This document shows positions 1 through 44,916 of a DNA stretch of 44,916 nt, one piece after another. Position 1 is the first letter of the stretch, and every line of letters begins with the position of its first letter. The DNA is from an uncultured Oscillospiraceae bacterium (GTDB lineage Bacteria; Bacillota; Clostridia; Oscillospirales; Oscillospiraceae). The notes under the pieces were generated by a model. It was not told the origin of the DNA, ran no database searches, and saw only the letters and a program-made list of their open reading frames with translations. The translations under genes were made by a program, and so were the position numbers. The stretch is taken from NCBI GenBank assembly GCA_950097245.1, contig CATNCS010000014.1, positions 1 through 44,916 of the forward strand, given 5' to 3'.

Positions 1-79
1 CCGTATACAATGGTGCGATTTCTTCCCACTGCTCATCGGTCAAGTCGCTGGGGTACGACTCTCTTACCTTTTCTTCCAT
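1..79 (-). CDS. IS5-family transposase, N-terminal fragment
   Basis: The minus strand reads from an ATG at 79 off the left edge of the window. The 26 visible codons give MEEKVRESYPSDLTDEQWEE followed by IAPLYT. The SDLTDEQWE(E/L)I pattern is typical of the N-terminal helix-turn-helix (DUF4096-like) part of IS5-type DDE transposases. Only this start is visible, so the subgroup and the terminal repeats cannot be determined. The insertion sequence would end somewhere between about 90 and 330, just upstream of proC. Confidence 0.7.
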   Translation of the reverse strand, partial: MEEKVRESYPSDLTDEQWEEIAPLYT

Positions 80-331
80 ATCTCTATTCTATCACAGCCC
101 TTTCCTCTTGTGAATACAGATTCTTAGTGTCCGGGCTCAAAGCGCCACTTATTTGTGCTTGAAAAGGTGATTCCAGCACTGATTAAGATTCTGGCTTGAA
201 CTCTGGAAGTAATCTACGACTCCTCCTACCGTGCGTTGTAGTGTACTTCCTCTCAACTCAATTTTATTAGAAAGGCGACCGTTTGTCTGCACTCTTTCAT
301 CCCTATTTGTGCAGACCGCAAAGCGGTCGGC
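80..331. other. IS flank and leader upstream of proC
   Basis: No gene is seen in these 250 bases. They hold the upstream flank of the IS transposase and the leader of the proline operon. Two inverted repeats lie just before proC: TCTGCAC (277-283) with GTGCAGA (308-314), and ACCGC/GCGGT around 315-327. I could not identify a convincing sigma-A promoter or the exact IS end. Confidence 0.35.
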
Positions 332-1153
332 ATGGTGATTATGATGTATCAGACCATCGGCTTTATCGGCACCGGCAATATGGGGTCCGCGGTGGCCCGG
401 GCGGCGGCCAAAAGCGGGCTGGCGGAGACCATCCTACTGGCCAACCGCACCCCCGCCAAGGCGGAGGCCCTGGCGGAGGAGCTGCCCGGGGCGGCCCTGT
501 CCACCAACGAGGAGATCGCCCGCACCGCCCAGCTCATCTTCCTGGGGGTGAAGCCCCAGATGATGGAGCTGGTGCTGGACCCCCTGGAGCGTATCCTGAA
601 AAAGCGGGAGGACCGGTTTGTGCTGGCCACCATGGCCGCCGGCCTGACCTGCGGCCGCATCCAGGACATGCTGGACATGGACTGCCCGGTGATCCGCCTG
701 ATGCCCAACACCCCCGCCGCCATCGGGGCCGGGGTGGTGCAGTACTGCGGACAGATGGTGACCATGGAGGAGCTGGACGACTTCGCGGCTCTGATGTCCC
801 CCGCCGGCCTGGTGGACCCGGTGCCCGAGGGGCTCATCGACGCGGCCAGCGCCGTGTCCGGCTGCGGGCCCGCCTTTGCCTACCTGTTCATCGAGGCCCT
901 GGCCGACGGCGGAGTGGCCTGCGGCCTGCCCCGGGACAAGGCCGTCGCCTACGCCGCCCAGATGCTGGCCGGGTCCGCCAAAATGGTGCTGGAGAGCGGG
1001 AAGCACCCCGGCGCCCTGAAGGACGCGGTCTGCTCCCCCGGGGGCACCACCATCCAAGGGGTGCGGGCGCTGGAGGAGGGCGGCTTCCGGGCCGCGGCTA
1101 TGGACGCGGTGATTGCCGCCTATGAGAAAACGGTGAAGCTGGCCAAAAAATGA
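332..1153 (+). CDS. proC: Pyrroline-5-carboxylate reductase
   Basis: Catalyses the last step of proline synthesis, NAD(P)H-dependent reduction of pyrroline-5-carboxylate, in the cytosol. The 273-residue product has the N-terminal Rossmann motif GFIGTGNMG (residues 10-18), the central MPNTPA segment, and the C-terminal P5CR signature around CSPGGTTIQGV (residues 233-243). The length is normal for the family. The start is uncertain: ATG codons occur at 332, 341 and 344, none has a strong SD, and family members usually begin a few residues before IGFIG, which favours 341 or 344. It is followed by proB and proA in the same direction, so the three genes form a complete glutamate-to-proline operon apart from a palindromic repeat inserted after proC. 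Confidence 0.93.
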   Translation: MVIMMYQTIGFIGTGNMGSAVARAAAKSGLAETILLANRTPAKAEALAEELPGAALSTNEEIARTAQLIFLGVKPQMMELVLDPLERILKKREDRFVLATMAAGLTCGRIQDMLDMDCPVIRLMPNTPAAIGAGVVQYCGQMVTMEELDDFAALMSPAGLVDPVPEGLIDAASAVSGCGPAFAYLFIEALADGGVACGLPRDKAVAYAAQMLAGSAKMVLESGKHPGALKDAVCSPGGTTIQGVRALEEGGFRAAAMDAVIAAYEKTVKLAKK

Positions 1154-1154
1154 A

Positions 1155-1223
1155 TGTAGGGGGCGGCGCCCTCGCCGCCCCGCCCGCTGGAAATCCGGGC
1201 CGCCGAGGGCGGCGGCCCCTACA
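1155..1223. repeat. Interspersed GTAGGGG palindromic element, copy 1
   Basis: Begins TGTAGGGG and ends CCCCTACA, with GC-rich inner arms that can also fold separately. It lies two bases after the proC stop and before proB. Similar elements of about 70 bp recur at 5883, 11600, 14351, 15757, 19417 and 24981, and half-copies occur at 23891 and 26573. Confidence 0.8.
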
Positions 1224-1261
1224 GAATATACGAATCGCAATATAGTTAGGAGAATACAACC

Positions 1262-2035
1262 ATGCGTATTGTAGTCAAAGTGGGCACCTCCACCCTGGCC
1301 CACGCCACCGGACGGCTGAACATCCGCCACGTGGAGGAGCTGGTGAAGGTGCTGTCCGACCTGAAAAACGCGGGGCACGAGATGATTCTGGTGTCCTCCG
1401 GGGCCATCGGCATGGGGGTGGGCAAGCTGAACCTGCCCGGCAAGCCCGCCGACATGCCCACCAAGCAGGCCGCCGCCGCCGTGGGCCAGTGCGAGCTGAT
1501 GTACACCTATGACAAGCTCTTCTCCCAGTACAACCACACGGTGGCACAGATCCTGCTCACCGGCGAGGATGTGGACCACGACGACCGGCGGCAGAACTTT
1601 GAGAACACCATGGCCCGGCTGCTGGAGCTGGGGGCCCTGCCCGTCATCAACGAGAACGACACGGTGGCCACCGCCGAAATCAAGGTGGGGGACAACGACA
1701 CCCTGGGTGCCATTGTGGCCTGCTCGGTGGGGGCGGACCTGCTGGTCCTCCTCAGCGACATCGAGGGGCTGTACACCGCCGACCCGAGAAAGGACCCGGA
1801 CGCCAGGCTGATTCCGGTGGTGGAGGAGGTCACCCCCGAGATCGAGGCTTTGGCCGGGGGCAAGGGCAGCGAGCTGGCCACCGGAGGCATGGAGACCAAG
1901 CTCCGGGCGGCCAGGATGGTCACCGCCAAGGGGTGCGACATGGTGATTACCAACGGAGAGCACCCGGAGCGGCTGTATGACATCGCCGAGGGCAAGGCCG
2001 TGGGCACCCGGTTTTTGGGGAGGAAAGTAAGATGA
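1262..2035 (+). CDS. proB: Glutamate 5-kinase, short form without PUA domain
   Basis: Phosphorylates the gamma-carboxylate of glutamate, the first step of proline synthesis; ProA uses the unstable product. The 257-residue protein is an amino-acid-kinase fold: VVKVGTSTL near the N-terminus, [10 protein letters not shown], the NENDTVA and GDNDTLGA substrate segments, and [12 protein letters not shown]. It ends after the kinase domain at FLGRKVR, so the C-terminal PUA domain of the E. coli enzyme is absent, as in many Firmicutes. The start has an AGGAG site 8 bases upstream. The stop overlaps the proA start (ATGA at 2032), which implies translational coupling. Confidence 0.95.
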
Positions 2036-3279
2036 CAACACAGGAACTGCTCCAAAGAGCCGCCGCCGCCAAGGGGGCCATGGCCCTGGCGGACACCGGC
2101 ACCAAAAACCGGGCCCTGCTGGCTATGGCGGACGCGCTGGGGGAGCATTGCGACGAAATTCTGGCGGCCAACGCCCTGGATCTGGAGGGAGCGAAAGGAA
2201 CAATCTCCGAGGTGATGCTGGACCGGCTGGCCCTCAGCCCCGAGCGGGTGGCCGGGATGGCTCAGGGCATCCGGGAGGTGGCCCAGCTGCCCGACCCGGT
2301 GGGGGTGGTCCTCAGCCGGGTGGAGCGGCCCAACGGGCTGGTCATCGAAAAGACGGCGGTCCCCATGGGAGTGATTGCTATCATCTACGAGAGCCGGCCC
2401 AACGTCACCAGTGACGCCGCCGCCCTGGCCCTGAAGGCGGGCTCCGCCTGCGTCCTGCGCTGCGGCAAGGAGGCCCACCGGTCCGCCGCCGCCATTGTGG
2501 CCGCCCTGAAGGAGGGGCTGGCCGGGGCCGGGCTGGACCCGGACGCCCTCCAGCTGGTGGAGGACACCACCCGCGCCTCCGCCAATGAGCTGATGTCCGC
2601 CCGGGGATTGATCGACCTGCTCATCCCCCGGGGGGGCGCGGGCCTCATCCGGGCCTGTGTGGACAACGCCGCCGTCCCCGTACTGGAGACGGGCACCGGC
2701 ATCTGCCACATCTATGTGGACGCCTGCGCCGACCTGAACATGGCGCTGGACATTATCGAGAACGCCAAATGCTCCCGGCCCAGTGTGTGCAACGCCGCCG
2801 AGGTGTGCCTGGTTCACCGGGATATTGCCAGGGAATTTCTGCCCAGATTGAAGGGCCGGCTGGAGCGCAACAAGTACGGCCACCCGGTCCAGCTGAGGCT
2901 GGACCCGGTCGCGGCCAAAATCATCGACGGCGCCCCCGCCGGACCGGCCGACTTCGACACCGAGTTTCTGGACTACGTTATGGCGGTGAAGGTGGTGGAC
3001 TCCCTGGAGGAGGCCGTCGCCCACATCGGGGCCCACTCCACCGGCCACTCCGAGGCCATTGTCACCGCCGACGAGGGCGCGGCCCGGTCCTTCCTGGCCC
3101 GGGTGGACAGCGCCGCCGTCTACTGGAACGCCTCCACCCGCTTCACCGACGGGGGGGAGTTCGGCCTGGGGTGCGAGATGGGAATTTCCACCCAAAAATT
3201 GCACGCAAGGGGGCCTTTGGGGCTGGCGGAGCTGTGTTCCTTCAAATTTGTGATAAAAGGCACAGGGCAGACCCGGTAA
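2032..3279 (+). CDS. proA: Gamma-glutamyl phosphate reductase
   Basis: Reduces gamma-glutamyl phosphate to glutamate-5-semialdehyde with NADPH. The 415-residue product has the aldehyde-dehydrogenase-like fold of Pro[17 protein letters not shown], the [11 protein letters not shown] segment, the catalytic cysteine region [11 protein letters not shown], and the C-terminal [13 protein letters not shown] and GPLGLAEL motifs. Length and motif order are normal. It starts inside the proB stop codon, and the pair probably channels the acyl phosphate. Confidence 0.96.
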
Positions 3280-3298
3280 AATTGTAAAAATTTCTCAG

Positions 3299-3327
3299 AT
3301 GACATTTCTCCGAAAATAGTGTATGAT
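3299..3327 (+). promoter_or_regulatory. Sigma-A promoter for the HD-domain gene
   Basis: ATGACA and TATGAT are separated by 17 bases, 67 bases before the start of the HD-domain gene and just after proA. Confidence 0.55.
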
Positions 3328-3393
3328 GTGGGCAGAATGAGACGCTGCGGGAGAAATTTCGCGGCGGCAGAATAAAAGAAAGGACTGATTCCA

Positions 3394-3906
3394 ATGGGCC
3401 GTTTGAAGCGGAAGCTGCGAGAGAAAGAATTTGTTGACCTGACCCGGGAGCTGCTGGACTCCGACCAGGTGCGGATGATGGGCCGGTGGAAGCACCACGG
3501 CCCGGTGACCACCCTGGACCACTCCCTGTTTGTGGCCTTCTCCACCTATCGGGTGGCCCGGCTGCTCCATATGGACGTGCAAGCCGCCGTCCGGGGGGCC
3601 CTGCTCCACGACCTGTACCTCTACGATTCCAAGGACAAGTCCGCCCACCCGGGCAACCAGTGCTTCGACCACCCCCGGTTCGCCGCCCGGAACGCCGCCG
3701 CCCTCACCCCCCTCACCCCCAAGGAGCGGAACATTATTCTGTCCCACATGTGGCCTCTGGGGGGTGCCCTGCCCCGGTCGCTGGAGGCCTGGATGGTGGA
3801 CCTGGTGGACACCGTCTGCGCCGGGCTGGAGGTGTCCCGCATCTGCCGGCCCTCCCGCCTGCGGGAGCGCCTTGGGGTGCGTCCGCTGATCCCTGTCTAC
3901 CAATAA
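3394..3906 (+). CDS. HD-domain phosphohydrolase-like protein
   Basis: A 170-residue protein with the HD-superfamily metal-binding pattern: H43 in the first helix, H72-D73 in ALLHDLYLYD, and a late D in MVDLVDTVCA. HD proteins of this size are usually metal-dependent phosphohydrolases, but the substrate cannot be told from sequence. A GAAAGGA site precedes the ATG. It has its own promoter upstream and a strong terminator downstream, so it appears monocistronic between the proline operon and glmU-prs. Confidence 0.8.
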   Translation: MGRLKRKLREKEFVDLTRELLDSDQVRMMGRWKHHGPVTTLDHSLFVAFSTYRVARLLHMDVQAAVRGALLHDLYLYDSKDKSAHPGNQCFDHPRFAARNAAALTPLTPKERNIILSHMWPLGGALPRSLEAWMVDLVDTVCAGLEVSRICRPSRLRERLGVRPLIPVYQ

Positions 3907-3916
3907 AAGACACATG

Positions 3917-3949
3917 ACCGCCTGCCATAGATTTGGCGGGCGGTTTTTG
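3917..3949 (+). terminator. Rho-independent terminator after HD gene
   Basis: ACCGCCTGCCA pairs with TGGCGGGCGGT around a 6-base loop and is followed by TTTTT. Confidence 0.85.
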
Positions 3950-4016
3950 TCGGTCAGAATGGAATCCTGCCGGAGAGACTGTTTTTCGCGTTTTTTTGAA
4001 AAATATTCCCGAATGC

Positions 4017-4045
4017 TGGAAAAAAGAAAAAATGTATGTTATAAT
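4017..4045 (+). promoter_or_regulatory. Sigma-A promoter of the glmU-like/prs unit
   Basis: TGGAAA and a perfect TATAAT are separated by 17 bases, in an A-rich stretch 37 bases before the ATG at 4082. Its position directly before a truncated glmU shows that no nucleotidyltransferase domain is encoded upstream in this transcript. Confidence 0.65.
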
Positions 4046-4081
4046 GCCGGGTAGAGAGACATGCCGAATAGGAGGAAGGCT

Positions 4082-4765
4082 ATGAACGACTATTCCGCCC
4101 CGCTGCAGGCCAAGCGGGAACAGCTGCTGGCAGCGGGGGTTATCATGATGGACCCCGCCGCCGTCTACGTGGAGGACCAGGTGGAGGTGGGGGCAGGAAC
4201 GCTGCTCCTGCCGGGGACCATCCTCCGGGGAAGGACAGTAATCGGGAGAGACTGCTGTATCGGCCCTCAGGTGATGATTACCGACTCCGCCGTGGGGGAC
4301 GGCTGCACCGTCAACGCCTCCCAGTGTGAGGAGAGCACCATTGAGCGGGACTGCCAGATCGGCCCGTACACCCACATCCGGCCCCACTGCGTGGTGGGGG
4401 AGGGCTCCAAAATCGGGGCCTTTGTCCAGCTGAAAAACTGCAATCTGGGCCGGGGGACCAAGATGGCCCACCTCACCTACGTGGGGGACAGCGACGTGGG
4501 CGAGGACTGCAACTTCGGCTGCGGCACCGTCACCTGCAACTACGACGGCTTCCACAAGTACCGCACCACCATCGGCAGCCACGTCTTTGTGGGGTGCAAC
4601 ACCAACTTCGTCGCCCCGGTGACGGTGGAGGACGGGGCCTTTATCGCCGCCGGCACCACGGTGACCGGCCCGGTCCCGGAGGACGCCATGGCCATCGGCC
4701 GGGCCCGCCAGGAGGTCAAGGAGGGCTGGGCCAGGGAGAACCGGCTGAAAAAAGGGAAAAAGTGA
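4082..4765 (+). CDS. Free-standing GlmU-type acetyltransferase (left-handed beta-helix) domain
   Basis: 227 residues that align with the C-terminal half of GlmU, which acetylates glucosamine-1-phosphate. Hexapeptide repeats run through most of the chain, followed by the GlmU-specific HLTYVGD (catalytic His), NFGCGTVTCNYDG, HVFVGCNT and FIAAGTTVT segments. The N-terminal pyrophosphorylase domain (about 230 residues with the GGxGTRM loop) is absent. I chose ATG 4082 because AGGAGGAAGG lies just upstream; an in-frame ATG at 4061 has no SD. The gene sits immediately before prs, where full-length glmU normally stands in Firmicutes (glmU-prs-pth), so it is probably a split or reduced glmU. Whether it still serves UDP-GlcNAc synthesis depends on a separate uridylyltransferase elsewhere. 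Confidence 0.85.
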   Translation: MNDYSAPLQAKREQLLAAGVIMMDPAAVYVEDQVEVGAGTLLLPGTILRGRTVIGRDCCIGPQVMITDSAVGDGCTVNASQCEESTIERDCQIGPYTHIRPHCVVGEGSKIGAFVQLKNCNLGRGTKMAHLTYVGDSDVGEDCNFGCGTVTCNYDGFHKYRTTIGSHVFVGCNTNFVAPVTVEDGAFIAAGTTVTGPVPEDAMAIGRARQEVKEGWARENRLKKGKK

Positions 4766-4837
4766 GGGAGCGGCCTCGCACAAAAATACAGAAGAAACGG
4801 CCCCAGGGCCGACAAAAATGGGAGGATGTAAGTTATT

Positions 4838-5821
4838 ATGATAGCACACGGCAAGGATATCAAAGTCATCACGGGCAATTCCAACCCCGGGCTGGCCAGA
4901 GACATCTGCAAGGAGCTGGGGATCCCCCTGGGGAACTCAGAGGTGGGCGCCTTCTCCGACGGGGAGAACTTCGTGTCCATCTATGAGACGGTCCGGGGCT
5001 CCGACGTCTTCGTGGTCCAGTCCACCTGCGCCTTTGTCAAGGACGGAAAGGCCAGCACGGTCAACGATGCGCTGATGGAGCTGCTCATCATCATCGACGC
5101 CCTGAAGCGGGCCTCCGCCGGCCGGATCACCGCCGTGATCCCCTACTTCGGCTACGCCCGCCAGGACCGGAAGACCAAGCCCAGAGACCCCATCTCCGCC
5201 AAGCTGGTGGCCAACCTCATCACCACCGCCGGCGCCGACCGGGTGCTCACCATGGACCTCCACGCCAACCAGATCCAGGGCTTCTTCGATATCCCGGTGG
5301 ACAACATGCTGGGCTCTCCCATCTTTGTGGACTACTTCAACCGGAAGTATAAGGACAGCCACGATGAGACGATGGTGGTCTCCCCCGATGTGGGCTCTGT
5401 GGCCCGGGCCCGGGCCTTTGCCCAGAAGCTGAATATGCCCCTGGCCATTGTGGACAAGCGGCGGCAGAAGGCCAACTCCTCCGAGGTGATGAACATCATC
5501 GGCGACGTGAGGGACAAGCGGGTCATCCTGCTGGACGACATGGTGGACACCGGCGGCTCCCTGTGCCACGCGGCCAAGGCCCTGGTGGAGATCGGCGGCG
5601 CCAAGGACGTCACCGCCTGCGCCTCCCACGGCGTGCTCTCCGGCCCCGCCATCCGGCGCATCGAGGAGAGCGCCCTGGATGAGGTGGTCTTCCTGAACAC
5701 CATCCCCCCCAGAGAGGGCGTCCAGTGCGGCAAGATCCGGTATATCTCGGTGGCCCACCTTTTTGCCGAGGCCATCAGCCACATCTACATGGAGACTTCC
5801 GTGTCTCCCCTGTTTGTGTAA
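4838..5821 (+). CDS. prs: Ribose-phosphate pyrophosphokinase
   Basis: Makes PRPP from ribose-5-phosphate and ATP for nucleotide, histidine and tryptophan synthesis. The 327-residue protein shows the FSDGEN segment, the flexible-loop region RQDRKTKPRDPISAK, the metal and ATP site MDLHANQIQGFF, and the PRPP signature VILLDDMVDTGGSL. GGGAGG lies about 12 bases before the ATG. It follows the glmU-like gene by 72 bases with no terminator, so the two are probably cotranscribed. Confidence 0.97.
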   Translation: MIAHGKDIKVITGNSNPGLARDICKELGIPLGNSEVGAFSDGENFVSIYETVRGSDVFVVQSTCAFVKDGKASTVNDALMELLIIIDALKRASAGRITAVIPYFGYARQDRKTKPRDPISAKLVANLITTAGADRVLTMDLHANQIQGFFDIPVDNMLGSPIFVDYFNRKYKDSHDETMVVSPDVGSVARARAFAQKLNMPLAIVDKRRQKANSSEVMNIIGDVRDKRVILLDDMVDTGGSLCHAAKALVEIGGAKDVTACASHGVLSGPAIRRIEESALDEVVFLNTIPPREGVQCGKIRYISVAHLFAEAISHIYMETSVSPLFV

Positions 5822-5833
5822 ATATTTTTCCGG

Positions 5834-5857
5834 GGGCGGGCAGGTGCCCGCCCTTAT
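5834..5857 (+). terminator. Probable terminator after prs
   Basis: GGGCGGGCA and TGCCCGCCC form a 9-bp stem with a 2-base loop, followed by TTATTTAT. Confidence 0.55.
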
Positions 5858-5882
5858 TTATGCCGCAGAGAGGCGGAACCAG

Positions 5883-5954
5883 TGTAGGGGCGCATATTAT
5901 GCGCCCGCCGTTCCCGCGGCGGGGTATCGCGGGCGGATAATATCCGCCCCTACA
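5883..5954. repeat. Interspersed GTAGGGG palindromic element, copy 2
   Basis: Starts TGTAGGGGCG and ends CGCCCCTACA, between prs and pth. Its right half (GCGGGCGGATAATATCCGCC) is nearly the same as the right halves of the copies at 19417 and 24981. Confidence 0.8.
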
Positions 5955-5990
5955 GTACCGATTTAAAAGAATCAAAGCGAGGAACCAACC

Positions 5991-6584
5991 ATGTTTTTTA
6001 AAAAGGACGCGGGCGGCGTGAGCTGGCTGCTGGTCTGCCTGGGCAATCCCGGGGACAAATATGAGAACACCCGGCACAACGTGGGCTATATGGTGGCCGA
6101 TGAGCTGGCCGAGCGCCAGAGCAAGCCCATCCAGCGGCTGAAATTCAAGGCGTTGACCAATGTCCTCACCATATCCGGAGAGAAGGTGCTGGTGATGAAG
6201 CCCATCACCTATATGAACCTGTCCGGGGAGGCGGTGCGCCAGGGGGTGGACTTTTACAAAATTCCCCCGGAGCGGGTGCTGGTGGTGTCTGACGACACCG
6301 CCCTGGCCCTGGGACGGCTGCGCATCCGGACCAAGGGCTCCGCCGGGGGACACAACGGACTGAAAAATATTATCCAGCACCTGGGTACCGACCAGTTCCC
6401 CCGGCTGCGGGTGGGGGTGGGGGAAAAGCCCCACCCGGACTACGATATGGCCGACTGGGTGCTGGGCAGGTTTACCGGCGAGGACAAAAAAACCATCGAC
6501 GGGGCCGTCAAACGGGCCGCCGACGCGGTGGAGTGCATCCTGGCCGAGGGCATCGACCGGGGAATGGGGAAGTTTAACGGATAG
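5991..6584 (+). CDS. pth: Peptidyl-tRNA hydrolase
   Basis: Cleaves the ester bond of peptidyl-tRNA released by stalled ribosomes. The 197-residue protein has LGNPGDKYENTRHNVGY with the catalytic His, KPITYMNLSGEAV, and the KGSAGGHNGLKN and FPRLRVGVG segments. About ten extra residues precede the usual family start. GAGGAA lies 6 bases before the ATG. Its place after prs matches the conserved Firmicute glmU-prs-pth block. Confidence 0.96.
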   Translation: MFFKKDAGGVSWLLVCLGNPGDKYENTRHNVGYMVADELAERQSKPIQRLKFKALTNVLTISGEKVLVMKPITYMNLSGEAVRQGVDFYKIPPERVLVVSDDTALALGRLRIRTKGSAGGHNGLKNIIQHLGTDQFPRLRVGVGEKPHPDYDMADWVLGRFTGEDKKTIDGAVKRAADAVECILAEGIDRGMGKFNG

Positions 6585-6777
6585 GATCAGACGGCGGGGT
6601 ATCCCCCGCCGTTTCCGCTGGCGCGTAGTTCTTACACGCTTTTGTGTCGTTATACCTGGGCTTGCGCCGGGGATAGACACAGTGCCCGGAGCCGCACATA
6701 CTGTATATTCCCCGCGCAGTTCTGACATAGTGCTGGCGAAAGTGCTTGCAGGTTTGACAAATCTTTTTTTCTTCCAC
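6574..6777 (-). CDS. Small cysteine-rich protein of unknown function
   Basis: 67 residues with a likely metal-binding pattern: CQTCKHFRQHY, then CGSGHC with PRRKPRYND, then ACKNYAP. The cysteine spacing suggests a zinc-binding treble. I do not recognise a characterised family. The start is a GTG at 6777 preceded by GAGGTGAG; an in-frame GTG at 6786 lies within that SD. The 3' end overlaps the pth stop by 11 bases. It diverges from the ribbon-helix-helix gene at 6908, and its promoter contains a palindrome. Confidence 0.6.
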   Translation of the reverse strand: MEEKKICQTCKHFRQHYVRTARGIYSMCGSGHCVYPRRKPRYNDTKACKNYAPAETAGDTPPSDPIR

Positions 6778-6795
6778 GTTACTCACCTCGATTTA

Positions 6796-6830
6796 ATGAT
6801 ATCATGTATTGAGTATTAAGTCAATACATG
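6796..6830 (-). promoter_or_regulatory. Minus-strand promoter with overlapping palindromic operator
   Basis: On the minus strand TTGACT (6819-6824) and TATCAT (6796-6801) are 17 bases apart. The perfect inverted repeat CATGTATTGA (6803-6812) / TCAATACATG (6821-6830) covers the spacer and the -35. This looks like a repressor site, possibly for the adjacent ribbon-helix-helix protein. Confidence 0.6.
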
Positions 6831-6838
6831 GTACGTTC

Positions 6839-6867
6839 TTGTTTTCTGCACTGTCTTCTGATATGCT
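6839..6867 (+). promoter_or_regulatory. Possible promoter of the ribbon-helix-helix gene
   Basis: TTGTTT and TATGCT are 17 bases apart, 41 bases before the ATG at 6908. This is a weaker match than the divergent promoter. Confidence 0.35.
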
Positions 6868-6907
6868 ATACCAAATGGTGCATATGTGGTAACGAGGTGG
6901 TGTGTCT

Positions 6908-7078
6908 ATGGCAGATTCCGTTTTTGTTCATCGTAAAAGGCTGGTTACATCTCTTGCTAACGAATTGGTAAGGCCCTTGGACGAGCTTTCTAAAAAGACG
7001 CGGGTTCCAAAGTCCCGTTTGATTGACGAAGCGGTAGAGGACCTGCTGAAGAAGTATGAAAAACGGATGGCTGAGTAG
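6908..7078 (+). CDS. Ribbon-helix-helix DNA-binding protein (CopG/Arc type)
   Basis: A 56-residue protein with the motif LDELSKKTRVPKSRLIDEAV followed by EDLLKKYEKR, the helix-turn-helix half of an RHH fold. GAGGTGG lies 7 bases before the ATG. RHH proteins of this size are transcriptional repressors or antitoxins; no toxin partner is adjacent. The palindrome at 6803-6830 upstream is a plausible target. The stop codon lies in the loop of a terminator shared with the convergent murE-argB gene. Confidence 0.75.
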   Translation: MADSVFVHRKRLVTSLANELVRPLDELSKKTRVPKSRLIDEAVEDLLKKYEKRMAE

Positions 7079-7091
7079 GCCATCCGTTTTG
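7061..7091. terminator. Bidirectional terminator
   Basis: AAACGGATGGC (7061-7071) pairs with GCCATCCGTTT (7079-7089) and has T-runs on both strands. It serves the RHH gene (plus) and the murE-argB gene (minus). The RHH stop codon is in the loop. Confidence 0.8.
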
Positions 7092-7092
7092 C

Positions 7093-9459
7093 TTATCCTG
7101 TGATTGTGGTTCCCGAGGCCCGCTGGCCCAGCATGTGGAGGAGCAGGGCGTGCTCCACCCGGCCGTCCAGGATGGAGACCTCCCCCACCCCGGCGCGGAT
7201 GGCGTGGACGCAGCCCCGGACCTTGGGCACCATCCCACCGGCGATGAGGCCGGCTTCGATGAGCTCCTCCGCCCGCTTCACGTCCATGCGGTCCACGGCG
7301 GTTTTGCTGTTGTGGCTGTCGATCAGAATGCCTCCGATGTCGGTGAGGAACACCAGGCTCTCCGCCCCCAGGGCCTCGGCCACCGCCCGGGCGGCGTCGT
7401 CGGCGTTGCAGTTCAGGCCGTCTCCGTCCTCCCCCAGGGCGATGGGGGACACCACGGGGACGAAGTCGGCGTCCAGGAGGGTGTTCAGCACCCTGGGGTT
7501 CACCCTGGAGATGGCCCCCACCCGGCCCAGAGACGGGTCCTTCACCGCGGCGGTGATGAGCCCGCCGTCCTTGCCGGAGATGCCCACGGCGGACACCTCC
7601 AGCCGGGCCAGGTCGGCCACAATGGCCTTGTTCACCTGGGCGGACAGGGCCAGCTCGGCGGCGGACAGGGCGGCCTCGTCGGTGACCCGGTAGCCGTTCT
7701 CAAACCGGGTGGGCACCTGGAGCTTCTCCAGCAGGGCGGTGATGTGCTTGCCGCCCCCGTGGACCAGCACCACCCGCATGCCCACCATCCGCAGGGCGGC
7801 CACGTCCTGAAGGGTGGTGTCCTGGTCCGACTCCGCCCCGATGGCCGAGCCGCCGTATTTCACCACCACCGTCTTGCCCTCGTGGCGCTTCAGAATGGGC
7901 AGGATGGACAGCAGGCTGCGCACCTTCTCCATGCCGTCCAGGCCGTGGGCCACGTCGTACTCCCGGAGGAAGGCGTGGACGTAGTCCACGTCGGAGGGGG
8001 TGTCCACATACTCCTTTCCCCGCTTCTGGCGGGTCTCCGCCCCCTTGCCGGTGATGAGGAGGACGGAAGGCTCCCGGCAGCCTAAAACCGCCTGACGGAT
8101 GGCCTCCCCCCGGTTGGGCTGGATGGAGTACTCGCAGCCCTGCTCCGCCACATGGCCGGCGATCTCCCGGCAGATGGCCTCGGTGTCCTCCTCCCCGCTG
8201 TCCTCCTCGGTGAGGACCACCAGGTTGGAGTATTTTCCGGAAATTTCCCCCAGGTCCTTCCGCCGGTCCAGGGCCTTCCCGCCGGGGCAGCCGAAGAGGG
8301 AGACAATCCGCCGCCCGGGGTACTCCGCCTGGACGGAGCGGAAGAGGGTCTCGAAGGACATGCGGTTGTGGGCGTAGTCCACAATGGCGGTGACGCTGTC
8401 GTCGGCGTTGGTGTACACCTCCATCCGCCCCGGCACCCGGGCCTTCATCAGGCCCACGTAGATGCACCGCTCCGGGATGTTCAGCCCCTCGCACACGGCG
8501 ATGGCGGCCAGGGCGTTCTCCACGTTGAACAGCCCGGGCATGGTGAGGCGGAACTCCCGCAAAAACCGCCGGGTGCGCACCCGGAAGAGGATGTCGCTCC
8601 CCCGCTTGCGCACCTGGGAGGCGCAGACGTCCGCCTCCTGGTTCCGCTGGGAGAAGGTGTACACCGGCGCCCCCGCCGCCCGGGCGGCGGCCAGGATCCG
8701 GTCCGGGTGGTCGCAGTCCAGATTGACGCAGTTGACGGCCCCCTGGCCGAAGATCCGAAGCTTGGAGGAGAAGTAGTCCTCAAAGTCGGAGTGCTCGATG
8801 GGGGAGATGTGGTCGTAGCCGATGTTGAGAAAGGCGGCGGCGGCGAAATCGGTGCACAGGGAGCGGTGGTACTTCAGGGCCTGGCTGGACACCTCCATGG
8901 TCAGGTACTCCAGTCCGGCCTCCACCGCGTGGGCGAAGTGGCGCTGGAGGTCCAGGGCGTCCGGCGTGGTGATGTGGGACTCAAAGCGGTCCACCCCGTC
9001 GTAGGTGTCGATGGAGGAGATCAGGCCGGTCTCCGGCTTGCCCTGCTCCGCCATGTACTCGTCCAGAATGTACTTCAGATAGTAGGCGGTGGAGGACTTG
9101 CCCTTGGTCCCCGTCAGGCCGATGACCTTCAGCTTGCCTGAGGGGTGGCCGTAGAACAGGTCGGCCAGAGGGGCGATGGTGAGGCGCATGTCGGACACCA
9201 GAAGGCAGGGCAGATCAATTTCCGGGTAGGGGGTCTCGCTCACATAGGCGACGGCCCCCCTGTCCCGGGCCATTTTTAAAAACTCCGCCTTGAAGTGGGC
9301 CCCCTTGCAGAGAAACAGCGTGCCGGGGACCACCTCCCGGGAGTCGTAGGACACCAGCTCCACCGGGGCGGTCCGGTCCAGCGTGTTCGGGACGGGGGCG
9401 GCCAGCAGGCTGCGCCCCTCCAGCAGGGCGATATAGTCGCTGAGGGTGGTTTTTGCCAT
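7093..9459 (-). CDS. MurE-type Mur ligase fused to acetylglutamate kinase (ArgB) domain
   Basis: One uninterrupted 788-residue reading frame. Residues 1 to about 495 are a Mur ligase of the MurE type: P-loop GLTGTKGKSS (114-123), HITTPD, EVSSQAL, the MurE hallmark VPGRMEVY, DYAHN, and a C-terminal TGKGAETRQ. The diaminopimelate-selecting DNPR motif is replaced by TEEDSGEED (417-425), so the added amino acid is probably not meso-DAP. Residues 510-788 are a complete ArgB-like kinase: VVVKYGGSA, VLVHGGGKH, GYRVTD, SGKDGGLI, NCNADDAA, GGMVPKV. Its own Met510 could allow internal initiation. It is the last gene of the minus-strand cluster with the racemase, Asl-like and Alr-like genes, only 20 bases after the racemase, with GAGAGGAG before the ATG. 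Substrates of both halves are unknown. Confidence 0.85.
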   Translation of the reverse strand: MAKTTLSDYIALLEGRSLLAAPVPNTLDRTAPVELVSYDSREVVPGTLFLCKGAHFKAEFLKMARDRGAVAYVSETPYPEIDLPCLLVSDMRLTIAPLADLFYGHPSGKLKVIGLTGTKGKSSTAYYLKYILDEYMAEQGKPETGLISSIDTYDGVDRFESHITTPDALDLQRHFAHAVEAGLEYLTMEVSSQALKYHRSLCTDFAAAAFLNIGYDHISPIEHSDFEDYFSSKLRIFGQGAVNCVNLDCDHPDRILAAARAAGAPVYTFSQRNQEADVCASQVRKRGSDILFRVRTRRFLREFRLTMPGLFNVENALAAIAVCEGLNIPERCIYVGLMKARVPGRMEVYTNADDSVTAIVDYAHNRMSFETLFRSVQAEYPGRRIVSLFGCPGGKALDRRKDLGEISGKYSNLVVLTEEDSGEEDTEAICREIAGHVAEQGCEYSIQPNRGEAIRQAVLGCREPSVLLITGKGAETRQKRGKEYVDTPSDVDYVHAFLREYDVAHGLDGMEKVRSLLSILPILKRHEGKTVVVKYGGSAIGAESDQDTTLQDVAALRMVGMRVVLVHGGGKHITALLEKLQVPTRFENGYRVTDEAALSAAELALSAQVNKAIVADLARLEVSAVGISGKDGGLITAAVKDPSLGRVGAISRVNPRVLNTLLDADFVPVVSPIALGEDGDGLNCNADDAARAVAEALGAESLVFLTDIGGILIDSHNSKTAVDRMDVKRAEELIEAGLIAGGMVPKVRGCVHAIRAGVGEVSILDGRVEHALLLHMLGQRASGTTITG

Positions 9460-9479
9460 AGAAGCAACTCCTCTCGGTA

Positions 9480-10196
9480 TTATTTGATAAAAATATGCCG
9501 TAAAGGCTTATGGCAGGCCTCCACCGCCCGCTGGGCCAGCACCGCCATGGCGTCGGTGTAGAAGGGAGGCAGGTGGTGCTTGTCGGCGAAGACCGACAGC
9601 TCGGTGCAGGCCAGCACCCCGCAGTCGCAGCCCTGGGAGAGGAGGTCCTCATGGATGGCGGCGAACTTCTGGGGGTCGCCGTCCCGGCCGGACTTCACGT
9701 CGTCGTAGATGAGGGACATCACCAGCTCCTGGGCCTCCGGGGAGGGGATAACGGCCTGTATTCCAACGGAAGAAAATTCCTTTTGGTATAATTCGGTCTG
9801 AATCGTGCCGTCGGTGGCCAGGATGCCGGGGCGCTTCAGGCCCTGAGAGGCCAGCAGCCGGGCGGTCTCCCGGATCATATGGAGGATGGGGATGCCGATA
9901 TACTGCTGCACCCGGTCCAGAAAGAAGTGGGAGGTGTTGCAGGGGACGGCGATGCAGGTGCACCCCGCCCGCTCCAGCAGCCTGGCGTCCTCCAGCAGCC
10001 GCAGGTACACCGCCTCCCGGGCTTTGCCCCCGCTGAGAATGGCGGAGGTGCGGTCGGGCATTCCGCTGTCCGACAGGATCAGTGCGTTGACGTGCTCCTG
10101 GTCCGTCCGGGCGTCGGTGCGGTCGATGACGAATTGATAGAAGGTGTTGGTGGCCTGGGGGCCCATGCCCCCCAGAACGCCGAGACGGTAGTTCAT
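9480..10196 (-). CDS. Aspartate/glutamate racemase family protein
   Basis: 238 residues of the PLP-independent Asp/Glu racemase family, which interconverts L and D acidic amino acids with two cysteines. Cys86 in VPCNTSHF and Cys197 in ACTELS are the two catalytic positions. The N-terminal LGVLGGMGPQAT motif is typical of the aspartate racemase (RacD/YgeA) branch rather than MurI. It lies between the Asl-like ligase and murE-argB on the same strand, so it may supply D-Asp or D-Glu for a cell-wall ligase. AAGGAA precedes the ATG. Confidence 0.88.
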   Translation of the reverse strand: MNYRLGVLGGMGPQATNTFYQFVIDRTDARTDQEHVNALILSDSGMPDRTSAILSGGKAREAVYLRLLEDARLLERAGCTCIAVPCNTSHFFLDRVQQYIGIPILHMIRETARLLASQGLKRPGILATDGTIQTELYQKEFSSVGIQAVIPSPEAQELVMSLIYDDVKSGRDGDPQKFAAIHEDLLSQGCDCGVLACTELSVFADKHHLPPFYTDAMAVLAQRAVEACHKPLRHIFIK

Positions 10197-10235
10197 AGTG
10201 GAGTTCCTTCCAGAAAAAGTTTGGCTGGGCTGGGG

Positions 10236-10356
10236 GACGCCTCATCCGCCCCCTTCGGGGGCACCTTCCCCTAAAGGGGAAGGCTTTTTGACGCACCCCT
10301 ATGCCTTCCCCTTCAGGGGAAGGCGGCGCGGCCGTCGGGCTGTGACGGATGAGGTC
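10236..10356. repeat. Composite palindromic repeat, second family
   Basis: The outer arms CCTCATCCG (10240-10248) and CGGATGAGG (10346-10354) enclose two CCTTCCCC...GGGGAAGG hairpins and a CCCCCTTCGGGGG hairpin. It is distinct from the GTAGGGG elements. It lies between the racemase and Asl-like genes and abuts the stop codon of the latter. Confidence 0.75.
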
Positions 10357-11574
10357 TTATCCCTCCGGCACCTTGTTGTACCGGTCAAACCGCTTGATGT
10401 TGCCGATGTGGTTCTTGACGATTCGCAGGCGGCGCTTCAGCGAGGCGTCGCCGGAGTAGACCAGGGAGTGGGAGTCCGCCCCGGCCTGGATGAGGGCGCG
10501 CATCTCCTGGTGGTATTTTTTCGGGGTGAACTTGAAGGCCACCTTTTTGGGCACCATCCGCCACAGGGAGCGGTTTTTGGTCATGGTGAAGGGCAGGTCG
10601 CGCCCCTCCACCCGGTCCTCCACCACCAGCCTGGCGATGTTGTGGCCCGCGCCGGTGACGTAGTAGTTGCTCCGCCCCTGGCGGCAGTTGATCTCAAAGG
10701 CCTTGTACCTGCCGTCCCGGCGGTCGTACTTGATGTCGAAGTTGGAGAAGCCCACGAAGTGGAGCGCTTCGAGGAGCCCCTTGATTTTCTCCTCCAGCTC
10801 CTCGTCGCATTCGGTGAGGATAACGGCGTGGTTGCCGATGCCGTGGGGGGAGTGCTCCTCCAGCAGGACGTGGCCCAGGCACATGGTGGTCACCCGGGCG
10901 TTGCGGTCGGAGTAGCTGGGGAGCACCCGCATGTAGCTGTCGTCCCCGGGGATGAACTCCTGGAGGACCATGTGGTCGGGATACCCGGCGGCGTAGACGT
11001 GGTCCAGGCTCTCCAGCAATTCTTCCCAGCTCTGGCAGATATAGACTTTGGCCAGGGAGTGGTCCCCGCAGGCCCAGTAGGCCACGCTGTCGGCGGGCTT
11101 GGCGATGTAGGGCGGGCCCCAGGGGAGGGTGAAGTCGTGGCCCAGGGACTTGTGGTAGATGAAGGTAGCCGGGTGGTCGATGCCATGCTCGTCGCACAGC
11201 CGGTAAAATTTTTCTTTGTTGATGAGGGTGTCCAGCAGCTCTCCGTCGATGTAGGGGGCGATTACGTTTTTGGGCAGGGTGTCCTTGCAGTGGGCGGCCA
11301 GCTGGACGTAGCTGTCCCCGCAGCCCAGCAGGAGGACGGTTTTGTCGGAAAACTCCTCCGCCACCGTTTGGACGTTGCGGCGGAAGGCGGCCTCGGACTC
11401 GTTGTCCGGGCACACCCGGTAGTCGATGATGGCGCTGCCGTGGCAGGGGAAGGAGGGGTATTTGCCAAAAGCGACGGAGCGTACCCCGTAGGCCTCGTGA
11501 AAGGCCCGGGCCACGCTGTAGACGTTGATGTCGCCGCCGAAGAGCAGCGGCTGGAAAGGAAGGGTATTGGACAT
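10357..11574 (-). CDS. ATP-grasp ligase resembling D-aspartate ligase (Asl)
   Basis: 405 residues with an ATP-grasp layout: PLLFGGDINVYSVARAF at the N-terminus, LLLGCGDSYVQLA, KFYRLCDEHGI, an AKPADSVAYW nucleotide-binding segment, LQEFIPGDDSYMRVL, and the metal-binding FEINCRQGRSNYY. From memory this pattern resembles the enterococcal D-aspartate ligase family that adds D-Asp to a peptidoglycan precursor; this is a family-level inference. The adjacent racemase fits that role. ATG 11574 is chosen because AAAGAGG lies upstream, while the longer frame to 11700 runs through a palindromic repeat. The true acceptor and amino acid are unknown. Confidence 0.75.
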   Translation of the reverse strand: MSNTLPFQPLLFGGDINVYSVARAFHEAYGVRSVAFGKYPSFPCHGSAIIDYRVCPDNESEAAFRRNVQTVAEEFSDKTVLLLGCGDSYVQLAAHCKDTLPKNVIAPYIDGELLDTLINKEKFYRLCDEHGIDHPATFIYHKSLGHDFTLPWGPPYIAKPADSVAYWACGDHSLAKVYICQSWEELLESLDHVYAAGYPDHMVLQEFIPGDDSYMRVLPSYSDRNARVTTMCLGHVLLEEHSPHGIGNHAVILTECDEELEEKIKGLLEALHFVGFSNFDIKYDRRDGRYKAFEINCRQGRSNYYVTGAGHNIARLVVEDRVEGRDLPFTMTKNRSLWRMVPKKVAFKFTPKKYHQEMRALIQAGADSHSLVYSGDASLKRRLRIVKNHIGNIKRFDRYNKVPEG

Positions 11575-11599
11575 AGGAAAACCTCTTTTATTGTGTTTG

Positions 11600-11672
11600 A
11601 AGGGGGCGGCCGCTGTGCCGCCCCGCCTGCAGCAAAATCCTGACACGGGGCGGCACAGAGGCCGCCCCCTAC
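11600..11672. repeat. Interspersed GTAGGGG palindromic element, copy 3
   Basis: AAGGGGGCGGCC at the left and GGCCGCCCCCTAC at the right. On the minus strand its GTAGGGG end supplies the TAG stop of the Alr-like gene (11669-11671). Confidence 0.75.
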
Positions 11673-12736
11673 CGAAATTCTCTTGTAAACCCCTTGGCAA
11701 AGATGGGGTCGATGTCGAAGGCGGCCAGGTCGCCGGCGGAGCACTTCACATTGGTGACGTTGAGCAGAATCTCAGTGGCGCCGACAGGACCCAGGACCTT
11801 AACCCGCTGGTCCCCGATGCGGACGGTTCGCTTTTTGGACCGCCGCCACTGAAGCCACAGAGCCCGGAGGCCGGTCTCCCGGGGGCGGACCACCCCGAAG
11901 CCGTTCTGATAGCCCACAGGGAGCACCGCCACCCGGGTGGGCTTTTTCAGAACAATGGGCCTGTCGGTGCCCAGGGAGTGGCCCTTGGGCAGCCAGCGGA
12001 CCTCGGCCAGGGGGGCCTCGCCGTAGCCCACCGTCTTCAGCCGGTCGTCCCTGGTGCGGCGGCAGCGGCCCAAAATGGCCGAGCCGGCCCGGACGCCGTC
12101 CAGCCGGGCGCTGTCGTTGTGGAGCAGGGCGAAGGAGCCGGCGGCGTGGACGGTGCCCGTCTCAAAGCCGGCGGCATGGATGGTGTCCAGCACCTGGTGG
12201 AACTGATCCAGCTGGTGGGCGCACTCCGGGTCGCCCACCTTCATGGCGTGGAGCTGGGTGTAGATGCCCTCCAGGGCCACGTTGGGCAGGGAGCGGTAGG
12301 CTAAGAGAATTTTTTCCGGCTCGCTGACCAGAAAGCCGCCGAAGCCCATCCCCGTGTCCACCTGGATGTGGGCGCAGGCCACGGTGGCCCGGTTCTCCGC
12401 CAGGGCGTTGAGGGCCAGGCCGGTGTCTACCGAGGAGATGGTGCACACCACGCTCAGGTCCACCAGCTGCTCCAGCTCCTCCCGGTCGGTGGTGGAGCGG
12501 AGCATGAGGATCTCCTCGTCCACAAAGCCGGCATCCCGCAGCTTTTTGGCCTCCCCCACCTCGTAGACGGCAAAGCGGCCGATGCCCTCCGCCCGGAGCA
12601 GCCTGGCCATGGGGACGATGCCCGCCCCTCCGCCGTCTCCGGCCAGCACCCCGTAGATGGCCGCGCCGGCTGCCTTCTCCTTGATAACGGACAGGTTGTG
12701 CTTCACCGCGGCCTTTTCGATGACCAGCTTGCGCAT
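11669..12736 (-). CDS. Alanine-racemase-fold protein lacking the PLP lysine
   Basis: 355 residues that align with alanine racemase: N-terminal helix, then IYGVLAGDGGGAG at the place of the PLP motif (xAVVKANAYGHG), then FAVYEVGEAKKLRDAG, IQVDTGMGFGG, GVRAGSAILG and VLPVGYQNGF. Three family-defining residues are changed: the PLP-binding Lys is Ala32, the following Tyr is Gly36 and the His is Ala38. The Arg after VDTGMG is Phe, and the second catalytic Tyr appears absent. The frame is intact and the barrel pattern is preserved, so this looks like a maintained pseudoenzyme rather than a decaying gene. It is the first gene of the minus-strand cluster, has its own promoter, and its stop codon comes from a palindromic repeat. 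A role in cell-wall chemistry is only inferred from its neighbours. Confidence 0.75.
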   Translation of the reverse strand: MRKLVIEKAAVKHNLSVIKEKAAGAAIYGVLAGDGGGAGIVPMARLLRAEGIGRFAVYEVGEAKKLRDAGFVDEEILMLRSTTDREELEQLVDLSVVCTISSVDTGLALNALAENRATVACAHIQVDTGMGFGGFLVSEPEKILLAYRSLPNVALEGIYTQLHAMKVGDPECAHQLDQFHQVLDTIHAAGFETGTVHAAGSFALLHNDSARLDGVRAGSAILGRCRRTRDDRLKTVGYGEAPLAEVRWLPKGHSLGTDRPIVLKKPTRVAVLPVGYQNGFGVVRPRETGLRALWLQWRRSKKRTVRIGDQRVKVLGPVGATEILLNVTNVKCSAGDLAAFDIDPIFAKGFTREFR

Positions 12737-12781
12737 AAGGATAGCCCCCTTCTGTCTCTCTGGGAATACCTGATTCTTATT

Positions 12782-12810
12782 ATTTTACCACCTCTGGTGG
12801 AAAATAGCAA
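12782..12810 (-). promoter_or_regulatory. Promoter of the Alr-like/Asl/racemase/murE-argB cluster
   Basis: On the minus strand TTGCTA (12805-12810) and TAAAAT (12782-12787) are 17 bases apart. The spacer contains the palindrome CCACCTCTGGTGG (12788-12800), a possible operator. Confidence 0.6.
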
Positions 12811-12872
12811 TAAACCTTTCCCGGAGGAGAGGGGCGGAAGATTATTAAATTTCTGTGTCTTTGGCGCTTTGG

Positions 12873-12901
12873 TTGCAATCCGGGAATATTTGGTGTAAAA
12901 T
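12873..12901 (+). promoter_or_regulatory. Promoter of the zinc-ribbon protein gene
   Basis: TTGCAA and TAAAAT are separated by 17 bases, 36 bases upstream of the ATG at 12937 and divergent from the cell-wall-like cluster. Confidence 0.65.
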
Positions 12902-12936
12902 ACAAGCACGATATTTTAGATTGGAGGAGTATGATT

Positions 12937-13332
12937 ATGGACGACAAGGTAAAAGCCCTGCTGGACAGAGTGAAGGGGACGGCGAACTATGCCGCTGACG
13001 CCGCGGCGGACGGGGCCCGGGCCGCGGGCAAAAAGGCGGGCCAGATGGTGGACGTGGCCAAGCTGAACGTGCAGCTCTTCGATCTGAACGGGGAGTACAA
13101 CGATATCCTGCGCCAGCTGGGCCAGGTGATGGTGGACACCCACAGAGGCGAGGCCCCCGAGAACGACAAGGTCAGCCAGCTGCTGGCCCAGGCGGACGAG
13201 AAGGCGGCGCGGATTGCCGAGCTGAAAAACCGCATCGCGGATTTGAAGCAGGCCGCCTCCTGCCCGGCCTGCGGCGAGCCCTGCGGCCGGGGCGACAAGT
13301 TCTGCCGGGCCTGCGGAAAGCCGCTGAGCTGA
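12937..13332 (+). CDS. Coiled-coil protein with C-terminal zinc ribbon
   Basis: 131 residues. An alanine-rich amphipathic N-terminal half is followed by a predicted coiled coil (QLLAQADEKAARIAELKNRI) and a C-terminal zinc ribbon with CPACGEPCGRGDKFCRACGK. No enzyme motif is visible. The start is ATG 12937, 9 bases after GGAGG; ATG 12931 is too close to the SD. Proteins of this build are common small cytosolic zinc-ribbon proteins in Clostridia with no assigned role. It is followed by a second small gene and the nucleoside phosphorylase in the same direction. Confidence 0.75.
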   Translation: MDDKVKALLDRVKGTANYAADAAADGARAAGKKAGQMVDVAKLNVQLFDLNGEYNDILRQLGQVMVDTHRGEAPENDKVSQLLAQADEKAARIAELKNRIADLKQAASCPACGEPCGRGDKFCRACGKPLS

Positions 13333-13365
13333 GACTGTGGGCGAGACGGCAGAGGAGGTAAAATC

Positions 13366-13512
13366 ATGACAGATAAGGAACGCAAAGACACGCAGAAAGC
13401 CATGCTTTATGATTTGCGCCTGATTATTAAGAGCAGCGAAAGAAGCCAGTACACAAAAGAGGAACTTCTTGATTTGCTGGATACCATCGCCGCGGCCAAG
13501 GACCAGGAGTAA
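13366..13512 (+). CDS. Small hypothetical protein (48 aa)
   Basis: ATG at 13366 with AGAGGAGG 7 bases upstream, ending at TAA 13512, 11 bases before the phosphorylase start. The product begins MTDKERKDTQKAMLYDLRLI and ends DTIAAAKDQE. It is charged and predicted helical, and no family is recognised. The strong SD and the tight operon-like spacing support it as a real gene. Confidence 0.65.
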   Translation: MTDKERKDTQKAMLYDLRLIIKSSERSQYTKEELLDLLDTIAAAKDQE

Positions 13513-13523
13513 AGGAGGAGCTT

Positions 13524-14348
13524 ATGGACTACACAATGGAGCAGTACCGGGCCAGCGCCCGGGCGATTCAAGACCGGCTGGGGGACTTTGTCCCCAAGGT
13601 GGCCATGGTGCTGGGCTCCGGCCTGGGCTATCTGGGGGACGAGGTGGAAAACCCCATCGCCATCGACTACCGGGATATCCCCCACTTTAAGGCCTCCACC
13701 GCCCCCGGCCACAAGGGCCGGCTGGTCTTTGGCACCCTGGAGGGCCAGAGGGTAGCCGTCATGCAGGGCCGGATGCACCACTACGAGGGCTACTCCTATG
13801 AGGCGGTGTCCTACGCAGTCCGGGTGCTGCGGCTGCTGGGGTGCGACACCCTCATCGTCACCAACGCCGCCGGCTGCGTCAACACGGAGTGGAAGGCCGG
13901 CGACCTGATGCTCATCACCGACCAGATCAAGATGTTCTCCGAATCCCCCCTCCGGGGGGAGAACCTGCCCGACTTCGGGGTCCGCTTCCCTGACGCATCC
14001 CACCTGTACACCTCCCGGCTCCAGGCGCTGGCCCGGGAGACGGCCCAGGAGCGGGGCATCCCCCTGCGGGAGGGGGTCTACTTCTACTGCTACGGCCCCC
14101 AGTACGAGACTCCGGCGGAGGTCCGGGCTGTCCGTCTGCTGGGGGGGGACGCCGTGGGCATGTCCACCGCCCCCGAGGTGATTGTGGCCGGCCACTGCGG
14201 CATGGAGGTGCTGGGGCTCACCCTGCTGTCCAACATGGCCGCGGGCATTCTGGACCAGCCCCTCTCCGAGCAGGAGGTCCTCGATGCCGCCGCCGCCGCC
14301 CGGGAGAAGTTTTCCGGGTTGGTAAGGGCGTGCTTGAGGAAGATGTAA
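13524..14348 (+). CDS. Purine nucleoside phosphorylase (trimeric, PNP/MTAP family)
   Basis: 274 residues; phosphorolysis of purine nucleosides to base and (deoxy)ribose-1-phosphate. Motifs in order: VLGSGLG phosphate loop, APGHKGRLVFG, GRMHHYEGYS, TNAAGCVN, YGPQYETPAE (substrate-site region) and GMSTAPEVIVA. These place it in the 270-residue trimeric family (PunA/PupG-like, guanosine and inosine specific) rather than hexameric DeoD. GGAGG precedes the ATG. The next gene, an MTA/SAH deaminase, makes inosine-type nucleosides that this enzyme could use. Confidence 0.92.
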   Translation: MDYTMEQYRASARAIQDRLGDFVPKVAMVLGSGLGYLGDEVENPIAIDYRDIPHFKASTAPGHKGRLVFGTLEGQRVAVMQGRMHHYEGYSYEAVSYAVRVLRLLGCDTLIVTNAAGCVNTEWKAGDLMLITDQIKMFSESPLRGENLPDFGVRFPDASHLYTSRLQALARETAQERGIPLREGVYFYCYGPQYETPAEVRAVRLLGGDAVGMSTAPEVIVAGHCGMEVLGLTLLSNMAAGILDQPLSEQEVLDAAAAAREKFSGLVRACLRKM

Positions 14349-14350
14349 TT

Positions 14351-14428
14351 TGTAGGGGGCGGCCTCTGCGCCGCCCCGTGGTCCTGCGTTTGCGAATTGG
14401 CGGGGCGGCACGGAGACCGCCCCCTACA
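14351..14428. repeat. Interspersed GTAGGGG palindromic element, copy 4
   Basis: Starts TGTAGGGGGCGG two bases after the phosphorylase stop and ends CCCCCTACA, before mtaD. Its left half is identical over 27 bases to the half-copy inside the germination lipoprotein gene at 23891. Confidence 0.8.
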
Positions 14429-14446
14429 CGCGAGGAGGAAACCTGA

Positions 14447-15751
14447 ATGTCTGTTTTGTTTACCAACGTCACCGCTGTGACCATGGACCCGGCCCGGCCG
14501 GCTTTGAAGGACGCCTTTGTGGCGGTGGAGGGGACCAAAATCGCCTCGGTGGGGACGGAGCGCCCCCAGGGGGAGTTTGATCGGGAGATTGACTGCGCCG
14601 GAAAGGTACTGATGCCCGGCTTTGTCAACGCCCACACCCACGTGCCCATGGCCCTGATGCGGGGCTACGGCGGGGGCTGCGACCTGCAGACCTGGCTGAA
14701 CAAGTACATCTTCCCCGCCGAGGACAGGCTGGACGACCGGTGCGTGGCGGCGGGAGCCGCCCTGGGCCTGGCGGAGATGATCGCCTCGGGCACCACCTGT
14801 ATCGCCGACATGTACATGAACACCGAGACCATCGCCAAGACCGTGCTGGAGGCGGGCATCTCCGCCAACCTGGCCTGCGGGGCGGTGTACTTCGGCGACC
14901 CGGCGGACTTCTCCCCCGAGACCTGCAATGACTGCGGAAACCACGTCCGCGTCTACGAGAACTGGCACGGCGCCGGAGACGGCCAGCTGCTGGTGGACGC
15001 CTCCATCCACGCCGAGTACACCTCCTCCGCCCCCGCCTGGGAGTGGGTGGCCAATTTTGCCCAGCAACATGGGCTGCGGATGCACGTCCATGTGTCCGAG
15101 ACCCATTCGGAGCATGAGAAGTGCATCGAAAAATACGGCAAGACCCCCGCCCAGCTCCTGGACCAGTACGGGGTGTGGGCCAACGGCGGCATCGCCGCCC
15201 ACTGCGTCTATCTCTCCGGCGGGGACGCGGAGCTGTTTGCCCAGCGGGGCGTCACCGCCGTCCACAACCCGGTGTCCAACTTAAAGCTGATGTCCGGGGT
15301 GGCTCCCCTGTTCTTCCTGCGGGACTGCGGCATGAACGTGGCCCTGGGCACCGACGGGGTGGCCTCCAACAACAGCCACAACATGTTCGAGGAGATGAAG
15401 ACTGCCGCGCTGGTGCAGAATTACAGCTTTGGAGAGGACCACGGGCAGCTGTCTGCGGCGGACATTCTGGTCATGGCCACCGTCAACGGGGCCAGGGCCC
15501 TGGGCCGGGACACCGGAGTGATCGCCCCGGGCAAAATCGCCGACCTGATCCTGGTGGACTTTACCGCCCCCAACCTCTTCCCCTGCCACGACATCGCGGA
15601 GAACCTGGTCTACTCCGCCGCCCCCTCCAACGTGGTGATGAATATGGCCCGGGGGAAAATCATATATGAAAACGGGACATTCCTCACCCTGGACATGGAC
15701 CGTATCCGGGCCGAGGTGCAAAACTACGCCCTGCCCCATATTTTTGGCTGA
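14447..15751 (+). CDS. mtaD: 5-methylthioadenosine/S-adenosylhomocysteine deaminase
   Basis: 434-residue amidohydrolase that deaminates MTA and SAH to the inosine forms. Metal and substrate residues sit in NAHTHVPMALMRG, the HVHVSETHSEH segment, AAHCVYL and GTDGVASNNS. The C-terminal composite domain closes with PGKIADLILVD. The length is normal. CGAGGAGG precedes the ATG. The pairing with a nucleoside phosphorylase upstream suggests a SAM-byproduct and purine salvage unit. Activity on guanine or other bases cannot be excluded, because the family is broad. Confidence 0.88.
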   Translation: MSVLFTNVTAVTMDPARPALKDAFVAVEGTKIASVGTERPQGEFDREIDCAGKVLMPGFVNAHTHVPMALMRGYGGGCDLQTWLNKYIFPAEDRLDDRCVAAGAALGLAEMIASGTTCIADMYMNTETIAKTVLEAGISANLACGAVYFGDPADFSPETCNDCGNHVRVYENWHGAGDGQLLVDASIHAEYTSSAPAWEWVANFAQQHGLRMHVHVSETHSEHEKCIEKYGKTPAQLLDQYGVWANGGIAAHCVYLSGGDAELFAQRGVTAVHNPVSNLKLMSGVAPLFFLRDCGMNVALGTDGVASNNSHNMFEEMKTAALVQNYSFGEDHGQLSAADILVMATVNGARALGRDTGVIAPGKIADLILVDFTAPNLFPCHDIAENLVYSAAPSNVVMNMARGKIIYENGTFLTLDMDRIRAEVQNYALPHIFG

Positions 15752-15756
15752 CCACG

Positions 15757-15828
15757 TGTAGGGGCGGATATGATCCGCCCGCGATGACTTGGGCATATTG
15801 ACGTCGGGCAGATGATATCCGCCCCTAC
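15757..15828. repeat. Interspersed GTAGGGG palindromic element, copy 5
   Basis: TGTAGGGGCGGATATGATCC at the left and ATGATATCCGCCCCTAC at the right, between mtaD and the flippase. The left half is identical over 23 bases to the half-copy just before the 16S rRNA (26573). Confidence 0.8.
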
Positions 15829-15862
15829 GGAGCGTGCCCCGAAAATCCCAAGGAGGCTGCCT

Positions 15863-17794
15863 ATGGCCCGAAAAGATGCGCAAAAACAGAATACCTTCTT
15901 CGGCGGGGCGGCCATCCTGGCGGTGGGCATCCTGGTGGTGAAGCTCATCGGCATGTTCTACAAGATCCCCCTGGTCAACATCATCGGAGCCCAGGGAAAC
16001 ACCGACTTCACCAACGCCTACAACATCTACGCCGTGCTGCTCACCATCTCCACCGCCGGGCTGCCGGTGGCGGTGTCCAAGCTGGTGAGCGAGGCCAACG
16101 CCCAGGGCCGCCGGGGCCAGGTGCGCCGCACCTTTCAGCTGGCGCTGGGGATGTTCCTGATTCTGGGGGTTGTCTCCTTCTTTGTGATGTACTTCAAGGC
16201 CGATATGCTGGCCGAGATGATGCACGACACCAAGGCCGCCCCCGGAATCCGGGCCCTGTCCCCGGCGGTGGTGTGCGTGGGCTGCCTGGCCGCCCTCCGG
16301 GGCTACACCCAGGGCCACCTGAACATGACCCCCACCTCCGTCTCCCAGATTATCGAGGCCCTGTGCAAGCTGCTCATCGGCCTGTCTCTGGCCTGGTGGC
16401 TGGTGAAGAACGGCCAGCCCCCGGAGACCGCCGCCGCCGGCGCCATCACCGGCGTGACGGTGGGCACCATGGTGGCGCTGGTGTACATGGTGCTGGACTA
16501 CACCTTTAAGGGCGGCCACGACAGCGGCCTGCTCCGGGACGAGCCGGACGCCCCGGTGGACATCATCCGGAATATCCTGCGCATCGCCATCCCCATCACC
16601 CTCAGCTCCTCCATGGTGGGCATCGTCACGGTGATCGACTCCTCCCTGGTCCAGGGCCAGCTCCAGCGGGTGCTGCTGGAAAACCGGGACTGCTGGGCGC
16701 TGTATTCCAGGTTTCAGTTTGTTGATTTCGCCCCCCTGGAGGAGGCCATCTCCAATTGGAAGGCCCTGCTGCCCACCGGGACGGCGGCCACCATCGCCAC
16801 CCTGTCCGGACAGGTGGACGGGGCCCAGGCCGCCCGGGCGGCGGGCGCCGCCCTCACCGGACTGGAGGGGGCCGCCTGGGAGCTCCACACCCTGCTGGAG
16901 TCCATAAGCCGCTCCCTCTACGGCAACTACGGCGCGGCCCTGAATATCTACAACCTGCCCACCTCCCTGATGGCGGCCATTACCGCGTCGGTGATTCCCG
17001 CCGTCTCCGGGGCGCTGGCCCGCCGGGACCGCCGGGGGGCCGCCCGGGTCTCCGGCTCCGCCCTGCGCATCACCGCTCTGCTGGCCTTCCCCATGGGGGT
17101 GGGGCTGTTCGTCATGGGCGAGCCCATTATGCAGCTGCTCTACCCCGCCCTGGAGAAGGACCTGGCCGGGCCCCTGCTGTCCACCCTGGGGCTGGCCACC
17201 GTCTTCGTGTGCATGATGCTGGTGTGCAACTCGGTGCTCCAGGCCCACGGCTTTGTCAACCTGCCCATCCTGGTGATGGTGCTGGGCGGAGGCCTGAAAA
17301 TTTTTACCAACTACAACGTGGTGGCCCTGCCCAAGGTGGGCATCTACGGCGCTCCCGTGGGGAATATCCTGTGCTTCGGCCTGTGCCTGGGGCTGGACCT
17401 GTTCCTCATCGCCCGGGTGATCCCCCGGCGGCCCCGGTATCTGGAGGTCTTCCTCAAGCCCTTTTTGGCCTCCGCCCTCATGGGGGGCGCGGCCTGGGCG
17501 GTGTACGGCCTGGGGTCCAAGGTGGCCGTGACGCTGGGTAAAAAGAGCCTGGAGGCGGCCCTCGCCGCCGGCAAGGACCCCGGCGGGCTGGGCGCGAAGC
17601 TGTGCGATATCTCGGTCAGCTTGCAGCAGGTGCTGGGGCTGAGCCGGACCGGCAACGCCATCATGGCCCTGGGGGCCATCGGGGTGGCGGTGGTTGTCTA
17701 CGGCGTGCTGGTGGTGGCCCTGCGGGCCATCTCCCGGGACGACCTGTCCCTCATGCCCAAGGGGGATAAGATTGCCAGGCTGCTGCATCTGTAA
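15863..17794 (+). CDS. MurJ/SpoVB-type lipid flippase (MOP superfamily)
   Basis: 643-residue polytopic membrane protein. The N-terminus NTFFGGAAILAVGILVVKLI and the KIPLVNIIGAQG segment are typical of the SpoVB/YabM polysaccharide exporter group, which moves lipid-linked precursors across the membrane. The usual length is about 520-550; the excess is largely a hydrophilic insertion at roughly residues 275-345 (from around QLQRVLLENRDC to the LYGNYGAAL segment). ATG 15863 follows AAGGAGG by 6 bases. It is followed by mazG, hup and rqcP, matching the Bacillus yabM-yabN-yabO order. Its exact lipid substrate is unknown. Confidence 0.85.
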   Translation: MARKDAQKQNTFFGGAAILAVGILVVKLIGMFYKIPLVNIIGAQGNTDFTNAYNIYAVLLTISTAGLPVAVSKLVSEANAQGRRGQVRRTFQLALGMFLILGVVSFFVMYFKADMLAEMMHDTKAAPGIRALSPAVVCVGCLAALRGYTQGHLNMTPTSVSQIIEALCKLLIGLSLAWWLVKNGQPPETAAAGAITGVTVGTMVALVYMVLDYTFKGGHDSGLLRDEPDAPVDIIRNILRIAIPITLSSSMVGIVTVIDSSLVQGQLQRVLLENRDCWALYSRFQFVDFAPLEEAISNWKALLPTGTAATIATLSGQVDGAQAARAAGAALTGLEGAAWELHTLLESISRSLYGNYGAALNIYNLPTSLMAAITASVIPAVSGALARRDRRGAARVSGSALRITALLAFPMGVGLFVMGEPIMQLLYPALEKDLAGPLLSTLGLATVFVCMMLVCNSVLQAHGFVNLPILVMVLGGGLKIFTNYNVVALPKVGIYGAPVGNILCFGLCLGLDLFLIARVIPRRPRYLEVFLKPFLASALMGGAAWAVYGLGSKVAVTLGKKSLEAALAAGKDPGGLGAKLCDISVSLQQVLGLSRTGNAIMALGAIGVAVVVYGVLVVALRAISRDDLSLMPKGDKIARLLHL

Positions 17795-17896
17795 AGTTGT
17801 AAAATTCCAGGCCTTGGGGTATTTTAAGACATAAAATGAAAAATTTCCCCCATTCCTGAAAAATTGATAAAAAAGACTTGCTAAGGGAGAAGAATT

Positions 17897-18679
17897 GTGG
17901 TAGATTTTCAAATGGCGAAAGATTATCATATTGATGATTTAATTCAGATTATGGAGCTGCTCCGCGCCCCAGGGGGCTGCCCCTGGGACAGGGCACAGAC
18001 CCACCAGTCCATCCGGGCCAATATGCTGGAGGAGGCCTACGAGGCCGCCGACGCCATCGACTCCATGGACATGGACAACCTGAAGGAGGAGCTGGGGGAC
18101 GTGCTGCTCCAGGTGGTGTTCCACGCCCGCATGGCCCAGGAGGCGGGCGCCTTCACCTTTGACGACGTGGTGGACGGCATCTGTAAAAAGCTGGTCTACC
18201 GCCACCCCCATGTGTTCGGAACGGCGTCCGCCGGCGATCCGGAGGGGGCCCTGTCCGCCTGGGACGCCCAAAAGCGGGCGGAGAAGGGCCAGAGGACCAC
18301 GGCCGACGCCATGGACAGCGTGGCCCGGGCCCTGCCCGCCCTCACCAGGGCGGCCAAGCTCCAGGGCAAGGCGGCAAAGGCGGGCTTCGACTGGAGGGAT
18401 ATCTCCCCCGCCATGGACAAGCTGTCCGAGGAGCTGGAGGAGTTTCAGGCCGCCGTCCGGGAGGACTCCAACGTGGAGGAGGAGCTGGGTGACCTGCTCT
18501 TTGCCGCTGTTAAGGTGGGGCGGTTTGCCGGGGTGGACGGCGAGACCGCCCTGCAGAAGGCCTGCGAGAAGTTTATCCGCCGGTTCCGCGCCGTGGAGCG
18601 GCTGGCGGAGGGGCCGCTGGACGGCCTGGACGTCCCGGCGCTGGAAGCCCTGTGGCGCAGGGCCAAGGAGGAGGCTTAA
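17897..18679 (+). CDS. mazG: Nucleoside triphosphate pyrophosphohydrolase
   Basis: 260 residues with two MazG helical domains: the first with [23 protein letters not shown] and [17 protein letters not shown], the second with [10 protein letters not shown] and [16 protein letters not shown]. The EExxE and ExxD metal motifs are intact in both. It hydrolyses non-canonical NTPs. The start is GTG 17897, since AGGGAGAA lies 6 bases upstream and the ATG at 17912 has none. The B. subtilis counterpart yabN sits in the same gene neighbourhood. Confidence 0.93.
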
Positions 18680-18695
18680 CGCCCGGAAGGGTCTG

Positions 18696-18762
18696 TATTC
18701 ACAGCCAGGAAATTACGCGCCGGAGAGACTGCGTCCGGGCCGGTGGTTCACGGCTGTGAATA
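18696..18762 (+). promoter_or_regulatory. Inverted repeat in the hup leader
   Basis: TATTCACAGCC (18696-18706) and GGCTGTGAATA (18752-18762) are perfect complements 45 bases apart, in the 157-base gap between mazG and hup. They could form a leader stem or two halves of a protein site. Function unknown. Confidence 0.4.
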
Positions 18763-18836
18763 TAGATCAACGGAGGGCTTTAAGTATATATGCAGGCAGC
18801 CTGCGGGCTGTCAATCTATGCACAGGAGGAGAAACT

Positions 18837-19112
18837 ATGAACAAGACCGAACTGATCGCGGCAGTGGCCGAACAGGCCGAGATATCCAAGAAGGACGCCG
18901 AGGCGGCGGTGACCGCCACCATCGACGTCATCGCTGAGGCCCTGCGCAAGGGGGAGAAGGTCCAGCTGGTGGGCTTTGGCTCCTTTGAGGTGAAGACCCG
19001 GGCCGAGCGCATGGGCCGCAATCCCCAGACCAAGGAGCCCATCCCCATTCCCGCCTCCAAGGCCCCGGTGTTCAAGGCCGGCAAGGCCCTGAAGGACGCG
19101 GTGGCCCGCTAA
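18837..19112 (+). CDS. hup: HU-family nucleoid protein
   Basis: 91 residues: [20 protein letters not shown] at the N-terminus, then [14 protein letters not shown] and the DNA-binding arm [20 protein letters not shown]. This is the standard bacterial HU length and motif set; it bends and compacts DNA. AGGAGGAG lies 6 bases before the ATG. It lies between mazG and rqcP, as in many Clostridia. Confidence 0.97.
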
Positions 19113-19178
19113 TTGAATTGATTGATCTGGAAGGGGCGCTGCAGGGCAGCGCTCCTCCCTGTTATTAGGAGGAATAGC

Positions 19179-19421
19179 ATGCGACTGGATAAATGGCTCA
19201 AGGTGTCCCGGCTTATCAAGCGGCGCACCGTGGCCAACGAGGCCTGCGACAATGAGCGTGTGTCCGTCAACGGCCGGCCCGTCCGGGCCAGCTACGACGT
19301 GAAGGTGGGCGACCGGCTGGAGTTGAAATTCGGGCAGAACACCGTGAAGGTGGAGGTGCTGGTGGTGGCCGACAACGTGGGCAAGGCGGACGCCGCCGCT
19401 ATGTATAAGGAGATTTTGTAG
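19179..19421 (+). CDS. rqcP: S4-domain RNA-binding protein (RqcP/YabO)
   Basis: 80 residues that form an S4 RNA-binding domain: MRLDKWLKVSRLIKRRTVAN, then SVNGRPVRASYDVKVGDRLE. RqcP works with RqcH in alanine tailing of nascent chains on stalled 50S subunits. TTAGGAGGAA precedes the ATG. Synteny with mazG and hup matches B. subtilis yabN-yabO. The TAG stop lies in the palindromic element that begins at 19417. Confidence 0.88.
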   Translation: MRLDKWLKVSRLIKRRTVANEACDNERVSVNGRPVRASYDVKVGDRLELKFGQNTVKVEVLVVADNVGKADAAAMYKEIL

Positions 19422-19484
19422 GGGCGGCCGTCAGCCCCCGCGGTTCGTGCAATCTTTCTGCGGGCGGATAATATCCGCCCCTAC
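19417..19484. repeat. Interspersed GTAGGGG palindromic element, copy 6
   Basis: TGTAGGGGCGG at the left and ATATCCGCCCCTAC at the right. Its first TAG is the stop codon of rqcP. Confidence 0.8.
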
Positions 19485-19501
19485 GACAGGAGGGATGTCC
19501 G

Positions 19502-20557
19502 GTGAAAAAAAGAATATTTGCCGCCCTGCTGGCGCTGATTGTGTGTTTATCCACTGTGACCGGGTGCCAAAAGAAGCTGGAGCCGGTAAAGGTAGAGTCC
19601 ACCACCTTCGCCATGGACACGATAATGAGCTTTACTGCCTACAGCTGGGATGAGAGAGAGACCCGGCACCTGCTGGACAGGTTGACGGATGACCTGAACG
19701 CGTTGGACAAGCTGCTGTCCGTCACCCGGGAGGACAGCGGCCTTTCCCGGGTCAATCAGTCGAACGGCCGGCCGGTGAAGCTGGAGGAGTATCCCGGTCT
19801 TGTGACGCCGCTGTATCTGGCGCTGCATCTGTGCGAGGTCACCGGGGGAGCGCTGGACATCACCGCCTACCCCGCCGTGAAGGCCTGGGGGTTTACCACC
19901 GGAGAACACCGGGTGCCTGAAACGGACGAGCTGGCGGAGCTGGCGAAGCAAATCGACTATACCGCCGTCAGTCTGGAGGGGGATGTGGTCACCCTTCCCG
20001 CCGGGATGGAGATCGACTTGGGCGCGGTGGCCAAGGGCTTTGCCGGGGATTGGCTGGCCGAACAGGCGCGGGGGGCTGGGGTGGCCTCCGCCCTGCTGGA
20101 CCTGGGCCAGAGCACCATCGTGGCGGTGGGCACTAAGCCCGGCGGATCCCCCTGGCGCATCGGAATCCGGGACCCGGCGGCGGAGGCGGGCTACTTCGCC
20201 GTGGTGGAGCTGGCCGACATGGCCATGGGCACCTCCGGGGGCTACCAGCGGTATTTTGAACAGGACGGCGTCACCTACTGGCACATCCTGGACCCGGACA
20301 CCGCCGCCCCCGCCCGGTCGGGGCTGGCCTCGGTGACGGTGGTGGCACCCTCTGCCATGGACTGCGACGGGCTGTCCACCGCCCTGTTTGTCATGGGCCT
20401 GGAGGAGGGGGCCCAATTCTGGCGGGACCACCCCGAGCTGAAGTTCGAGGCAATTTTTGTGACGGAGGACGGGAAAATCTACCGCACTGCCGGGCTGGAG
20501 GGAAGCTTCTCCCTGGCGGAGGGCTATGAGGACCGGGAGGTGACTGTGCTGGAATGA
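19502..20557 (+). CDS. apbE: FAD:protein FMN transferase, lipoprotein
   Basis: Covalently attaches FMN to Thr/Ser of extracytoplasmic flavoproteins. The 351-residue protein has a lipoprotein signal (MKKRIFAALLALIVCLSTV with lipobox VTGC), FAMDTIMSF, the GGALDITAYPAV segment, GAVAKGFAGDW, LLDLGQS, and a late MDCDGLSTALFV containing the Mg-binding Asp. The start is GTG 19502 with AGGAGGG upstream. The stop overlaps the start of the next gene (ATGA), so it is coupled to the NusG-II and Gx-type genes. Confidence 0.93.
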   Translation: MKKRIFAALLALIVCLSTVTGCQKKLEPVKVESTTFAMDTIMSFTAYSWDERETRHLLDRLTDDLNALDKLLSVTREDSGLSRVNQSNGRPVKLEEYPGLVTPLYLALHLCEVTGGALDITAYPAVKAWGFTTGEHRVPETDELAELAKQIDYTAVSLEGDVVTLPAGMEIDLGAVAKGFAGDWLAEQARGAGVASALLDLGQSTIVAVGTKPGGSPWRIGIRDPAAEAGYFAVVELADMAMGTSGGYQRYFEQDGVTYWHILDPDTAAPARSGLASVTVVAPSAMDCDGLSTALFVMGLEEGAQFWRDHPELKFEAIFVTEDGKIYRTAGLEGSFSLAEGYEDREVTVLE

Positions 20558-20922
20558 AGGTGAAGGTGATTCTGCTTCTGCTCCTTGGGGCGGTGGCCGC
20601 CTCGGCGGCCTGGCTTCTGTTCCGGGACGGGAGCACCCCCTCCCCCACCGCCCGGATTACCCGGGACGGCGTCCTGCTGGAGGAGATCAACCTGAATCAG
20701 GTGGACGCGCCCCGGTCCTTTGTGCTGGAGGATGAGAGCGGGAGCAACACCGTTGCCGTGGAAAAAGGGCGCATCCGCGTGTCGGAGGCCGACTGCCCCG
20801 ACCAGGTCTGCGTCAACCAGGGGTGGATCTCCAGCGAGGCTGTGCCCATTGTCTGCCTGCCCCACAAGCTGATGATCGAAATTGTCAATGGAGGAGGCGG
20901 CCTGGATGGAGCGGCCGGTTAA
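20554..20922 (+). CDS. NusG domain II-containing membrane-anchored protein
   Basis: 122 residues: one N-terminal membrane anchor (VILLLLLGAVAASAAWLLF), then a small extracellular beta domain with the conserved ADCPDQVCVNQGW and PIVCLPHKLMIEI motifs of the NusG-II (DUF1312) family. The three cysteines are conserved in the family. The start overlaps the apbE stop and the 3' end overlaps the next start. Proteins of this kind accompany flavin-based extracellular electron transfer genes in other Firmicutes; that role here is inferred. Confidence 0.82.
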   Translation: MKVKVILLLLLGAVAASAAWLLFRDGSTPSPTARITRDGVLLEEINLNQVDAPRSFVLEDESGSNTVAVEKGRIRVSEADCPDQVCVNQGWISSEAVPIVCLPHKLMIEIVNGGGGLDGAAG

Positions 20923-21418
20923 GGGGGCGGGGCGGATCGCCCGGCTGGCCCTGCTCACCGCCATCGCCCTGACCATCTTTATGGCGGAGGCCCAGATTCC
21001 CGCGCTGACCACCGTCCCCGGGGTCAAGCTGGGGCTGGCCAATATCGTCACCGTCTACATTGTGTTTTCCATGGGACCGGGGGACGCCCTGCTGGTGCTG
21101 TCCGGCCGGGTGTTTCTGGGGGCGGTGTTCTCCGGCCAGCCGATGACCCTGATCTACAGCGCCGCCGGGGGATTTTTGAGCTGGTGCACCCTGATTTTGC
21201 TGCGGAAGCTGCTGACCCGGGACCAGATCTGGCTGGCCAGCCCGGTGGCGGCTGTCTTTCACAACCTGGGCCAGCTGCTGGCCGCCGCCGCCGTCCTGCG
21301 CTCCTGGGCGGTGATGGCCTACCTCCCCTACCTCATCATCGCCGCCGTCATCGCCGGGCTGTTTACCGGAATTGCCGCCCAGGCGCTGATCCGGCGGTTG
21401 GATAAATTGAAAAAATAG
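20906..21418 (+). CDS. Gx transporter family protein (heptaprenyl diphosphate synthase component I-like)
   Basis: 170 residues with about five hydrophobic segments, starting IARLALLTAIALTIFMAEAQ with VPGVKLGLANIVTVY, typical of the Hpre_diP_synt_I/Gx family of ECF-S-like membrane proteins. I chose ATG 20906, 8 bases after GGAGGAGG; the frame is open to 20882. It overlaps the preceding gene by 17 bases. The substrate is not known; a quinone- or flavin-related role is suggested only by context. Confidence 0.8.
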   Translation: MERPVKGAGRIARLALLTAIALTIFMAEAQIPALTTVPGVKLGLANIVTVYIVFSMGPGDALLVLSGRVFLGAVFSGQPMTLIYSAAGGFLSWCTLILLRKLLTRDQIWLASPVAAVFHNLGQLLAAAAVLRSWAVMAYLPYLIIAAVIAGLFTGIAAQALIRRLDKLKK

Positions 21419-21449
21419 ACGGACTGCACAATGTTGGTGCAGTCCGTTT
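21419..21449. terminator. Bidirectional terminator
   Basis: ACGGACTGCAC (21419-21429) pairs with GTGCAGTCCGT (21437-21447), followed by TTT. It sits between the convergent Gx gene (plus) and HTH gene (minus). Confidence 0.75.
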
Positions 21450-21454
21450 CGTGC

Positions 21455-22213
21455 TCAGGAGAGAAGAGCGGGATTTTCCAAAAGTGTGACCTGACCTACA
21501 TCGGTGGGGGCCATGTTCTCCCAGGGCAGGCCGGGGCCGGTGGCCTTTGCGGAGAAGAAATTTTGACCGGCGGTCAGTTCGTCCTTGGTATAGGTAATTC
21601 CAACGATGACAAAGCCGCCGTAGTCAAAGGGGATGTCCTCCAGAGTAAAGGCGGCGGTACCCCGCTTGAGGGTCAGGGGCCGGTGTTCCTCATAGAGCAT
21701 ACCTCGAAAGCCCAGTTCTGAAGCGTATATATCGAGGGTGATGTCCCAGCCGCTCAGTTCGCCGCCGCCCTCTATGGCAAAGGCCAGGTCTACGGTCCGG
21801 TCCTCATGATGGGGGAGGCAGGCGTATTCTATGGCATTTATGGGCGCAGTGGGCGGCTGGGGCGGGTCCAAAATTTCCAGTACCCGGTGGTGGTAATAAA
21901 AATTAAGGCACAAAGAACATATTAGCAGAACACACAGGACGAGAAGCGGCCATTGCTGTCTTCTAGGCGGGGTGGATAGCTTTGCCTCTGACACATCCTC
22001 TGGAGACTCCGGCAAATTTTCCACTCCCAGCAGCTGGCCCACCGTCAGGCCGAAGAGCTTCGACAACGCGATGAGTTTGTCCAGCTCCGGGATGGTCTGG
22101 TCCCCCTCCCACTTGCTGATGGCCTGGCGGGACACCCCCATCTTTTCCCCCAGCTCCTCCTGGGAGAGGCTCAATCCCTTCCGAAGTTCCTGAATGCGCT
22201 GGCCCAATGTCAT
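21455..22213 (-). CDS. XRE-family HTH protein with membrane anchor and extracellular domain
   Basis: 252 residues. Residues 1-70 form a Cro/CI helix-turn-helix (LGQRIQELRKGLSLSQEELG, then VSRQAISKWEGDQTIPEL). One transmembrane segment follows near residue 90 (WPLLVLCVLLICSLCLNFYY), then an extracellular domain of about 140 residues that I do not recognise. This build suggests a membrane-tethered regulator that senses an outside signal. The start is ATG 22213 with GGGAGGTG upstream; the GTG at 22222 overlaps that SD. Confidence 0.75.
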   Translation of the reverse strand: MTLGQRIQELRKGLSLSQEELGEKMGVSRQAISKWEGDQTIPELDKLIALSKLFGLTVGQLLGVENLPESPEDVSEAKLSTPPRRQQWPLLVLCVLLICSLCLNFYYHHRVLEILDPPQPPTAPINAIEYACLPHHEDRTVDLAFAIEGGGELSGWDITLDIYASELGFRGMLYEEHRPLTLKRGTAAFTLEDIPFDYGGFVIVGITYTKDELTAGQNFFSAKATGPGLPWENMAPTDVGQVTLLENPALLS

Positions 22214-22373
22214 AGCGGGCACCTCCCTGTTTTTCCTGCCCCCAGCATACTCTCAAAACCCGGTTTTGGCAACCAGCCGCCGGGTTCTTTTTGTCAACGG
22301 ACGGTTGCGGCCGGCTTTATCATGTATAAATTCCCCCCTGACCGCCAAACTAAGGCGAAAGGAGGGGATTTTT

Positions 22374-23879
22374 ATGTCCAGACAGGAGGCCAACGCGCCC
22401 TACCCTCGGCAGGAGCCGAGAATCCCCGGCCCGCTGTCTTTGGCCCGGCTGGAGGAGGTCTTCTCCGACTGCGCGGACTTCTCCAAGCGGGAGGTCTACC
22501 TCCACGGGGACAGCGGGCGGAAGGCGACGGTGTGCTACATCGACGGGCAGGCCCGGTCGGAGCGGCTCAACGACTACGTGCTGCGCCCCCTGGCCCAGGA
22601 CCCTATGCTGTCCTCCGCCCCCGAGGGCCAGCTCTTCGACCTGATGGAGCGGGGGGCCCTCTACGCCCACGGGGCCAAGCGGGAGACGGAACCGGACCCG
22701 GTGGTCTTCGCCCTCATCGACGGCAGCTGCGCCCTCTTTCTGGAGGGCCGGGAGGATTGCCTGGTCTTCCCCGTGGCCACCGAGGAGAAGCGGTCGGTGG
22801 GGGAACCGGAGAACGAGCCCGCCCTGAAGGGGGCCCGGGACTCCTTTGTGGAGAGCCTGCGCACCAACACCTCCCTGGTCCGGCGGCGGATGCGGGCCCC
22901 GGAGCTGAAGCTCCGGGAGCACACCGTGGGCCGGCAGTCCCTCACTCCGGTGGACGTGCTGTGGATCGACGGCATCGCCGACCCGGACACGGTGGAGCTT
23001 TTGGAGCAGCGGCTGGACGCCATCGACATCGACGGCGTGGAAGCCGCCGGAAGTCTGGAGGAGTACCTGGTGGACAGCGCAAAATCCCCCTTCCCGCTGA
23101 TGCCCTTCACCCAGCGGCCCGACCGGTTCTGTCAGGGCCTCCTGGAGGGCCGGGTGGGCCTGCTGGCCGACGGTATCCCCCTGGGCTGGCTGCTGCCCGG
23201 CACCATCGACCAGTTCTTCAAGACGGGCCAGGACCGGGCCTACCACTGGCTGGTAGCCTCCGCCCTCAGCGTCATCCGCTGGCTGTGCGCCCTCATCACC
23301 CTGCTGGTGCCCGGGCTGTATATCGCCCTGGTCACCTTTCACCCCGAGGCCATCCCCCCCAAGCTGGCCCTGTCCATTGTGGCCGCCAAGCAGGAGGTGC
23401 CCTTCTCCACCGTCTTCGAGGTGCTCATCATGCTGCTGGCCTTCGAGGTCATCCAGGAGGCGGGCCTGCGCCTCCCCGGTCCCATTGGAGCCACCGTCTC
23501 CATCCTGGGGGGGCTGGTGGTGGGCAACGCGGCGGTGGACGCCCACATCGTCTCCCCCGCCGTCCTCATCGCCGTAGCCATCGCCGGGGTGGCGGGGTAC
23601 ACCATGCCAAGCCAGGACTTCGGTAACGCCCTGCGGCTGTGGCGGTTTCTGCTGGCCATTCTGGCCAGCCTGGGGGGGCTCACCGGCCTGGCCCTGGGCT
23701 GCGGGGCTCTCATCTACCACCTGGCGGGACTGGAGTCCTTCGGCGTGCCCTACCTGGCCCCCTTTACCACCGGGACCCGAGTGCCCAGAGGTCACCCCAG
23801 CCTCTTCCGCCTGCCCCTGCCCATGATGAAGTGGCGGGACGGCCCCATCCAAACCAGGAACAGGAGGAACCAGAAATGA
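22374..23879 (+). CDS. Spore germination protein, GerA/GerK A-subunit family
   Basis: 501 residues. The N-terminal hydrophilic GerA domain contains LARLEEVFSDCADFSKREVY and the RMRAPELKLREHTVGRQS region; GLLADGIPLGWLLPGTIDQF follows, then about five membrane helices including FEVLIMLLAFEVIQEAGLRL and a conserved GPIGATVSILGGLVVG. It is part of an inner-membrane nutrient receptor or of the SpoVAF group. ATG 22374 follows AAAGGAGGGG. The next gene begins inside its stop codon (ATGA). The trio is in A-C-B order. Confidence 0.92.
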   Translation: MSRQEANAPYPRQEPRIPGPLSLARLEEVFSDCADFSKREVYLHGDSGRKATVCYIDGQARSERLNDYVLRPLAQDPMLSSAPEGQLFDLMERGALYAHGAKRETEPDPVVFALIDGSCALFLEGREDCLVFPVATEEKRSVGEPENEPALKGARDSFVESLRTNTSLVRRRMRAPELKLREHTVGRQSLTPVDVLWIDGIADPDTVELLEQRLDAIDIDGVEAAGSLEEYLVDSAKSPFPLMPFTQRPDRFCQGLLEGRVGLLADGIPLGWLLPGTIDQFFKTGQDRAYHWLVASALSVIRWLCALITLLVPGLYIALVTFHPEAIPPKLALSIVAAKQEVPFSTVFEVLIMLLAFEVIQEAGLRLPGPIGATVSILGGLVVGNAAVDAHIVSPAVLIAVAIAGVAGYTMPSQDFGNALRLWRFLLAILASLGGLTGLALGCGALIYHLAGLESFGVPYLAPFTTGTRVPRGHPSLFRLPLPMMKWRDGPIQTRNRRNQK

Positions 23880-24985
23880 GACAGACCCGCGTAGGGGGCG
23901 GCCTCTGCGCCGCCCCGCTTCTGACGGTGATAACGGCGCTGTGCCTCCTCCTGTCCGGCTGCTCGGGCCTCCCCGCCGCCCGGGAGATGGGGGATATGGC
24001 CCTGCTGCGCACCCTGGGGGTGGACCCCTCCCCCGTTGGGGTGGCGGTCACCGGCTCCACCGGGCCCCGGGCCAGGGGCCTCCAGGGGGAGGGGGAGTCG
24101 GCGCTGACTCTGTCCGCCGACCGGCCCTCCCTCAGCGGGGCCTGCCTGGCCATGCAGGGCCAGAGCGACAGCTTCGTCTTCTTCGGCTATGTGGACCAGC
24201 TCCTCATTGGTCAGGCGCTGGCGGAGGAGGGGGTCCGGCCGGTGCTGGACTACTTCGCCCGGGACGCTGAGCTGGGCCTGGGGGCCCAGCTGTGGCTGGT
24301 CCGGGGGGCCTCCGCCCGGGATGCCCTGTCTGCCGGAGGGGACAAGGGGCTGGACAGCCGCCTGGAGACCCTCCAGAACGACAGTGAGATGGGCATCGCC
24401 AACCTCACCCGCACCGCCGGGGAGGTGTACACCGACCTGCTGGAGCTGGGCTCGGCGTATGTCCCGGCCCTCTCCCCTGCCGGGGAGGGAGAAATTGCGT
24501 TGATGGAGCGGGGCTACGGGGTTTTAAAGGGAGAGGTCCTGGCGGGATTTCTGGAGGGAGAAGCCGCCAAGGGGCTGGAGCTGCTGGCCGGGGGGCCGGC
24601 GGCGGATATTTTGGATGTGGAGCTGCCAACGGGTCCGGTGTCGGTAAAAATAACTGCCGCCTGTACCAAAAGCCGCCTGCGGTTCCAGGGGGATGTCCCC
24701 GCCGCCCTGGAGCTGACCTGTAAGGTGGAGGCCCGGCTGTCCGAGTACCGAAGCCGCCCTGAGAGTGAGGCGCTGGAGCGCCTCCGGGCGGAGCTGGAGG
24801 GCCGGGAGCGGGAGCGGATTGAAGCCGCCCTGGAACAGCTCCGGGCCTGGGGCGCGGACTGTACCGGCCTGGGGGCCCGGGCGGCCATGGCCCACCCCGC
24901 CCAATGGCAGGCGGTCCGGGCGGACTGGCCCGAGTGGTTCAGCCGGGTGCCGGTGGAGATACGGGTTGAGGCGAAAATCCTGTAG
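23876..24985 (+). CDS. GerC-type germination lipoprotein with repeat-derived signal peptide
   Basis: 369 residues. It has a lipoprotein signal with lipobox LLSGC and a Ger(x)C-type body (the SFVFFGYVDQLLIGQALAEE segment and a C-terminal coiled region ending VPVEIRVEAKIL). The first residues, MRQTRVGGGLCAAPLLTVIT, are encoded partly by a half-copy of the interspersed palindrome (23891-23917), which supplies VGGGLCAAP between the initiator region and the hydrophobic core. The start overlaps the gerA-type stop with GGAGGA upstream. The TAG stop at 24983 lies in another copy of the palindrome. Confidence 0.85.
   Translation: MRQTRVGGGLCAAPLLTVITALCLLLSGCSGLPAAREMGDMALLRTLGVDPSPVGVAVTGSTGPRARGLQGEGESALTLSADRPSLSGACLAMQGQSDSFVFFGYVDQLLIGQALAEEGVRPVLDYFARDAELGLGAQLWLVRGASARDALSAGGDKGLDSRLETLQNDSEMGIANLTRTAGEVYTDLLELGSAYVPALSPAGEGEIALMERGYGVLKGEVLAGFLEGEAAKGLELLAGGPAADILDVELPTGPVSVKITAACTKSRLRFQGDVPAALELTCKVEARLSEYRSRPESEALERLRAELEGRERERIEAALEQLRAWGADCTGLGARAAMAHPAQWQAVRADWPEWFSRVPVEIRVEAKIL
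23891..23917. repeat. Half-copy of the GTAGGGG palindrome inside a coding sequence
   Basis: 27 bases identical to the left half of copy 4 (14352-14378). It lies in frame within the signal-peptide region of the germination lipoprotein gene. Confidence 0.85.
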
Positions 24986-25058
24986 GGGCGGGTATTACCC
25001 GCCCGTGCGTAGTAGACAGCGGCGCTTCAGAAGCGGGCGGATGATATCCGCCCCTACA
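24981..25058. repeat. Interspersed GTAGGGG palindromic element, copy 7
   Basis: TGTAGGGGCGGGTATTACCC at the left and ATATCCGCCCCTACA at the right. The first TAG is the stop codon of the GerC-type gene. Confidence 0.8.
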
Positions 25059-25087
25059 AGGGACCAGCAATTCAAGGAGGAATCCTA

Positions 25088-26200
25088 ATGCGCGACGACA
25101 AAATTTCCCGCACCCAGCTTATGGCCCTGCTGTGGGCGGGGGTGATGGCCCCGGCGGCGGAGCTGCTGCCGGCGGTCCTCCTCCCCGGCACGGGCCGGGG
25201 GGCCTGGCTGGCGGTCATTCTGGCCGCTCCCCTGGTGCTGGCGGCGGGGTGGCTGCTGGGCTCCCTGGCGGGCCGGGACGGCCTGGCCGAAGCCGTCACC
25301 GGTCTGCTGGGCCGGTGGCCGGGCGGGGCGGTCCTACTATTATATATAGTGTGGGGGCTGCTGCTCCTGTCCCTCCGCTTGCGGTTGTGCGCCCAGCGGC
25401 TGCTGGCCTCCGGAGAGCGGGACGGGGCTCTGTGGTTCTTCCTGCTGGCGGTGGCCGTACTTCTGCTGTGGATAGGCCGGGGAAAGCTGGCCGCCTTTGC
25501 CCGGGCGGGGCAGCTCTTCCTGACGGCCCTCCTCATCACCGCCGGGGTTGTGCTGGGCCTGTCCCTGTTCCAGGCAAAACCGGAGCGGCTGCTCCCCCTG
25601 TGGTGGGACGAGGCCGGGCCGGCCCTCCGGGCCACCCTGTCCGCCGCCGGGGTGATGGGCTGGGGGCTGTTCCTCCCCTTTTTGATGGGCAGCGTCCGGG
25701 ACCAGAGGGAGAACAAAAACTGGCACTGGCTGTTCTGGGGGCTGGGGGGCGCGCTGCTGCTGGCGGCGGCCCAGGCGGTTGTCGTGGGCAACCTGGGAGA
25801 GGCGCTGGCCGCCCGGCTGGACAACCCCTTCTTTGCCCTGGCCAAGAGCGTGGGGGTGGAGGGGGCCTTCCAGCGGGTGGAGGGGGTGGTCAGCGCCCTG
25901 TGGACCTTCGCCGACCTGACCATGGGCGGGGTGCTGGTCTTTGCTGTCCGGGCCATGGCGGCGGAGCTCCTCCCGAAAAAAGCTCTGCCCTGGGTGCCCT
26001 GGGGGACGGTGCTGCTGGCGGCGGCGGGGGCGCTGGCCCTCTTCCCCGCCCTAGGGACGGCGGAGGAATGGAACCGCCGGATTGTCCCGGCGGTCAACCT
26101 GGCCCTGGGATTTCTGCTGCCCGCCCTGCTCCGGGCGGGAGAAAGGCTCTTTCGGAGAAAGGGGAAAAATGCCACATCTTGTAGAGAAAAGCCGGCCTGA
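25088..26200 (+). CDS. Spore germination permease, GerB family
   Basis: 370 residues with about ten hydrophobic segments. The KISRTQLMALLWAGVMAPAA start, the AEAVTGLLGRWPGG segment and the W-rich central part match the GerAB/GerKB endospore permease family (amino acid-polyamine-organocation type). It binds the germinant in known receptors. AAGGAGGAATCC precedes the ATG. It completes the A-C-B receptor operon after palindromic element 7. Confidence 0.85.
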   Translation: MRDDKISRTQLMALLWAGVMAPAAELLPAVLLPGTGRGAWLAVILAAPLVLAAGWLLGSLAGRDGLAEAVTGLLGRWPGGAVLLLYIVWGLLLLSLRLRLCAQRLLASGERDGALWFFLLAVAVLLLWIGRGKLAAFARAGQLFLTALLITAGVVLGLSLFQAKPERLLPLWWDEAGPALRATLSAAGVMGWGLFLPFLMGSVRDQRENKNWHWLFWGLGGALLLAAAQAVVVGNLGEALAARLDNPFFALAKSVGVEGAFQRVEGVVSALWTFADLTMGGVLVFAVRAMAAELLPKKALPWVPWGTVLLAAAGALALFPALGTAEEWNRRIVPAVNLALGFLLPALLRAGERLFRRKGKNATSCREKPA

Positions 26201-26262
26201 ATCAAAGATATTGCGGGCGAGAAAAGCCACGAAAAAAACCTTGAAAAAATCGAAAAAAACCC

Positions 26263-26291
26263 TTGACAAAAGGGAAACGGAGTGGTAACCT
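26263..26291 (+). promoter_or_regulatory. rRNA promoter P1
   Basis: TTGACA and TAACCT with a 17-base spacer, preceded by A-tracts (UP-element-like) at 26231-26259. Confidence 0.7.
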
Positions 26292-26377
26292 ATGCAAGTC
26301 GCCCGGCAAGAGCGGCACACCACAGCGGAGCTGAGGATGAGGCGCAAAAAAAGATTGAAAAAATCTTAAAAAAGTGC

Positions 26378-26406
26378 TTGACAAAGCAAACACGATGTGG
26401 TATGAT
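26378..26406 (+). promoter_or_regulatory. rRNA promoter P2
   Basis: TTGACA and TATGAT with a 17-base spacer, again preceded by A-tracts at 26346-26373. The spacer ends GTGG, as in P1. Both promoters lie more than 200 bases before the 16S start. A boxA-like TTCTTTGAAG follows at 26533. Confidence 0.85.
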
Positions 26407-26572
26407 AATCCCCGCCGCTGAAGACGAGTGGCGTGCACCTTGTAAATTAAACAACGAGACAAACACGAAGCACCAGAAGGAATGGTTGTTTCAAAGAGCT
26501 TTGAAAGAAGCTTGTTTGGACAACGTCAATTAATTCTTTGAAGCTAAGGTTTTAGTTTCAATAAGATTGATT

Positions 26573-26599
26573 TGTAGGGGCGGATATGATCCGCCTGTA
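26573..26599. repeat. Half-copy of the GTAGGGG palindrome in the rRNA leader
   Basis: TGTAGGGGCGGATATGATCC continuing GCC, identical over 23 bases to the left half of copy 5. It lies between P2 and the 16S 5' end and forms its own GGCGGAT/ATCCGCC hairpin. Confidence 0.8.
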
Positions 26600-26609
26600 T
26601 AAATACCAT

Positions 26610-28150
<1,541 letters not shown>

Positions 28151-28274
28151 CTCGAGGAGTGAATAGCTTCTCGTAATGTTCCTAGGTCAGACTTCGGATG
28201 TGGAGTGGAAGTCTCGTTGTTTAATTTAGAGGGCGCACGCTGCAAAGGCAAGCGGCGAGAGAGTGGACGCTCGA

Positions 28275-28350
28275 GGGGGTTTAGCTCAGCTGGTAGAGCA
28301 CCTGCTTTGCAAGCAGGGGGTCACCGGTTCGAGTCCGGTAACCTCCACCA
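28275..28350 (+). tRNA. tRNA-Ala(TGC)
   Basis: 76 bases with encoded CCA, anticodon loop TTTGCAA, and the G3-U70 identity pair in the acceptor stem. It lies in the 16S-23S spacer. Confidence 0.97.
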
Positions 28351-28353
28351 CAC

Positions 28354-28430
28354 GGGCCCATAGCTCAGCTGGCTAGAGCGCACGACTGATAATCGTGAGG
28401 TCGGTGGTTCGAGTCCACTTGGGCCCACCA
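28354..28430 (+). tRNA. tRNA-Ile(GAT)
   Basis: 77 bases with encoded CCA, anticodon loop CTGATAA, acceptor stem GGGCCCA/TGGGCCC. It lies three bases after tRNA-Ala. Confidence 0.97.
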
Positions 28431-28507
28431 CTTCTTTTTAAGGGTGGATTGAAGTGTTTGGACAATAGTCTGAGCATTTCAATCTGACCTTGAAAAAGGT
28501 TGGAGAC

Positions 28508-28534
28508 TGCACCTTGAAAACTGAACAGTGAAGC
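28508..28534 (+). other. 5' arm of the pre-23S processing stem
   Basis: The sequence around CCTTGAAAACTGAACAGTG is complementary to 31598-31624 after the 23S (CACTGTTCGGTTTTCAGG). The two arms bracket the 23S gene, as expected for an RNase III stem. Confidence 0.7.
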
Positions 28535-28679
28535 AAGCAAGAAATTGCGAGCAAGCAACAGAGAGGTAACAAAGTTTTATTGTGGAACTTTTTAAATGGG
28601 TAACACAAACTACAATGAACCGAATCTGAGGCCTGCATAATTCTTGTGAGAACCAGATGGCGCGCTAAGCGCGCCGCCA

Positions 28680-31519
<2,840 letters not shown>

Positions 31520-31597
31520 CGTCGACACAAATGGGATTTGTAGTCGATTACAGGTTCAGAGATGATTTATGCAGGCGCTTGCAAGCAATGACAAGCA

Positions 31598-31624
31598 GCT
31601 TCACTGTTCGGTTTTCAGGGTGCA
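31598..31624 (+). other. 3' arm of the pre-23S processing stem
   Basis: Pairs with 28508-28534 (see that entry). Confidence 0.7.
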
Positions 31625-31638
31625 GATCAGCGCTCTAC

Positions 31639-31714
31639 GCGCCTTTAGCTCAGTTGGTAGAGCAACTGACTCTTAATCAGTGGGTCCCGGGTTCGAATCC
31701 CTGAAGGCGCACCA
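31639..31714 (+). tRNA. tRNA-Lys(CTT)
   Basis: 76 bases with CCA, anticodon loop CTCTTAA, acceptor GCGCCTT/AAGGCGC. It lies between 23S and 5S. Confidence 0.96.
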
Positions 31715-31849
31715 AACACGAAGCGCCGAGCCGTCGTGAGTAGCACGGATGGACCGGAGCGAGGGCGAAGAACCGAAGAACGCGGAGCGTTCTGTTCTGA
31801 GTCCGAGTCGAAGGGAAGCCGGGCGTCGCGAATAGGCAAGGCGTGACAC

Positions 31850-31924
31850 GGCCCGTTGGTCAAGCGGTTAAGACGGCGGCCTCTCACGCCGCAAACATGG
31901 GTTCGATTCCCGTACGGGTCACCA
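31850..31924 (+). tRNA. tRNA-Glu(CTC)
   Basis: 75 bases with CCA, anticodon loop CTCTCAC. The 135-base gap after tRNA-Lys holds no recognisable gene. Confidence 0.94.
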
Positions 31925-31936
31925 AAAAATTTCCCC

Positions 31937-31964
31937 TTGACATTCCGAGAAAATCGGTTATAAT
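31937..31964 (+). promoter_or_regulatory. Consensus promoter in front of 5S
   Basis: Perfect TTGACA and TATAAT with a 16-base spacer, 78 bases before the 5S. It would allow transcription of 5S independently of 16S-23S. Confidence 0.75.
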
Positions 31965-32042
31965 ACTTACTGTTGAAAAGGCGGTAAGGAGAGAAAAATG
32001 TGATGTTTTCTTTGCTTACTTTCTTTTCAAAAGGAAAGTACA

Positions 32043-32158
<116 letters not shown>

Positions 32159-32160
32159 TA

Positions 32161-32194
32161 AAGGGTCCAGCCCGCTGGGCCGGACCCTTTTCTT
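32161..32194 (+). terminator. Terminator directly after 5S
   Basis: AAGGGTCCAGCCC pairs with GGGCCGGACCCTT (one mismatch) and is followed by TTTCTT. The next tRNA begins three bases later, so the downstream tRNAs need read-through or another promoter. Confidence 0.8.
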
Positions 32195-32196
32195 AT

Positions 32197-32272
32197 GCCT
32201 CCTTAGCTCAGTCGGTAGAGCATGCGGCTGTTAACCGCAGGGTCGTTGGTTCGAGTCCAACAGGTGGCGCCA
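32197..32272 (+). tRNA. tRNA-Asn(GTT) with an acceptor-stem mismatch
   Basis: 76 bases with CCA and anticodon loop CTGTTAA. The acceptor arms GCCTCCT and AGGTGGC pair at six of seven positions; position 4-69 is T-T. Discriminator base G. Confidence 0.93.
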
Positions 32273-32310
32273 AAAGCGGCTTGCCGCCAGCTTCGACGGC
32301 AAGCCGTTCT
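32273..32310 (+). terminator. Hairpin with short T-rich tail
   Basis: GCGGCTTGCCG and CGGCAAGCCGT form a strong stem followed by TCTTT, between tRNA-Asn and tRNA-Met. Confidence 0.55.
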
Positions 32311-32332
32311 TTCCAAATAAGGCCGCGGCCAT

Positions 32333-32409
32333 GGGCCTTTAGCTCAGTTGGTTAGAGCAGCCGGCTCATAACCGGCCGGTCCACGGTTCGAGCCCGTGAA
32401 GGCCCACCA
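32333..32409 (+). tRNA. tRNA-Met(CAT), elongator type
   Basis: 77 bases with CCA, anticodon loop CTCATAA, fully paired acceptor GGGCCTT/AAGGCCC. The first pair is G-C, so it is not an initiator tRNA. Confidence 0.93.
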
Positions 32410-32416
32410 TCTATTT

Positions 32417-32492
32417 AGGGGTATAGCTCAGCAGGTAGAGCAGCGGTCTCCAAAACCGCGTGCCGAGGGTTCGATTCCTTCTGCCCCTGCCA
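32417..32492 (+). tRNA. tRNA-Trp(CCA)
   Basis: 76 bases with encoded CCA, anticodon loop CTCCAAA, acceptor AGGGGTA/TGCCCCT. Confidence 0.96.
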
Positions 32493-32526
32493 TGTGAGTT
32501 GCAGAGTGATCTGTTTTAATAAAAAT

Positions 32527-32603
<77 letters not shown>

Positions 32604-32608
32604 TTTAC

Positions 32609-32684
<76 letters not shown>

Positions 32685-32690
32685 ATGTTT

Positions 32691-32724
32691 AACCGCTCAA
32701 ATCGGAGGATTTGGGCGGTTTTGC
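32691..32724 (+). terminator. Terminator just inside the island
   Basis: AACCGCTCAAATC pairs with GATTTGGGCGGTT and is followed by TTGCTTTG. It would stop tRNA-Thr transcription before it enters the integrase antisense. Confidence 0.75.
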
Positions 32725-32748
32725 TTTGTTTATGTAACTATTCCGTGA

Positions 32749-32805
32749 AAACTGACATTTTGCCGAATGTGGCCTTTTCGGAGAAACTGACACAAAAACT
32801 GACAC
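32749..32805. promoter_or_regulatory. Putative integrase arm sites, left end
   Basis: Three direct copies of AAACTGACA(C): 32749-32757, 32784-32793 and 32796-32805. The last two start 12 bases apart. The same repeat occurs twice near the right end (42252, 42263), as expected for arm-type sites of a tyrosine integrase. Confidence 0.6.
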
Positions 32806-32834
32806 CGACAAGAAAAAACAAGCTGGACAGAGTG

Positions 32835-34031
32835 CTATCCCTGCCCAGCTTTCTTTATGGCCTCCCGCACGATCTGGGCGGCCTGACTGATACTCTCCTG
32901 GTCCGCATGGGTATACATCCGCAGGGTCACGGCCTTGTCGCTATGGCCCAGGGCCTCGCTGACTGAGGCCACGTCCGCCCCGTTGGTGATGGCGATGCTG
33001 GCGAAGGTGTGGCGGAGCTTGTGGGGGTGCAGGCCTGGGACCCCGTACCGCTCGGAGAACTTCTTCAGGTAGCGGGTGGGGCTTTGGGGGTGCATCGGCT
33101 CCGGGCTGCCCTCCTGAGTGAAGACATAGGCGCTGATGGCCCTCCCGGCCTGCTCTGTGCGGAGCTGGCGGAGAAGGGCCAGGGTGTGATCCCCGGCGTA
33201 TACAGTCCTGGTGTGGCCGTTCTTCGGGGTGTCCAGGTATACGCCCCTGCTGCTGGTGTAGCATAGATTTCTGGCGATGGTGATGGCGCCGGTGGCGAAG
33301 TTGATGTCCTGCCACCGTAGGGCACAGCACTCCCCCCGCCGGATGCCCGTGTCAATCAGGAGGTGGACAAGGGCCTGCCATTTCAGCGGCTCCCGCTCAA
33401 GGGCGGTGATGATCTTCTGGACCTCCGCCGGGGTGTAGGCCAGCGGTCCATCGTCCTGGACTTCATCCTTCCTGGGCTTTGGCCGCTCCACCTTGTCCAT
33501 CGGGTTGCGGTCTATCATGTCCCCCAGGTAGGCCATCTTAAAGAAGCTGTGCAGAATGGTGTAAACCTTGATGACAGTGGAGTGGGCCTTGCCATCGGCC
33601 TGGATGTCCAGGAGCAGGGCGCTGATCTGGGCCGGGGTGATCTCCGGGAGCTTGAAGTCGCCCAGGGCGGGGTAAATTTTCTTGTCCATGTAGCTTTGGT
33701 AGTTGGCTCGGCTGTTCTCACTCATGGTGACGGTTTTTGAGGGCATGAAGACCCGCTCGCCGTACTGCCTGAAGGTGAGTATCTTTGCAGCCTCCGCCGC
33801 CTCCTGGGCGGCCCGTTCCCTTTGCTCTGCCCTGCTGACTACCTCCCCGGCATCGCATTGGCGCTCGAACTCAGCCGCCACCGCCGCCAGCTCCCGCTCA
33901 ATGGCCTTCCTGCTCCAGCCGTCCGGGACGTACCAGCGCCGGGTGAGGCGGGACTTGTCCCGGCCACGGCTGACGTTGATTTCATAATAGACCCGCCCGT
34001 CTTTGGTGAGCATCTTCCTGGTCGATGCCAT
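32835..34031 (-). CDS. Tyrosine integrase of the tRNA-Thr island
   Basis: 398 residues. An N-terminal arm-binding (AP2-like) region with YYEINVSRGRDKSR and RRWYVPDGWS is followed by a SAM-like core-binding domain (residues about 90-190) and the catalytic domain with Arg in TGIRRGE, His-x-x-Arg in HKLRHTFAS, His in LGHSDKAV and the nucleophile Tyr in RMYTHAD. All catalytic residues are present. It lies 150 bases from the left attachment site and reads towards it. It is probably silenced by tight regulation from the adjacent CI-type repressor region. Confidence 0.94.
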   Translation of the reverse strand: MASTRKMLTKDGRVYYEINVSRGRDKSRLTRRWYVPDGWSRKAIERELAAVAAEFERQCDAGEVVSRAEQRERAAQEAAEAAKILTFRQYGERVFMPSKTVTMSENSRANYQSYMDKKIYPALGDFKLPEITPAQISALLLDIQADGKAHSTVIKVYTILHSFFKMAYLGDMIDRNPMDKVERPKPRKDEVQDDGPLAYTPAEVQKIITALEREPLKWQALVHLLIDTGIRRGECCALRWQDINFATGAITIARNLCYTSSRGVYLDTPKNGHTRTVYAGDHTLALLRQLRTEQAGRAISAYVFTQEGSPEPMHPQSPTRYLKKFSERYGVPGLHPHKLRHTFASIAITNGADVASVSEALGHSDKAVTLRMYTHADQESISQAAQIVREAIKKAGQG

Positions 34032-34066
34032 GTGGTATCATCCTCTCTGGGCCTGTGGCCCGGTTA

Positions 34067-34726
34067 TTACTCTGTTTCGTCATCCTCCTGGGCAGCCTGC
34101 CGGGGGATGGTATCTCCATAGGCCGTGAGCTTTTTCTGGGCTTGGACAGCTTTCATATCCTGGGCAAAGAGCCTGCATAATTCTTTTCGCAGACGGGAAA
34201 TCTCTGAAACTATGCCAAAATAGGCATCGGCCAGATCTGCGCTGAGCCGACTTGAAAATATCTCGTCCTTATCTGGGCTGCTGGATGTTGCGTAGTCAAC
34301 AACGGCACCACTGTAGATGGATTTGATTTTCTGGAAATCCACCATGACAGAGGACAGGCAGTTCAAAACGGCGGCATAGGATTTTGTGTCTGCCCCGTCT
34401 TCTAAGAAACCTTCAAGGACTGGAAGAAATTTTGCCCGAATATCTGGCCGGACTGCTTTTAGCAGCTCGGATATTCTGTCGGATTTTTCTGCCGCATCTG
34501 TCCAGGCGGAAGATGTACGAAAGGGAGTGATCCCGAGTAGATAATCAGCGGAAACGCTAAAATACCTGGCAAGCTGCAATACTGTGTTGGCATCTGGAGT
34601 GCGGTAACCATTTTCGTAATTATTTATGGCATTTGCTCGCATCCCGATTGCTTCAGCAAGCTCTCGCTGTGAAATGCCTTTTTCTTTCCGCAACTCCTTG
34701 ATGGTGTAGCCGAGTGCTGTATTCAT
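34067..34726 (-). CDS. CI-type XRE repressor of the island
   Basis: 219 residues. Residues 5-65 form a Cro/CI helix-turn-helix (YTIKELRKEKGISQRELAEA, then NAINNYENGYRTPDANTV). The long C-terminal part, mostly helical with no protease motif (no Ser-Lys LexA type), could dimerise or bind an inducer, as in Stl-type satellite repressors. Its base composition is more AT-rich than the host genes. It has its own promoter, divergent from the excisionase-like genes. Confidence 0.82.
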   Translation of the reverse strand: MNTALGYTIKELRKEKGISQRELAEAIGMRANAINNYENGYRTPDANTVLQLARYFSVSADYLLGITPFRTSSAWTDAAEKSDRISELLKAVRPDIRAKFLPVLEGFLEDGADTKSYAAVLNCLSSVMVDFQKIKSIYSGAVVDYATSSSPDKDEIFSSRLSADLADAYFGIVSEISRLRKELCRLFAQDMKAVQAQKKLTAYGDTIPRQAAQEDDETE

Positions 34727-34756
34727 AACACATACCTCTCAAAAAGTAGATAATTC

Positions 34757-34785
34757 ATTATAGCACAGGAAGCACCCAAATGCAA
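34757..34785 (-). promoter_or_regulatory. Repressor promoter (minus strand)
   Basis: TTGCAT (34780-34785) and TATAAT (34757-34762) on the minus strand with a 17-base spacer, 31 bases before the repressor ATG. Confidence 0.7.
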
Positions 34786-34813
34786 TAGATATGAAAACAA
34801 ATCCAAATGAGGG

Positions 34814-34842
34814 TTGACATATACCTTGATTGGATGTAATAT
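34814..34842 (+). promoter_or_regulatory. Early rightward promoter of the island with operator-like repeats
   Basis: TTGACA and TAATAT with a 17-base spacer. The repeated GATTGGA (34828, 34854) and the inverted ATCCAAAT (34801) around it are candidate repressor sites. Confidence 0.65.
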
Positions 34843-34871
34843 GAAATTAAACTCGATTGGAGGTGACATGA

Positions 34872-35105
34872 GTGGAAAGAACCAAAAGCCTGCTCGGTAG
34901 TGTTGATGATCTGCCCGCTATTGTTTCTCCCAAAGACATAGAAAAATTGGGATTTTCAAAGGCAGTAGTCTATCGGATGTTCCAGACCCCCGGTTTTCCA
35001 GGTGCTCGCATTGGCCGAAGAAGGGTAGTCCGCAAGGAGAAGCTGGTCGAGTGGCTGGACGCTGGAGCTGAACAGGGAGGAGAAACGGGAGGCGACCTGA
35101 CATGA
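34872..35105 (+). CDS. Small HTH protein, excisionase/AlpA-like
   Basis: 77 residues with a MerR-type winged-helix pattern: IVSPKDIEKLGFSKAVVYRM, then the GFPGARIGRRRVVRKEKLVEWL wing. It is typical of Xis/AlpA-like activators and recombination directionality factors. The start is GTG 34872, 6 bases after GGAGGTG. Its stop overlaps the next ATG (ATGA). As the first gene of the early rightward operon it may act in excision or activation. Confidence 0.7.
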   Translation: MERTKSLLGSVDDLPAIVSPKDIEKLGFSKAVVYRMFQTPGFPGARIGRRRVVRKEKLVEWLDAGAEQGGETGGDLT

Positions 35106-35365
35106 GTAGGGCAGAAATGAGGCCACCCCCGGAGGTGTGGCGGATCAATGGGCTGGAGATAAAGCCATTCCTCGGCGTGAAAGACGCCTGCCGGGTGTCT
35201 GGCCTGTCGCAGAAGTACATCCGCAGAGGCCTGAAGGATGGAACCATCCCCCATATTGTGTCCGGCTCCGAGGTGAGCGGAAAGGGGCATGGCACATACA
35301 TGATAAATATGCCGGCGTGGCTGAAGCAGTTGGGGGTCCCGCTCCAGGGCGGGGACCTGGGGTAA
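35102..35365 (+). CDS. Second small HTH protein, excisionase-like
   Basis: 87 residues: EIKPFLGVKDACRVSGLSQK, then YIRRGLKDGTIPHI and GTYMINMPAWLKQL. The pattern of a DNA-binding helix pair followed by a beta wing and a closing helix resembles HTH_17/excisionase domains. It is translationally coupled to the preceding gene. Which of the two acts as Xis cannot be told. Confidence 0.6.
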   Translation: MSRAEMRPPPEVWRINGLEIKPFLGVKDACRVSGLSQKYIRRGLKDGTIPHIVSGSEVSGKGHGTYMINMPAWLKQLGVPLQGGDLG

Positions 35366-35377
35366 GGTGGTGGAGAT

Positions 35378-36100
35378 ATGGCACAGGAACGCCCAGGAAT
35401 TATGGTATATTTTGATGACATCCTGCCCTCTCTGCAATGCCTGAGCCTGGAGGATGCCGGTCGGCTTTTCATTGCCATGCTACAGTACGGTCGAGATAGG
35501 ACAGAGCCTGACTTCAAAAACTCGGCTGGGCTGGCTATTGCGTGGAGCTTCATCAAAGTCAAAATAGACCGGGACAGTGACAACTATGATAGGTCCGTCC
35601 TCAAAAGCAAATATGGCGTCTACAAGAGGGAATGCGGCAGGCGGAAAGATACCCCTCTGGGCTTTGATGAGTGGTGTATGCTGATGGACCATCCTTCATC
35701 CCCCATGATGCCCCCTTCATCCCCCATGATGGAGGCTTATCCAACTGCAACAGCAACCAGCAACGGCAACCAGCAACTGGAACCGCAACCGCAACTGGAG
35801 CTGGAACTGCAACAGGAGAGGGAAGCGCCGCAGGCGCTCACCCGCTCGAAGCGTTTTGTTCCTCCCACCTTGGAGGAGGTGACCGCCTACGTCCAGGAGC
35901 GTGGCAGCATGGTGGACCCACAGGGGTTTATCGACTTCTACGCCGCCAAAGGCTGGATGGTGGGCCAGAACAAAATGAAGGACTGGAGGGCGGCCTGCCG
36001 GAACGCTGAGAAGTGGGAGCGATGGAAAAGGCCGAGTACCAGGAATGATGTCAAGACCGCCTCAGACTATGAAGGCGGGGAAGATTTTTTCGGTCGATAG
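35378..36100 (+). CDS. Replication-organiser-like protein
   Basis: 240 residues. The N-terminal 115 residues (VYFDDILPSLQCLSLEDAGR, then FKNSAGLAIAWSFIKVKIDR) match the DUF6291-type start of phage replisome organisers. A low-complexity linker rich in Gln, Leu, Glu, Thr and Pro (about 125-155) follows, then a DnaD-like C-terminal segment (FIDFYAAKGWMVGQNKMKDW). It is likely to bind the island origin and recruit the DnaC-like loader encoded next, 15 bases downstream. Confidence 0.72.
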   Translation: MAQERPGIMVYFDDILPSLQCLSLEDAGRLFIAMLQYGRDRTEPDFKNSAGLAIAWSFIKVKIDRDSDNYDRSVLKSKYGVYKRECGRRKDTPLGFDEWCMLMDHPSSPMMPPSSPMMEAYPTATATSNGNQQLEPQPQLELELQQEREAPQALTRSKRFVPPTLEEVTAYVQERGSMVDPQGFIDFYAAKGWMVGQNKMKDWRAACRNAEKWERWKRPSTRNDVKTASDYEGGEDFFGR

Positions 36101-36115
36101 GAGGATTGGAAGCGC

Positions 36116-36952
36116 ATGAACATAGACATATCCGGCCTGATGAAGGCCCATGAAGAAGACGGCGACTACACCGGCGATGATGGCCTGCTGTACTGTGGGA
36201 AATGCCATACCCGTAAGCAGATGCGTTTGCCGGTCAACCCGTTTACTGGCAGTAGCGACCCGGCTATTGTTCCTACTGCTTGCCAGTGCCAGCAGGAAGC
36301 AGATAAAGAGGCTGAGGAGCGGGAAAAACAGGAGCGGTTTAACCAGGCTATGAGGACACGATGGGAGGACGGGATTTCCCGCCCGGGTGGATTGCGCCAT
36401 ACTTTTTCCGAGGATGACCATGTGAAGCCGCAAGAGGTCGCCGCTTGTCAACGGTATGTGGATTACTGGGAAGAACTGAAAGCGGAGAATATCGGCATGC
36501 TGCTGTATGGGAGTGTTGGAACAGGAAAGACCTTCCTCGCTTCTTGCATCGGGAATGGCCTGCTGGAAAAGCGGGTGCCTGTCGTGTCCACCAACTTTCC
36601 GAGGCTACTGAACTTGCTTCAGGAAACACGAGAGAAGCAAAAACTTCTCGACCGCCTCTCAGTCTATAAGCTGCTGATCCTGGATGATCTGGGCGTGGAG
36701 CGGGATAGCGCCTATGCCGCCGAGCAGATATTCAATATCATTGATGCTCGGGGCAGTTCAGGGTTGCCGGTGATCGTGACAACTAATCTGACGCTGGAGG
36801 AGCTGGAACACCCCACGTCCATGCAGTATGCCCGGATATATGATCGGGTGCTGGAGATGTGTCCTATTCGCATTAAGCTGACCGGCGATAGCCGAAGGCG
36901 GGGAAATGCCGAGAAGCGGAAGAAGATCGCACAGCAAATTCTTCTTGGCTGA
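36116..36952 (+). CDS. DnaC/IstB-like helicase loader ATPase
   Basis: 278 residues. The N-terminus has a zinc-binding pattern (CGKCHTRKQ and later CQCQQE). The AAA+ core has Walker A GSVGTGKT, Walker B YKLLILDDLG and sensor segment VIVTTNLTLEEL. The C-terminal arginine-finger region ends RIYDRVLEMCPIRIKLTGDS. It would load the host replicative helicase at the island origin. AGGAGG lies 12 bases before the ATG. It follows the organiser gene by 15 bases. Confidence 0.88.
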   Translation: MNIDISGLMKAHEEDGDYTGDDGLLYCGKCHTRKQMRLPVNPFTGSSDPAIVPTACQCQQEADKEAEEREKQERFNQAMRTRWEDGISRPGGLRHTFSEDDHVKPQEVAACQRYVDYWEELKAENIGMLLYGSVGTGKTFLASCIGNGLLEKRVPVVSTNFPRLLNLLQETREKQKLLDRLSVYKLLILDDLGVERDSAYAAEQIFNIIDARGSSGLPVIVTTNLTLEELEHPTSMQYARIYDRVLEMCPIRIKLTGDSRRRGNAEKRKKIAQQILLG

Positions 36953-36963
36953 GGTGTGGCGTC

Positions 36964-37302
36964 ATGGGAAAAGCATCACAGCGCAAGGGCGCCGACGGCG
37001 AGCGGGAGCTGGCCGGCATCCTCCGGGGGCGTGGATATGACATCGAGCGGGGCGGGTCCCTGTCCTATGGGGAAGCGCCTGACCTGGTGGGGCTGCCTGG
37101 GGTACATATCGAGGTCAAGCGGGTGGAGCGGCTGAACGTGCCCGAGGCGATGGATCAGGCCGTCCGGGATGCTGACCGCTTCGGAGGCTTCCCTGCCTTG
37201 TTCCATCGGCGGTCCCGCTCCCCGTGGCTGGTGACCATGCGGCTGGCCGATTGGCTGGAGCTGTACCAGGCCTTCGAGGACAAAGAAAGGGCCATCCCCT
37301 GA
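36964..37302 (+). CDS. PDDEXK nuclease, Holliday-junction-resolvase-like
   Basis: 112 residues: KGADGERELAGILRGRGYDI, then APDLVGLPGVHIEVKRVERL. The E...PD...ExK catalytic pattern is complete. Proteins of this size occur in phage and satellite replication modules as putative resolvases. Immediately after the loader gene. Function is assigned by family only. Confidence 0.72.
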   Translation: MGKASQRKGADGERELAGILRGRGYDIERGGSLSYGEAPDLVGLPGVHIEVKRVERLNVPEAMDQAVRDADRFGGFPALFHRRSRSPWLVTMRLADWLELYQAFEDKERAIP

Positions 37303-37312
37303 AGGATGGCCC
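37289..37312. terminator. Hairpin at the end of the nuclease gene
   Basis: GGGCCATCC and GGATGGCCC with a 6-base loop, spanning the stop codon. There is no T-run, so it may be an RNA-stability or attenuation hairpin. Confidence 0.4.
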
Positions 37313-37380
37313 ACCGCCTCCCCCGAAGGAGAGACAGCCCCTGACAGGACTATTCTACCATAAGGGAGGCGGCCACGTCA

Positions 37381-37884
37381 ATGACGAGGGATGAACTGGA
37401 GAGAGCCATCACGATGGCGGTGGAAGCTGGAAGGATGGCAGCGACCCGGATGGCAAAGGACGCCTTCAAGGCCACCGAGCGCCGCCTGTGCGCTATCCCT
37501 GATCTGCGGGAGAAGCTGAAGGACGACGAGGAAGAACTGGAGAAGACCCGGAGGGATGGCCTGAAAGAACGGAGCCAGCGCCTTACCCGCTTCTTCAAGT
37601 CTGGGGTGAGGCTGACCCCCGAGGAGATTATGAAGGCCGTCATAATTGACCTGGAGGCCGCTGTCGCTTCAACCAGCTATGAGCTGGATGTTCTGGATAA
37701 GGCCCTGGCCTCCATACGGGACGACCCCTATTACCTGGTCGTTGACGGGAAGTATGTCCGGCGGATGACCGACGAGGAGATTGCCGAGCAAATCCATTGT
37801 GATCCGTCTACTGTCTGGAGGAACCGCAAGCGCCTTGTCCAGCGTGTGGCTGTCCGCCTGTATGGGGTGGACGCCACGAAATAG
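37381..37884 (+). CDS. Phage late-regulator-like protein (ArpU/RinA-type HTH)
   Basis: 167 residues, mostly helical. The C-terminus has a sigma-region-4-like HTH: DDPYYLVVDGKYVRRMTDEE, then IAEQIHCDPSTVWRNRKRLV. This build is shared with ArpU/RinA-like activators of phage late genes. GGGAGGCGG lies 8 bases before the ATG. In a satellite it might respond to or mimic the helper's late switch. Exact family placement is uncertain. Confidence 0.65.
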   Translation: MTRDELERAITMAVEAGRMAATRMAKDAFKATERRLCAIPDLREKLKDDEEELEKTRRDGLKERSQRLTRFFKSGVRLTPEEIMKAVIIDLEAAVASTSYELDVLDKALASIRDDPYYLVVDGKYVRRMTDEEIAEQIHCDPSTVWRNRKRLVQRVAVRLYGVDATK

Positions 37885-37891
37885 CCTGTTT

Positions 37892-37974
37892 GCCCCGTAG
37901 CGGGCCGCACAAGCAGGGGTGGCCTCCAGGGGTAGGGAATTACCCTCTGGAGGCTGTGCGAGCGTTTACGGGGC
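37892..37974. other. Nested hairpin between convergent genes
   Basis: Four nested complementary arm pairs: GCCCCGTA/TACGGGGC (37892/37967), CGCAC/GTGCG (37906/37956), GCCTCCAG/CTGGAGGC (37922/37947) and GGTA/TACC at the tip. There is no T-run. It could be a terminator-like structure, a small structured RNA or a replication-related site. Confidence 0.5.
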
Positions 37975-38517
37975 GTCCTGGACCTCAATCTTGAAGTAGA
38001 GGGTCCCGGTATATGTGCCGTCGATGGTGGTGTCATCCGCCGTGGCGCTGGCGACGATGTAGCCGAAAGACACAGGGGTGGTGTTGCCGTCCTCAAAGGC
38101 GGCGGCCAGGGTACGATCTGGGGAGCCAATCCATTCCCCCGTGACGCCGTAGGTGCTGGAGCGGTGAAGGTTGCACAGCGCCTTGTATTTGGGCTTTTCG
38201 GTGTTGGTCAGGAAGAAAAAGCCGTTTTCATCAAAGGTCTTCTCCCAATCGACAGATATGGTCAGGAGCTTTCCCGCTCCGATGTCCACCTTGCTGGCGG
38301 TGATGGCAAGGCAGGGGGTGGTGTTGGTGTCGTAGGTGGCGGGGATGTTTACGACGTATGAGGGCTGGGCTGGCGCTTGGACGATGGGAGGGGCTTCCGT
38401 CCTGATGCCTGAGAAGGTGCAGTAAATTTGGGTATTGGCTTCTGCTGCTGAGGCCGGGAGGGGAAGCGCCAGGAGAAGCGCCAGGGAAAGAAGTGCGGCG
38501 AGGGCTTTCTTTTTCAT
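37966..38517 (-). CDS. Secreted protein of unknown function
   Basis: 183 residues with a clear Sec signal (MKKKALAALLSLALLLALPL, cleaved after ASA). The mature part is beta-rich: VVNIPATYDTNTTPCLAITA, then GAGKLLTISVDWEKTF and a C-terminal DGTYTGTLYFKIEVQD, typical of small secreted Ig-like domains in gut Firmicutes. ATG 38517 follows GAGAGGTGG. It is the last of three leftward genes; the middle one is also exported. It is island cargo with no clear role in replication. Confidence 0.68.
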   Translation of the reverse strand: MKKKALAALLSLALLLALPLPASAAEANTQIYCTFSGIRTEAPPIVQAPAQPSYVVNIPATYDTNTTPCLAITASKVDIGAGKLLTISVDWEKTFDENGFFFLTNTEKPKYKALCNLHRSSTYGVTGEWIGSPDRTLAAAFEDGNTTPVSFGYIVASATADDTTIDGTYTGTLYFKIEVQDAP

Positions 38518-38531
38518 GGGTGGACCACCTC

Positions 38532-39023
38532 TCAAATTATTTCTATCGTGAGTTTGACGTCAGCCCCATTCATGGGCTGCATCCCATCCAGGGAGTAACA
38601 GCTATAGCGGAGGATCGAGCTTTCATAGGTCCCCGCCGGCGGGACTGAGGCGAGGGCCATGGTCGATAGGCTTTCCCCGGGAGAGACAAGGCCTGATCTG
38701 AAAATCTCCTCTCCGCTCGGGAGAAACAGGGAGATGACGAAGTAGCAGGCGTTTCCCGCCGGGTTGTAGAAGGGGGCCGCCTGCTGGCCGGTGCTGGCCG
38801 TGATCTGGAGCTTGTCGAAGCCGGGGATGGTGATAGACCCCTCCGGGGCCGTGGCCTGGGCCGTTGGGGTCGCTGAAGCGGCAGCTGCTGGCGGCAAGTC
38901 CACGGTTGCCACTGGCGCCGGGGTGGTGGCCCCTTCCCCCATGTGATACCCCACCATGCCGGCCAGGAGGATGAAGGCGACCGCACAGAGGATGCCCAGG
39001 GTAAGCACCAATTTGTCACGCAT
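38532..39023 (-). CDS. Membrane-anchored exported protein of unknown function
   Basis: 163 residues: an N-terminal anchor (LVLTLGILCAVAFILLAGMV), a Pro/Ala/Thr-rich linker, then a beta domain with ITIPGFDKLQI, SGLVSPGESLS, PPAGTYESSILRY and a final DVKLTIEI. The LSPGE..., PAGTYE... pattern recurs in surface proteins of Clostridia; no function is known to me. ATG 39023 is preferred over GTG 39032 because GGGGGG lies 7 bases before it. It ends 14 bases before the next gene's start. Confidence 0.65.
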   Translation of the reverse strand: MRDKLVLTLGILCAVAFILLAGMVGYHMGEGATTPAPVATVDLPPAAAASATPTAQATAPEGSITIPGFDKLQITASTGQQAAPFYNPAGNACYFVISLFLPSGEEIFRSGLVSPGESLSTMALASVPPAGTYESSILRYSCYSLDGMQPMNGADVKLTIEII

Positions 39024-39028
39024 GAAGT

Positions 39029-39427
39029 TCACCCCCCTTCTTTGTCTGCCGCCCCTATGGTATCAGCTCCCGGGCTGGATGGACAGGCAAAGTGGGTGGG
39101 TGATTTTTTCCACCTCCGCATGGTGGAGTTATCGGCGGGGCAGGAAGCTGTGGCCCCGGCCTCCACGGCCTCTATGACGGGGCGGGCGTAGTGCTTATAG
39201 GGGCGCATGAAGTCTGGAAGCTCCAGGTGGAGCCGGTGACAGACCGGGCACCGTAGGCGTCGGAGCTGGAACAGGAGGACGGCCCCTGATCCGTCCACTA
39301 CCCGGCGGGGCCTGGTGTCATAGCCTGAGAGCAGCACACCGCAGGCGGGGCAAATGGGCGGGTCCCTGGCCCGGATGCGGTAGGCCCCCGGCACCTTCTC
39401 CACCGTGTAGCGGGTCACTATCAGCAT
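39029..39427 (-). CDS. Zinc-ribbon protein of DUF6431 type
   Basis: 132 residues with two CxxC pairs (ICPACGVLL and RCPVCHRLHLELP) and a following helical HTH-like part (RPVIEAVEAG, then DNSTMRRWKK). It resembles stand-alone zinc-finger/HTH fragments annotated DUF6431 in Clostridial mobile elements. It is the first gene of the leftward trio, and its stop lies within the SD region of the next gene. No strong SD is seen for ATG 39427. Confidence 0.6.
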   Translation of the reverse strand: MLIVTRYTVEKVPGAYRIRARDPPICPACGVLLSGYDTRPRRVVDGSGAVLLFQLRRLRCPVCHRLHLELPDFMRPYKHYARPVIEAVEAGATASCPADNSTMRRWKKSPTHFACPSSPGADTIGAADKEGG

Positions 39428-39445
39428 AGGCCATGTTGACGAAGA

Positions 39446-39479
39446 AAGGGGTCCCTCTCCTGGTGGAGCGGGACCCCTT
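39446..39479 (-). terminator. Terminator, minus strand
   Basis: AAGGGGTCCC (39446-39455) pairs with GGGACCCCTT (39470-39479). On the minus strand the stem is followed by TCTTC. It separates the HTH gene at 39523 from the zinc-ribbon gene. Confidence 0.6.
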
Positions 39480-39490
39480 GACTATGCAAC

Positions 39491-39512
39491 GAACCACGAG
39501 CGAACCACGAGA
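39491..39512 (+). repeat. Isolated 11-bp repeat pair
   Basis: GAACCACGAGC directly followed by GAACCACGAGA, then AATGGGGGG. It has the same layout as the seven pairs at 41661-42012. Confidence 0.8.
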
Positions 39513-39522
39513 AATGGGGGGC

Positions 39523-39738
39523 CTACGGGTCATCAGGGACATAGGTCATAAAGTCCCCCGGCTGGCAGTTGAGCCTCTTGCACAGGGCCTCTATGGTGCG
39601 AGAATCAATCCCCCCACTGACCTGTCCGAGTAGCTTTTGCCTTGTTGCGCTTCCGATGACCTTTTCTGCATTCAGCTTATAAATGGTGGTCCCGTTGGCC
39701 TTCAAGATGTCCTGAAGGCGGCTATAATCCATCGCCAT
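39523..39738 (-). CDS. Cro/CI-type HTH protein
   Basis: 71 residues: DYSRLQDILKANGTTIYKLN, then ATRQKLLGQVSGGIDSRTIE and ALCKRLNCQPGDFMTYV, a compact XRE helix-turn-helix. The start is ATG 39738 with AGAGGAAG upstream; the longer frame to 39846 runs through the promoter. It diverges from the rightward genes at 40203 across a region with TAGGC operator-like pairs, and is likely a local repressor. Confidence 0.75.
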   Translation of the reverse strand: MAMDYSRLQDILKANGTTIYKLNAEKVIGSATRQKLLGQVSGGIDSRTIEALCKRLNCQPGDFMTYVPDDP

Positions 39739-39816
39739 GCTGTCACTTCCTCTCTGGGGGCGGCGGCTTTTTATAAAAGCCCGCTCTCCTAGTATAGCTA
39801 TATTATAGCGCAAAAG

Positions 39817-39912
39817 ATAGGCAATATCTAGGCCAAAAATAGACAAAGAAAAAGCCTAGAGTTTGGCTATAATGTCAATAGACAATAGGCAAGAATTAGG
39901 CTATACTATAAT
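39817..39912. promoter_or_regulatory. Divergent control region with paired TAGGC operators
   Basis: ATAGGCAATATCTAGGC (39817-39833) and ATAGGCAAGAATTAGGC (39885-39901) each place two TAGGC sites 11 bases apart. The inverted GCCTA (39854) and TGGCTA (39864) lie between them. A TATAAT at 39907-39912 may be the rightward -10. Confidence 0.55.
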
Positions 39913-40202
39913 CACAGCAAGGGGGAAGACCCCAAGCGGGCCTGGTCAACTGGAGAAGGCCCACGGAAGGGGGTAAAGCACCAGGGACAAGGGCGGGACG
40001 GGATTTCCGAAAGGGACGGGCCTGAATAGGACAGAAGCCCCCCGCCACCCGGTCAAGGGGACAACGGCAATCGTTTATAAGCCTAACACCGAGATTGCGT
40101 ATAAGAGCGGAACGGTATAGGGAATGGGAAGCAGATGAGGCCACAGCCCTAACGACCCCCGCCGCCGAAGTCCCCCACCAAAATCTGAAAGGAGATCACA
40201 CC
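39913..40202. other. Leader without a recognised gene
   Basis: About 290 bases between the TATAAT at 39907 and the ATG at 40203. It has several short GC-rich direct repeats but no supported reading frame. Only the SD AAAGGAG at its end is recognisable. Confidence 0.4.
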
Positions 40203-40472
40203 ATGAGCATGAACGAGATGGAGAGCAAAATCCGGGAGCTGCGCCAGCTCCAGAACCTGATCGAGGAAGCCCAGGCCGAGGCTGAGGCCATCAAGGACAG
40301 CATCAAGGCCCAGATGGGGGATGCCGAGGAGCTGAGGGCCGGGGAGTACAAGGTCACCTGGAAGGCCGTCACCGCCTCCCGCCTGGACACCGCCGCCCTG
40401 AAGAAGGCCCTGCCGGATGTGGCCGAGCGGTTTACCAAGACCACCACCTCCCGCCGCTTCTGCGTGGCATGA
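40203..40472 (+). CDS. Small coiled-coil phage-type protein
   Basis: 89 residues: MSMNEMESKIRELRQLQNLI, then EAEAIKDSIKAQMGD (coiled coil) and a C-terminal part EYKVTWKAVTASRLDTAALK ending RRFCVA. The C-terminal half resembles the tail that follows YqaJ-type recombinases in phages (VTWK...S.LDTKALK...T..R.F). Here it stands alone with no nuclease. ATG 40203 follows AAAGGAG. Function unknown. Confidence 0.6.
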   Translation: MSMNEMESKIRELRQLQNLIEEAQAEAEAIKDSIKAQMGDAEELRAGEYKVTWKAVTASRLDTAALKKALPDVAERFTKTTTSRRFCVA

Positions 40473-40603
40473 GAAAAGCCCCTTGCATCAATGCCCGTCA
40501 AAGCTGTATGCAAGAGGCCCCCACGGACCCACCGGGGCGGGTCTGCTCCCTCAGTATAGCAGGCCCGCCCGGAAATATCAAGATGGAGGAGAGAATATTA
40601 CAT

Positions 40604-40789
40604 ATGCACACCCAGGCTGAATATGCGAGAAACGAGAGAGAAATGCTTGCCCTGTATAAAAGTTTACCCTGGAAGGAGCAGGTCATATTTATTGGCCGCC
40701 TCCAGTATGCGGCGGAGCAGGTACGGGCGGAAGGGTCCGGCAAGGTCATCCAGTTTCCTGCTGCCGCCCGGGAGCTGGCGAAGCTCTGA
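40604..40789 (+). CDS. Small hypothetical protein (61 aa)
   Basis: MHTQAEYARNEREMLALYKS, then LPWKEQVIFIGRLQYAAEQV and VIQFPAAARELAKL. GGAGGAGAG lies about 10 bases upstream of ATG 40604; an in-frame ATG at 40583 overlaps that site. Predicted helical, acts with no known partner. Such proteins are common in Clostridial prophages. Confidence 0.55.
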   Translation: MHTQAEYARNEREMLALYKSLPWKEQVIFIGRLQYAAEQVRAEGSGKVIQFPAAARELAKL

Positions 40790-40867
40790 GCGCCGGAAGG
40801 CTGAAGGCCCAAGAAATGCCCGTTTTGAGAGCTGGCAGGATAGGCCTCACGTCGAGGGCAAAAGGTG

Positions 40868-40896
40868 TTGACATTATGTGATATATGACATATAAT
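40868..40896 (+). promoter_or_regulatory. Perfect promoter of the toxin-antitoxin pair with internal palindrome
   Basis: TTGACA and TATAAT with a 17-base spacer, both perfect. TATGTGATATATGACATA overlaps the spacer and -10 and is a near-perfect palindrome, a likely autorepression site. Confidence 0.85.
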
Positions 40897-40922
40897 AATG
40901 GTAGCAGAAGGCGGGTGAATGT

Positions 40923-41282
40923 ATGGGCTACGCGGTGGAATACTACGAACTGGGGGACGGGAGTAGACCAGCGGAGCAGTTCATATTATCACAGGATGAC
41001 AAAATGAAGGCCAAAATATTCTCTGTCCTGACGTATCTGGAGGCCAAGGGGCCTGAGCTTCGAGAGCCGTATTCCAAATCATTGGGGGATGGAATCTTTG
41101 AGGTCAGGGCAAAACAAGGGTCGGATATTACCCGTGTTCTGTATTTCTTCGTAGTCGGGCAGAAGATCATCCTGACGAACGGCTTCGTGAAGAAGACGCA
41201 GAAGACGCCCCGGGGAGAGATTGACCGGGCAAAGCATTATCGTGCTGATTACCATAGCAAGGTGGCGGCGAAGGAGGGGTAA
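40923..41282 (+). CDS. RelE/HigB-type toxin
   Basis: 119 residues of the phage-derived Gp49/HigB-like RelE superfamily: VEYYELGDGSRPAEQFILSQ, then LREPYSKSLGDGIFEVRAKQ, DITRVLYFFVVGQKIILTNG and FVKKTQKTPRGEIDRAKHY. These contain the Arg/Lys and Tyr-Phe residues typical of this ribosome-dependent mRNA interferase group. It precedes its antitoxin by 3 bases, the HigBA order. Predicted to cleave mRNA when the antitoxin is degraded. Probably stabilises the island. Confidence 0.88.
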   Translation: MGYAVEYYELGDGSRPAEQFILSQDDKMKAKIFSVLTYLEAKGPELREPYSKSLGDGIFEVRAKQGSDITRVLYFFVVGQKIILTNGFVKKTQKTPRGEIDRAKHYRADYHSKVAAKEG

Positions 41283-41285
41283 GCT

Positions 41286-41582
41286 ATGGGGAAGAATTTC
41301 CGTGATACACTCAATGAGCAGTTAAAGGACCCTGCGTTCCGGGCTGAGTGGGAGGCCCTGGAGCCGGAGCGCCAGATAACCATGGCGATTATCGAGGGAA
41401 GGACGTCTAATCACCTGACCCAGGAGCAGCTTGCGGCGGCCACGGGGATCACACAGGCCGACATCAGCAGGCTGGAGAATGGGACCGGGAACCCTTCGCT
41501 CCGTACCTTGAAGCGGCTGGCAGCCGGGATGGGGATGACGCTGAAGCTGGAGTTTGTCCCCTCCGCCCCTGCCGGCCAGTAG
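41286..41582 (+). CDS. HigA-type XRE antitoxin
   Basis: 98 residues. The N-terminal arm KNFRDTLNEQLKDPAFRAEW is typical of HigA antitoxins; a helix-turn-helix follows (LTQEQLAAATGITQADISRL, then ENGTGNPSLRTLKRLAAGMG). It binds the toxin through the N-terminal arm and the operator through the HTH. The palindrome in the promoter at 40868 is the expected target. Confidence 0.88.
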   Translation: MGKNFRDTLNEQLKDPAFRAEWEALEPERQITMAIIEGRTSNHLTQEQLAAATGITQADISRLENGTGNPSLRTLKRLAAGMGMTLKLEFVPSAPAGQ

Positions 41583-41592
41583 AGACTACCAG

Positions 41593-41620
41593 GACCGCTT
41601 CCAATGGGGGGCGGTCTTTT
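41593..41620 (+). terminator. Terminator after the toxin-antitoxin pair
   Basis: GACCGC (41593-41598) pairs with GCGGTC (41611-41616), followed by TTTT. Confidence 0.65.
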
Positions 41621-41660
41621 GTGATTTAATGGGATTGGAGAAGGAAGGGACTGAACCATC

Positions 41661-42012
41661 GAACAAAGGACGAACAAAAGGAAATAGGGTAAAAGGGCCG
41701 TTGCCGCTGGATCTATTGAAGCCGTGAGGAAGCCGTGAAGAATGGCAGAAAAGGCGGGCACCTCTGGAGCTATCGAAGCGGCGAGGAAGCGGCGAAAAGG
41801 GTGGTGCCTGCCCTGGAGCTGAAGCCCCAACGAAGCCCGAGAAATGGGGGGTGTTGCCCCTTCCTGGAATGATGCTCGAACTCCGAGCGAACGCCGAGAA
41901 ATGTGAAGGCTGTCATGCCTATCGAAGCGAGAACGAAGCGTGAAAAAGTGGGGGCTGTTCCCCTGAAAAGAAGCCCTGCAAAACCTCAACGAACAGAGAA
42001 CGAACAGAGAGA
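41661..42012 (+). repeat. Array of seven 11-bp direct-repeat pairs
   Basis: Pairs start at 41661, 41718, 41775, 41821, 41878, 41924 and 41991. In each, two adjacent 11-mers begin with GAA, and the second starts exactly 11 bases after the first (for example GAAGCGGCGAG then GAAGCGGCGAA at 41775). Inner sequences usually match within a pair more than between pairs. Each pair is followed by (G)AAATGG-like bases and often a short GC hairpin. Distances between pairs are 57, 57, 46, 57, 46 and 67 bases. No protein-coding gene is convincing here (41621-42414). Confidence 0.85.
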
Positions 42013-42251
42013 AATGCGCTTATCACCCCTTGCGATGTTGCCGCTGGGGGAAGGGATGAAAGCCCCCTTTCTGAGGCCATCCAGGCGGCCCGTATGGAGC
42101 GGGAGGGGCTGGACCCTTCCCAAGATGCTGATGGCGGCCATACGGAGGCGGAGGGGGTCTGACGTGGCTTTGTGTAGGTCGCCAGTCTGCCCGCATCCCT
42201 GCTGGAATGGTGATCTGTAGGGATGAGGTCAGGCGGTACTTTCCCCTGGAG

Positions 42252-42272
42252 AAACTGACACAAAACTGACAC
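42252..42272. promoter_or_regulatory. Putative integrase arm sites, right end
   Basis: AAACTGACAC at 42252-42261 and 42263-42272, 11 bases apart, the same repeat as at 32749-32805. The 142 bases from here to the attachment repeat hold no gene. Confidence 0.6.
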
Positions 42273-42414
42273 GGGCATGGGTTGGAAAGTATGGCTAACT
42301 GCTGACAAGGTATGGCAAGCAGGGGCAAGAAAATGGCGGGATGCCTTGGCCGACAAGGGCTAAAGGAGGATAAGGCAGGATAAACAATGGCAAGGAAAAT
42401 CAAGCGGTTATGAG

Positions 42415-42459
42415 TTGGTAAGGATGAGGTCCCCAGTTCAAATCTGGGTAGCAGCTCCA
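42415..42459 (+). repeat. Right attachment repeat
   Basis: 45 bases identical to 32640-32684. It is a tRNA-Thr 3' fragment with no 5' half, so it is not a functional tRNA. Confidence 0.93.
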
Positions 42460-42461
42460 TA

Positions 42462-42498
42462 AAATCCAGCCTTTTCTTTTGGAAAGACTGGATTTTTC
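42462..42498 (+). terminator. Terminator after the right attachment repeat
   Basis: AAATCCAG (with CTTT) pairs with (AAAG) CTGGATTT, followed by TTC. It may be the original tRNA-Thr terminator or belong to the next element. Confidence 0.65.
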
Positions 42499-42580
42499 TT
42501 ATGTTTCAGAACTTTTTCTGCTGGTTTGAATTTTCGGATTTTGGTTTGACCACACAAACAGCCACAGTCAGAGAAAAAAC

Positions 42581-42614
42581 GGCTCGCCGAGGGGGATATC
42601 TCACTCGGTGAGCC
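42581..42614 (-). terminator. Terminator of the downstream integrase, minus strand
   Basis: GGCTCGCCGAG (42581-42591) pairs with CTCGGTGAGCC (42604-42614). On the minus strand GTTTTTTCTC follows. Confidence 0.8.
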
Positions 42615-42625
42615 ATAGATTTTCG

Positions 42626-44047
42626 TCACCCTACTTTCAGACGTTTTCTTTCGGCGGCAATTTCCGTTTTCATTTCTACTATCATCTCTGCCAGCAGTTT
42701 TTCACACTCTTCCTTGTTGTGGGCATAGATATTTCTGGGGTGTTTTTTGCCATCCGGCCAGATTGGGGAATAGCGGCCTTCCCAGAGTTTTTCGTTGATC
42801 TGGGTGACGCACCCGGTCCCCGCTTTACGCCGCTGTCCTTTGTGGGCCTGGAATGTACTGGGAACAGGCTTTCGAGGTGCTAACTGAGTCTCTGCTTGTA
42901 GCTCAGTTTTTCCGATGCCCTGGTCGATCTTCACTGCCGCTGTACGACGCATTTCATCGGTAACGTGAGCGTAGATGTTCAGCGTGGTGCTGCTGGAGAC
43001 GTGGCCGATGATGGTGGACAGGGTCTTGATATCCATCCCATGTTCCAAGGCAGTGGTAGAAAATGTGTGTCTGAGGTCATGAAATCTGATTTTCTTACAT
43101 TCTGCCCGTTCCAGAACGGTCTGTAATCTTTTGCGAACTGCGGCTGGGTCTCTGGGCGAGTCCTCGCTGACCGGGGAAGGGAACATCCACCGGGAGTTCA
43201 TGGTTTCTTTGTAGGCCCCGAGGACATCCAGAACAGGCACAGGGAGGATCACGCTGCGGTTACCTGCCTTGGTCTTGGGTGGGGAGGTTACCAGTTTGCC
43301 TTTGACCCGGTGAACCTGCCGTTCTACCCGGAGTTCCCCAGTGCGGAGGTTGAGGTCATCCCATTGGAGGGCGCATATCTCGCCCCGCCGCAGTCCAGTG
43401 GAGAGCTCCAACAGGAGAAGCTCGAAGCAACTGTCCTCTTTGGCTTGGATCAGCAGACGTTGGATTTCCTCCGGAGAAAGCACCTGCATTTCTCTGGCTT
43501 TGGCGGAGGGGAGACGGCAGCCATCGGCGGGATTGCGGAAGAGGAGCTTTTCCGCAACGGCCTTGTCCAGTGCGGCATGGAGGGTGGTGTGGATGCCCCG
43601 AACAGTCTGGTCGGACAGTCCTTCACCATATAATTCAGACCGGAGCAGTCTGCCGCCCTGCTTGAGTTTAGCGTAGAACTGCTGGATGTCGTTGGTGGTC
43701 AGTTTGTCCATCTGGATATTGCCCAAGGCTGGGGTGATGTGCTGGTAGATGCGCCGCTCGTAGGACATCTGAGTATTGGGGCGGAGATTGGATTTCTTAT
43801 AGGTCTGATACCAGATATCCAGCCAGTCCCCCAATAGGATTCCAGGTTTAGGCTGTTCAGGAGCAGGAGCCTGGATGCTGTCCCTCAGTGCCTTGAGTTT
43901 TGCGATACAGTCCGACTTGGTCTTTGCCAGAAGATTTTTGGTGACGGGGAGGCCTTTATCGTCGTAGCCGACGACTACCCTCCCCTCCCAGCGGCCGTCT
44001 TTTCTCAGGCTGACGCCGCCGTCCCCGCGCTTTCTGCGTTTTGCCAC
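42626..44047 (-). CDS. Tyrosine recombinase with N- and C-terminal arm-like domains
   Basis: 473 residues. The N-terminal AP2-like arm-binding domain (GDGGVSLRKDGRWEGRVVVG) is followed by a core-binding domain (residues about 70-190) and a catalytic domain with Arg in TGLRRGE, HDLRHTFS, GHVSSST and the Tyr of NIYAHV. After the catalytic domain a C-terminal extension of about 90 residues contains a second arm-like module, GTGCVTQINEKLWEGRYSPI. It reads towards the right attachment repeat, as the island integrase does towards the left one. It overlaps the end of the preceding recombinase gene by 43 bases. Confidence 0.9.
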   Translation of the reverse strand: MAKRRKRGDGGVSLRKDGRWEGRVVVGYDDKGLPVTKNLLAKTKSDCIAKLKALRDSIQAPAPEQPKPGILLGDWLDIWYQTYKKSNLRPNTQMSYERRIYQHITPALGNIQMDKLTTNDIQQFYAKLKQGGRLLRSELYGEGLSDQTVRGIHTTLHAALDKAVAEKLLFRNPADGCRLPSAKAREMQVLSPEEIQRLLIQAKEDSCFELLLLELSTGLRRGEICALQWDDLNLRTGELRVERQVHRVKGKLVTSPPKTKAGNRSVILPVPVLDVLGAYKETMNSRWMFPSPVSEDSPRDPAAVRKRLQTVLERAECKKIRFHDLRHTFSTTALEHGMDIKTLSTIIGHVSSSTTLNIYAHVTDEMRRTAAVKIDQGIGKTELQAETQLAPRKPVPSTFQAHKGQRRKAGTGCVTQINEKLWEGRYSPIWPDGKKHPRNIYAHNKEECEKLLAEMIVEMKTEIAAERKRLKVG

Positions 44048-44886
44048 GGTTTCATCTCCTCTCCAAGGTAATCAGTCAGAAAGCCGCCGACAATGTCAGC
44101 GGCACGCTTCTGCATATCGCCGGTGGTGTGGGTATAGGTATCCAGAGTGAAGGACGCTTTGGTGTGGCCAAGGATTCCAGCCAGGGTTTTGGCATCCACA
44201 CCGCTGGACAGCGCATGAGTTGAGAATGTGTGTCTGAGGTCGTGGAAGCGGATATTTGGCAGTCCAGCCTCCGCCAGAAATTTCTTCAGCTGTCGGTAGG
44301 CACTGTCGGGATTCATAGGGGCCTCAGGCCGAAGTGGATCGTGAAAGATCCAGGGAGAGAAAGATTTCCGCTTTCGATCTTTCAACAGCTCCGCTGTGCT
44401 GGGCGGCAGGACGATCTTCCGGGTGCCAGCGTAGGTTTTGGTATCTCCCGCCACCAGCCTGCCGCCCTTTTCCCGATGGAGGGTGCGGCAGACTTTCAGT
44501 GTGCCGCCACGCTCATCAAAGTCGGTCCACATGAGTCCGCAGATCTCACCTCTGCGAAGACCGGTGGTCAACTCAGTGTAGAAGAAGTCATGCCAGATTT
44601 CATCGGCTTTGATCGCTGTCAGGAAAATATCCAGTTGCTCCTCGGTTAGAATCTTCATAGGCTGGTGAATTACCTTGGGCGGCTCCACCTCATCAGCGGG
44701 ATTGACAGGAATGAGTCCCTGATCTTTTGCTGCTTTGAGTGCGTGGTGGAGCGTAGTGTGGATGCTGTGGACGGTAGTGCTGGACAGCCCGGCCTTCCGT
44801 AAAATCTTGTGTAAGCGATATTCGACAAAGTCAAGTATAGAGCTGTGAAAACAGAATAGAATGATGGCTGAAGCCCTTCCTAACAC
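44005..44886 (-). pseudogene. Tyrosine recombinase truncated at its 5' end
   Basis: The frame gives 293 residues, but similarity to integrases begins only near residue 25 (LHKILRKAGLSSTTVHSIHT). The first 24 residues are encoded by unrelated sequence beyond about 44814, and the arm and first core-binding helices are missing. The catalytic residues are intact: TGLRRGE, HDLRHTFS, LGHTKAS, DTYTHTT. It lies just upstream of the second recombinase and probably formed a tandem pair with it. It was likely interrupted by a mobile element at 44815-44820. Confidence 0.7.
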
Positions 44887-44916
44887 ATCATCCCGGCGGG
44901 CCGGGCGGTATGCGCG
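44816..44916 (+). other. Possible end of an insertion element with a start of a gene
   Basis: The sequence leaves the recombinase near 44815. An ATGATG at 44861 opens a plus-strand frame to the window edge (MMAEALPNTSSRRAGRYAR). TAGAAT precedes it. Too short to identify. Confidence 0.3.

What the first reader, a model, noticed from the sequence alone, without database searches (positions are those of the whole stretch)
41661..42012. Phased array of paired 11-bp repeats with pair-specific sequence
Seen: seven pairs, each with exactly 11 bases between copies, and pair-to-pair distances of 57, 57, 46, 57, 46 and 67 bases, which lie close to one another modulo one helical turn. Sequences are mostly similar within a pair but variable between pairs, with a shared GAA start and a following (G)AAATGG. 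An eighth pair is at 39491. Inference: iterons or a protein-filament site on one face of DNA (origin, excision or packaging), or the remains of a tandemly duplicating unit. Translation of some units gives IEA.RK.R-like words, so a decayed repeat protein is an alternative.
Basis: partly seen in the sequence, partly recalled or inferred. Interest (0 to 1): 0.75.

Follow-up and report, generated by a model that had tools for sequence, protein, structure and literature searches.

The report
Satellite array of phage packaging-type sites
A small mobile element that seems to travel inside the shells of other viruses of bacteria carries, in a row, seven different copies of a paired 11-letter DNA mark that such viruses normally carry once, inside a packaging gene, which suggests that it can ask to be packed by several different viruses.

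Summary
The array is real: seven tandem 11-bp pairs at the stated places, plus one at 39491. The same kind of pair lies inside intact phage genes directly upstream of the terminase large subunit (KGG-type small terminase, terS, named by position). There it is kept at the DNA level: in 41 diverse terS genes the two copies match 9.0/11, against 7.63 +- 0.13 when synonymous codons are shuffled (0 of 5000). In 8 phage records the exact half-sites occur only there. The window element (32640-42459, tRNA-Thr target, ~9.8 kb, no terS found) looks like a phage satellite. Its sister L417 has an intact terS where the window has the array; a terS 3' remnant survives at 42065-42157. The units are nearest to sites of different phage or element groups (two are 25/25 identical). 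In another element family, non-coding pairs differ in both copies in concert between identical flanks. Best reading: a packaging-recognition (pac-like, TerS-read) site, collected in several specificities so that several helpers can pack the satellite. TerS binding and packaging are inferred, not shown; cos versus pac is undecided; two other sister elements lack such sites; some replication-gene iterons look alike.

The parts
41661..41682 (+). U1, tandem 11-bp pair (reads R T K D E Q K E in the terS frame)
   Evidence: its upstream flank also resembles a terS start region
41718..41739 (+). U2, pair; 25/25 with non-coding sites of the tape-measure element family
41775..41796 (+). U3, pair; 24/25 with KGG-gene sites of L393 and L402 and a non-coding site of L417
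41821..41842 (+). U4, pair (8/11 within)
41878..41899 (+). U5, pair; 25/25 with the terS site of EJ-1-type Streptococcus phages
41924..41945 (+). U6, pair
41991..42012 (+). U7, pair; 24/25 with terS sites of L101, L119
39491..39512 (+). U8, isolated pair; a 28-bp block with 27 identical bases is kept in L417 between indel-rich flanks
42065..42157 (+). remnant of a terS 3' end (no terS match in this genome)
   Evidence: 71% identity to the end of L417 terS, alignment; phrog_2412 search: no match in G000
32640..32684 (+). attL: 3' end of tRNA-Thr(ggt)
   Evidence: 45-bp exact repeat
42415..42459 (+). attR: same 45 bp
32835..34031 (-). tyrosine integrase of the element
   Evidence: Pfam PF00589 3.7e-30
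34067..34726 (-). HTH repressor-like gene
35378..36100 (+). DUF6291 gene, replication-type by position, with its own internal repeats 35742-35828
36116..36952 (+). DnaC-like helicase loader
   Evidence: phrog_50 6.9e-52
36964..37302 (+). RusA-like / PDDEXK resolvase
37381..37884 (+). phage-type transcriptional regulator
   Evidence: phrog_36 7.9e-16
40923..41582 (+). HigBA-type toxin-antitoxin pair (40923-41282, 41286-41582)
   Evidence: Gp49/DUF891 and HTH_3; the name HigBA is recalled

Best explanation
The paired 11-bp sequence is the recognition site for starting DNA packaging, read by the KGG-type small terminase (TerS) of a large group of Firmicute phages; in the phages it lies once per genome, inside the 5' part of terS itself. 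Two abutted, near-identical half-sites one helical turn apart would be contacted by neighbouring subunits of a TerS oligomer; the variable core (GAA[C/G]nnn) would set specificity, which would be why both copies change together. The window element is a phage satellite that lost its terS and carries eight such sites of different specificity, all on one strand, so that terminases of several different helper phages can start packaging it. Shown: the sites, their DNA-level constraint in terS, their singleness in 8 phage records, non-coding copies in satellites, concerted change, and an intact terS at the same place in a sister element.
For: (1) terS by position: in 7 of 7 annotated Streptococcus phages examined (of 10 phage records listed, the other three having the length and coordinates of one of these) the KGG gene is directly upstream of the annotated terminase large subunit. 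(2) DNA-level site: 41 protein-retrieved terS genes (no pair over 75% identical; from 79 of 111 loci, 32 dropped by the motif filter) have 9.0/11 identity between copies, against 7.63 +- 0.13 after shuffling synonymous codons (0 of 5000) and 4.78 (max 5.56 of 2000) under the codon usage of the codons that follow; Arg0 is CGA in 33 of 39, the later Arg20 and Arg21 in 2 of 41 each. (3) 8 of 8 phage records have 8-11/11 in terS; the exact half-site occurs nowhere else in any of the 8. (4) Three Streptococcus satellites whose own terS lacks the repeat (6, 3, 5 of 11) each have one separate pair (9, 10, 9 of 11) between genes or at a gene edge; the same stretch is in 5 of 5 satellites listed; their terS are close relatives, so this is one independent case. 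(5) Sister L417: intact terS with a site where the window has the array, plus two non-coding sites of other types. (6) U8 and its L417 counterpart keep 27 of 28 bases between indel-rich flanks. (7) Another element family: at one non-coding place L257 and L260 differ from L409 at the same three positions in each copy, with 100/100 identical flanks. (8) Window units match sites of different groups: 25/25 for U2 and U5, 24 for U3 and U7, 23 for U8, 21 for U1, U4, U6; random 25-mers of the element reach mean 11.2, max 17. (9) All eight window sites share the strand of the terS remnant.
Against: No binding or packaging data. No convincing terminase match by fold: no PDB match at E<=0.001; in BFVD one hit labelled terminase large subunit (rank 3, E 3e-4) and a small-subunit label only at rank 12, E 0.19. 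PHROG calls the family unknown function. Two other sisters with the same integrase type, L366 and L367, have no such site, and none of the 22 other loci of that scan has an array. Published work on SF6 TerS finds little sequence specificity for pac repeats (PMC4737164, passages). TerS genes share ancestry, so the shuffle test overstates independence. Some replication-gene iterons of other phages have a similar 11-bp form. The yardstick in (8) is easy, because the library was itself chosen for GAA pairs. In two of the five GAACAGGC-type rows at the place named in (7) the second copy differs by one base.
Confidence: 0.62

Rival explanations
1. The pairs are iteron-like binding sites of a phage replication initiator (helper or satellite), so that the array is an origin or a decoy.
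For: 11-bp tandem iterons of closely similar form lie inside DnaD-like (by eye) replication genes of other phages (L430 GAACAACGAGY repeated about eight times; L426, L427, L439). Arrays of repeats are typical of origins (general knowledge).
Against: In 8 of 8 phage records the exact terS half-site occurs nowhere else; EJ-1's annotated putative origin repeats at 6884-6966 are unrelated. The sites are pairs with different cores, not many equal copies. The window's own replication-type gene has other repeats. The iteron hits were chosen by a pattern of that form.
Confidence: 0.13
2. Only a decayed terS/KGG-repeat gene: a 19-codon unit duplicated in tandem and then degenerated, without function.
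For: 57 bp = 19 codons; unit tails read as damaged KGG motifs; a terS 3' remnant follows.
Against: Pairs stay 8-10/11 matched in a region whose frame is broken; unit cores are nearest to different groups; the U8 block is conserved in L417; concerted change occurs in non-coding DNA elsewhere.
Confidence: 0.12
3. Operator of a late-gene activator (RinA/Ltr type), copied by satellites to respond to the helper.
For: [quoted passage not shown] L417 has a pair directly before a promoter-like stretch upstream of its toxin-antitoxin genes.
Against: In terS the site lies roughly 10-14 codons after the likely start, not upstream of a promoter; the Ltr sites described are four repeats. No recognised gene follows the window array up to attR other than the terS remnant.
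Confidence: 0.1
4. Recombination sites (integrase arm-type or other) or short homology for mosaic exchange with phages.
For: The array lies near attR; an arm-like 11-bp repeat sits at 42252; cores are exchangeable.
Against: The arm-like repeat is a separate motif kept next to att in L002, L367 and L417, while the paired sites are absent from L366 and L367, whose integrases are 83-85% identical. In phages the site is in terS, far from att.
Confidence: 0.03

Closest known systems
pac sites inside or next to terS (P22 gene 3 pac; SPP1/SF6 pac with boxA/B/C direct repeats)
   Same: Location in or at the start of terS; direct repeats in SPP1/SF6 (passages of PMC4737164 and PMC9611059).
   Different: Here a fixed 2 x 11-bp abutted pair with a gene-specific core, visible as codon covariation across many phages; the terS family is KGG/phrog_2412; binding not shown.
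Phage-inducible chromosomal islands (SaPI, PICI) with own terS or helper cos/pac mimic
   Same: Integrase and repressor at one end, helicase loader, terS-like remnant near the other end, tRNA target, ~10 kb (class features recalled and from passages of PMC13376191).
   Different: No terS found in the window element, and several recognition sites of different type; induction and capsid size control not examined.
StCI-301 of Streptococcus thermophilus
   Same: A satellite with two near-copies of a phage packaging (cos) sequence (PMC13376191, passage).
   Different: There one specificity, cos type; here eight sites with different cores.
PF10685 KGG repeat motif
   Same: Pfam KGG hits the N-terminus of one terS tested (2.2e-4) and weakly the other (0.11); 19-codon unit.
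   Different: The window array is not an open reading frame; the pair is conserved as DNA.

Membership tests
pac (packaging initiation) site | lies in or beside terS of the phage | tested here: met
   8 of 8 phage records; 7 of 7 annotated ones directly upstream of terL; terS itself named by position
pac (packaging initiation) site | one per phage genome | tested here: met
   exact half-sites outside terS: 0 in 8 of 8 records, one of them 50,000 of 59,501 bases; with one mismatch 3, 2 and 6 scattered hits in three of them
pac (packaging initiation) site | bound by TerS | not testable with these tools
   needs protein
pac (packaging initiation) site | packaging series start there (headful) | not testable with these tools
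   no virion reads; TerL hits Terminase_6N/Terminase_3 do not settle cos versus pac
Phage satellite (PICI-like) | site-specific integration with own integrase | tested here: met
   45-bp att repeats, integrase 32835-34031
Phage satellite (PICI-like) | replication genes but no capsid, tail or large terminase genes | tested here: inconclusive
   none recognised in the ORFs submitted from 32.8-41.6 kb, but several small ORFs were not searched (one search failed)
Phage satellite (PICI-like) | mobilised by a helper phage | not testable with these tools
   -
Phage satellite (PICI-like) | own terS (common, not universal) | tested here: not met
   only a remnant in the window; sister L417 has one
Replication iterons | several near-identical copies in the origin or initiator gene | tested here: not met
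   pairs with different cores, outside the replication-type gene; binding untested
KGG repeat protein gene | open reading frame through the repeats | tested here: not met
   stops and frame changes between units

The most novel reading that the evidence does not exclude
The array is a multi-helper packaging address: a satellite stores recognition sites of several unrelated terminases side by side, and the two half-sites of each are rewritten together, so that mobile elements track helper specificity by swapping 22-bp cassettes without touching the flanks. This would be a written record of past helpers and a portable specificity code for small terminases.
Probability: 0.42. Interest if true: 0.9.

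Novelty: new variant of a known kind. Interest (0 to 1): 0.8.

Why it matters
How small terminases bind DNA is described as unclear and controversial (PMC9611059, passages). If this is right, a compact, sequence-readable packaging site can be found by computation in many phages of gut bacteria and streptococci, helper-satellite pairs can be predicted from DNA, and TerS specificity becomes testable with natural variants. Satellites with several sites would explain how an element that needs a helper copes with changing phage communities.

Tried and rejected
Rfam over the whole window: only rRNA and tRNA. First pattern in the wrong register: no clear excess. BLAST of the array region against phages hit only the tRNA end (2 records), and against plasmids nothing. 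HigA-based genome loci (80 of 207 relatives kept): only the unrelated 42252-type or chance pairs. Loci by helicase loader: 20 fetched regions plus L097 and L098, no array; single hits in L097, L369 and L384, the last in a KGG frame. Two scans for multi-site arrays (16 and 17 stretches): mostly simple repeats and replication-gene iterons; L238 and L438 hold two-site mini-arrays of different cores 42-43 bp apart, L261 a weaker one 55 bp apart (the output of 117 was cut). ToxI-like RNA antitoxin was considered and set aside: no such toxin gene was noticed next to the array, though I ran no search for one. Protein-only coincidence is rejected by the synonymous shuffle. PDB sequence and fold searches of the terS were uninformative. 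Literature: the listings of searches showed no description of this site or of multi-specific site arrays; they cover only the open library, and I read passages of six papers.

Full report
OBSERVATION. The match between copies is specific to period 11: 13 positions at 10 of 11 or better, against 0 for all other periods 5-39. The pairs are abutted. Consecutive units advance by ~0.4 helical turn, so they are not on one face.

WHERE ELSE IT OCCURS. One of 63 other same-genus genomes has the pair inside an intact gene, in front of a terminase-large-like frame (by eye), encoding RTTSEQREIAQKGGQASGAARRRKK. The family is phrog_2412, unknown function, with a weak Pfam KGG motif. In 7 of 7 annotated Streptococcus phages examined (10 phage records were listed; the other three have the length and coordinates of one of these) the homologous gene is directly upstream of the annotated terminase large subunit, so I call it terS by position. 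A predicted model of the L417/L219 protein (pLDDT 86.1, pTM 0.48) matches no solved structure at E<=0.001; among viral predicted structures the third hit is labelled terminase large subunit (E 3e-4) and the twelfth terminase small subunit (E 0.19).

DNA-LEVEL CONSTRAINT. R-T-x-S-E-Q-R-E is read from CGA ACx xxG AGC GAA Cxx xGA GAA, so the second 11-mer is read in another frame than the first, and protein conservation alone does not predict their likeness. For terS genes retrieved by protein (111 loci L100-L210; 79 passed the motif filter, one row each; 41 after removing those over 75% identical) the copies match 9.0/11; shuffling codons among sequences with the same residue at the same position gives 7.63 +- 0.13, 0 of 5000 as high; the codon usage of codons 9-40 gives 4.78. 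Arg at position 0 is CGA in 33 of 39, later Arg positions 20 and 21 in 2 of 41 each. An earlier test on 43 rows that included some DNA-retrieved loci agreed (8.70 against 7.49 +- 0.126). Relatedness of the genes is not removed by these shuffles.

ONE PER PHAGE. Direct reading of the terS codons gives 8-11 of 11 in 8 of 8 phage records; an automatic GAA-based scan flagged six of these eight, the other two having GAG in the second copy. That scan also found other pairs of 8-9 of 11 in EJ-1, MismyG and MT835491 (two each; background about 0.4 per 42 kb), not of the consensus form. The exact half-sites were found nowhere else in any of the 8; with one mismatch there were 3, 2 and 6 scattered hits in three of them.

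SATELLITES. Streptococcus satellites Javan342, 248 and 103 (three of five listed) have a terS without the repeat (6, 3, 5 of 11) and one separate pair GAACCAAGGAT GAACCAAGGRA each, between genes (Javan342) or at the edge of an annotated gene; the stretch is in all five. The window element has a similar layout: integrase, repressor, DUF6291, helicase loader, resolvase, regulator, HigBA-like pair, array, attR. L417, a 14,193-base IMG/VR contig, contains its sister: five aligned blocks of 76-87% nucleotide identity (one, over the integrase, 82%), att copies 9 kb apart. After higA it has an intact terS with a site (9/11), and the window has the array followed by a terS 3' remnant. L417 has two further non-coding pairs: one orthologous to U8, where 27 of 28 bases are kept between indel-rich flanks, and one of U3 type before its toxin-antitoxin genes, missing in the window. 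G294 (L087/L404) has a U2-type pair in a stretch without a recognised gene near a contig end.

CONCERTED CHANGE. A family of contigs (most 13-20 kb, one 8.8 kb, one 60 kb) that share a tape-measure gene (start or end motif in 13 of 13 loci looked at) carries pairs at corresponding non-coding places. I call them elements, not proven satellites; the KGG terS profile matches none of the 11 records searched, which may be fragments. At one place (site B, 8 rows) three have GAAGCGGTGAG twice and five are of GAACAGGC type (two of these with one base different in the second copy); L257 and L260 have flanks identical to L409 over 100/100 bases yet differ at the same three positions in each copy. L438 and L238 have two-site mini-arrays of different cores 42-43 bp apart, L261 a weaker one at 55 bp. 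In the class II scan 22 stretches matched: 11 in this family, 5 in KGG frames followed by large-terminase-like frames (by eye), 1 the L417 contig, and 5 in other frames or simple repeats.

THE WINDOW UNITS. Against 182 collected sites the units' best matches are 25/25 (U2, U5), 24 (U3, U7), 23 (U8) and 21 (U1, U4, U6); random 25-mers of the element average 11.2, max 17. The library holds only GAA pairs, so this null is easy to beat; the informative part is that different units are nearest to different terS or element groups.

AGAINST. L366 and L367, two other sisters with integrases 83-85% identical in protein, lack any such site; if the site is needed for packaging they must use another. Class II pairs were found in 1 of 299 other family genomes. 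Some DnaD-like replication genes carry 11-bp iterons of closely similar form (L430, L426, L427, L439), found by a pattern that selects that form. Published SF6 data found little specificity of TerS for pac repeats (PMC4737164, passages).

JUDGEMENT. A terminase-read packaging site, multiplied and diversified in a satellite, explains the location in terS, singleness in phages, non-coding copies in satellites, the common strand and concerted change. Binding, packaging and helper matching are inferred. The host group (Oscillospiraceae-like) is inferred from record titles of relatives. Papers were seen as search listings and passages only.

Noticed in passing
42252-42273: Another 11-bp tandem (AAACTGACACAAAACTGACAC) lies ~150 bp before attR; the same motif stands near att in L002, L367 and L417. 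It looks like integrase arm-type sites and is not part of the array.
   Followed up: partly
42626-44886: Two more tyrosine recombinase genes directly right of attR: probably further elements stacked on the same tRNA target.
   Followed up: no
L409-L416, L257, L260, L388, L238, L438: A family of elements with a tape-measure gene and tail-type small genes, in which no KGG terS was found by profile. Possibly satellites that bring their own tail ruler; one contig is 60 kb, so this is open.
   Followed up: partly
L430 ~9060-9140, L426 ~1338, L427 ~925, L439 ~3700: 11-bp repeats inside DnaD-like replication genes encode RTTSEQR- or RTEKEQR-like peptides, close to the terS site peptide: a curious convergence or a shared motif.
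   Followed up: partly
39805-39900: Repeated ATAGGC-type words upstream of the minus-strand ORF 39523-39846 (not searched); may be operators.
   Followed up: no
35742-35828: Short CAACAG/CAACCG repeats inside the DUF6291 gene; a candidate origin of the element.
   Followed up: no
26610-32684: Complete rRNA operon with nine tRNA genes directly left of the element.
   Followed up: no
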